Below are positions 1 through 44,346 of a stretch of DNA of 44,346 nt, piece by piece. The notes under the pieces are model-generated. The model saw only the letters and a program-made list of their open reading frames with translations. It searched no databases and was not told the origin of the DNA. This stretch comes from Bacillota bacterium (GTDB lineage: Bacteria; Bacillota; Desulfitobacteriia; Desulfitobacteriales; JAJXUE01): NCBI GenBank assembly GCA_021811155.1, contig JAJZPO010000016.1:1-44346 (forward strand), in the 5' to 3' direction. Position 1 is the first letter of the stretch. Every line of letters begins with the position of its first letter. A program made the position numbers and the translations under genes.

Positions 1-140
1 TTTGAACCGTCCTCTGATTGGAAACGCCCTGCGAGCGGATAGGACGCTTCAAATAAAATCGCGCTCTCCGGATATATCAAACGACCCTGCTGCTTCGTAT
101 GTTTTCATCTTCTGATGGTGCCGTAGCGAAAAATAGAGCC

Positions 141-178
141 GAAATGACTTTCCGCAGATACCTGTGGAAAGTCATTTC
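141..178 (-). terminator. hairpin downstream of arcC, likely terminator
   Basis: GAAATGACTTTCC...GGAAAGTCATTTC 13-bp inverted repeat just 3' of arcC stop; minus strand continues GGCTCTATTTTT. Confidence 0.6.
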
Positions 179-191
179 TGTCACAGCTTTT

Positions 192-1142
192 TTAAGGAAC
201 AATGTGCGTTCCTGTTCTCCTGGCTACCGCTTCTTCCAATGACTCCGGATTGGTAATGATAGCCCTCCTGCCGCCTCTGGAAAGGAAATTGATAACCGCC
301 TGAATTTTGGGCAGCATGCTCCCCGGAGCAAAATGGTTTTCTGTCACATACTGTTTCAACTCAGACAGTGTAACCAGATCCAACGCCTTTTCCCCCGGCT
401 TGCCATAGTTCAAATAAACCTTGGGCACCCCGGTGGAGATAACCAGGAGATCAGCCTCAATCTGCGAAGCCAGCAGGCTGGAGGCAAAATCCTTATCAAT
501 CACGGCGTCCACGCCCTGGAAACTGCCGTCCTGCTGTTTGATAACAGGAATCCCGCCGCCGCCAACGCCGACCACACAATAGCCGTCCCGCACCAGCTTA
601 CTGATAACTTCCCGTTCCACAATCTCTTGCGGTTGAGGGGAAGCCACTACACGGCGGTAGCCGCGCCCGGCGTCATTGACCAAAACCCAGTTTGGGTTAG
701 CCTTGCCAATGCTTTCAGCCTGCTCCTGGCTGTAGAAGGAGCCAATTGGCTTGGAAGGCTTCTGAAAGGCCGGATCCGCCGCATCAACCACTACCTGGGT
801 CACAATGGTCACAGCGGATTTATTCAGCCCCCGTTTTTTAAACTCGTTGTCCATGGCCTGCTGGATCTGGTAGCCGATAGCGCCCTGCGTATCAGCGCCG
901 CAGCTCACCAGCGGCACGTGGTGCATAGACGCCACGTCGGAAGCAATCTCCGCCCGGCGCAGGATAAACCCTACCTGGGGACCGTTGCCATGGGTGACGA
1001 TTACCTCATACCCCTGTTCAACCATCCCGGCGATATGCCTGGCTGTTTCGCACACCGCCTGGTATTGGTCTTCCACGCTTTGGTGCGCATTATCGCGGAT
1101 GAGAGAGTTTCCGCCGATGGCTATTACAGCTAGCTTGTTCAA
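192..1142 (-). CDS. arcC: carbamate kinase
   Basis: Translation MNKLAVIAIGGNSLIRD...VTHGNGPQVG...INDAGRGYRRVV-type carbamate kinase motifs; adjacent to ygeW. Confidence 0.93.
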   Translation of the reverse strand: MNKLAVIAIGGNSLIRDNAHQSVEDQYQAVCETARHIAGMVEQGYEVIVTHGNGPQVGFILRRAEIASDVASMHHVPLVSCGADTQGAIGYQIQQAMDNEFKKRGLNKSAVTIVTQVVVDAADPAFQKPSKPIGSFYSQEQAESIGKANPNWVLVNDAGRGYRRVVASPQPQEIVEREVISKLVRDGYCVVGVGGGGIPVIKQQDGSFQGVDAVIDKDFASSLLASQIEADLLVISTGVPKVYLNYGKPGEKALDLVTLSELKQYVTENHFAPGSMLPKIQAVINFLSRGGRRAIITNPESLEEAVARRTGTHIVP

Positions 1143-1144
1143 GA

Positions 1145-2149
1145 TTATCTTCCACCCATCAACAGTGTCATCACAGCTTTAGCGGTGTGCAGGCGGTTTT
1201 CAGCCTCATCATAGACGATGGAGTGTGGGCCGTCGATGACGGAATCCTCCACCTCGTTGTTGCGGTCGGCTGGCAGGGCGTGCATATACATCACGTTTTT
1301 ATCCGCTGTGGCCATCTTGGCCTCGGTGCACTTCCAGGACTTTTGAGCCATGAGTTTGTCGTCAACGACTTTCACTGCGCCGGCGGCTGCAGCACCGGTC
1401 TGGTCATTAACCCAGCTGCCCCAGTTTTTCGGAATAACGATATGGGCGCCCTCATAGGCCTCTGCCTCATTGTTGGTCACGGTTACGGTGCCGCCGTATT
1501 TAGCGGCGTTGGCTTTAGCCTGCTCGATCACCCAATCAGGCAGTTCCCAGCCTTTGGGATGAGCCAGGACTACATCCATGCCATAGCGCGGGAAGAGCAG
1601 CACTTGGGACACAGGCACAGAAATCGGTTTCTTGTGGCTTTCGGCATAAGCCCAGATTATGGATACTTTAACGCGTTTCAGGTCCCCGATTTTTTCCTTC
1701 ATGGTCATCAAGTCGGCCAGGGCCTGGAAGGGATGGTACAGGTCGCACTGCAGGTTCATAATGGGTACGGTCGACCACTGGGCCATTTCGGTCAAGTACT
1801 TGTTGCCATAGCCCCAGTTGCAGTAACGGCAGGCGATGGCATGGCCGAAGCGGGAGAGGATGATGGCAGTGTCTTTGGCGCTTTCGCCGTGCGCAACCTG
1901 CATGCTGCTGGAGTCAAGAAAACCGGCGTGGCCGCCCAGTTGGGCAAAACCGGCTTCCATGGAGTTCCTCGTCCGGGTGGACTGCTCGAAGAACATCAGA
2001 AACATACTCTGGTGGAGCAGGTAAGGGGTTGGTACCCCCATGGCAAATTTCTTCTTCAGGTCCAAGGATACCTCAAGCATGGTGTCTACTTCTTCTTTGG
2101 TGAAGTCCTCCAGGTTGATAAAGTGTCTGCCTCGGAAAATTGATTGCAT
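1145..2149 (-). CDS. ygeW: YgeW-type knotted carbamoyltransferase
   Basis: MQSIFRGRHFINLEDFTKEEVDTMLE..., FFEQSTRTRNSMEAG, HPFQALADL; ATCase/OTCase superfamily, YgeW context. Confidence 0.9.
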   Translation of the reverse strand: MQSIFRGRHFINLEDFTKEEVDTMLEVSLDLKKKFAMGVPTPYLLHQSMFLMFFEQSTRTRNSMEAGFAQLGGHAGFLDSSSMQVAHGESAKDTAIILSRFGHAIACRYCNWGYGNKYLTEMAQWSTVPIMNLQCDLYHPFQALADLMTMKEKIGDLKRVKVSIIWAYAESHKKPISVPVSQVLLFPRYGMDVVLAHPKGWELPDWVIEQAKANAAKYGGTVTVTNNEAEAYEGAHIVIPKNWGSWVNDQTGAAAAGAVKVVDDKLMAQKSWKCTEAKMATADKNVMYMHALPADRNNEVEDSVIDGPHSIVYDEAENRLHTAKAVMTLLMGGR

Positions 2150-2182
2150 AAATATTTTCCTCCTAGATTGTGTTGTTGAGAG

Positions 2183-2280
2183 GTAGTCAGTAGTCAGGAG
2201 TCAGAATGCTTGAGACAGTCAAGCATTCTTTCTTCCTAGCTTCTAGATTCTGACTCCTGTCTTCTGACTCCTGAATTCTG
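2183..2280. repeat. heptad (AGTCAGN) repeats in inverted arrangement
   Basis: GTAGTCAGTAGTCAGGAGTCAGAATGCTTGA ... TCAAGCATTC ... ATTCTGACTCCTGTCTTCTGACTCCTGAATTCTG. Confidence 0.85.
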
Positions 2281-2297
2281 CTCTTGAGACTTTCCTG

Positions 2298-3575
2298 TTA
2301 TCGTTCCACCTTCATCAGGTTCTCAGTGGATTCGGGCATTTTATCGGCGTATTTGCTGACAAACATGGTGGGAATTACGGCGTACAGGGCACAAGCGTTA
2401 ACCAGTTCCTTCTTCCAGGTCCGTTCGTTGGGGAAGTGGGCCTCTGCTTCATGGCCCGGTCCAAAGCCGATGCAGGGAATCCCGTAGCGGCCCATGATGG
2501 AAACCCCATTGGTGGAGAAGGTCCACTTGTCCACAACCGGAGCTTGTTGGAACAGCCCTTCATAGGCATCCACCAGTGTAGAACAAACGGGGTGGTCTGC
2601 CTCAATCAGCCAAGTCGGGAAATAAGACTCAGTGGGATAGACCAGGCCCGTATAAGAAGGCCTTTCATAGGTGTACATTTCAACTTCTGCGCCGGCTGCT
2701 TTCACGGCAGGGAGGTTTTTGATTTCCCGGATGGCAGTCTCATCGCTTTCCCCGGCAGTGAGGCGCCGGTCAATGGAGATTGTGCAGCTGTCGGCTACTG
2801 CGCAGCGGGAGGGCGAGGTGAAGAAGATTTCCGAAACGGTCAGGCTGCCTTTACCCAGGAAAGGGTGGTCCTTAAGGTTTTCATGCAGGGCTCGCAGTTC
2901 GGTCAGAATGCCAGCCATTTTGTAAATGGCGTTGTCCCCCCGCTCGGGTGCGGACCCGTGGCAGCTGACACCTTTGGTGGTCACCTTTATTTCCATCCGT
3001 CCCCTGTGGCCGCGGTAAATCTTGCCGTCCGTTGGTTCCGTGATCACCACAAATTCAGGCTTCAGCTTGTCTTCATTGATGATGTACTGCCAGCACAGGC
3101 CGTCGCAGTCCTCTTCCTGCACCGAGCCGACTACTACCAGGGTATAATCGTCCTCCAGGCCCAGATCCTTAATGATTTTGCCCGCGTAGACCATAGAGGC
3201 CATTCCGCCGGTTTGGTCCGTCGCTCCGCGGCCGATGATAATTTCGTCATCTTCGTAGCCTTGGTATGGGTCGTACTGCCACAGTTCCGGGTTACCCACA
3301 CCCACGGTGTCGATATGGGCATCCATGGCAATCAGGTGTTTGCCGTGGCCGATATATCCCAGGATATTACCCATGGGGTCTATTTCAACCTTGTCAAATC
3401 CCACCTTTTCCATTTCCTCTTTGATGCGCAAAACTACTTTTTCCTCTTGGCAGCTTTCGCTCGGAATAGCTATCAGGTCCCGCAAAAACCGGCTCATTTC
3501 CGGCTGGTATTTTTGCGCTAGCTCCAGTACTTTGGCGAAATCCTTCTGCAAGACAAATTCCCCTTTCTGTTGCAT
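2298..3575 (-). CDS. ygeY: YgeY family M20 peptidase/deacylase
   Basis: [36 protein letters not shown]20 family motifs and cluster context. Confidence 0.9.
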
Positions 3576-3586
3576 AGACGTTGTAA

Positions 3587-3613
3587 GAAGTCAGTAGTCA
3601 GGAGTCAGAATAC
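3587..3613. repeat. heptad (AGTCAGN) repeat, single arm
   Basis: AGAAGTCAGTAGTCAGGAGTCAGAATAC. Confidence 0.75.
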
Positions 3614-3687
3614 TTTGAGCTGATAAACTGTTCTGTCATCCTGGCTGCTGAGCGGTGGCGTTTAATGCGTCACACCCTTGTTTTTTA

Positions 3688-3702
3688 GCAAGAACCGTGC
3701 CA
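3688..3702 (-). promoter_or_regulatory. putative sigma54 (-24/-12) promoter of ygeY-ygeW-arcC
   Basis: minus strand TGGCACGGTTCTTGC, exact match to TGGCAYR-N4-TTGC, about 110 bp upstream of ygeY. Confidence 0.85.
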
Positions 3703-3884
3703 GCTATCACTCCCTCTGTTCAGTCGTGGCGTATCATTTTTGTCAACAGAGGGCATTGCTCAGCCGCTTCACTTCGAAGCCAACCTGGGCAGTCCTTTTG
3801 CAACTTGTTCAGGCTCTGCCCGGAGCTATTTTTGACAGTTGTGTCCGCAGCTTAGCTCGGCTAACAGTCACCCAAAACCCTTTT

Positions 3885-3901
3885 TGTCTCATTATGATAC
3901 T
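3885..3901. promoter_or_regulatory. putative upstream activating sequence for sigma54 activator
   Basis: TGTCTCATTATGATACT, near-identical to the 8674-8690 palindrome. Confidence 0.65.
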
Positions 3902-4025
3902 AATGTCTTTTATTGCTACATCCGTAGTCTCAGACTGATGCAGACGGTCTTTCTTACTGCTCAAAGGCGTCTTAAAAGTGGACAATTCTGCCTCAGGTGT
4001 GACGCCTGGTCTTGTTTTAGTCAGC

Positions 4026-5354
4026 CTAAAACCTTTCCCACAGTTTGCTGCTCAGTTCACGGGACTTGGCACAGATTTCGGCTTCGTCCAGGCCGGCGAG
4101 GCGCCTTTCTTCCATGACCACCTTGCCGTTGATGATGGTGGTAGCTACGGATCTGCCTGACACCCCAAACAGGATATGCCCGTCCGCATTGTTTTCACTC
4201 AAAGGTGTGGGTGGATCGTAATCCACGATGATCACGTCAGCATAAGCGCCGGGGGCCAGTTTGCCGAGGGGGTGCGGGAAGTAGGAGGCGGCAATCTCCG
4301 GGTTATGCCTGAAAAGCATAGCTGGCGCTTCTCCCCAGGCGACACTGGGGTGGCCCTGCTGGTGCTTGTGCAGGATATTGGCTACCTTGTAGGATTCAAA
4401 CATGTCGCTGGTGTAACCGTCCGTGCCTAGGCCGACCCTTACGCCTGCACCCAACATGGACAGTACCGGGGCGCAGCCAACGGCGTTACCCATATTCGAC
4501 TCAGGATTGTGCACCACATTGGCTGAAGCATCCCGCAGGATTTCAATTTCCTTTTCGTTGATATGCACGCAGTGGGCGGCAATGGATTTGGGCCCCAGGA
4601 TGCCGTAACCGTTCAGTCTTTCAACTACCCGTTTTCCTGACTTGGCCAAAGAATCGTTCAGATCAGAAATTCCCTCCGCCACATGGACATGAAAGCCGGT
4701 TCCCAGGCCGGAATTTTCCTCACAGCAGCGGTCCAGGCTGGCATCACTCAGGGTGAGGGATGCGTGCAGGCCAAACATACCCCTGCTCATCCCGTCCCCG
4801 GCCTTGTTGGCGTGGCGGATGAATTCCACGTTCTCCCTCACGCCTTCCTCCATCACGGCCTCGCCGTCACGGTCGGATACCTCATAGCAGAGACAGCTCC
4901 GTACACCTGCGGCCCGGGCTGCTTTTTCCAGGGTAAATAGGCTGTCCCGCACGGCGCCGGGGCTGGCATGGTGGTCGAAGATGGTGGTTGTGCCGTTCTT
5001 GATGCAGTCAATCAAAGGCACCATGGCGCTGTAGTAAATGTCCTCCAGAGTCAGGACCTTGTCCAGACGCCACCAAAGGCGCTCCAGTATTTCCACAAAA
5101 TTTTGCGGCGGGGCGTCTTCTAAGCCCATGCCGCGGGCAAAGGTGCTGTAAAGGTGCATATGGGTATTGATCATGCCCGGCATGATTACCCTGCCCCTAG
5201 CATCGATAAACTTGGCGTCAGGATATTTCGCCCTGAGTGCAGCGGTTGAACTCACTTCGCTGATTAAATTGTCCTTAATGGCCACACATCCCTCAGCCAG
5301 ATACGGCTGATTTTCATCCCGGGTGATAACCCGTCCATTTCCGACCAACAGCAT
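4026..5354 (-). CDS. ssnA: SsnA-type aminohydrolase/amidohydrolase
   Basis: MLLVGNGRVITRDENQPYLAEG..., INTHMHLYSTFARGM, DGYTSDM; amidohydrolase family between ygeY and ygfK. Confidence 0.88.
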   Translation of the reverse strand: MLLVGNGRVITRDENQPYLAEGCVAIKDNLISEVSSTAALRAKYPDAKFIDARGRVIMPGMINTHMHLYSTFARGMGLEDAPPQNFVEILERLWWRLDKVLTLEDIYYSAMVPLIDCIKNGTTTIFDHHASPGAVRDSLFTLEKAARAAGVRSCLCYEVSDRDGEAVMEEGVRENVEFIRHANKAGDGMSRGMFGLHASLTLSDASLDRCCEENSGLGTGFHVHVAEGISDLNDSLAKSGKRVVERLNGYGILGPKSIAAHCVHINEKEIEILRDASANVVHNPESNMGNAVGCAPVLSMLGAGVRVGLGTDGYTSDMFESYKVANILHKHQQGHPSVAWGEAPAMLFRHNPEIAASYFPHPLGKLAPGAYADVIIVDYDPPTPLSENNADGHILFGVSGRSVATTIINGKVVMEERRLAGLDEAEICAKSRELSSKLWERF

Positions 5355-5430
5355 AAACGCTCCTCCTTCTGCCTGAATAATTTTTTATATTCGCAATTAT
5401 CATGTCAGACGAGCAAATCCTTTATATGTC

Positions 5431-5463
5431 AAAGAGGCCAGGTTCGATTGCTTTGGCCTCTTT
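5431..5463. terminator. hairpin between ygfK and ssnA
   Basis: AAAGAGGCC...GGCCTCTTT inverted repeat. Confidence 0.45.
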
Positions 5464-5487
5464 AACACTGCTTAGCGTTCCCCTGTT

Positions 5488-8400
5488 TTAGAATAAATAA
5501 CTGTGCCGGTTAAATATGGCCCAGATTGTATCAGCAATTTCGCTTGCCACATTCGCCCCGGTCCGGCCGCCGGCGTCAAATTTCACATCAACCACCCGGC
5601 CCTCGGCGCGGAGCCTAAACAGCGGCTCGGCTCCGTTTTCCAGCAGCAGGAAGCCCGCATTGTCGCTGTTCAGGAAGTCCTCTTCAGTCCAGAACAGGGT
5701 GAGCTTGTCCTGATAGGGAGCTCCGTCATTGGGACAGAAAATGGCGCAGTTGCCGCATTCATTGCACATCCCATCCACATGGACCACCTGGTTTAAGTTC
5801 TTCAGGCCGGCCGACTGGACTTTGACCGCCACGTTGGCCCGGTTCGGGCAGACCTCGCTGCAGATGTTGCAGACATAGCCGCACTCCAGGCACCTGCCCG
5901 GTTCCTGTTCCAACCCGCCTGCAGCCTTGAGGACGCCCTTACGGCCGCCGATTTCCTTCAGCCGCTTTTCCTGATCAAAGCCTGCCTGAACCCCTGTCTC
6001 CTGACGGGCCAGGTTTTCTTTGGCCAGGATAGCCCTGGCAGCTTTTGTCCCATGTGCAATCCCCTCAACCACAGTTGCCGGTCCGTACAGAGCATCCCCG
6101 CCGATGAACACATTGGCCAGGTTGGTTTCCAGGGTTTCCGGGTTGACCTGGATATTGCCTTTGGCGTCAACCTCGATACCGTTTTGCTGCAAGAGGCCGT
6201 AATCCGCCTCTTCACCGATAGCCGACAATACGCTATCAGCCGCAATCTCCTCAAACTCCCCGGCTTTCTCCACCGGACTGCGCCGGCCTGAAGCATCGGG
6301 TGCGCCCAATTCCATCCGTTGGCATCCGAGTACGCCGTCCTGCAGCGAAAGCGGGGAAAGCAGTTGCTTGAAAATTACACCTTCCTGCAGGGCCAGTTCC
6401 AGTTCCTCCCGGTCCGCGGGCATATAGTCTCTGGTCCGCCTGTATATGATATATACCTTTTCCACGCCTTTGACCCGCAGGGCAGCCCTGGCCGCATCCA
6501 TAGCGGAGTTGCCGCCCCCGATCACTGCCACGTTTTTGCCAAGGCCGAGCCCGGCATGATTGCGCTTGAATTCTTCCAGGAAAGGTATGGCTCCCATGAC
6601 GCGCCGGGTGTCCCCTGTCAAGCCCAGCGCTCTGCTTTTCCCGGCGCCGATGGCCAGGTAGATGTAAGCAAAACCCCTGTCCTTAAGTTCAGCAATGGAA
6701 AAGTCAGCATTTACTCCCATCTCAAACTTGACTCCCATTTTCCGTACCAGTTCCACATCATTGGCAATGGCCTCCGGGAATATCCGGAAGTTGGGAATCA
6801 CGTATTCCACCGTGCCGCCGGCCTTTTCCCTTTTATCAAAAATTGTCACGTCGAGGCCCGCCTTGGCCAGAAAATAGCCAGCCGCTAACCCGGACGGCCC
6901 AGCCCCGATCACCGCCACTTTGGCGGCGCTTTTGGCTTCAGCCGGAGCAAGTTTGCTCATAAATGCCTGATAACCGATTTCCGCCGCCACCAGTTTCAGG
7001 GAGCGGATCTGCACCGATTCATCGTAATCCAGGCGGGTGCACTTGGTCATGCAGTTGTGGTTGCAGATTGTCCCTGTGATAAAGGGCAGCGGGTTTTTCG
7101 CCACAATCACCTCATAGGCCTCCAGGTACCGCCCCTCGCCTACCAGGCGGATATACTCCGGAATGTCCTGACCGATGGGACAGCCGTTGGTGCAAGGCGC
7201 TACGAAGCAGTCTGTCAGTGGCAGCTTGCGGCTGAGCTTCCGGCTGCCCACCCTTCTCTTTTCTTTCAGGTGGTTGGGATCGGCCAATGCAGCGGCAGCC
7301 AGTTCAGCAAGTTTCTCCAGGTCTATTTTATCGGATTCCGCATTGTCCAGGAAAGGCTCAACCGCAGCAGCAATCTGCTGCAGGCGCAGATATCCGCCTG
7401 GTTTGAGCAGGGAAGTGGCCAGGGTAATGGGCCGGATGCCGGTCGCAAAGATGTCAGCGATATTAAAGAAGTCTGCGCCGCCGGAATAGGAAATCTTCAG
7501 CTCCCCGCCAAATTCCGCTGCCAGCTTCAGGGCCAGATTGATAGTCAAAGGATAGAGCGCCCGGCCCGACATGTACATCTCATCGCCCGGCAGTTCGCCC
7601 CGGGTAATCTTCACAGGCAAAGTGTTGGAGAGCTTGACCCCAAACTCCCTGTTGTTTTCTTTGGCAAACTGCTTAAGCCTTTTCAGCATCTCCACGCCGT
7701 CAGCATACTGCAGGTCGTGGGTAAAGGATTCCTCCTTGAGCTGGACATAGGTGTAACCCATCTGGTCAAAGGTGTTCCTGACATACCGGTAGCCTAGCAG
7801 TGTCGGATTCATTTTCACAAAGGTATGCAGCCTTTTCTCGCCGAGGAGGTACCTTGAAATAGCTTCTATCTCGGCAGGCGGACAGCCGTGCAGAGTGGAC
7901 AAGGTGATGGAATTGCAGATGTTGGCCGAAATTCCGGCGACAAATTTGGCATCCGCCTGCTTAAACTTATATACTTCTTCCAGCAAAACATCCCTGCACT
8001 CTTTAAAAATCGCCGTATTGGAAGCGTCTTTCAAACCCTCAATAAAGCCGTCCACCTTGGGGGACTGGATGCCCTTAAGGTCGTAACCCACGCTCATGTT
8101 AAACATGAAGCGGCGCTCATCCAGCCCGAAAACTTCTTTTTGCAGCACATGCAGCATGAACCATGCCTTGACATACTCCTCAAAAGCGCCCTCAATGGAC
8201 AGTTCGGTTGACCACTCCGTGTTGTAGCACTCATCCTCCGCCCTGATGCACGGTTTGGGAAACTCAAGCTTATCCAGGATCTGGACTGTTTTCAGCTCAA
8301 AAAACCTGCTCCCGCTCAGGAAGGAAGCGATGATATTTTGCGCCAGTTGGGTGTTTGGGCCTGCAGCCGGGCCTACAGGGGTATCGATTTTTTCGCCGAA

Positions 8401-8538
8401 GAGCTTGACATGGTTTGCGCCGGCCTTTTGGTAAAACTTGTCTGCGGCAATGCCGAGGACGGTCTGGTGTTGCTCATATTCCTCCAGCGCCCAGCTCAAC
8501 AGTTTCTTGAACGGGATTTGTCGCATAATGTCACTCAT
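5488..8538 (-). CDS. ygfK: YgfK-like oxidoreductase (DHOD-like N-terminus, GltD-like FAD/NAD module, C-terminal 4Fe-4S motifs)
   Basis: CFVAPCTNGCPIGQDIPEYI, IGAGPSGLAAGYFLAKAGLDVTIFDK, CLECGYVCNICSEVCPNRAN, CNECGNCAIFCPNDGAP. Confidence 0.92.
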   Translation of the reverse strand: MSDIMRQIPFKKLLSWALEEYEQHQTVLGIAADKFYQKAGANHVKLFGEKIDTPVGPAAGPNTQLAQNIIASFLSGSRFFELKTVQILDKLEFPKPCIRAEDECYNTEWSTELSIEGAFEEYVKAWFMLHVLQKEVFGLDERRFMFNMSVGYDLKGIQSPKVDGFIEGLKDASNTAIFKECRDVLLEEVYKFKQADAKFVAGISANICNSITLSTLHGCPPAEIEAISRYLLGEKRLHTFVKMNPTLLGYRYVRNTFDQMGYTYVQLKEESFTHDLQYADGVEMLKRLKQFAKENNREFGVKLSNTLPVKITRGELPGDEMYMSGRALYPLTINLALKLAAEFGGELKISYSGGADFFNIADIFATGIRPITLATSLLKPGGYLRLQQIAAAVEPFLDNAESDKIDLEKLAELAAAALADPNHLKEKRRVGSRKLSRKLPLTDCFVAPCTNGCPIGQDIPEYIRLVGEGRYLEAYEVIVAKNPLPFITGTICNHNCMTKCTRLDYDESVQIRSLKLVAAEIGYQAFMSKLAPAEAKSAAKVAVIGAGPSGLAAGYFLAKAGLDVTIFDKREKAGGTVEYVIPNFRIFPEAIANDVELVRKMGVKFEMGVNADFSIAELKDRGFAYIYLAIGAGKSRALGLTGDTRRVMGAIPFLEEFKRNHAGLGLGKNVAVIGGGNSAMDAARAALRVKGVEKVYIIYRRTRDYMPADREELELALQEGVIFKQLLSPLSLQDGVLGCQRMELGAPDASGRRSPVEKAGEFEEIAADSVLSAIGEEADYGLLQQNGIEVDAKGNIQVNPETLETNLANVFIGGDALYGPATVVEGIAHGTKAARAILAKENLARQETGVQAGFDQEKRLKEIGGRKGVLKAAGGLEQEPGRCLECGYVCNICSEVCPNRANVAVKVQSAGLKNLNQVVHVDGMCNECGNCAIFCPNDGAPYQDKLTLFWTEEDFLNSDNAGFLLLENGAEPLFRLRAEGRVVDVKFDAGGRTGANVASEIADTIWAIFNRHSYLF

Positions 8539-8606
8539 TCATTCAACTCCCTTAAAGCAGTAAGTCTTTACGAAGCATATCGGTGTGGCATATGTTATGA
8601 ATATTT

Positions 8607-8621
8607 GCAAAAATCATGCCA
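8607..8621 (-). promoter_or_regulatory. putative sigma54 promoter of ygfK
   Basis: minus strand TGGCATGATTTTTGC, 69 bp upstream of ygfK start. Confidence 0.87.
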
Positions 8622-8673
8622 GAGTGGCCTGCAGGATAACACGGTTCTCTTTAAATGAACAGCGCCATAGCCA

Positions 8674-8690
8674 TGTCTCATTTTGATACA
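8674..8690. promoter_or_regulatory. putative upstream activating palindrome
   Basis: TGTCTCATTTTGATACA about 55 bp upstream of the -24 element. Confidence 0.7.
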
Positions 8691-8766
8691 TATGTCTATT
8701 ATTGAAGCTTCATGCCTAGCCAGCGAGCGGGGCAGGTTGGTCAGATTACACCGCCGAGCCGTTTGC

Positions 8767-10539
8767 CTAGGCAAAAGTCTTGGTCTCAGCTATATTATAC
8801 TCTTTGATCTTTCTGTATAGGGTTGCCCGGCTGATGCCCAAGAGCTTAGCCGCGTCCCCTTTGTGCCCGTCGCTGTTGGCCAGGGCCAGCGCCTGGGTGA
8901 TGGCCTCCCGCTCCAGCGCTCTCAGATTGAGGGAAGTATTCCCTTTGGCAGGTTTGGAGTCGACCCTAATGCGTTTCGGCAAGGATTCAACCGTAAGGTA
9001 GTCCCCGACCGCCATGGTCACGCAGTACTCGATTACGTTGCCCAATTCGCGTACATTGCCCGGCCAGGAGTACCGGCTCATGATTTCTGCCGCCTGGGGC
9101 GTAAACTCCCGCACCTTTTTGCCGTTAACTTCACAATAATAGTCAAGATAATACTGGGTGAGGACCGGTATATCTTCCTGCCGTTCCCGCAGGGGCGGAA
9201 TGGTCAGCGGAATGACGTTCAAACGGTAATACAAATCCTCCCGGAACTCGCCGGTCTGCACCATCTTCTCCATGTCACGGTGGGTGGCGGCGATCACCCT
9301 GACGTCCACCGGAATCGAGCGGGAACTGCCGATGCGTTCAACCCGCCTCTCCTGTAAAACCCGCAGCAGCTTGACCTGCAGGTGCAAAGGCATATCGCCG
9401 ATCTCATCGAGGAAAATCGTCCCGTTATGGGCCAGTTCAAATTTACCCAGCTTGCCGCCCCGTTTCGCCCCTGTAAAAGCCCCTTCTTCATAACCGAAGA
9501 GTTCGCTTTCCAGCAGATTTTCCGGGATGGCGCCGCAGTTCAGGGCGATGAAGGCGTTGTTTTTGCGTTTGCTGCTCTGGTGAATGGCCCGGGCCAGCAG
9601 TTCCTTGCCTGTGCCGCTTTCACCCTGGATCAGGATGGTGGAATTACTGGGCGCCACCTTTAGGGCCATTTCCTTCAGTTCCTGCATCTTGGCGCAATTG
9701 CCAATAATCTGAGAGAAGTGGGTCTCGATCTCACTCACGCTGGCTGCTTTAATCAGCTTCTTGATTTGCTGCATATCTTTGAGCGTGATTACCGCACCTT
9801 CGATCATCCCATCTTTCTTGATAGGCACAGCGTCGCAGTATAGTTGCGCCGCCACACGCCTGCCTTTGATTTGACCGGAAAACTGCTCCCCGCTTTCGAT
9901 GGATTTCCACAGTTTCTTGTCATCCAGCAGTTGGGATAAGGACATCTCCTGCTCTGCAACGATATCCAGCATTTTGGCGCCTAGGGCGTTAAAATGCGTA
10001 ATTATTTTACTGTCATTCACGAGCAGGATCCCGTCGTGAAGCAGGTTCAGCACCGTGAGGAGTTGGTTTGTCAGCAGTTCCCGCTGCCTGTTCTGGTCGT
10101 TTTCAACAATTTTCCCTACCAGAAGTTCCGCCATTTTGTCCAGGAAAAGCAGCAGGGATTCTTTGTTGTCCATGAGACGTTTCGACTGCGCTTCATCAAA
10201 ACTGATCAGACCGATGACACCGACAATCTGTTCTTCGATCCGGATAGGCAGGGCTACCTCAGCAAATTCGAGGCAATTGCCGCGGCAGATACAGGGCCGG
10301 CACAATTCATTGTACCCCGGGTTGTCGATAATTACCGGCATGCCGGTCCGCAGCACGTGGCGGTAAACAAAACCGTCGTCCATGGCGCGGTCGCAGCGGC
10401 TGCTGTATTTGCCTGTGCCGGCTATTCTAACCAGGTCCGCATCGGCAATCTCCACTTCGATTTTCAGCGCTGCGGCGATGGCCTCAGCAGTTTGCTGCAC
10501 CGTAGTTTTTATGTCCCGCAGTTGATACATGACCAACAC
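8767..10539 (-). CDS. sigma54-dependent transcriptional activator with N-terminal GAF/PAS-like sensor
   Basis: [44 protein letters not shown], Fis-type HTH GDAAKLLGISRATLYRKIKEY; Cys motif CRPCICRGNC. Confidence 0.95.
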   Translation of the reverse strand: MLVMYQLRDIKTTVQQTAEAIAAALKIEVEIADADLVRIAGTGKYSSRCDRAMDDGFVYRHVLRTGMPVIIDNPGYNELCRPCICRGNCLEFAEVALPIRIEEQIVGVIGLISFDEAQSKRLMDNKESLLLFLDKMAELLVGKIVENDQNRQRELLTNQLLTVLNLLHDGILLVNDSKIITHFNALGAKMLDIVAEQEMSLSQLLDDKKLWKSIESGEQFSGQIKGRRVAAQLYCDAVPIKKDGMIEGAVITLKDMQQIKKLIKAASVSEIETHFSQIIGNCAKMQELKEMALKVAPSNSTILIQGESGTGKELLARAIHQSSKRKNNAFIALNCGAIPENLLESELFGYEEGAFTGAKRGGKLGKFELAHNGTIFLDEIGDMPLHLQVKLLRVLQERRVERIGSSRSIPVDVRVIAATHRDMEKMVQTGEFREDLYYRLNVIPLTIPPLRERQEDIPVLTQYYLDYYCEVNGKKVREFTPQAAEIMSRYSWPGNVRELGNVIEYCVTMAVGDYLTVESLPKRIRVDSKPAKGNTSLNLRALEREAITQALALANSDGHKGDAAKLLGISRATLYRKIKEYNIAETKTFA

Positions 10540-10566
10540 CTCATTCTCACACGACAGCTTTCGATG

Positions 10567-10697
10567 GTCAGAATTCAGTAGTCAGAATTCAGTAGTCAGA
10601 ATTCAGTAGTCAGAATTTGGAGTTGCGACTACTGAAAAGTCAGACTGAGAAAACAGTCTATCAGCCTGAGGTATTCTGCCTTCTGACTTCTGACTCT
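10567..10697. repeat. heptad/14-mer repeat array with inverted 3' arm
   Basis: GTCAGAATTCAGTA x3 followed by GTCAGAAT, then TTCTGCCTTCTGACTTCTGACT in inverse orientation. Confidence 0.85.
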
Positions 10698-10750
10698 TTC
10701 TTTTTTTATTCGTCAAATTGAGACTATCTCCTACTCAACAGCAAGATGGG

Positions 10751-10767
10751 TGTCTTATTTTGAGACA
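10751..10767. promoter_or_regulatory. putative activator-binding palindrome
   Basis: TGTCTTATTTTGAGACA. Confidence 0.6.
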
Positions 10768-10774
10768 AAAACTC

Positions 10775-10847
10775 AGGAGCCAGGAGTCAGAATGAAAGCA
10801 CGGCTTATCAGCCGGAAGTATTCTGAATTCTTACTCCTGAATTCTGC
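10775..10847. repeat. heptad repeat hairpin
   Basis: CAGGAGCCAGGAGTCAGAATGAAAG ... TATTCTGAATTCTTACTCCTGAATTCTG. Confidence 0.7.
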
Positions 10848-10993
10848 CCTGAAACAAGCCTTTTTGGGTCTGCCCGGGTCGAATTTTCTTTCTGCTCCGT
10901 TCAGCAGACTACGTCGCCTAGCATGCTTTTCGGCCTGTTTCATTCATCAGTGGTGCCGTCAAGCGGCATGCATGTCTGAATTCCTTAGTGCCT

Positions 10994-12217
10994 CTACTTT
11001 GCGGCCGAGGCATATTCTCCGTCCCAGACTATACTGCGGTATGTTGCGGGATCTGTATCCCCTTCGGTATTAAAGAGCAAAATGTGTGATTCCCTGTTTA
11101 GACCCAGGCTCTCTTTCGCCTCCCGCAAGCCTTTGTCCTGCAGCAAAGTCCAAAGCAATCCTGTTGTCACCGCTCCGGATTCACCGGATATAATTCTGGG
11201 GTCATTGCTTAGGGGGGAGCCAAGGATGCGCATCCCTTTGGCAGCGACCCAATCCGGGCAGGACACAAACATCTCGCTGTAATCACGTAAAATCCGCCAG
11301 CCAATCAGGTTAGGCTCACCGCAGGCCAAGCCGGCCATAATCGTCGCCATGTCCCCGCCAACCGTGCGGGGCTTGCCATCGCCGGCCTGAGCCGACTTAA
11401 ACAGGCAGTTGGCCTGATCGGCCTCAACTATTACCATTTTGGGCCTCTGCTCCTGGAACAGCGAGGTAAAGAAGCCCTCCACCGAACCGGCCAATGCTCC
11501 CACACCGGCCTGCACCACGACGTGGCTGGGCCTGGCAACGCCAATCTCCTGTAATTGGGTCAAAGCTTCCGCAGACATTGTCCCATAGCCCTGCATAATC
11601 CACGCCGGTATTTCCTCATACCCTTCCCAGGCCGTATCCTGCACCACAACCCAGCCGTTTTCCCTAGCTTTCGTTGCGGTCATGCGCACTGCATCGTCAT
11701 AATTCAGGTCGGTGATGGTGGCTTCAGCGCCCTCAGCCAGGATATTTGCGAGTCTCTGCTTTGCCGAGCCTTTAGGCATGTATACTACAGCCTTTTGATG
11801 CAGCTGCCGCGCTGTCCAGGCCACACCCCGGCCGTGATTGCCGTCCGTGGTGGTAGCAAAAGTAATGTCACCCAGCTGACGTTTAACCGCTTCTGAAGTC
11901 AGGACTTCATAGGGCATTTCGCTGATGTCCCGGTTGAGGTGCCCGGCAAGATATCTGGCCATGGCATAGGAACCGCCCAGCGCTTTGAAAGCGTTGAGGC
12001 CGAAACGGTAGGATTCGTCTTTCACATAGATGCCAGCTACCCCAAGAGCCTTGGCCAGGTATTTTAAGCTGCGCAGCGGCGTTGGTTGGTACTGTGGAAA
12101 TGTACGGTGGAAATTTCTTGCCTTGTCGATTTCAGCCTGGTTAAAAAGGCGGGTCGCCGCCCCTTGACCCCTCTTTATTTGCATTTTGTTGGCTGTCCAT
12201 TTGATTGTTTCGCCCAT
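10994..12217 (-). CDS. ygeX: diaminopropionate ammonia-lyase
   Basis: PLP fold-type II; YVKDESYRFGLNAFKALGGSYA, ATTTDGNHGRGVAW, VQAGVGALAGSVEGFF. Confidence 0.93.
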   Translation of the reverse strand: MGETIKWTANKMQIKRGQGAATRLFNQAEIDKARNFHRTFPQYQPTPLRSLKYLAKALGVAGIYVKDESYRFGLNAFKALGGSYAMARYLAGHLNRDISEMPYEVLTSEAVKRQLGDITFATTTDGNHGRGVAWTARQLHQKAVVYMPKGSAKQRLANILAEGAEATITDLNYDDAVRMTATKARENGWVVVQDTAWEGYEEIPAWIMQGYGTMSAEALTQLQEIGVARPSHVVVQAGVGALAGSVEGFFTSLFQEQRPKMVIVEADQANCLFKSAQAGDGKPRTVGGDMATIMAGLACGEPNLIGWRILRDYSEMFVSCPDWVAAKGMRILGSPLSNDPRIISGESGAVTTGLLWTLLQDKGLREAKESLGLNRESHILLFNTEGDTDPATYRSIVWDGEYASAAK

Positions 12218-12236
12218 TTTCTATCCCTGCCTTAAT

Positions 12237-12617
12237 CTACTCCGCAGTAGCGACCGCTTCAATTTCAATGTCCGCGTCAAGCGGCAGCCGCGCTACCTGG
12301 ACAGTGCTTCTGGCTGGGTAGTCCCCGCTGAAGTATGAGCCGTAAATCTGATTGACAACCTGAAAATTGCCGAGATCCTGCAGGAAAATTGTAGTCTTGA
12401 CAATTTTGCTCAGGTCTGAGCCTGAGGCTGCGAGAATTGCCGCCAGGTTGTCCAGGCACTGCTTGGTTTGGGCCTCAATCCCTGCGGGGATTTTGCCTGT
12501 TTCCGGGTTGAGCGGCAGTTGGCCTGAAACAAAAACCAAATTGCCCGACCTGTTTGCCTGTGAGTACGGGCCAATGGCTTTTGGCGCTTGGGCTGTACTG
12601 ATAATTTGTTTTGACAT
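12237..12617 (-). CDS. ridA: RidA family reactive-intermediate deaminase
   Basis: MSKQIISTAQAPKAIGPYSQANRSGNLVFVSGQLPLNPETG...PARSTVQVARLPLDADIEIEAVA. Confidence 0.95.
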   Translation of the reverse strand: MSKQIISTAQAPKAIGPYSQANRSGNLVFVSGQLPLNPETGKIPAGIEAQTKQCLDNLAAILAASGSDLSKIVKTTIFLQDLGNFQVVNQIYGSYFSGDYPARSTVQVARLPLDADIEIEAVATAE

Positions 12618-12669
12618 TTCTGGTCCCTCCTGTTAGGTGAAATGAGTACTCCTACACCAACTATTACAC

Positions 12670-12684
12670 GCAAGTTTTGTGCCA
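12670..12684 (-). promoter_or_regulatory. putative sigma54 promoter of ridA-ygeX
   Basis: minus strand TGGCACAAAACTTGC, 53 bp upstream of ridA start; TGTCTCA half-site at 12707-12713. Confidence 0.87.
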
Positions 12685-12762
12685 ACACCTTTAGGGTTTA
12701 CAGACATGTCTCAAAGAAAACATTCAAAAATAAGTCGGAATAAGATAACACTTCATCACGCG

Positions 12763-12794
12763 AAGAATTCTGACTCCTGACTCCTGAATTCTTT
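12763..12794. repeat. heptad repeat
   Basis: GAAGAATTCTGACTCCTGACTCCTGAATTCTT. Confidence 0.7.
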
Positions 12795-12801
12795 ACGTCT
12801 C

Positions 12802-13284
12802 CTACTCCTCACACTGGCGCTTGCCCGCTTCCAGCGACTTCTCCGCGGCTTTGAGGATGTTTTTATACCCTGTGCAGCGGCAGAAGTGGCCGGACAGTTC
12901 CCGTTTCAGTTCTTCCCGCGTATACTCCCTGCCGCTCTCCAAGAGGGCAGTGGTGGTCAGGACCAGCCCCGGGGTGCAAAAACCGCACTGTACAGCCCCT
13001 TCTTCCACAAAGGCCTGTTGTACAACCGAGAGTTCTCCGTCCTGGGCAATTCCCTCGATAGTCCTGATTTCCCTGCCGTCGGCCCATACCGCCAGGTAAA
13101 TGCAGGAGTCCACCGTCATTCCGTCCACCAGAACGGTGCAGGCGCCGCATTCGCCCACGCCGCACCCCTTCTTCACCCCGGTATAACCCAGGCGGTACCT
13201 CAGCACGTCCAAGAGGGACTCGCGCACGTCCACTTCAAAGTTTACTGCCTTACCGTTCAGCGTAAACGAGATTTTCTTAGCCAA
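12802..13284 (-). CDS. xanthine dehydrogenase-type 2Fe-2S subunit
   Basis: AKKISFTLNGKAVNFEVDVRESLLDVLRYRLGYTGVKKGCGVGECGACTVLVDG...CGFCTPG...CRCTGY; TTG start at 13284 preceded by GGAGGTG and overlapping the upstream stop; the longer ORF to 13392 looks like an over-extension. Confidence 0.92.
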   Translation of the reverse strand: MAKKISFTLNGKAVNFEVDVRESLLDVLRYRLGYTGVKKGCGVGECGACTVLVDGMTVDSCIYLAVWADGREIRTIEGIAQDGELSVVQQAFVEEGAVQCGFCTPGLVLTTTALLESGREYTREELKRELSGHFCRCTGYKNILKAAEKSLEAGKRQCEE

Positions 13285-14167
13285 TTTCAGCACCTCCAGC
13301 CCTAACGATTGCGACATGCAGCGCGCGCTGCGTAAGTTCTTCCACCAGGTGCTCCCGGTACTCCCTGGAGGCCCGCCAGGATGTTCTGGCATTGGTTGAT
13401 TTCACTGCCAGTCTGCCAATCCCGGCCAGGGTTTCAGCGTAAATAGCCTTGCCTTTGGCGAACTCTTCCGCTTCCACGCATCTTAGCGGGGTGGGCCCTG
13501 CGACGCCAAGGCCGATTTTAACTTCCCGGAACACATCCCCGCTGATTTTGCACATCACGGATACCCCGAGCGTAGCGATATCCATTGCTTTGCGCATGGC
13601 AAATTTGATATAATGGCCGCCAAAGCCCCTGAAGCCGGCGGGGGAAATCAGGAATTCACTCAGCATCTCGTCGGGTTTGAGATCCACTTTGCCCGGGCCA
13701 AGGTAAAATTCCTGAACCGGAACCACCCTTTCCCCGGCGCTGCTTCTGAGCCTGAGCCTGGCATCAAGCGCAAACAGGGTGGAAGCGCTGTCAGCGGAGG
13801 TCGCACCGTTACAAATGTTGCCGCCAATGGTTGCCACATTGCGTATTTGCGGCCCGCCCATAGAGACCGCCGCCTCAGCCAAAGCAGGAATGTTATTGTG
13901 AATTATGGGCTCATGAAAGATTTGCGCGAAAGTAGCCAGGGCTCCGATTACAATCGTCCCATCGGCCAGCTGTTCAATCCGTTCCAGTTCCTTGATCTTG
14001 CGGATGCTGAGAAGCTCAGCCCCTTCCATCTGGCCATGGCGCAGTTTAATCAAGACATCCGTGCCGCCCGCTATGATTTTCAGCCTGGGGTTGGAGGCCA
14101 GGAGCGCGACGGCATCACTGACACTCTCCGCTTCAATATAGCCTTGAATATCGTACATCGCCTTCAC
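13277..14167 (-). CDS. xanthine dehydrogenase-type FAD-binding subunit
   Basis: IIAGGTDVLIKLRHGQ, ATIGGNICNGATSADSA; CO_deh_flav family. Confidence 0.93.
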   Translation of the reverse strand: MKAMYDIQGYIEAESVSDAVALLASNPRLKIIAGGTDVLIKLRHGQMEGAELLSIRKIKELERIEQLADGTIVIGALATFAQIFHEPIIHNNIPALAEAAVSMGGPQIRNVATIGGNICNGATSADSASTLFALDARLRLRSSAGERVVPVQEFYLGPGKVDLKPDEMLSEFLISPAGFRGFGGHYIKFAMRKAMDIATLGVSVMCKISGDVFREVKIGLGVAGPTPLRCVEAEEFAKGKAIYAETLAGIGRLAVKSTNARTSWRASREYREHLVEELTQRALHVAIVRAGGAEIG

Positions 14168-14174
14168 CGCCTAC

Positions 14175-16466
14175 TTATATTAATCCAGCTTGCTTAAACT
14201 TTTCGAAGACCCGCTGCGGGTTCATGGGCAGCCGGTTCAGCGCTACACCGGTTGCGGCAAAAACAGCGTTACGGAGGGCGGGAGCCGGAGAAATAACCGG
14301 CGGTTCGCCCAGCGCTTTCACGCCAAAAGCCCCGGTCGGGTCCTCGGTCTCCACAAACCCAACCCCGATATCCGGCGTATCCATAATGGTCGGGAGCTTG
14401 TAATCCAAGAGGTTGTTGTTAAGGGTTTTGCCTGTTTTTTCATCAAACAAGAGCTGTTCTGAGAGCGCATAGCCTATACCCATGCTCACGCCGCCGTGAA
14501 CCTGGCCTTGCGCCAGCTGCGGGTTAACAATCCTGCCCGAATCATGCACATTATAAATCTCCAGCACTTCGATTTTTCCGGTCTTGATATCCACTTCAAC
14601 CTCGGCAAAGGTAACCCCGAAAGGAATGGCGTTGACACGGGCATTATTCGAGGTATCACTGGTGAGCGGCCTGCCGAACACCGTATCGTAGTAAGTTTGC
14701 ATGGCTGCTTGCTCCAGCGGCATGACCACTTCGCCGTTGTGCTTGAAAACGATATTCCGCTCTCTCAAATCCAGTGTTTCTGCGGGTATGTCTGTCATAC
14801 CCCAGACAAAATCCAACAGCTTGGCTTTCACTTCTTCCGCAGCCTTCTTCACCGCCATGCCGGTAATGTAGGTTTGGCGGGAGGCATAGGAGCCGGTGTC
14901 AAAGGGGGTGATGTCCGTGTCCTGGGTAGAAATTACATGCACCATTTCCACCGGCAGGCCCAGCACTTCCGCCACCATTTGGGCAAACACCGTATCGCTC
15001 CCCTGACCGATTTCCGTGGCCCCTACCTGCAGCTGCACAGACCCGTCCTGGTTCATGACAATCCGGGCGCCCGCGACTTCTATGCTCACCGGATGAGTGC
15101 CTGAAGCATAGCTGAAGCAGGCCATGCCCACCCCCCGGCGCTTATCCCCGCTTTGATTTTTGTATAGCTCCCTTTTCTCATCCCAGCGGATCAGTTCCTT
15201 GCCCTTGGCGACACATTCACGGATGCCGCAGCTCAAGATCCTGTTCTTGCTCAGCAAATCCACATGCCCCACCTGCACGAAGTTTTTCTGCCGCAGCTCG
15301 ATAGGATCCATATCAAGCTTGTGCGCAATCTCGTCCAGGTGCGATTCATAGGCGAAAAAGATCTGGGGCGTGCCGTAGCCGCGCATGGCCCCGGCTACAG
15401 GCAAATTGGTATAAACCGTAACAGGCTCATATTTCATTGCTTGGGCCGGGTAGAGATAGCGGAATTTGCCTCCGCCGGAACTGGCGATTGAGTGACCGTG
15501 GGAAGCATAAGCCCCGGTGTTGGAAACAGCAGCAATATAAATCCCGTTGATCTTGCCATCCTTAGTAAGCCCGGTCTTGATCCTGAACTTAAAAGCATGG
15601 CGGGTTCTGGTATCAATCATCGCTTCTTCCCGCGACAACTCCAGCTTCACGGGCCGCCCCCCCACAGCCAGGGTCATGGCCGCGTTCAATGGCTCAATCG
15701 TCACATCCTGCTTGTTGCCAAACCCGCCGCCGACATAGGGCTTGATCACGCGCACCCCGCCCCAGGGAATATCCAGCGCCTGTCCCACTATCCGGCGGAC
15801 AATGTGGGGAATCTGGGTGGAGGTCACGATTACGAGCCGGCCTTCCCCGTCCAGATAAGCGTAGGAAACCTGGTTCTCCAGGTGGCAGTGCTGTACTGGG
15901 CTCGTTTCATATTCTCCCTCAAACACAAAATCCGATTCGCTGAAAGCCGCCTCCAAATCGCCGAAGCTGTAACCCCGTGAAGCGAGAATATTTTGCTCAC
16001 AGTCCTCATGGATGAGGGGAGCCCCTTCCCGCATGGCCGCTTCAGGCGTGGTCAAGGCTTCCAGCACCTCATACTCGATTTCGATTAATTTGAGCGCTTT
16101 TTCAGCAACCAGTTCATCCACAGCTACCACCGCAGCCACGGAGTCCCCCACGAAACGGGCTTTGTCAGTCAGAATCAGCCTGTCTGCCTTATCGCGGTGA
16201 CTTGGGTCGAGGGAATAGGGATGACCGGCCGTAGGAAACTTAACCTTCGGCACAGTCAGATGCGTCAATACCGCTTCGACGCCCGGCAGCGCCCTGGCTT
16301 TGCTGACATCGATGCTTTTAATAATGGCATGGGCATAAGGACTCCTGAGGATCTTCCCTACCAACATGTCCCGCTCGAAAAAATCATCCGTATACTTTGC
16401 CTTGCCCGTCACTTTGGCGACTGCATCAACCCGCTTTACGCTCTTGCCTACTACTGAGTACGGCAT
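14175..16466 (-). CDS. xanthine dehydrogenase-type molybdenum-binding subunit
   Basis: MPYSVVGKSVKRVDAVAKVTGKAKYTDDF, GGFGNKQD, AMRGYGTPQ, GVKALGEPP; start moved to 16466 because GGAGG precedes it and the ORF-track start at 16556 overlaps the -12 element. Confidence 0.92.
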   Translation of the reverse strand: MPYSVVGKSVKRVDAVAKVTGKAKYTDDFFERDMLVGKILRSPYAHAIIKSIDVSKARALPGVEAVLTHLTVPKVKFPTAGHPYSLDPSHRDKADRLILTDKARFVGDSVAAVVAVDELVAEKALKLIEIEYEVLEALTTPEAAMREGAPLIHEDCEQNILASRGYSFGDLEAAFSESDFVFEGEYETSPVQHCHLENQVSYAYLDGEGRLVIVTSTQIPHIVRRIVGQALDIPWGGVRVIKPYVGGGFGNKQDVTIEPLNAAMTLAVGGRPVKLELSREEAMIDTRTRHAFKFRIKTGLTKDGKINGIYIAAVSNTGAYASHGHSIASSGGGKFRYLYPAQAMKYEPVTVYTNLPVAGAMRGYGTPQIFFAYESHLDEIAHKLDMDPIELRQKNFVQVGHVDLLSKNRILSCGIRECVAKGKELIRWDEKRELYKNQSGDKRRGVGMACFSYASGTHPVSIEVAGARIVMNQDGSVQLQVGATEIGQGSDTVFAQMVAEVLGLPVEMVHVISTQDTDITPFDTGSYASRQTYITGMAVKKAAEEVKAKLLDFVWGMTDIPAETLDLRERNIVFKHNGEVVMPLEQAAMQTYYDTVFGRPLTSDTSNNARVNAIPFGVTFAEVEVDIKTGKIEVLEIYNVHDSGRIVNPQLAQGQVHGGVSMGIGYALSEQLLFDEKTGKTLNNNLLDYKLPTIMDTPDIGVGFVETEDPTGAFGVKALGEPPVISPAPALRNAVFAATGVALNRLPMNPQRVFEKFKQAGLI

Positions 16467-16552
16467 TTTTTTCCCTCCGTTCAACCTTGGCGTTCTATGG
16501 GTCAAGGGTTCCCCACCTTTTGCACAACCCTGGTCCCATTTCAATTTCTTAT

Positions 16553-16567
16553 GCAAAATTCATGCCA
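16553..16567 (-). promoter_or_regulatory. putative sigma54 promoter of xdh operon
   Basis: minus strand TGGCATGAATTTTGC, 87 bp upstream of the ATG. Confidence 0.87.
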
Positions 16568-16766
16568 AATTTGAGTTTCTTGCAGACTGATTCACTTGCC
16601 GCCTTGGCAACTTAATTTAAAGGTATAGAAATTCCGTAGTTTATCATAAAAGTATAGCTTGCAAAGCAGTAGATTTCACCATGTAAATTTTATCTTTTTT
16701 TGTATCGATTTTCGGAACTGGTAAGGGAATTAACAAAATCCGGCTTCCACGCCATCAGGCAGCAAA

Positions 16767-16804
16767 GGGAGACCTTCTGGACGCAAGGCCCAAAAGAATC
16801 TCCC
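16767..16804 (-). other. structured intergenic hairpin downstream of the 452-aa PLP enzyme gene
   Basis: minus strand GGGAGA-TT-CTTTTGG-gccttgcgt-CCAGAAG-G-TCTCCC. Confidence 0.45.
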
Positions 16805-16860
16805 CAAGAGTGCTCCGTATGCAATACACGGCAGTTGGTTCCGGGCTAAGGATATACCCG

Positions 16861-18219
16861 CTATTTGCGCAGCCGCATGATTTCCTGGTCGTAATGTTCT
16901 ACTTTGGCGTATTCTTTCTCCCAGAATTCCGGCTTGCGCATTTCATCGAGATATGCCTTGCTGTAGCCGAAGGGCAGCCAGTCTTTCTCTTTTTGTTTAT
17001 AAAGCTGTTCCTTAGCCGCGTCGCTGCGGAAGTCAAAGACATTGTCCGTATTCATTTTGGTGAAGATATCGCGGGCCCAGCGCCTGAGAACAAAGTTTTC
17101 CGTCTCCAGATAGCGCTGTTCCAATTCTGCCAAAACGGACGGGTAGCGGTCAAAGCCGTCGGTGGCGATTGTCACCACATTGTCATCCGGGCCCAGCTTC
17201 AGGTAATGCGCCATCTTGATGGCGCCAAGGATATTGCAGATACCGGATACGCCGAAGAGGTCCCGCAGCGCCAGGGCCTGTTCTCTTGAAACACCCATTT
17301 CCGCCAGGACTTCCGCGCCGTCCTGTGTCACTTTCAGGCCGCGTACGGCATCGTCATCCGGGATCAGGGCCACAAAGTCTGTGGCGTTGATGTTATGGAT
17401 CAGGGTGCACATCTTGTCCCCAATCCCTTCGATGCGGTGCTGTCCCCGGCCGCCGTCAGCCAAAGTGGAACATTCATAAGGTTCGAGGGCAACAACTTTG
17501 GCTTCCGGGAAGGCCTGTTTGATCTGGTCCCCGGCGGCGATGGTTCCTGCCGAACCTGGCGCGGAGGTAAAGCAGGCAATCCTGCCGTTGCCGATCCCCT
17601 TAACCGCTTCGATGGCAGAATTCCCGGTGACATAACGGTGGAAACGGTAATTGGGCATCAGTTCAAACTGGGCCAGAGGACGGTTCTTGGGATCCTTCTT
17701 CAGCTCATAGGTGCGCTGCAAGGTCAGGATTACATCGGATTCTGTTCCCGGTGTCAGATCCAATTTCGCGCCGTACTTGCGAATCCGGTCATAGCGCTCT
17801 TTGCTCATGTTGTCCGGCATGATTACCACGGCATCATAACCCATGAGATTGCAGATATAGGACACTCCAATCCCGAAATTGCCGGTGGAAGGTCCGAGGA
17901 TGGTGTGCTCGCCGGGCAGAATGTCCCCGTCCGCACAGCCTTCAATCAAAGTGGCATAGGCCGGGCCAACTTTATGCGACCCCGAAGGGAAGTATTTTCC
18001 AAGCATTACGACGATATTGGCCTGAGTGCCTGTCAGTTCCTTAGGCAGAACAATTTTGCGCACATCACCGCCGGAGTCTTTCCAGGTAATATTAAACAGA
18101 TTAATAGGGTCAAGTTCATTGCTCTCTTTTGCTTTGAGCGCCTGCGCACGGACTTCACTGTCCATGGTTTCCGGATGCAGCATTTCCGTATAGGTAGGTC
18201 CAAAAGGAATCTTCGCCAT
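16861..18219 (-). CDS. PLP-dependent fold-type II enzyme (cysteine/threonine synthase-like), substrate unknown
   Basis: GKYFPSGSHKVGPAYATL (PLP Lys), GPSTGNFGIGVSYICNLMGYDAVVIMPDNMSKERYDRIRKYGA, TSAPGSAGTIAAG. Confidence 0.85.
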   Translation of the reverse strand: MAKIPFGPTYTEMLHPETMDSEVRAQALKAKESNELDPINLFNITWKDSGGDVRKIVLPKELTGTQANIVVMLGKYFPSGSHKVGPAYATLIEGCADGDILPGEHTILGPSTGNFGIGVSYICNLMGYDAVVIMPDNMSKERYDRIRKYGAKLDLTPGTESDVILTLQRTYELKKDPKNRPLAQFELMPNYRFHRYVTGNSAIEAVKGIGNGRIACFTSAPGSAGTIAAGDQIKQAFPEAKVVALEPYECSTLADGGRGQHRIEGIGDKMCTLIHNINATDFVALIPDDDAVRGLKVTQDGAEVLAEMGVSREQALALRDLFGVSGICNILGAIKMAHYLKLGPDDNVVTIATDGFDRYPSVLAELEQRYLETENFVLRRWARDIFTKMNTDNVFDFRSDAAKEQLYKQKEKDWLPFGYSKAYLDEMRKPEFWEKEYAKVEHYDQEIMRLRK

Positions 18220-18358
18220 TTTCTTATCCTCCTTGGTTATTACAGGTTTTTCTGCATGAGTGTTTCACATACCGCTTTGGCAGTCCAAGGATTCTCCCGC
18301 AAGTGTCATCCCCCTCAACCAAGGGATGGCCTTTTTCTCTCACCCTGGAATTCCGATT

Positions 18359-19606
18359 TTATGCCAGTCCCCTCTGTTCCAGCTGCAATACCAGCTCGCC
18401 CAGAGAAGGCTCAACCTTCATAGGTTCTCCGGCAGCCGCAATGGCGTTTTTCACATCTTTCAGCCCATTGCCGGTTACTATGGCTACCACCTTTTCATCG
18501 GGCCCCACAATCCCCTGGGCCACCAGACGCTTCAATCCGGCCAGACCCGTCACTCCCGCCGGTTCACCAAAAATGCCGCTGGTCCTGCCCAGCTCTCGCA
18601 TAGCCGCCAGGATCTCATCATCGCTCACCGCCACCATTGTGCCGCCGGACTGCCGCACCGCCCGCAAGGCTTTTTCCGGATTGCGCGGTACCCCGACAGC
18701 GATACTGTCCGCCAGGGTGTTCTCAGCGGCGGGATGCCAGGGCCGGTCCTCCAGGAAAGCGTCCACCAGCGGACTGCAGCCTGTGGACTGAACCCCGGCG
18801 ACTTTGGGCAGCCGGTCAATCCAGCCTGCCCGGTAAAGATCCATAAAGCCTTTCCAAACTCCGGCGATAGTGCATCCGTCACCCACTGACAGCACAACCC
18901 AGTCCGGGGCCTGCCAGTTGAGTTGCTCAGCAATTTCCAGGGCCACGGTTTTCTTGCCCTCCACCAGGTAAGGGTTGATGGCAGCGTTACGGTTGTACCA
19001 CCCCCAGCGCTCGATTGCTTCAGCTGAGAGGCGGAAAGCGTCTTCGTAGGAACCCTGCACACTGATAACATTGGCGCCAAAAACAAGCAGCTGTGCAATC
19101 TTGCCCTGTGGCGCCCTGCCCGGAACAAAGATATAGGTCTTAATTCCCATGGCTGCAGCGCTCCCGGCCAGGGAGGAGGCGGCATTGCCCGTCGAAGAAC
19201 AGGCGATGGTCGAGGAGTTCTCTTCCACGGCCTTGATGACTGCAATCACCGATGCCCTGTCTTTCAAGGATGCGGTGGGGTTCTGGCCGTCATCTTTGAT
19301 ATAAAGGTCATTCATGCCCATGCTCCGGCCCAAACCCACGGGTTTATAGAACGGACTCCAACCCACCCTCAGATGAGGGCGCGGTGTGCCTGGATTAACA
19401 GGCAGAAAAGGGAGGTAGCGGAAGATGGAGTTATCCTTGGAGTTTGAGACCAGCCCACGGGTCGTGGCGCGATTGATGGCGGCATAGTCATACTCCACGT
19501 CCAGGATGCCGTCCTTCGGACCGCACTTCGGGCAGGTATAAATTCCGGGTTTTGTGTCCAATTGTTTGTTGCAGTTGATACAGCGCAACCCCAGGACGTT
19601 TTCCAA
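18359..19606 (-). CDS. thrC: threonine synthase-like PLP enzyme
   Basis: LRCINCNKQ...YTCPKCG N-terminal zinc-ribbon-like motif, KDDGQNPTASLKDRAS, SSTGNAASSLAGSAA; TTG start at 19606 preceded by GAGGTG. Confidence 0.82.
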   Translation of the reverse strand: MENVLGLRCINCNKQLDTKPGIYTCPKCGPKDGILDVEYDYAAINRATTRGLVSNSKDNSIFRYLPFLPVNPGTPRPHLRVGWSPFYKPVGLGRSMGMNDLYIKDDGQNPTASLKDRASVIAVIKAVEENSSTIACSSTGNAASSLAGSAAAMGIKTYIFVPGRAPQGKIAQLLVFGANVISVQGSYEDAFRLSAEAIERWGWYNRNAAINPYLVEGKKTVALEIAEQLNWQAPDWVVLSVGDGCTIAGVWKGFMDLYRAGWIDRLPKVAGVQSTGCSPLVDAFLEDRPWHPAAENTLADSIAVGVPRNPEKALRAVRQSGGTMVAVSDDEILAAMRELGRTSGIFGEPAGVTGLAGLKRLVAQGIVGPDEKVVAIVTGNGLKDVKNAIAAAGEPMKVEPSLGELVLQLEQRGLA

Positions 19607-19630
19607 GTTTATCACCTCGGACAATGATTG

Positions 19631-19655
19631 GGTGGGAAAGGAGGCCTTTCCCACC
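19631..19655. other. intra-operon hairpin between permease and thrC-like gene
   Basis: GGTGGGAAAGG-AGG-CCTTTCCCACC perfect 11-bp stem, no T-tract. Confidence 0.6.
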
Positions 19656-19689
19656 ACCCATTCTGCGTTGTTTCAGATTCAGCAAGGCC

Positions 19690-21042
19690 CTAAGCTACTT
19701 CAACCCCGGCCACTTGCGCGAGTTCTTTTTCCACATCTGCAGTTGATTTCTTGGTGCCGTTGAAGAAAGCGTTCAAGATGATAGCCGTGATGGAACCAAG
19801 GGTAATGCCGCTGTGCACGATCGTTTGGCTCCAGCCAGGCAGCAGCTTGAAGAAATTGGGGGACACGAGCGGGATAAGCCCGACTCCCACGCTGATGGCT
19901 ACTATAAAGATATTGTGGTGGTTGTTCTGAAAGTCCACCTTGGACAAAGTCTTTATGCCGCTGGCGGCCACAATTCCAAACATGGCGATACCGGCGCCGC
20001 CCAATACCGGGTTGGGTACAGAGGCAATAATTGTGGCAAGTTTGGGGAACAGTCCCATGACCACCAGGATGCCTCCGGAGGTTGCCACAACGAAGCGGCT
20101 CTTGACTCCGGTCAATCCAACCAGACCGACGTTCTGGGCAAAGGCCGTATAGGGGAAGGCATTCAGAATGCCGCCCAAGCTGGTTGCCAGTCCATCGGCC
20201 CGCAAGCCCGCAGCCAGTTCTTTTGGCTGAATGGGTTTGTCAATGATCTCGCCGATTGCCAGGAAGTCACCTGTTGATTCAACCATCACTACCAACATAA
20301 CAAGGATGAAGGAGACGATGGCTCCCACATTAAAAGTAGGCATGCCGAAGTGGAAGGGTGTATCGATTCCGAGCAGCGGAGCGGATGCCACACCCGAAAA
20401 ATTAGCCATTCCTAGGGGTATGGCAACTATTAAACCGATAATCAGTCCGAGCAGCACGGCAATATTGGCGATAAATCCTTTAAAAAACTTGTTAATCAAT
20501 AGGATAGCAACCAGGACGACCAATGCTACACCCAGGTAACTTAACTGTCCGTAGTTTGGGTTGCCCACTCCGCCGGCAGCCCAGTCTACACCGACCGGCA
20601 GCAGGGAGACCCCGATAACGGTTATCACGCTTCCGGTTACTACGGGTGGGAAAAATATCAGCAGCCTACTGAAAAATGGCGCAACCAAGAAAGTAAAAAG
20701 ACCGGATATGATGATTGCTCCGTAGATGGAGGTTAGCCCCGAAGATTTCGCCAGCATAATCATAGGTGTTACGGCGGCAAAAGTCACACCCTGAATTACC
20801 GGAATACGAATCCCGATAAACTTGCCAAGACCCAGAGTTTGTAACAGCGTTGCAATACCACAGGTGAATAAGTCTGCGTTAATCAGAAATGCGGTCTGTT
20901 CCTTGCTCAAACCGGCGGCCCCTGCAATGATAAGCGGCACGGCCACAGCCCCTGCGTACATCGCCAACACATGTTGCAGGCCATAGAGCAAAAGTTTCCC
21001 GGCAGGCAGTACTTCGTCGACTGGATGTTTTGCGTTGCTCAT
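19690..21042 (-). CDS. NCS2 family xanthine/uracil permease
   Basis: YGLQHVLAMYAGAVAVPLIIAGAAGLS..., STGDFLAIGEI, LNAFPYTAFAQNVGLVGLTGVKSRFV. Confidence 0.93.
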   Translation of the reverse strand: MSNAKHPVDEVLPAGKLLLYGLQHVLAMYAGAVAVPLIIAGAAGLSKEQTAFLINADLFTCGIATLLQTLGLGKFIGIRIPVIQGVTFAAVTPMIMLAKSSGLTSIYGAIIISGLFTFLVAPFFSRLLIFFPPVVTGSVITVIGVSLLPVGVDWAAGGVGNPNYGQLSYLGVALVVLVAILLINKFFKGFIANIAVLLGLIIGLIVAIPLGMANFSGVASAPLLGIDTPFHFGMPTFNVGAIVSFILVMLVVMVESTGDFLAIGEIIDKPIQPKELAAGLRADGLATSLGGILNAFPYTAFAQNVGLVGLTGVKSRFVVATSGGILVVMGLFPKLATIIASVPNPVLGGAGIAMFGIVAASGIKTLSKVDFQNNHHNIFIVAISVGVGLIPLVSPNFFKLLPGWSQTIVHSGITLGSITAIILNAFFNGTKKSTADVEKELAQVAGVEVA

Positions 21043-21184
21043 TTACGTCCCTCCTTACTGTCATTGCGGGTATTTGGTTAAAGAACCATGTCACCTCCGT
21101 CAAAACCCCTTCCAGTGGATCCCGCATTTCCCTGAAAGTTCAAAATATTTTACTTCTCGATAGTTTGTCGAAACTTGTCTTGGA

Positions 21185-21199
21185 GCAAGATTTATGCCA
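21185..21199 (-). promoter_or_regulatory. putative sigma54 promoter of permease-thrC-PLP operon
   Basis: minus strand TGGCATAAATCTTGC. Confidence 0.85.
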
Positions 21200-21259
21200 A
21201 CATCGGGCCGTCCATTCGGAACAGCCCATTTGCCAGCAAAAAGCAGGATGACGCATTCC

Positions 21260-21282
21260 TTATTTATCAAAATGATAAATAA
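21260..21282. promoter_or_regulatory. putative activator-binding palindrome
   Basis: TTATTTATC-AAAAT-GATAAATAA, perfect 9-bp arms. Confidence 0.75.
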
Positions 21283-21388
21283 GGTTTCGGGCTTCTAGCC
21301 GGCCATGCGCTTACACTACAGGTTTACCAGAAGGTTTGATGTAAGCCCGGTAAGGCTCAACCCTTGCAAACAGGTTACATATATCTGG

Positions 21389-21425
21389 TTTATCATTTTG
21401 ATAAAGATTCTATCATTTTAAGACA
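21389..21425. promoter_or_regulatory. putative activator-binding palindrome plus adjacent half-site
   Basis: TTTATC-ATTTT-GATAAA at 21389-21405 and TATCATTTTAAGACA at 21411-21425. Confidence 0.65.
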
Positions 21426-21429
21426 CCCT

Positions 21430-23199
21430 TTAAGCTAAACCATAACGAGCCAGCTTTCTGTATAAGGTCGCCAAACCGATCCCCAAGGCCGCAGCAGCCC
21501 TTTCCTTACCCTGGACAGTAAGCCCAAACTCCTGCAGGCAGAGGCGGATGGTTTCCCGTTCCAGGTCTTCGAGCCTGTACGACCTGTCCTCCTGGCGCAG
21601 CATCTTGACTCTGGCGGGCAGATGCTGCACATCAAGGCTGGAACCATCCGCCAGGTTCATGGCATATTCAATTACATTCTGCAGTTCCCGCACGTTTCCG
21701 GGCCAGGAGTACTTGCCCAGCTGGGTGCGAAAAGCCTCAGACATGGACTGTACATTCTTGTTAAGCTGCAAATTGTACACGTGGATAAAGTGAGAACAGA
21801 TCATGTCCAGGTCTTGTTTACGCTCCCGCAAGGGCATAATCTGCATGGGTATGACGTTTATCCGGTAATATAAATCCTCACGGAATTCTCCTTGGGCCAT
21901 AAGCTGCTCAATATCGCGGTGGGTTGCGGCTATTACCCGGACATCAACAGGTATGGGGTTAAGGCCTCCTATCCTCTCAATCTGCCGTTCCTGCAGCACG
22001 CGCAAAATCTTCGACTGTAAAAACAGCGGCATATCCCCGATTTCATCCAGGAAAAGGGTGCCTTTGCTGGCCAATTCAAACTTGCCAAGCTTGCCGCCTT
22101 TGCGCGCCCCGGTAAAAGCGCCATCCTCGTAACCAAACAACTCGCTCTCCAACAGCGCTTCAGGTATAGCGGTGCAGTTGATGGCCACAAAGGGGCCGTG
22201 ACTGCGGGGACTCAGATTGTGAATTGCCCGCGCCAGCATCTCTTTGCCAGTACCGCTTTCCCCGCGAATCAGAATGGTTGATTTGCTCGCAGCCACTATT
22301 TTTGCCCGTTCCCGCAGTTGGCGCATTGATTCGCTGTCACCCAGGATATCCTCCAGGGTATAATTGGCATCTTGCCCGGAGAGCCGGTTCACCATGCGGC
22401 TGATTTCAGCCAATGGGCGAGCCGTCACAGCTACGCTGTTCACCCCGCCCTCCGTGATCACAGGCAGTGCCCTCACTAAGAGCTGAAGCCGGTTTTGCCT
22501 CGCAGCAAGCTGAACCTCCCGCTCGAACTCCCCTTTTTCGCCAACATGCAGGATTTCTCCGGCCGTTTTTTGGCCCAGCAGGGCGCTCAGCTCCGTCCCG
22601 CTCTCAAGCGGCATTCCCGCAAAAAAGCGCTGCATAACCCGGTTGTAGTGCAGGATCTTCCCCTCAAGATCGACGGTCAGAATCCCCTCGTCCAGGCAGT
22701 CCAGGATAGAATTAAGATACCGGTTGGAAGAGACCAAACCATTGAGCAGTTCCTGTTCTTTCAGCTTCAACCCTATGGTATCAGCCATTTTGCTCAGAAA
22801 GACCAGGTATGAGTCACGGCGCTCTTCAACCAGCCTGGCTTGAGGCTCAGAAAAGCAAATCAGGCCGATTACCCCCGCCGCCTCACCGTTGACATTAATT
22901 GGGGACACAACTTCGTATTTTTCCGGACAGTTCCCGTGGTGTTTACACGAAGCACACAGCGGATGCCAGCCCGGTTCCCCAATCACCAGCTGCTTGCCGG
23001 TCCTGAGCACCTCGCTGTAAACGAAACCTTCCTTAGCCATGGATTGCCCTAAGCAGTTGCCATATCTCCCCGTCCCGGCCACACGCATCAGGTTCCGGTC
23101 CGCAATCTCGACATCAATATTGATCACGGTCGAAATTGCTTCAGCAACCTGCTGAGCATAGTCCTGCACAGCCATCAACTCAACCATCACAACCACCAC
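21430..23199 (-). CDS. sigma54-dependent transcriptional activator, paralogue of 8767-10539
   Basis: [44 protein letters not shown]; Cys motif [10 protein letters not shown]; Fis-type HTH. Confidence 0.95.
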
Positions 23200-23225
23200 C
23201 CCTCGACTGAAAGCCTAAGTAGTCC

Positions 23226-23439
23226 GGAAGTCAGTAGTCAGAAGTCAGAATACTTTGGGACAACGGGACAACGGGGACGGTTCTTAACGTCCTAGCAAAT
23301 CTTGCCGCATTTTGCTGCTTTCCCATAAATCGTTTGGAACTAGTTCCCCGGCTGACTCTCCCATTGCAAGTTCTTAGGCAAGCAAGAAGCGTCTCCAACT
23401 GACTCCTGTCTCCTGTCTCCTGACTCCTGAATTCTGACC
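23226..23439. repeat. heptad repeat arms in inverted arrangement around a REP-like GGGACAACGGGGACGGTTC stretch
   Basis: GAAGTCAGTAGTCAGAAGTCAGAATAC ... TGACTCCTGTCTCCTGTCTCCTGACTCCTGAATTCTGAC. Confidence 0.75.
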
Positions 23440-23520
23440 CCTAATTAGACAAACAAGTTTTCTCGTTTTATTCGTTATTGCCGCAAAATATCCTTTTGGT
23501 TTCTTTATCCGGAGGTATGC

Positions 23521-23550
23521 AAAAAGCCGGGCCAACAGGCTCCGGCTTTT
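23521..23550 (-). terminator. intrinsic terminator of pduL
   Basis: minus strand AAAAGCCGGAGCCTGTTGGCCCGGCTTTTT at pduL stop. Confidence 0.85.
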
Positions 23551-24145
23551 AATTGGTATTTACTTTTACCTCTACCTGCTGGCCGTTTTTCAACAGGCAG
23601 GCATTGGCTTCATCTGTATCGACATGCATTTCCAGGCTGTATTCAGGGCTTACCCGGATGAGAACATTTTCAAAGACCAAGCCCCGTTCTCCCGGCACGG
23701 CCACCCTCACCCTATCCTTGTCCTTAAGCCCCAAGGCTGCTGCATCCGAGGTATGCATATGGATGTGGCGTGCCGCCAGGATCACACCCCTGGCCAAGCT
23801 GACTCTGCCGGTGCTGCCGAGCACCTCGATTCCCGGAGTGTCCTCGACATGCCCTGAATCCCGTAAAGGAGGCTTTACCCCCAGTTTATAAGCATCAGTC
23901 TGGGAAATCTCCACCTGGCTTTCACTGCGCACCGGACCGAGCACCCGCACTCCTTTAATGGCCCCTTTAGGTCCCACAATGGTTACTGTTTCCTCTGCGG
24001 CATACTGGCCAGGCTGTTTTAATTCTTTTAACGGGGTCAGCTCATGACCCTGACCAAACAAGATCTCAACATGTTCTCGGGTTAAGTGGATATGGCGGTT
24101 GGATATGCCAATCGTAACGCTGGTTTCCGCCGCAACACTGACCAC
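23549..24145 (-). CDS. pduL: PduL-type phosphate acyltransferase (phosphotransacylase)
   Basis: ISNRHIHLTREHVEILFG, ARHIHMHTSDAAALGLKDKD; no obvious N-terminal encapsulation extension. Confidence 0.93.
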   Translation of the reverse strand: MVSVAAETSVTIGISNRHIHLTREHVEILFGQGHELTPLKELKQPGQYAAEETVTIVGPKGAIKGVRVLGPVRSESQVEISQTDAYKLGVKPPLRDSGHVEDTPGIEVLGSTGRVSLARGVILAARHIHMHTSDAAALGLKDKDRVRVAVPGERGLVFENVLIRVSPEYSLEMHVDTDEANACLLKNGQQVEVKVNTN

Positions 24146-24463
24146 TTCGGTCCCTCCTCCTCCCGCAGAGTACTGCCAAGATTCATCCTCTGTAGATTAT
24201 ACTGCAAACCCGCAGCAAAACCGGGATTACAGAATTGTAGAATTCTTTGTCCATCCACAGAGCATAAAAGTAATAAATTTAAATTACTTTTGCTGAATTT
24301 TTTGGCAGTATGTAATTGTTCCATTTAAAGAGAAGGGCCTAATTTCATTATTTGCGATTTTGCCCCGCGTTACTAAGACAATTTATTGGTCTTCTTTCAA
24401 ACAAACCCTAAAACTCCAAACGCGGTTTACAGCAAATTTCGTTTATTTTTATGTTGATTGATA

Positions 24464-25714
24464 TTATTGCTTGCCCGAGGTGGGAAAAGCGCTAATGTGT
24501 CTTGCCTGGCGGCGCAAGTTTTGCAGGCTGGCGAAGGTGAGGGCCAACAGTACCCAGATTACCGCCACAAACCCGGTCTGCCCCGCCAAATCATAGCCTA
24601 CAGCGCCGAAAGTAGGTCCAATCATCTGGCCCATAATATTGCTGGTCTGGGTGAAGCTCATATACTGGGCAACTTCCCCCTCCCGGGCCAGTGCGGCAAT
24701 GTAGGGAGTATATCCCGCCGCCATGAGCATCTCCGCCACTGTAGCCAAAGCCAGCAGCAGGTAATAACGGACAGGACCCAGGGGCAGAAGCAGCATGCCC
24801 CAGCCCAGGACGCCAACCAGAATGGCCAAGCCCATCAAAAAATAGAAAGAGAGCTTTCTGGTCATTGAAGTAATAAAATACTGGCCGATTACCACCCCTG
24901 CCGTGTTAATCATCAGCAAATAGGAAAGAGTGCGGCCGTTGTCCCGGAATGCGTCGTTCACCACTACAGTCAGGGATGTAAACATCTGGAGCTGGACCAT
25001 CAGAAAGAAGACGCCTGTGATAACAGCCCAGCGCAGCAGGACGTCCCGCCGCAGCAAGTAATAGCTTTGAAAGGGATTTTGCAGCCTTGAGAACAAGCTC
25101 GCTTTCGGGCTGCCCGGCCGTACCTGATGGTCCCCGCGTGAGGGAACTGCAGTTTCGCGCATGAAAAACACAGTGAAAGCCGCAAGGACATAAGCCAAGG
25201 CGGTGCCCCCTACGGCGAGGGAACGGTGGGTAAAAAACACCAGGCTTCCCACCAGCGGACCCAGGACAAAGCCCAAGTTTGCGACGGTACGCAGGATGGC
25301 AAAGGCGTCCCGCTGCAATTCCACAGCCACTACATCGGTAACCATAGCAAAGGCTGCCGGCCGGTAAAAATTGGACACTATAAGAAAAACAACATACCCA
25401 GCGTAGACAACCACGTAATTGGCACTGGCCATGAGGATAAGGACCAGCCCTGAGCCCAGCATCGCTAATAGCATTACCGGTTTTCTGCCGTAAAAGTCGG
25501 CCAGGACTCCGCCCCAGGAAGTGCTGAACAACTGAAAGAACTGGGGCACCGCTGCCAGCACGGTGGCAACCCAGGTGGGAAAACCTCCCTGCTCTTTAAG
25601 ATAAATCAACATAAAAGGGATCAGCATGGAACGGCCAAACCCTGTTAAGAAATCCCCCAACACCCTGAGCCAGTACTCCAGGGGCAGACGGCTCAGTTCC
25701 CCTTGTTTTCCCAC
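24464..25714 (-). CDS. MFS transporter
   Basis: about 12 hydrophobic segments; LADFYGRKPVMLLAMLGSG motif. Confidence 0.88.
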   Translation of the reverse strand: MGKQGELSRLPLEYWLRVLGDFLTGFGRSMLIPFMLIYLKEQGGFPTWVATVLAAVPQFFQLFSTSWGGVLADFYGRKPVMLLAMLGSGLVLILMASANYVVVYAGYVVFLIVSNFYRPAAFAMVTDVVAVELQRDAFAILRTVANLGFVLGPLVGSLVFFTHRSLAVGGTALAYVLAAFTVFFMRETAVPSRGDHQVRPGSPKASLFSRLQNPFQSYYLLRRDVLLRWAVITGVFFLMVQLQMFTSLTVVVNDAFRDNGRTLSYLLMINTAGVVIGQYFITSMTRKLSFYFLMGLAILVGVLGWGMLLLPLGPVRYYLLLALATVAEMLMAAGYTPYIAALAREGEVAQYMSFTQTSNIMGQMIGPTFGAVGYDLAGQTGFVAVIWVLLALTFASLQNLRRQARHISAFPTSGKQ

Positions 25715-25776
25715 TCCTTCACCTCTTAAAACACATTATCTTATATATTTCTGGAGACGAACCTTTTTTCCTGCTC

Positions 25777-25788
25777 AGACCCGGGTCT
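25777..25788. repeat. perfect 12-bp palindrome
   Basis: AGACCCGGGTCT. Confidence 0.6.
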
Positions 25789-25797
25789 AAACCGGGT

Positions 25798-25894
25798 ACA
25801 AGAAATGCGCGCTTCGTTTTTCCTCAGCGCGCGCATTTCAGTGCCCGTGTTCGATATACTCGGCAAAAGTTGCCGAGTATATACTTTCCTGAGG
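25798..25894. repeat. mosaic hairpin element, copy 1
   Basis: hairpin A 25802-25839 and hairpin B 25854-25882; near-identical blocks recur at 35576-35766. Confidence 0.85.
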
Positions 25895-25895
25895 C

Positions 25896-25922
25896 AAAAA
25901 AAATGGCCGCCCCAGGGCGGCC
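25896..25922 (-). terminator. intrinsic terminator in the MFS upstream region
   Basis: minus strand GGCCGCCCTGGGGCGGCC followed by ATTTTTTTT. Confidence 0.75.
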
Positions 25923-25989
25923 AAAGTCAAGAGGGAAAAATATGAAACAAAAAAGGAGGATGGGGTAAAAAAAGAAAAACCGGGTACAT

Positions 25990-26015
25990 GTTTATGATAA
26001 ACGTTTATTATAAAC
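25990..26015. promoter_or_regulatory. near-perfect 26-bp palindrome, candidate operator
   Basis: GTTTATGATAAACGTTTATTATAAAC; only one symmetric pair mismatched. Confidence 0.65.
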
Positions 26016-26163
26016 AATTTGTCAATGTAATTTAAACTTTTATCAATACTTTATTAATAAAGGGACAAAACCCATGCCTTTGTCTAGGTTTCCCAGACAA
26101 GTTTCATTTTTTTGCTGCTAAACATAACCATAATTGGAAGAAGAGTCTAAGGAGGAATTTTTT

Positions 26164-26616
26164 ATGTTATTGCGTCTGGGCTCCGGAGGCCCTGCAGTGC
26201 GGCACTGCCAACATCAGTTAAGAATGCTTGGATTCTATCACGGCAAGATTGACGGGATCTTTGGCCCTCTTACCAAGGCTGCGGTTATCAGCTTTCAAAA
26301 GTGCCATGGGCTTGTACCGGACGGCATCATAGGCCCTGTCACAGCCGCAGCCCTGCACCAGGCCGCAAGCGGTATGGGTATGGGTATGGGCATGGCTATG
26401 GGTGATATGGGAATGGCGCTGCGCAGAGGATCCAGGGGGCATATGGTCATGATGCTCCAACAAAGCCTGCAGATGCACGGGTATTACCACGGTGCGGTGG
26501 ACGGAATTTTCGGCCCCATGACGGAAGCTGCAGTAATCTCCTTCCAGTCCCATCACGGACTTGTCCCGGACGGCAATGTCGGCCCTCGGACGGCTGCAGC
26601 CCTGATGGCGGCCTGA
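26164..26616 (+). CDS. small protein with two peptidoglycan-binding-like (PG_binding_1) repeats joined by a Gly-Met linker
   Basis: LGFYHGKIDGIFGPLTKAAVISFQKCHGLVPDGIIGPVTAAAL and MHGYYHGAVDGIFGPMTEAAVISFQSHHGLVPDGNVGPRTAAAL; AGGAGG before ATG at 26164 (ORF-track start 26134 is TTG). Confidence 0.9.
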   Translation: MLLRLGSGGPAVRHCQHQLRMLGFYHGKIDGIFGPLTKAAVISFQKCHGLVPDGIIGPVTAAALHQAASGMGMGMGMAMGDMGMALRRGSRGHMVMMLQQSLQMHGYYHGAVDGIFGPMTEAAVISFQSHHGLVPDGNVGPRTAAALMAA

Positions 26617-26651
26617 GCACAAAACTGTTAAACCTCAAACCCAAAATTATT

Positions 26652-26688
26652 AGGGCCGCCCTAAACCAGGCCGGCCCTGACAATTTTT
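26652..26688 (+). terminator. intrinsic terminator
   Basis: AGGGCCG...CGGCCCT then GACAATTTTT. Confidence 0.6.
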
Positions 26689-26692
26689 GCAG

Positions 26693-29287
26693 TTATTTCT
26701 TCCCAAACTCCAGGCTGCCGTTTGCAGCTTTTAAAACCACTGTATCCTTTGGGGCCACTTCCCCCTTAATGACCATGCGGCTCAAGGGGGTCTCCACCTC
26801 CTGCTGGATCAGCCTGCGGACGGGTCTGGCGCCAAAGGCGGGCTCATAGCCCTTCTCGGCCAGGTACGCCAAAGCGCTCTCCTCCCATTCCAGCCTGGCT
26901 CCCGTACCCGCTTCAATGCGGGACGAAAGCTTCTGAAGCAGCAAGTCCACGATCTGCCGCATGTCTTCTGGCCGCAGGGCGTGAAAGACCACAGTTTCAT
27001 CCACCCGGTTTAAGAACTCAGGCCGGAAATGACGCCGCAGCAAGCCGAGGACGTTCTCCTTCATCCCCTCAAAATTGCCGCCCTGCTCCTGCTGGGCCAG
27101 GATTTCCTGGCTCCCGATGTTTGAGGTCATGATCACCACCGTGTTCCGGAAGTTCACGGTACGGCCCTGGCCGTCTGTGAGCCTGCCGTCATCAAGCATC
27201 TGCAAGAGGACGTTAAACACGTCGTGGTGGGCCTTCTCGATTTCGTCCAGGAGGATTACCGCATAAGGCTTGCGGCGCACTGCCTCGGTAAGCTGCCCGC
27301 CTTCCTCATACCCTACATACCCGGGAGGCGCCCCGATGAGCCGGGCCACCGTGTGCTTCTCCATATACTCGGACATATCCAGCCTGATCATGTTCCGCTC
27401 GTCATCGAACAGAGCCTGGGCCAGGGCCTTGGCCAATTCGGTCTTGCCCACCCCGGTGGGCCCCAGAAAGATAAAGCTGCCGATGGGCCGGTGGGGGTCC
27501 TTGATACCCGCCCTGGCCCTGAGTACAGCATCTGAGACAGCCTGGACGGCCTCATCCTGGCCAATCACCCGCCGGTGCAGCTGATCTCCCAAGGTGATGA
27601 GCTTCTCCCTTTCCCCTTCCATCAGCTTGCTCACCGGAATGCCCGTCCAACGGCTGACCACCCGGGCAATATCCTCTTCATCCGCTTCTTCTTTCAAGAG
27701 CATGCCGTGTTTCTGCTTGCCCTTGAGGAGTTCCTCTTCCGCCTTTAGTTTGCGTTCCAGTTCGGGCAGCTTGCCGTATGTCAACTCCGCCAGGCGGTTT
27801 AAGTCGACCTCCCGCTCTGCCCGCTCAATCTCGGCCCGGGTATCTTCGATATCCTTTTTCAACTGGCGCAGCCGCGAGATGGCCTGTTTTTCAGCCAGCC
27901 ACTGGGCCTTCATGGCATCGGCCTCCGACCTGTGCCCTGCCATCTCTTCTTTTAACTTTTGCAGCCGCTCTGCCGAGGCTTCGTCCTTTTCCCTGCTTAG
28001 AGCCGCTTCCTCAATTTCCAGCTGCATAATGCGCCGGGTAATCTCGTCCAGGGCGGTGGGCATGCTGTCGATTTCTGTCCTCAGCTTGGCCCCCGCCTCA
28101 TCCATCAGGTCGATGGCCTTGTCAGGCAGGAAGCGGTCTGAGATATAGCGGTCGGAGAGAACTGCCGCAGCCACCAGGGCGCTATCCTTGATTCGCACCC
28201 CGTGGTGCACCTCATAGCGCTCCTTCAGCCCGCGCAGGATGGAGATGGTGTCTTCAACCGAAGGCGGGTTGACCACCACAGGCTGAAAACGCCTTTCCAG
28301 AGCCGCGTCTTTTTCCACATGCTTGCGGTATTCATCCAGGGTAGTGGCCCCGACGGTACGCAGTTCGCCCCGGGCCAGCATGGGCTTCAACAGGTTTCCG
28401 GCGTCCATGGCGCCTTCGGCAGCCCCTGCTCCCACCACCGTGTGCAGTTCGTCAATAAAAAGGATAATATTGCCTTCGGATTTTTGCACTTCTTTGAGGA
28501 CTGCTTTCAGTCTCTCCTCAAATTCCCCCCGGTACTTGGCCCCGGCGATCAAGGCTCCCATGTCCAAGGCAACCAGCTCTTTGTTTTTCAGGCCTTCCGG
28601 TACATCCCCAGCCACAATCCGCCTGGCAAGCCCTTCCACGATCGCAGTCTTGCCCACGCCGGGCTCCCCGATGAGCACCGGGTTGTTCTTGGTGCGCCTG
28701 GAAAGAATCTCAATCACGCGCCGGATTTCATCGTCCCGTCCAATCACCGGGTCCAGCTTGGCCTGACGGGCAAGGTCGGTGAGGTTGCGGCCGTATTTCT
28801 TCAGGGACTCATAGGTCTCCTCCGGGTTTTCCCCGCTTACCCGCTGGTTGCCCCGTACCTCTTTCAAAGCCCTGAGCAGGCTTTCCCGGCTCACTCCAGC
28901 CTGGCGCAATGCGTCTTTGGTCTCCTGTTCCGACTCGTCTGCGAGAGCCAGGAGCAGGTGTTCCACGCTGACGAAGTCATCCTTCATCTCTTTGGCTTCT
29001 TTTTCAGCCCTGGCCAGCACCCTGGCCAGGCCGGTCCCCAGGTGCAGGGAGCTTTCGTACCCTGTGACTGACGGGATTTTGCGCAGGAGCTCCTCCGCCT
29101 TGGCCCTGAAAGACTGCAGGTTAACACCGGCAAATTCCAGGAAGCGCGGGGCCATGCCCCCTTCCTGCTCCAGTAAGGCTGCCAGGAGATGCTTGCCTGT
29201 CACTTCCTGGTGGTGCCGCTCCGCTGCCAGCTGCTGTGCTGAGTTTAGCGCTTCCCGCGACTTTTGCGTATACTTGTTGATATCCAT
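26693..29287 (-). CDS. clpB: ATP-dependent chaperone ClpB
   Basis: two Walker A motifs [15 protein letters not shown] and [15 protein letters not shown], Clp_N, middle coiled-coil. Confidence 0.97.
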
Positions 29288-29350
29288 ATCTGGTTCCGGA
29301 CGACCGTTTGGCCAGCCGGATTCACCTCCTGTTCAAGCAGACAATCTATC

Positions 29351-29459
29351 CTCGTCTAAGACTCCCACTTCTATAGGCGGGAGTAGTTACGCAGCATTCT
29401 GCTTCGGTGGAGGTATAGTCCCCCACCGAAGACCCGATGTTTAGCAGAAGCTAGACGAG
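29351..29459. ncRNA. candidate structured multibranched RNA or mobile-element end
   Basis: outer stem CTCGTCTA/TAGACGAG, hairpin ACTCCC...GGGAGT, nested TTCTGC/GCAGAA and CTTCGGTGG/CCACCGAAG. Confidence 0.55.
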
Positions 29460-29466
29460 TTCACTG

Positions 29467-30408
29467 TTACCGGCCTTTTCTCAGGTCGGCGATTTTGCGG
29501 TAAAGTTCCTGTTCCTCCGGGCCAATGTAGTCGGGCAGGTCGATCCTGACTTTGACGTACAGGTCACCTGGGCCCGATTTGCTGTTCAGGCCCTTGCCCT
29601 TCAGACGGAGCCGGCGGTTAGCCCCGCTGGCTGGAGGTACCTTCATGGTCACGCTCCCATCCAGCGTGGGAACTGCCACCTCTGCACCCAGAACTGCCTG
29701 CTCGGGCCTCAGGCTGATTTCGGCCTCCAGGTCGCTGCCGCTGACTTTAAATACCGGGTGGGTCCGGATGTGTACCGTCAGGTAGAGGTCGCCGCGCTCC
29801 CCACCGCCGAACCCCTCTCCCCCCTGGCCCTTGAGGCGGATTTTGCCGCCATTACCTATGCCCTGGGGGATTTTGACGTTAAGGGTCTTGACCTCGTGCC
29901 CTAATGACAGCTGGATCGATGTTTCCGCTCCCCTGTGAACGTCTTCCAGACTGAGTTCCAGTCTCGCTTCCACGTCCTGACCTTTCACTGGCCCGCGCCT
30001 TGCCCTGCGGCCGGCGCGTCCGAAGGGGCCCCCGGCATTTGGATTGAAGCCGCCCGCGCCAAAGAGCATTTCAAAGAAATCGCTAAAGTCACCGCCACCC
30101 CCTGTGGTGGTGTAGAATTCAAAACCGTCCATGTTGGGCGGCGGCTGAAAGTCCTGACCGCCCTGCCAGTTAGCACCCAGCCGGTCATATTTGGACCGCT
30201 TCTCCGGGTCGCTCAAGACCTCGTAGGCCTCGTTGATTTTCTTGATTTTTTCTTCCGCTTCTTCTTTTTCCTTGCCGCTGTGCAGGTCCGGGTGCCATTT
30301 GCGGGCCAGCTTGTGGTAAGCCGATTTTATTTCCTTGGCCGTGGCATCCCGCTTCACTCCGAGCACTTCGTAATAGTCCTGAAATTTCACACTCATCTCA
30401 AGCCTCAC
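29467..30408 (-). CDS. dnaJ: DnaJ/CbpA-type co-chaperone lacking the Cys-rich zinc domain
   Basis: DYYEVLGVKRDATAKEIKSAYHKLARKWHPDLH; G/F region; C-terminal domain without CxxCxGxG repeats. Confidence 0.93.
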   Translation of the reverse strand: MRLEMSVKFQDYYEVLGVKRDATAKEIKSAYHKLARKWHPDLHSGKEKEEAEEKIKKINEAYEVLSDPEKRSKYDRLGANWQGGQDFQPPPNMDGFEFYTTTGGGGDFSDFFEMLFGAGGFNPNAGGPFGRAGRRARRGPVKGQDVEARLELSLEDVHRGAETSIQLSLGHEVKTLNVKIPQGIGNGGKIRLKGQGGEGFGGGERGDLYLTVHIRTHPVFKVSGSDLEAEISLRPEQAVLGAEVAVPTLDGSVTMKVPPASGANRRLRLKGKGLNSKSGPGDLYVKVRIDLPDYIGPEEQELYRKIADLRKGR

Positions 30409-30421
30409 CTGCCCTGAAATT

Positions 30422-30452
30422 CGAGGTCCGATGTCCGAAGTCCGATGTCCGA
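30422..30452. repeat. heptad (GTCCGAN) tandem repeat
   Basis: GAGGTCCGATGTCCGAAGTCCGATGTCCGAG. Confidence 0.8.
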
Positions 30453-30504
30453 GTGCGTGCCTGCTTCAATAGGTTGAGCGGCACCCCTTGGCTTTTTCAG
30501 GGCC

Positions 30505-32373
30505 CTATTTTTCTTCGAATTCTGCATCTACCACATCGTCTGCTGCGGTGTAACCGGCGCCATCTGCACTCCCTTGGTGAGGCTGCGCAGCCTTGCCAAG
30601 GGTATAGGATGCCTGCTCCAGGTCTGCGGCCAGGGCCTTGATGCGCTCCGCCGGAGCGTTATCCTTAAGGGCAGCCCTGAGATCGTTCAGCAGCTGTTCG
30701 ACCCGGGCCTTCTCGTGCAGCGGTAGCTCGCCGCTTTCTCCGAGCTGGCGTTCCACCCGGTAGGCTAAACTGTCCGCTTCGTTGCGGGCTTCAGCCTCCA
30801 GCCTGCGTTCTTTATCCCTGGATGCGTTCGCTTCAGCCTCTTTAACCATGCGGTCAATCTCAGCCTTGTCCAGGCTGGTGGAACCGCTGATAGTAATAGT
30901 CTGCTCCTTGCCGGAAGCTTTATCCTTGGCGCTGACCTTAAGGATGCCGTTAGCGTCGATGTCAAAGGTGACTTCGATCTGCGGCACGCCCCGGGGCGCC
31001 ACAGGAATTCCCTCCAGCTTAAACTGGCCTAAGGAGCGGTTGTCTCCTGCCATCTCCCTCTCTCCCTGCAGGACGTGGATGTCCACCGCGGGCTGGTTGT
31101 CTTCGGCTGTGGAGAAAACCTGGCTGCGGCGTACCGGGATGGTGGTGTTGCGTTCCACCAGCTTGGTCATCACACCACCCAAGGTCTCCAGACCCAGGGA
31201 AAGGGGATTCACATCCAGGAGAAGAACATCCTTCACTTCGCCCGCCAGCACACCTCCTTGGATAGCCGCACCCATGGCTACCACTTCGTCAGGGTTTACG
31301 CCTTGATGGGGGTCTTTGCCTCCGCTTAGGCCTTTCACCAGCTTCTGCACTGCCGGAATGCGGCTGGAGCCACCAACCAGGATCACCTCGTCGATGTCCC
31401 CGTCGCTCAGCTTGGCGTCCGCCAGGGCAGCCGTCACCGGCCCGCGGCAGCGCTCCACCAGGGAATAGGTTAATTCGTCGAATTTGGCCCTGCTCAGTTT
31501 CAGTTCCAGGTGTTTCGGCCCGGAAGCGTCAGCGCTGATGAAGGGAAGGCTTATCTGGGTTTCGGTTACGGTTGAGAGTTCGATTTTTGCCTTCTCCGCA
31601 GCCTCAGTCAAGCGCTGCAGGGCCTGCTTATCTTTGCGCAAATCCAGGCCGTAATCCTGCTTGAATTCTTCAGCCATCCAGTCTACCAGGGCTTTGTCGA
31701 AGTTGTCCCCACCCAGGTGAGTGTCACCGTTGGTTGCCTTGACTTCAAAGACGCCGTCCCCCACTTCCAGGATGGAGACGTCAAAAGTGCCGCCGCCCAG
31801 GTCAAAGACCATTATGGTTTCATTTTTCTTGCTCTCCAGCCCGTAAGCCAGGGCCGCCGCCGTCGGTTCGTTAATGATCCTCAAGACGTTAAGCCCCGCA
31901 ATTTTGCCGGCGTCCTTGGTTGCCTGGCGCTGGGCATCGTTGAAGTAGGCCGGCACAGTAATCACCGCATCCGTGACCTTTTCGCCCAGGTATTTGGATG
32001 CGTCATCAACCAGTTTACGCAGGACCATAGCGGAAATTTCTTCAGGCGCATACTGTTTCCCTTTAATTTCGAAGCGCACTGCGTCGTTCGGTCCGGGCGC
32101 AACTTTATAGGGCACCAGGTTCCGCTCATCGGCTGCCTCAGCATAGCGGCGGCCGATAAAGCGTTTCACGGAGTACAGGGTGTTTTCCGGATTCAGGACT
32201 GACTGGCGCCGGGCAACCTGGCCCACCAAGCGCTCCCCGCTCTCTTTGAAGCCCACGACCGAAGGTGTGGTGCGGTACCCTTCGGCGCTTGCAATTACAG
32301 TGGGCTTGCCACCCTCCATTACCGCAACTACGGAGTTGGTGGTGCCCAAGTCAATTCCTACTGTTTTAGCCAT
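30505..32373 (-). CDS. dnaK: molecular chaperone DnaK
   Basis: [48 protein letters not shown]. Confidence 0.98.
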
Positions 32374-32391
32374 TTTAATCTACCTCCTGAC

Positions 32392-32448
32392 CTTAATTGA
32401 CCTTCTGACCATATCTTACCTTAAAGGTCAGGAAAGGTCAATAAGGTT
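32392..32448 (-). promoter_or_regulatory. dnaK promoter with overlapping CtsR-like AGGTCA repeats
   Basis: minus strand TTGACC-N17-TAAGAT; plus strand AGGTCAGGAAAGGTCAAT has 10-bp GGTCA period; further TGACC repeats at 32396-32420. Confidence 0.65.
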
Positions 32449-32480
32449 GGCAGGATTTTCTGGAGGCATTTTTGGTAAAA

Positions 32481-32510
32481 CAAAATAAGCCATTGCCATG
32501 GCTTATTTTG
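32481..32510. other. 13-bp perfect inverted repeat in divergent dnaK/M24 peptidase spacer
   Basis: CAAAATAAGCCAT-TGCC-ATGGCTTATTTTG. Confidence 0.6.
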
Positions 32511-32610
32511 CGGTGCGACTATTTTTGTTCGCTCGTTCATGGGCCGCGCAGGTTACCGCAAAAAATTGTCGAAATAGTACAAATAGAACTTTGAGGGGGG
32601 GGCACTACCT

Positions 32611-33792
32611 ATGCGCATTACGCCGGCACAAGAGCTGGAACAAAGGTCGCACAAACTTCAGGATCTTATGCGCCAAGAAGGCGTGGACGGAGCAATTGTT
32701 CTTCTAAACGCCGATCTGATATATTTTGCCGGGACCTGCCAGCAGTCCCACTTGTTCATTCCTGTTCAGGTGAGCACGGTGTTGATGGTAAAAAAGGACC
32801 TGACCCGGGCCAGGCGCGAGTCAACCTTGCAGAACATCATCCCCTTTGGTAGCCTGAAGGAGCTGCCCAGCCTGCTTCAGGCCCAGGGCTATGGGAACCT
32901 GAAACGCATCGGCCTGGAGCTTGACGTCCTGCCCGCGGCCCAGTACCTGCGATACAGCAGAATTCTTTCCCCGGCAGAGGTAGTGGACATCAGCCACCTG
33001 ATCCGCACCGTCCGTGCGGTCAAGTCCCAGTATGAACTGGAGATATTACGGGATGCAGCCCGGCAGGCCGGCACCGTCTATGCCAAGGTACCGGAACTGT
33101 TGCAGGAAGGCATGACGGAGCTGGAACTGGCCGGACAGCTGGAGGCTATCTACCGCAAGCTGGGCCATCAGAGCCTGGTGCGCACCCACGCCTTTAACAT
33201 GGAAACCATTTTCGGCCACCTGATGTCAGGCGCCAGTCTGGCAGTGCCCAGTTTCCTGGCCAGCCCCACCGGCGGCGAGGGCCCGGGACCGGCTTATCCC
33301 CAGAGCGCCGGCTTCAAGCTTATCCAGCGGAACGAGCCTGTAATGGTGGACTACGTGGGAATCATGGACGGTTATATCGTGGACATGACCAGGATTTTCT
33401 GCCTGGGCAGCCTGCCGGACAAGATGCTGGGGGCACATCAAACTGCGCTGGAAATTCAGGCAATCCTTATGGATGCTGGGAAACCAGGGGTAAGCTGCGG
33501 TGAACTCTTTGACCTGGCCTGGCAGAAAGCGAGAGCCGGCAGATACAGTGAAAATTTCATGGGGCTGAACGAAGCGGTTCCCTTTATTGGACACGGTGTG
33601 GGGCTTGAACTCGACGAATTGCCGGTCGTTGCCCGCGGCGTCAAAACCCTGCTGGAGGAAGGTACGGTGCTGGCTTTGGAGCCCAAGTTCATCTTCCCCG
33701 AGGGTGCGGTAGGAATCGAGAATACGTTCGTGGTCACCCCCAAGGGGTTGGAACGGATCAGCGTGTTTGAGGAAGAGATTATCTTTGTTTGA
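32611..33792 (+). CDS. M24 family Xaa-Pro peptidase
   Basis: RTVRAVKSQYELEILRDAARQAG, VMVDYVGIMDGYIVDMTRIF, PFIGHGVGLELDELPVVARG. Confidence 0.93.
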   Translation: MRITPAQELEQRSHKLQDLMRQEGVDGAIVLLNADLIYFAGTCQQSHLFIPVQVSTVLMVKKDLTRARRESTLQNIIPFGSLKELPSLLQAQGYGNLKRIGLELDVLPAAQYLRYSRILSPAEVVDISHLIRTVRAVKSQYELEILRDAARQAGTVYAKVPELLQEGMTELELAGQLEAIYRKLGHQSLVRTHAFNMETIFGHLMSGASLAVPSFLASPTGGEGPGPAYPQSAGFKLIQRNEPVMVDYVGIMDGYIVDMTRIFCLGSLPDKMLGAHQTALEIQAILMDAGKPGVSCGELFDLAWQKARAGRYSENFMGLNEAVPFIGHGVGLELDELPVVARGVKTLLEEGTVLALEPKFIFPEGAVGIENTFVVTPKGLERISVFEEEIIFV

Positions 33793-33942
33793 CGCCGGAA
33801 TGCAGCGGGAACTTGGCGCCAAAAACAGAAAATCCCGCCCGGCAAATTTAGGGCCATTCCGCACCTGTCCGCAAGCAAAAGGGTCTTTACTTCGCACAAA
33901 ACAGATGATTTCCTGCTTTTTGGCTAAAAATAAGTTCCGGTA

Positions 33943-35310
33943 TTACCGGTCAGCCAGAGCAATGTAATCGCGCCTCTCAGCCACGCTTTTATAGGCCGGC
34001 CTGATGATTTTGCCCGCATTGACGATTTCCTCGATGCGGTGAGCGCTCCAACCGGCTATCCTGGCAATGGCAAAAATCGGCGTAAACATCTCCGCCGGCA
34101 AGTCCAGCATGCGGTAAACAAAACCCGAATAAAAATCCACGTTGGCGCTGACGCCCTTATACATTTTGTTGTTCCGGGCGATAACTTGCGGCGCCAGTTC
34201 CTCCACCTTGGCATAGAGGTTGTATTCTTCTTCCAGACCCTTTGCTTTAGCCAGTTCAGCCACATAGTGTTTGAAGATGACTGCCCTGGGATCTGATACG
34301 GAATACACAGCGTGTCCAATGCCGTAAATCAGGCCCGATCTGTCGAAAGCTTCCTTGCCCAGCAATTTGGTCAGATAGTTTTCGATCTCCGCCTCATCCG
34401 CCCAATCCTGCAGGTTGTGCTTCATATCCTCAAACATCTGCACAACCTTGATGTTTGCTCCCCCATGCCTGGGGCCCTTAAGCGAGCCCAGAGCCGCAGA
34501 CATGGCTGCGTAGGTGTCCGTACCGGTTGAGGTTACCACATGGGTAACAAAGGTGGAATTGTTTCCCCCGCCATGCTCCGCGTGCAGCACCAGGGCCAAG
34601 TCAAGCAGCATGGCCTCAAGTTTGGTGTATTTGCTGTCCGGCCTGAGCATGGACAGAATATTCTCCGCCGTGCTCAAATCAGGTCTCGGGCTGTGAATGT
34701 AAAGGCTTTGGCTGCCGTGGTAATGGGCATAGGCCTGAAAGCCATAAACGGCAAGAGACGGAAAACGGGCAATCAGTCCGATACATTGCTTCAGTACGTT
34801 CTTAACGGAGCCGTCATCAGGATTGTCGTCAAAGCTATACAGGGCGAGGACGCTTCTCGCCAATACGTTCATGATATCCTTGCTCGGAGCTTTCATAATC
34901 ACATCCCGGGCGAAATCTTCGGGCAGCTTTTGATAGAGGGCCAGCATATCCCAAAAATCCTTGAGTTGGTTTTTGTCAGGCAGATTCCCGAACAGGAGCA
35001 GGTAGCAAGTTTCTTCGAAACCCCAGCGGTCATCCCTGATAAAACCTTTTACAAGGTCGAAAATGTCATAACCCCGGTAAATCAGCCTGCCCGGAACGGG
35101 AACCATCTCGCCTTCATCCAGGATATAGGAATGCACCTCCCCAATCTCGGTCAGGCCCACAAGAACACCTTTCCCGTCTATATCCCGAAGTCCCCTTTTA
35201 ACATCATACTTATTGAATAGCTCGGGCTTGATAAAACTGCTCCTTTCAGCCATGACACTAAGTTCATTCAGCATTTTTTCTTCCATTAACTTAATTTCGC
35301 CGTTTGCCAC
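33943..35310 (-). CDS. citrate synthase
   Basis: LIYRGYDIFDLVKGF, LHAEHGGGNNSTFVTHVVTSTGTDTYAAMSAALGSLKGPRHGGAN, GIGHAVYSVSDPRA. Confidence 0.94.
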   Translation of the reverse strand: MANGEIKLMEEKMLNELSVMAERSSFIKPELFNKYDVKRGLRDIDGKGVLVGLTEIGEVHSYILDEGEMVPVPGRLIYRGYDIFDLVKGFIRDDRWGFEETCYLLLFGNLPDKNQLKDFWDMLALYQKLPEDFARDVIMKAPSKDIMNVLARSVLALYSFDDNPDDGSVKNVLKQCIGLIARFPSLAVYGFQAYAHYHGSQSLYIHSPRPDLSTAENILSMLRPDSKYTKLEAMLLDLALVLHAEHGGGNNSTFVTHVVTSTGTDTYAAMSAALGSLKGPRHGGANIKVVQMFEDMKHNLQDWADEAEIENYLTKLLGKEAFDRSGLIYGIGHAVYSVSDPRAVIFKHYVAELAKAKGLEEEYNLYAKVEELAPQVIARNNKMYKGVSANVDFYSGFVYRMLDLPAEMFTPIFAIARIAGWSAHRIEEIVNAGKIIRPAYKSVAERRDYIALADR

Positions 35311-35376
35311 TTAAACAACCTCCCTTACATGAAATCTTGCACCGGCCAAATATGCTGCGAATGCTGACAGGCCCAC

Positions 35377-35458
35377 AGACCTGGTAATCCTGGGAATAAC
35401 AGGTCTTGCTTCCAAGCTTCGTCCAAAAACAGACACGAGTGTCTATCTGGCGTCGTGT
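35377..35458. promoter_or_regulatory. inverted repeats upstream of citrate synthase
   Basis: AGACCTG...CAGGTCT (35377-35406); AGACAC-GA-GTGTCT (35431-35444); overlapping ACACGA...TCGTGT. Confidence 0.4.
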
Positions 35459-35575
35459 ATACAAAATACCACAGCCAGAATCTTTCTTTCTAATTAGTTC
35501 GAGGTTTTACTCAATATTCCTGCCAGAGGTGCATTCAGGAACCATGTAGGTCAGCCAGCACTGGCACCAGCCAAC

Positions 35576-35766
35576 AAGAAACGCGCGCTTCGTTTTTCCT
35601 CAGCGCGCGCGTTTCCCTGCCGAGGCTGAGACATGTATGTTAGTCTCAGCCTCTCTAGGACTAGGACCGCGCTAGCCCCGGCCCTTCTTTTGGGTTTGCG
35701 CGGTCCGTCGCAGCACCCCGTGTTCGATATGCTCGGCAAAAGTTGCCGAGTATATACTTTCTGAGG
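35576..35766. repeat. mosaic hairpin element, copy 2 (with two extra internal hairpins)
   Basis: GAAACGCGCGC...GCGCGCGTTTC; GAGGCTGAGAC...GTCTCAGCCTC; GGACCGCGC...GCGCGGTCC; ATATGCTCGGCAA-AAG-TTGCCGAGTATAT. Confidence 0.85.
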
Positions 35767-35772
35767 TAGATC

Positions 35773-35803
35773 AAAGGGACCTCCCTTAGGAGATCCTTTT
35801 TTT
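35773..35803 (+). terminator. terminator-like hairpin 3' of mosaic element copy 2
   Basis: AAAGGGACCTCCCTTAGGAGATCCTTTTTTT. Confidence 0.6.
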
Positions 35804-35993
35804 GTTCGCTTGCTTCCCTGAAGCCATCCTTCCCGAACACCTTGGCTGATTGAATTCCCGCGAGCAGTAGGATTTTCCTCACAGCTGGGAGTGATAAACT
35901 TCACACTGGCTGTCGGACTTTTCTCACAGAACCATTATTCGAACCATGATAACTTTTATACATAAATTTAAAACATATAGGGAGGTAGACCCA

Positions 35994-37892
35994 ATGTCAA
36001 GTTGTCAGACCTGTCCCTCATCCGACACCTGTTACTCAGCCCACAACAGCACTAATGACATGTACGAGCGCACCACCAAACTCGGCATTCCCACCATCTT
36101 TGACCGCTGGGAAGCCCAGCAGCCTCAGTGCGGTTTCGGCATGCAGGGGATCTGCTGCCAGCTTTGCAGCCACGGGCCTTGCCGCATAACCCAAAAAGCT
36201 GACCGTGGAATCTGCGGCGCCACCGCCGACACCATTGTAGCAAGAAACCTTGTCCGCCTTACATCTCACGGCGCAGCCGCCTACAGCCACCACCTGGAAG
36301 AATTGGCTAAAACCCTCAAGGCAACTGCCCAGGGCAAGACCCCCTTTAAAATCGGAGATGAAAAGAAATTGCGGGACATAGCTGCGGTAGTAGGTTTGGA
36401 CGCCACCAAATCCACAGCCGATCTTGCCATAGCCCTTGCCGATATTATCCTGTCCGAGCTGCGCAAAGGCAGTGAAGAGCCCCTGGCCTTGCTTGACCTG
36501 TTCGCTCCCCCAACCCGCAAAGAGGCCTGGGAGAAATTAGGCGTGATTCCGGGTGGAGTCTTGTCAGAAATCCGCGACGCGCTGACCAAGACTATGTCCA
36601 ACATCGACACAGACCCCATCGACCTGCTCCTAACTGCAGTCCGCCTTTCCATTGCCACCGGTTACATGGGCCTGGTAGGGACCACAACCCTCCAGGACAT
36701 CCTCCTCGGCACACCTTCCCTGACCAACAGTGAAGCCGATCTGGGTGTGATAGACCCCGCCACAGTCAATATCGTCGCCCATGGTCACGTTCCGCTGGTG
36801 GCCACTGCCGTTTTGCAGGCCATCCAGGACCCTGAATTAAATAAACTGGCGCGTCAGGCCGGGGCCGAAGGCATCAAGGTCTATGGCTCCATGTGCACCG
36901 GCCAGGAACTGATGCAGCGCTCAGCCGGCAGCGCCCGCGGCTTTGCCGGACAGCTCAGCAACTGGCTTTCCCAGGAATACTATGTTGCCACCGGCGCTGT
37001 AGACCTGGTGATGATGGACATGAACTGCTCCATCCCAGGGTTGAAGACGGTTGCCGACCACTTCCATACCAAGCTGGTGAGTGTGGACAGGATTCTGCGC
37101 ATGGAAGGGGTGGAGGACCATGTCGACTACGAACCTGAAAAAGTGGCAGAGCAAGCCCGGCAGTTGGTGAAAATGGCTATTGACACCTATAAGAAGCGGG
37201 GCCAAAATATCTATATCCCTGAGTACAAGGCCAAGGCAGTAGCCGGATTTGGCGTGGAAACGATCGTCCGGGCCTTGGGCGGCAGCCTTGATCCTCTCCT
37301 TGATGCGGTAAAAGCAAATCAAATCCGGGGTATTGCCGCAGTGGTAGGCTGCACCAACAACCGCAACGGTCAGGACTTCAAAGGACTGGCCATCATGCGC
37401 GAATTCATCAAGCATAATGTCTTGGTCATTGCCGCCGGCTGCATGAGCAGCGCCGCTGAAATTGAGGGGCTAACCGATCCGGCTGCCGCTGAACTCTGCG
37501 GCGATAGCTTGAAGGACGTGTGCAAAGCGCTGGGCATTCCACCTGTACTCAACTTCGGTTCTTGTGTTGACATCGGACGCATCGGGGTCGCTGTCACAGA
37601 GATCGCCGGAGCCCTCGGCGTGGATCCCAGCCAGCTGCCTGTAGTGGCTTCCGCTCCCGAGTACCTGGAGCAAAAGGCCGTAGCCGATGGAATTTTCGCT
37701 GTCTCCTTCGGCCTCCTGACCCATATCGGCCCCGTTCCTCCCGTAACGGGAAGCGAGCTCGTGACTAAGATCCTGACTGACGACATTGCCCAGCTTTTAG
37801 GCGGAAAGGTTTTGGTGCAGGAGGACCCGGTTAAGGCCGCTGAGGAGATGATTGCCCATATTGATGCCAAACGCAGCTCCCTGGGCATATAG
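35994..37892 (+). CDS. cooS: anaerobic Ni-CO dehydrogenase catalytic subunit
   Basis: CGFGMQGICCQLCSHGPCRI, GICGA, HGHVP, MCTGQEL, DMNCSIPG, GCTNNRNG, AAGCMSSA, FGSCVD; AGGGAGG before ATG at 35994. Confidence 0.96.
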   Translation: MSSCQTCPSSDTCYSAHNSTNDMYERTTKLGIPTIFDRWEAQQPQCGFGMQGICCQLCSHGPCRITQKADRGICGATADTIVARNLVRLTSHGAAAYSHHLEELAKTLKATAQGKTPFKIGDEKKLRDIAAVVGLDATKSTADLAIALADIILSELRKGSEEPLALLDLFAPPTRKEAWEKLGVIPGGVLSEIRDALTKTMSNIDTDPIDLLLTAVRLSIATGYMGLVGTTTLQDILLGTPSLTNSEADLGVIDPATVNIVAHGHVPLVATAVLQAIQDPELNKLARQAGAEGIKVYGSMCTGQELMQRSAGSARGFAGQLSNWLSQEYYVATGAVDLVMMDMNCSIPGLKTVADHFHTKLVSVDRILRMEGVEDHVDYEPEKVAEQARQLVKMAIDTYKKRGQNIYIPEYKAKAVAGFGVETIVRALGGSLDPLLDAVKANQIRGIAAVVGCTNNRNGQDFKGLAIMREFIKHNVLVIAAGCMSSAAEIEGLTDPAAAELCGDSLKDVCKALGIPPVLNFGSCVDIGRIGVAVTEIAGALGVDPSQLPVVASAPEYLEQKAVADGIFAVSFGLLTHIGPVPPVTGSELVTKILTDDIAQLLGGKVLVQEDPVKAAEEMIAHIDAKRSSLGI

Positions 37893-37902
37893 GAGGACAG
37901 CC

Positions 37903-38394
37903 ATGAAACAGATAATGGTTGACGTAGAGCGCTGTAACGGCTGTTTGACCTGTACACTCGCTTGCTCCGCAGCCCACTCCTTGACCGATACGATCGTCGC
38001 GGCCATGGCAGCAAAAACCCCCGCCCGCATCCAGGTAATGCCGGTAAAGGGCAAGGCTGTACCCCTGATGTGCCGTCATTGTGAAGAACCAGCCTGCGTT
38101 GACGCCTGCATGGCAGGAGCCATGCAGAAGGACCCGGTTACCGGCATAGTCACCAATGAGGGAAACGAGCAAGCCTGCGTAGGCTGCTGGATGTGCATCA
38201 TGGCCTGTCCCTACGGAGCAGTAACCCAGCACCCCAATGGCAAGACCGCACTTAAGTGTGACCGCTGCAGGGGCAGAGAGACCCCTGCCTGTGTGGAATC
38301 CTGCCCGAATAACGCTCTGCGCTTCGTTGAAGTGGGCGAGTTCGCCGCAGAAAAGGCTGCAAAAACTGCCGTGTCTCAGTTAACGGGCACCTAA
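37903..38394 (+). CDS. CooF-like 4Fe-4S ferredoxin-type electron-transfer protein
   Basis: CNGCLTCTLAC, CRHCEEPACVDAC, CVGCWMCIMACPYGA, CDRCRGRETPACVESCP; AGGAGG before ATG 37903. Confidence 0.93.
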   Translation: MKQIMVDVERCNGCLTCTLACSAAHSLTDTIVAAMAAKTPARIQVMPVKGKAVPLMCRHCEEPACVDACMAGAMQKDPVTGIVTNEGNEQACVGCWMCIMACPYGAVTQHPNGKTALKCDRCRGRETPACVESCPNNALRFVEVGEFAAEKAAKTAVSQLTGT

Positions 38395-38398
38395 GGGG

Positions 38399-39661
38399 GT
38401 GAAGACTGTGCATCACGTAATAATTGGCAACAGCGCGGCAGGAATCCGGGCCGCAGAAACCCTGCGCTACCTGGACCCGGTCTCAGACATCAGCATCATC
38501 TCTGAAGAGGACATTCACGCTTATTCCCGCTGCCTGCTGCCCGACTTTCTGGCCGGCAGCAGGAGTGAAAGAGAAATCTATTTCCGGCCGGAGGACTTCT
38601 ATGCCCGCAACCGGATCCAGACCATCTTCGGGTCAAAGGCGGAAAGCATCGACCCTGAGCAGCGGAGGGTGTTGCTGGATGACGGGACCAGGCTTTCCTA
38701 TGACAAGCTCCTCATCGCCACGGGAGCATCCAGCACCCTGCCACCCATCCCCGGCATTGACTCCCCCAATGTCTTTGGGCTGCGTCATTTAAGGGACGCC
38801 AGGAATATCTTGAAAGCCTGCGCCAAAGCGCGCCGGGTGGTCATCATCGGCGCTGGGTTTGTAGGTCTCGAAGCGGCAACGGCGCTCTACCGCCAAGGCC
38901 TGGAAGTAACAGTAGTGGAAAAGATGCCTCAGATCCTGCCCCAACAGTTTGATACCCTGGCAGCGGACATCATCCTGCAAGACATCCAGGCGGAAGGAAT
39001 CAGGTTTGTCCTGGGCAGGGGAATCAAAGAAATATCTCCCCCGAGCGTGTGGGGCCGCATTTTCAGCAACCCCGGCTGCGGAGTTGTTTTGGAGGACGGG
39101 ACCAGGCTAAAGGCCGAAGTAATAATCATAGCCGCTGGCACACGTCCCAATGTGGAAGTTGCGTTAAGCGCGGGTATCAAGATCAATCGCGGCATCCCAG
39201 TCAATGATTTTATGGAGACAAACGTGCCCCATATCTATGCAGCGGGAGACGTGGCTGAAACAAAGGACGTGGTCACGGGCCAGACAGGTCTGACCCCGAT
39301 CTGGCCCAACGCCAGCGCCCAGGGCCGTACAGCCGCATATAACATGGTGGGACACCCAAAAGCCTATGGCGGGATGATTGGCTTGCAGAATGCGGTAGAG
39401 TTCCGGGACGTACCCGCAATCGCCATGGGAATTTCCCGGCCAGCCGGAGCGGACTACCAGGTGCTTTCCAGCTACCATCCGGAGAAAAACCGTTACAAAA
39501 AGCTGGTACTGCTGAACGACCGCCTGGTAGGCATGATACTGGTAGGCGATATACACCAGGCCGGCATCTACGGCGCCCTCATCAAAAACAAAGCCAGCGT
39601 CAGCCGCTTTAATGACCTGCTGCTGCGTGATGACTTCAGTTACGGCTATCTGGCAACCTAA
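38399..39661 (+). CDS. FAD-dependent pyridine nucleotide-disulfide oxidoreductase
   Basis: IIGNSAAGIRAAETLR, VVIIGAGFVGLEAATALYRQGLEVTVVEK, IYAAGDVAE; start may be GTG 38408. Confidence 0.92.
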   Translation: MKTVHHVIIGNSAAGIRAAETLRYLDPVSDISIISEEDIHAYSRCLLPDFLAGSRSEREIYFRPEDFYARNRIQTIFGSKAESIDPEQRRVLLDDGTRLSYDKLLIATGASSTLPPIPGIDSPNVFGLRHLRDARNILKACAKARRVVIIGAGFVGLEAATALYRQGLEVTVVEKMPQILPQQFDTLAADIILQDIQAEGIRFVLGRGIKEISPPSVWGRIFSNPGCGVVLEDGTRLKAEVIIIAAGTRPNVEVALSAGIKINRGIPVNDFMETNVPHIYAAGDVAETKDVVTGQTGLTPIWPNASAQGRTAAYNMVGHPKAYGGMIGLQNAVEFRDVPAIAMGISRPAGADYQVLSSYHPEKNRYKKLVLLNDRLVGMILVGDIHQAGIYGALIKNKASVSRFNDLLLRDDFSYGYLAT

Positions 39662-39696
39662 CCGGCTCCGGTCATAGACCCAGGGATTAAACATTA

Positions 39697-39726
39697 CGGC
39701 CGGCACTCCCCACGGAGTGGCCGGCC
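39697..39726. other. GC-rich hairpin in spacer after the FAD/NAD oxidoreductase gene
   Basis: GGCCGGCACTCC...GGAGTGGCCGGCC. Confidence 0.5.
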
Positions 39727-39788
39727 GCCCAACTCTTGTGCCCGTTTGTGTTAACGCAGGCAGTTTGCGTAAAAGAAGGTGTAAAATA

Positions 39789-40343
39789 ATGAGTGAAGGC
39801 TTGTCGATCGGACAGATGACCACCTACCTCAAAAAATATCTGGTGAAATTCAGGGGCAATCGCCGTTCAGCCCCCTTGGTCTCCCCAGCTCCATTGGACA
39901 TCATGGTCTCGGGCCTAGGTTCGGGTATAGCGCTTAGTATTTTGGCAGCGCTGTCCATGGTTTATAAAATGCCGATGATTGTAGCATCCTTTGGAGCATC
40001 GGCTATACTTATTTACGGTGCACCGGATGCCCCACTCTCCCAGCCGAGAAATGTAATTTTCGGCCACCTTTTATCGGCTGCAGTTGGCGTAACTATTTAC
40101 AGGTTATTTGGCTTTACCTGGACTGCCGCGGCTATGGCCACCACAATTGCCCTGATTCTCATGCTGATTACCAAGACAACCCATCCGCCCGGCGGCGCCA
40201 CCGCTCTCTTTGCCGTGCTGGGGCGGGCAGAGCCCATCTACATATTGACACCGGTGGTCACGGGGGCGGTTATCATGGTGATTGTTGGAATTTTGACCAA
40301 TAACTTGTCCCCGAACCGCCAATATCCCCGCTACTGGTGGTAG
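39789..40343 (+). CDS. HPP family membrane protein
   Basis: MPMIVASFGASAILIYGAPDAPLSQPRNVIFGHLLSAAVGV...THPPGGATALFAVLG. Confidence 0.88.
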   Translation: MSEGLSIGQMTTYLKKYLVKFRGNRRSAPLVSPAPLDIMVSGLGSGIALSILAALSMVYKMPMIVASFGASAILIYGAPDAPLSQPRNVIFGHLLSAAVGVTIYRLFGFTWTAAAMATTIALILMLITKTTHPPGGATALFAVLGRAEPIYILTPVVTGAVIMVIVGILTNNLSPNRQYPRYWW

Positions 40344-40383
40344 GCGCCCAGCTCATTCCGTAAATTCAAGGAGATGAACCCGT

Positions 40384-40809
40384 ATGTATAAAAATATCCT
40401 GGTGCCGACTGACGGTTCCGATTATTCCCGCCGGGCCATGCAGCAAGCTGTGGATCTGGCCAAGGCTTTGGGGGCCAAGCTTTTTCTGCTGCATGTCATA
40501 TATACCCCGGAGACCCTGGGTTATGTACTCACCGGGGGGGCAACGGTGATCCAGGACCAGCTCAACATAAACGCTGAAACAGTTCTCCACGCCACAATCC
40601 ACGGCATTGACCTAACCGGGATTGAACTCGAAAAGATGACAAAGCCTGGGCACCCGGCAGGGGAAATCCTGCAAGAGATTGAAAAACTAAAAATTGACCT
40701 TGTGGTCATGGGCAGCCATGGTTATGGTCAGATTGCCGGTCCCCTGCTTGGCAGCGTAAGCCAAAAGGTGCTGGCCAAAGCCCATTGTCCGGTATTGATT
40801 GTCAAATAG
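40384..40809 (+). CDS. universal stress protein (UspA family)
   Basis: MYKNILVPTDGSDYSRRAMQQAVDLAK, VVMGSHGYGQIAGPLLGSVSQKVLAKAHCPVLIVK. Confidence 0.95.
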   Translation: MYKNILVPTDGSDYSRRAMQQAVDLAKALGAKLFLLHVIYTPETLGYVLTGGATVIQDQLNINAETVLHATIHGIDLTGIELEKMTKPGHPAGEILQEIEKLKIDLVVMGSHGYGQIAGPLLGSVSQKVLAKAHCPVLIVK

Positions 40810-40830
40810 CTGCGCAATACCCATAAATAT

Positions 40831-40866
40831 CCCCCGCCTGCACCAAATCTTAGAGGCGGGGGTTTT
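40831..40866 (+). terminator. intrinsic terminator of the coo/HPP/usp genes
   Basis: CCCCCGCCT...AGGCGGGGGTTTT. Confidence 0.85.
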
Positions 40867-41027
40867 CGACTTGCCTAGTTTACCCTTTAACCAAAATAAT
40901 GCGCCGAGATAAATCCGGTTTCTAACATGAGCGATTCCGTGCAACAAATTTGGTCATGACCGCTTTACTTTCTGGCAGTTCCGCCCGGCCTTGAGGCGAT
41001 ACCACTAGCTTAACGTTATTTAATAAC

Positions 41028-41061
41028 GAAAGGGCCATCTCAACCAGAGACGGCCCTTTAC
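41028..41061 (-). terminator. hairpin terminator 3' of yvlD-like gene
   Basis: AAAGGGCC...GGCCCTTT. Confidence 0.55.
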
Positions 41062-41063
41062 TT

Positions 41064-41411
41064 TTAGTTCGCTTTGCGATACAAATCCTTTAGCAGCCAG
41101 TTGAACAGGGAAACGATTAGAGCGGCAAGGAAAGCAGTGATAAAACCGTGGATGCGGAATCCTGGCAGGAATGATGCTGTGAGCATTACCATCCAGGTGT
41201 TAACGACCAGGATAAAAAGCCCCAAGGTGACCAGGCTAAAGGGCAGGGTCAGGAGTAGCAGCACCGGTCGGATTATCAGGTTCACCAAGCCCAGGACGAT
41301 CCCGGCCCAAAGAAAGGTCAACGGACTGTGGGCCGAGATTCCCGGCAAAAAGTAGGCGGCGACAAAAAGAGCAAAGGCATTTACCAAAGATACCAGGACC
41401 AGTTTGCGCAT
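41064..41411 (-). CDS. phage holin family 4-like/YvlD-like membrane protein
   Basis: 115 aa, four hydrophobic segments, LGLVNLIIRPVLLLLTLPFSLVTLGLFILVVNTWMVMLTASFLPGF. Confidence 0.85.
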   Translation of the reverse strand: MRKLVLVSLVNAFALFVAAYFLPGISAHSPLTFLWAGIVLGLVNLIIRPVLLLLTLPFSLVTLGLFILVVNTWMVMLTASFLPGFRIHGFITAFLAALIVSLFNWLLKDLYRKAN

Positions 41412-41428
41412 CTTTCAATCCCCTCTAG

Positions 41429-41803
41429 CTAGTACAAGTCAATGTATACCCGGGTGTTGCGGTCTTCTACCTCAACCAGGCGGAACCTGCCCAGCTTGCG
41501 CAAATCCCGCAGGATTTCACCAACCTGCTCGATCGCTGCACTCACGGGCATCTGCCTGATGTAGGCTGACCACTTATGCCCCTGTCGGGGCCGGGACGCA
41601 TAGCGAACGATCCTTTCCCCCAGCCAGGCAAGATTGCTAATGGCCTCAAAGGACTCTTCCAAGGCCCAAAGGGAGACAGGAATCGTCAGATTCCTTCTCC
41701 CTCCCTGCCTGACTCTCACAATTAACAGGAAGTTGCGGTGCAGTCTAGTCGACAAAGACTTCAACTTTAATCCTTCCTTCATGTGGGTCATCCACATCCA
41801 CAT
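41429..41803 (-). CDS. hypothetical protein, probably translationally coupled
   Basis: ORF overlaps 3' end of the next upstream gene; true start probably internal (TTG near LSTRLHRN). Confidence 0.55.
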   Translation of the reverse strand: MWMWMTHMKEGLKLKSLSTRLHRNFLLIVRVRQGGRRNLTIPVSLWALEESFEAISNLAWLGERIVRYASRPRQGHKWSAYIRQMPVSAAIEQVGEILRDLRKLGRFRLVEVEDRNTRVYIDLY

Positions 41804-42182
41804 CTACCAGTTTGCCGTCCGAGGCCCCCTCCTCTATAGCGTGTACGATTTCATCCAGGTCAAGCTTTTCCAGGTTAATGCCCTTTCGCTCCATTTCAGA
41901 CTTGGCCTCCGGCGGGATGAAGCCGGTGGCGATGTTAACCAGCTTGGTGGCCGTCCTGATCAGGCTAAAGGGTACGTTGACATTAACCTTGGCCGTCTTT
42001 TCCCCGTCCACCCTGACCCGCAGGAAACGGTTGGCATACCTGGCGGGCGCGGCTTCCGCTTGGAAGTCTGTTTCTTCTATAGCCTTAAGTAATTCCAGCC
42101 CCTCGGCTGCAGTGATTTTACCCTGTTCAATCATTTCCAGGATTCTAAGTCTTTCAGTGCTCATGTGATTTGCTCCCCTCAC
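41745..42182 (-). CDS. SHOCT-like domain protein, YvlB-N-like
   Basis: MSTERLRILEMIEQGKITAAEGLELLKAIEE N-terminal motif. Confidence 0.65.
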   Translation of the reverse strand: MRGANHMSTERLRILEMIEQGKITAAEGLELLKAIEETDFQAEAAPARYANRFLRVRVDGEKTAKVNVNVPFSLIRTATKLVNIATGFIPPEAKSEMERKGINLEKLDLDEIVHAIEEGASDGKLVDVDVDDPHEGRIKVEVFVD

Positions 42183-42183
42183 T

Positions 42184-42576
42184 TTATTTGGCGGTCTTTT
42201 TTAGTAGACGGGCTGCTTCCTGGGAGGTGATTTCCCCTCGCTCCAGGGCTGCCAGGATTTCCTGGCGGCGGTCGCTCTCCTCCTGCGGGTCAGCCTTCTC
42301 CACCTTGTAGCCCAGGGCCTGGATCACTCCATCCAGGCGCCCCCGCACGGTGGGATAGGAAATTCCCAATTCCTTTTCCACGTCTTTGATGTTTCCCCGG
42401 CACTTGATAAAGACCTCAATGAACTCCAGCTGCTCTGCCGGGAGTTGGCAGAATTTGCAGGAAGAGAATTCCCCTTCAATTTTCGTAGCACAATGGGTAC
42501 AGGTAAGTCTGCTGATGTTCAGGCTGTGGCCGCATACAGGACACATGCCCGGCGCTTTGTATTTTATACCGGTCAC
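42184..42576 (-). CDS. DUF2089-type zinc-ribbon/HTH protein
   Basis: CPVCGHSLNISRLTCTHCATKIEGEFSSCKFCQLPAEQLEFIEVFIKCRGNIKDVEKELGISYPTVRGRLD. Confidence 0.88.
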   Translation of the reverse strand: MTGIKYKAPGMCPVCGHSLNISRLTCTHCATKIEGEFSSCKFCQLPAEQLEFIEVFIKCRGNIKDVEKELGISYPTVRGRLDGVIQALGYKVEKADPQEESDRRQEILAALERGEITSQEAARLLKKTAK

Positions 42577-42741
42577 CTCCAGGTTGACATTAAAGGTACC
42601 TTATGGGATAAGAATAGCACTCTGTATTAATATTGTCAATCATTCAATTAATTATTCTAAAGTTAATATTAACATTTTTAAGGAGCCCTGTTTGTCACCT
42701 CGGCGAAGCATGCTTTTGACCCGGCGAATGCGGAATATAAC

Positions 42742-42767
42742 AAAAAAATCCTCCCGTGTGGAAGGAT
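42742..42767 (-). terminator. intrinsic terminator 3' of LysR gene
   Basis: minus strand ATCCTTCCACACGGGAGGATTTTTTT. Confidence 0.75.
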
Positions 42768-42824
42768 ATTACAATATGAATGCATAAATGACCGTGAAGT
42801 ACTAAAATTCAAATTTATACAAAC

Positions 42825-43715
42825 TCATGATTCCGAAAAATGTTCCTTAACCAAATCAAACAATGCAGCTAAAGTTGGGGATATCCACTTATTTTTATGA
42901 TAGACGACTTGAGTAAACATTTCCATTTTGGGACCAATCCAGTTTAAATCGACTATTTTACCATCCGATAGTTCTGTTTCGACAGCAGCCCTAGGTAACA
43001 GGGCTATCCCTAAACGGCTGACAACAAGCTGTTTAATGGCCTCAATACTGTCGAATTCATAAGACGATCGGGGACGAATATCTAATTTGGCAAGATGTCT
43101 TTCCATTTGCGACCGATAGCTACAGCCGCGCTCAGTGAATATAAAGGATTCCTTGCAGATGTCCTCTGGCTCAATAAACCCCTTTTTCACAAGATGGTGC
43201 TCGCAATTTCCTATAATCACCATTGGCTCTTCGCACAATATCCAGGTATTTAGGTCCGCGTCATTTATCCGATCGTCAAGTTCAAATACCACATCGATTG
43301 TGTTATCTCGCAGCCATTGACGTAAATCAACTGAGGTGCCCTGGTGGATTATTAGATTTACTTGAGGATAGAGTCTACCGTATTCCCTAAAAAGCGCGGG
43401 CAATCTGAAAACAAGCAACGACTCGGCAGTTCCGATCCTAATCGTTCCGCTGGGTACTGATGATCTGGACATTAGCTCCTTGGTTTCAGATGCATACTTT
43501 AAAAGCTGTCTAGCATGATGTAGTAGTTTTTCCCCGTCTGAAGTAAGCGCTACCCGCTTGCCAAGCCGTTCGAATAATCTAGTTTTAAACTCCTCTTCGA
43601 GCGCCCTGATCTGACCTGAAATGTTTGACTGAACATACCCAAGTTTTTCAGCCGCTCGTGTAAAGCTACTCTCTTCCGCCACAGTTACGAATATTCTTAA
43701 CTGGTGTAGTTCCAT
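42825..43715 (-). CDS. LysR family transcriptional regulator
   Basis: MELHQLRIFVTVAEESSFTRAAEKLGYVQSNISGQIRALEEEFKTRLFERLGKRVALTSDGE. Confidence 0.96.
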   Translation of the reverse strand: MELHQLRIFVTVAEESSFTRAAEKLGYVQSNISGQIRALEEEFKTRLFERLGKRVALTSDGEKLLHHARQLLKYASETKELMSRSSVPSGTIRIGTAESLLVFRLPALFREYGRLYPQVNLIIHQGTSVDLRQWLRDNTIDVVFELDDRINDADLNTWILCEEPMVIIGNCEHHLVKKGFIEPEDICKESFIFTERGCSYRSQMERHLAKLDIRPRSSYEFDSIEAIKQLVVSRLGIALLPRAAVETELSDGKIVDLNWIGPKMEMFTQVVYHKNKWISPTLAALFDLVKEHFSES

Positions 43716-43950
43716 TTTGCCTCCTTGAGCCCAAAGTCATCATTTATTGTGATTGATATAATCATTACTATCTATTTCACTGATTATTAAAGCCATGATA
43801 CAGTAAGGGAAAGGGAAAAAATAATTAATTTAACAGTAATGTTTAATTGTGGATGATTAAAACTCATTTCAATCTTTAGGAAAGTTTACTTAGTTTAGAA
43901 TCCTTAAACTTAAACAAGGATACATTTATTTTATTAGGAGGAAAAGGGTT

Positions 43951-44346
43951 ATGTTAGAAAACAAAACACACAAAGGAAGGCTTGTAACACAATTAAATGA
44001 GCGATTGAAGTCTAAAGAAGGCAGAGACCATAAGGTAAACTGCTATAAGGTTGCAAATTCTACAATAAATAAAGGTTTTTTAGACGGAAAATCTATAGAA
44101 AGAGTAATTTTTTTCCTGAGAAGTAAAGGATGTGATTGGAGCACTACAAAAGGTGGAGGTTGTTTCATGTGTGGTCATTACTTCGGTACAACCGCCGGGA
44201 ATCCTCTGCCTAAAGGGGCTTTCTACATCCAATTTTTAGAGGAATATAAAAAGTTTGACTTCTCTAAATATCCCATGCTATGTATTTACAATGCAGGATC
44301 AATATTAAACGATGAGGAAATTCCACGTGATGAATTGTACAAAATC
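43951..44346 (+). CDS. radical SAM protein, truncated by window end (TIGR01210/RaSEA-like or Elp3-type cysteine motif)
   Basis: AGGAGG then ATG at 43951; MLENKTHKGRLVTQLNERLK...RVIFFLRSKGCDWSTTKGGGCFMCGHYFGTTAGNPLPKG; CX9CX2C; not in ORF track. Confidence 0.7.
   Translation, partial: MLENKTHKGRLVTQLNERLKSKEGRDHKVNCYKVANSTINKGFLDGKSIERVIFFLRSKGCDWSTTKGGGCFMCGHYFGTTAGNPLPKGAFYIQFLEEYKKFDFSKYPMLCIYNAGSILNDEEIPRDELYKI

What the first reader, a model, noticed from the sequence alone, without database searches (positions are those of the whole stretch)
16861..21042. Two uncharacterised PLP enzymes apparently in an operon with the xanthine permease
Seen: permease (19690-21042), threonine-synthase-like (18359-19606) and cysteine/threonine-synthase-like (16861-18219) genes are consecutive on the minus strand, with only the 21185 sigma54 site upstream. 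Knowledge: YgeX cleaves 2,3-diaminopropionate to pyruvate and ammonia. Inference: the cluster has three fold-type II PLP enzymes, so these two may act on further amino-acid-like intermediates of purine breakdown. This extension is the best candidate for undescribed biochemistry here.
Basis: partly seen in the sequence, partly recalled or inferred. Interest (0 to 1): 0.78.

Follow-up and report, generated by a model that had tools for sequence, protein, structure and literature searches.

The report
Two-enzyme ending for bacterial uric-acid breakdown

Summary
In detail: xanthine permease, a threonine-synthase-like gene (ThrC-like) and a 452-aa cysteine-synthase-like gene (PLP452) lie consecutively on the minus strand behind a sigma-54-type site; YgeX is the third fold-type II PLP enzyme. 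Neither new enzyme is housekeeping. The genome has a separate ThrC in hom-thrC-thrB, plus CysK. ThrC-like lacks residues invariant in real ThrCs in 73/73 relatives. PLP452 scores 134 bits against a 344-bit cysteine-synthase cut-off. Among 250 sampled genomes of the phylum, ThrC-like occurs in 52; all 52 have a PLP452 homologue, 51 YgeY and 50 SsnA, the uric-acid-pathway markers. Of 56 genomes with SsnA and YgeY, 39 have ThrC-like and PLP452 but no YgeX, 11 have all three, 5 only YgeX. Of 50 genomes chosen for a PLP452 orthologue, 49 lack YgeX. So the pair appears to be an alternative terminal module of the reductive uric-acid pathway, acting on 2,3-diaminopropionate or a ureido precursor. PLP452's invariant Asp268 aligns with catalytic Asp232 of a serine-forming cysteine hydroxyl-lyase, and serine hydroxymethyltransferase joins the locus in several genomes, so a serine-forming step is plausible. 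The reactions are unproven. The published survey tracked YgeX by PF00291, which cannot separate these enzymes.

The parts
16861..18219 (-). PLP452: CysK-like fold-type II PLP enzyme of a distinct family; Lys83, Asn-loop S111-T112-G113-N114, invariant HRIEGIGDK (261-269) with Asp268
18359..19606 (-). ThrC-like fold-type II PLP enzyme with N-terminal C-x2-C...C-x2-C ribbon; lacks canonical ThrC residues T88, S155, R160, N188 (T. thermophilus numbering by alignment); TTG start behind AGGTGA
19690..21042 (-). PbuX xanthine permease, first gene of the probable operon
21184..21199 (-). sigma-54-type promoter-like site TGGCATAAATCTTGCT upstream of pbuX-ThrC-like-PLP452
21430..23199 (-). PrdR-like sigma-54-dependent activator (below PrdR cut-off)
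14175..16556 (-). XdhA, molybdenum subunit; sigma-54-like site 16552-16567 at its 5' end suggests the real start is further downstream
13277..14167 (-). XdhB, FAD subunit
12802..13392 (-). XdhC-type 2Fe-2S subunit
12237..12617 (-). RidA-family enamine/imine deaminase next to ygeX
10994..12217 (-). YgeX, diaminopropionate ammonia-lyase
8767..10539 (-). second PrdR-like sigma-54-dependent activator
5488..8538 (-). YgfK, reductase of the reductive uric-acid pathway
4026..5354 (-). SsnA aminohydrolase, pathway marker
2298..3575 (-). YgeY hydrolase
1145..2149 (-). carbamoyltransferase of an uncurated clade (below cut-offs of YgeW, ornithine and putrescine carbamoyltransferase)
192..1142 (-). carbamate kinase

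Best explanation
ThrC-like and PLP452 form an alternative PLP-dependent terminal module of the reductive (yanthine) uric-acid/xanthine degradation pathway. After SsnA, a hydantoinase, a carbamoyltransferase and YgeY have made 2,3-diaminopropionate (DAP) or its monoureido precursor, the pair removes the C3 substituent and channels the C3 skeleton to central metabolism (pyruvate and/or serine plus ammonia), the job done by YgeX in E. coli. Shown by computation: co-occurrence, replacement of YgeX, catalytic Lys conserved, loss of ThrC-defining residues, an acidic residue in PLP452 at the place of the catalytic Asp of a cysteine hydroxyl-lyase. Inferred: the substrate; the split of roles, for which I favour PLP452 as a beta-replacing or beta-eliminating enzyme that can use water to give serine, and ThrC-like as a beta-eliminating lyase; and physical coupling, suggested by overlapping or abutting genes. 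In this window the pair coexists with YgeX, as an additional or parallel exit.
For: 250 genomes of the phylum: ThrC-like in 52, all with a PLP452 homologue, 50 with SsnA, 51 with YgeY; of 56 SsnA+YgeY genomes 39 have ThrC-like and PLP452 and no YgeX, 11 have all three, 5 have YgeX only. 49 of 50 genomes chosen for a PLP452 orthologue have no YgeX over cut-off, with E. coli as positive control. Loci around PLP452 hold YgeY (66), SsnA (47), XDH subunits, UacX-type DHO_dh (40), adenine deaminase (36) and hydantoinase (30 plus 10). In 64 loci ThrC-like directly precedes PLP452; about three quarters of the gaps lie between -8 and +5 bp. 211 of 452 PLP452 positions are invariant in 75 relatives. ThrC signature residues are replaced in 73/73. 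Asp268 aligns with Asp232 of Fn1055: replacing D268 by N in the query reverses the ranking of wild type 5b53 and D232N mutant 5b55 (19.3/17.1 to 17.4/19.7 bits). SHMT lies beside or between the two genes in 6 loci. Co-induction in Izemoplasma (PMC8397711, PMC10470597).
Against: No biochemistry. This window has YgeX as well, so the pair is not needed for the YgeX reaction here. A need for two PLP enzymes where E. coli uses one is not explained. In the 250-genome sample only 28 of 52 pairs lie within 10 kb of each other. PLP452 homologues occur without ThrC-like in 10 genomes, most of them without SsnA. The sampled genomes are not phylogenetically independent. SHMT is present in only a minority of loci.
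Confidence: 0.62

Rival explanations
1. The pair solves a stereochemical problem: one enzyme epimerises D-DAP (or a D-ureido amino acid) and the other is an enantiomer-specific ammonia-lyase, whereas YgeX alone accepts both enantiomers.
For: YgeX is reported equally active on D and L isomers (PMC12507026) and a D configuration of the intermediates is proposed but unsettled (PMC12990295); fold-type II enzymes include racemases; ThrC-like has serine racemase and dehydratase among its structural neighbours. It explains why two enzymes replace one.
Against: PLP452 is closest to CysK, not to racemases. Neither enzyme has the Asp that YgeX carries in its Asn-loop (TDGNHG; both have STGN). The 11 genomes with all three would not need the racemase.
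Confidence: 0.15
2. The pair acts upstream or sideways of DAP, for example on albizziin or 3-amino-2-ureidopropionate to release urea, or to make a storage or biosynthetic amino acid such as serine or cysteine, and another unrecognised enzyme disposes of DAP.
For: The order of ureido removal is unsettled; the carbamoyltransferase of these clusters is not curated YgeW; SHMT in the operon of 6 loci points to serine or glycine; coexistence with YgeX in 11 genomes.
Against: YgeY, which completes DAP formation in E. coli, is present in 51 of 52 ThrC-like genomes, so DAP is expected; no other recurrent lyase candidate was seen in the loci.
Confidence: 0.17
3. Ordinary threonine synthase and cysteine synthase that happen to lie near purine genes.
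For: TIGR00260 thrC is passed (226.7 against 167.1 bits) and the folds are those of ThrC and CysK.
Against: Separate canonical ThrC in hom-thrC-thrB and a separate CysK in the genome; ThrC-defining residues lost in all 73 relatives; separate well-supported clades; co-occurrence with SsnA 50/52 and with PLP452 52/52.
Confidence: 0.03

Closest known systems
Reductive uric-acid degradation cluster of E. coli / C. difficile (XdhD, YgfK or UacX, SsnA, HyuA, YgeW or UacY, YgeY, YgeX; PMC12507026)
   Same: Same marker enzymes (YgfK, SsnA, YgeY, XDH, carbamate kinase) in this window; relatives of the pair also carry UacX-type DHO_dh and hydantoinase
   Different: Two extra fold-type II PLP enzymes replace YgeX in most genomes that carry them; the carbamoyltransferase is not curated YgeW
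YgeX, 2,3-diaminopropionate ammonia-lyase (TIGR03528)
   Same: Fold-type II PLP enzyme; same genomic and pathway slot
   Different: ThrC-like and PLP452 are different clades, do not pass TIGR03528, and have STGN instead of the TDGN loop
Threonine synthase (ThrC) and cysteate synthase
   Same: ThrC fold, catalytic Lys, STGN loop, N-terminal ribbon as in the PRK08197 model
   Different: T88, S155, R160, N188 and neighbours replaced in all relatives; cysteate synthase 100 bits against cut-off 325
CysK / cysteine hydroxyl-lyase Fn1055 of Fusobacterium nucleatum (PDB 5b53)
   Same: CysK core, Q184 at the CysK Gln, Asp268 at the place of catalytic Asp232
   Different: Only 22-30% identity to CysK structures in the Foldseek list, about 90-residue C-terminal extension, conserved Lys269, His275 and Asn276; context is purine, not sulfur

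Membership tests
Threonine synthase (ThrC) | Whole-protein score over curated models | tested here: inconclusive
   TIGR00260 passed (226.7/167.1), PRK08197 just missed (286.7/303), other ThrC equivalogs missed
Threonine synthase (ThrC) | Residues invariant in canonical ThrC around the phosphohomoserine phosphate (T88, S155, R160, N188; role from memory of the T. thermophilus structure) | tested here: not met
   Replaced in all 73 relatives: A; A (72) or G (1); L/M; D
Threonine synthase (ThrC) | Needed for threonine synthesis in the genome | tested here: not met
   Separate ThrC between hom and thrB, L001
Cysteate synthase | TIGR03844 curated cut-off | tested here: not met
   ThrC-like: 100 against 324.9 bits
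Cysteine synthase (CysK/CysM) | Curated cut-off and HKIQGIGAG motif | tested here: not met
   134.2 against 344.15 bits; HRIEGIGDK in 76/76
Diaminopropionate ammonia-lyase YgeX | TIGR03528 cut-off | tested here: not met
   PLP452 25 bits against 532; ThrC-like does not list it among its best 25 families
Diaminopropionate ammonia-lyase YgeX | Activity on DAP | not testable with these tools
   needs enzyme assay
Cysteine hydroxyl-lyase (Fn1055-like) | Asp at position 232 | tested here: met
   Ranking of wild type and D232N chains reverses when D268 of the query is changed to N
Cysteine hydroxyl-lyase (Fn1055-like) | Water-dependent beta-replacement giving serine | not testable with these tools
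   needs enzyme assay
Reductive uric-acid gene cluster | SsnA, YgfK or UacX, XDH, YgeY, carbamoyl-group removal | tested here: met
   SsnA 656, YgfK 1551, YgeY 704 bits, XdhABC, carbamate kinase in the window
Reductive uric-acid gene cluster | HyuA hydantoinase | tested here: inconclusive
   None in the window; best in own genome 277 bits, below cut-off 393

The most novel reading that the evidence does not exclude
PLP452 is a hydroxyl-lyase that replaces the beta-amino (or beta-ureido) group of 2,3-diaminopropionate (or albizziin) with water to give serine, a reaction not described for this pathway, coupled to a dedicated ThrC-derived lyase in one enzyme pair, so that uric-acid carbon enters serine, glycine and one-carbon metabolism.
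Probability: 0.25. Interest if true: 0.85.

Novelty: new variant of a known kind. Interest (0 to 1): 0.72.

Why it matters
The reductive uric-acid pathway was resolved in vitro only in 2025 and matters for gout and gut purine balance. If correct, the last step known from E. coli is the minority solution in the sampled phylum, and most genomes with the pathway markers there end it with two uncharacterised enzymes that databases mislabel as threonine and cysteine synthase. The published neighbourhood survey marked YgeX by Pfam PF00291 (PMC12507026, Fig. 3g), which also matches both new enzymes, so it could not see the difference. The pair also bears on the open questions of the order of ureido removal and the stereochemistry of the intermediates (PMC12990295).

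Tried and rejected
The reading that these are housekeeping ThrC and CysK was tested and rejected. I first labelled the carbamoyltransferase YgeW by BLAST; the YgeW model finds only 9 of 250 genomes and the window protein scores 182 against 500 bits, so the label was withdrawn. I first thought Glu264 of PLP452 matches Fn1055 Asp232; the query E264D did not raise the wild-type score, and D268N reversed the ranking, so Asp268 is the match; a shorter peptide and a generic CysK peptide gave no direct alignment. Literature searches for threonine synthase with the uric-acid genes found no report. One PALP paralogue (G000:C51) that I called IlvA in the tree is TrpB by its sequence start. AlphaFold models confirm folds only and do not give the substrate; a complex of the two proteins could not be modelled.
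Full report
OBSERVATION. The permease is a PbuX xanthine permease (558.8 bits, cut-off 414). ThrC-like most likely starts at the TTG at 19606, a few bases behind AGGTGA; PLP452 starts at an ATG behind GGAGG. Gaps are 83 and 139 bp without a terminator-like site. The sigma-54-like site at 21184-21199 has counterparts upstream of xdhA, ridA-ygeX, ygfK-ssnA and ygeY (5 found, 2.2 expected), so the pair probably belongs to the same sigma-54 regulon as the whole cluster, with two PrdR-like activators in the window. Cotranscription is inferred.

SURROUNDINGS. The window carries YgeY, SsnA, YgfK, YgeX, RidA, XdhABC, carbamate kinase and a carbamoyltransferase: the reductive uric-acid cluster resolved biochemically in PMC12507026. 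No hydantoinase lies in the window; the best candidate in the genome is below the curated cut-off.

NOT HOUSEKEEPING. The genome has eight PF00291 proteins. One is a canonical ThrC inside hom-thrC-thrB; another is CysK. In 73 ThrC-like sequences, positions invariant in the genome's own ThrC and three ThrCs of known structure are changed throughout: T88A, S155A (one G), R160L/M, N188D, A189G, G190C (T. thermophilus numbering read from the alignment). That T88, S155, R160 and N188 bind the phosphate of phosphohomoserine is from memory. ThrC-like and canonical ThrC form separate supported clades (99/96 and 100/99). PLP452 scores 134 bits against the 344-bit CysK/M cut-off and has 211 positions invariant in 75 relatives.

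GENOMIC LINKAGE. A scan of GTDB genomes gave 360 relatives of PLP452; the 80 best were fetched. In the combined non-redundant set PLP452 was found in 82 loci; the ThrC-like family was found in 78 loci of that set, YgeY in 66, a carbamoyltransferase in 64, SsnA in 47, a UacX-type dihydroorotate-dehydrogenase homologue in 40, adenine deaminase in 36, but YgeX in only 9. These loci were chosen by similarity to PLP452. In 64 loci ThrC-like lies directly upstream on the same strand; most gaps are between -8 and +5 bp, which suggests translational coupling.

CO-OCCURRENCE WITHOUT THAT BIAS. In 250 genomes drawn evenly from the phylum, ThrC-like occurs in 52 genomes from about two dozen families; all 52 have a PLP452 homologue (Fisher p = 5e-44, relatedness not corrected; the homologues range from 36 to 100% identity), 50 have SsnA, 51 YgeY. 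Of the 56 with SsnA and YgeY, 39 have ThrC-like and PLP452 without YgeX, 11 have all three, 5 have YgeX only, 1 has neither ThrC-like nor YgeX. In a second set, 49 of 50 genomes chosen for a close PLP452 orthologue lack YgeX. So the pair is the usual companion of the pathway markers in this phylum, and mostly replaces YgeX. Physical linkage is looser: 16 pairs within 500 bp, 12 more within 10 kb, the others further apart or on other contigs.

EXPRESSION IN RELATIVES. In Xianfuyuplasma coldseepsis zrk13 a cluster of xanthine dehydrogenase, adenine and guanine deaminase, 'ornithine carbamoyltransferase', 'cysteine synthase' and 'threonine synthase' genes is co-induced (PMC8397711; the trigger was thiosulfate). 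In Hujiaoplasma nucleasis zrk29 a comparable cluster is induced by DNA plus RNA (PMC10470597; the two enzymes are not named in that text).

MECHANISM. The catalytic Lys, the Asn-loop and the PLP loop are conserved in PLP452 (76/76, apart from A224 in 74); the equivalent Lys and Asn-loop residues are invariant in the ThrC-like family. YgeX has Asp in its Asn-loop (TDGNHG); both new enzymes have STGN, so they do not use that residue. PLP452 has HRIEGIGDK where CysK has HKIQGIGAG; the motif is kept even in the 37%-identical paralogues that occupy the same slot in other Desulfitobacteriales-like genomes. By a wild-type/mutant ranking test, Asp268 aligns with Asp232 of Fn1055, described as a key catalytic residue of a cysteine hydroxyl-lyase that makes serine (PMC12940168). 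SHMT lies immediately upstream of ThrC-like in L056, L057, L059, L060 and L072, and between the two genes in L065. A RidA next to ygeX fits aminoacrylate chemistry (inference). I therefore favour removal of the C3 substituent of DAP or a ureido precursor, with serine and/or pyruvate as product, and leave the division of labour open.

VERDICT. This is a widespread, apparently undescribed variant of a known pathway; the reactions still need assays.

Noticed in passing
window 1145-2149: The carbamoyltransferase belongs to no curated type (YgeW 182/500, ornithine 246/281, putrescine 221/500 bits) yet is conserved in 64 of 82 loci, mostly next to YgeY; strict YgeW occurs in only 9 of 250 genomes of the phylum.
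   Followed up: partly
L045 9435-10913, L046, L047, L048 and other loci of the same order: A 37%-identical, about 495-aa paralogue of PLP452 occupies the same slot next to ThrC-like, usually with YgeX nearby; it shares PTGAHK, PSTGN and HRIEGIGDK.
   Followed up: partly
L064, L068, L072, L077, L095, L100, L106, L125: A 175-178-aa protein recurs in these loci, often directly upstream of PLP452; the member tested (L095) is a helix-turn-helix plus cupin regulator.
   Followed up: no
Izemoplasmatales, Acholeplasmataceae and Erysipelotrichaceae loci such as L070, L089, L098: Complete-looking purine cluster (hydantoinase, SsnA, UacX-type enzyme, XDH, ThrC-like, PLP452, YgeY, carbamoyltransferase; many also with adenine deaminase and a cytidine/deoxycytidylate-type deaminase) in wall-less or small-genome bacteria.
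   Followed up: partly
window 14175-16567: The XdhA open frame from the first start runs into a sigma-54-like site (16552-16567); the first start is probably too far upstream by about 30 residues.
   Followed up: no
own genome, L004: OrtB-like protein (2-amino-4-oxopentanoate thiolase subunit) next to a 2,4-diaminopentanoate dehydrogenase-like gene, by sequence appearance; another fold-type II PLP enzyme for anaerobic amino-acid catabolism.
   Followed up: no
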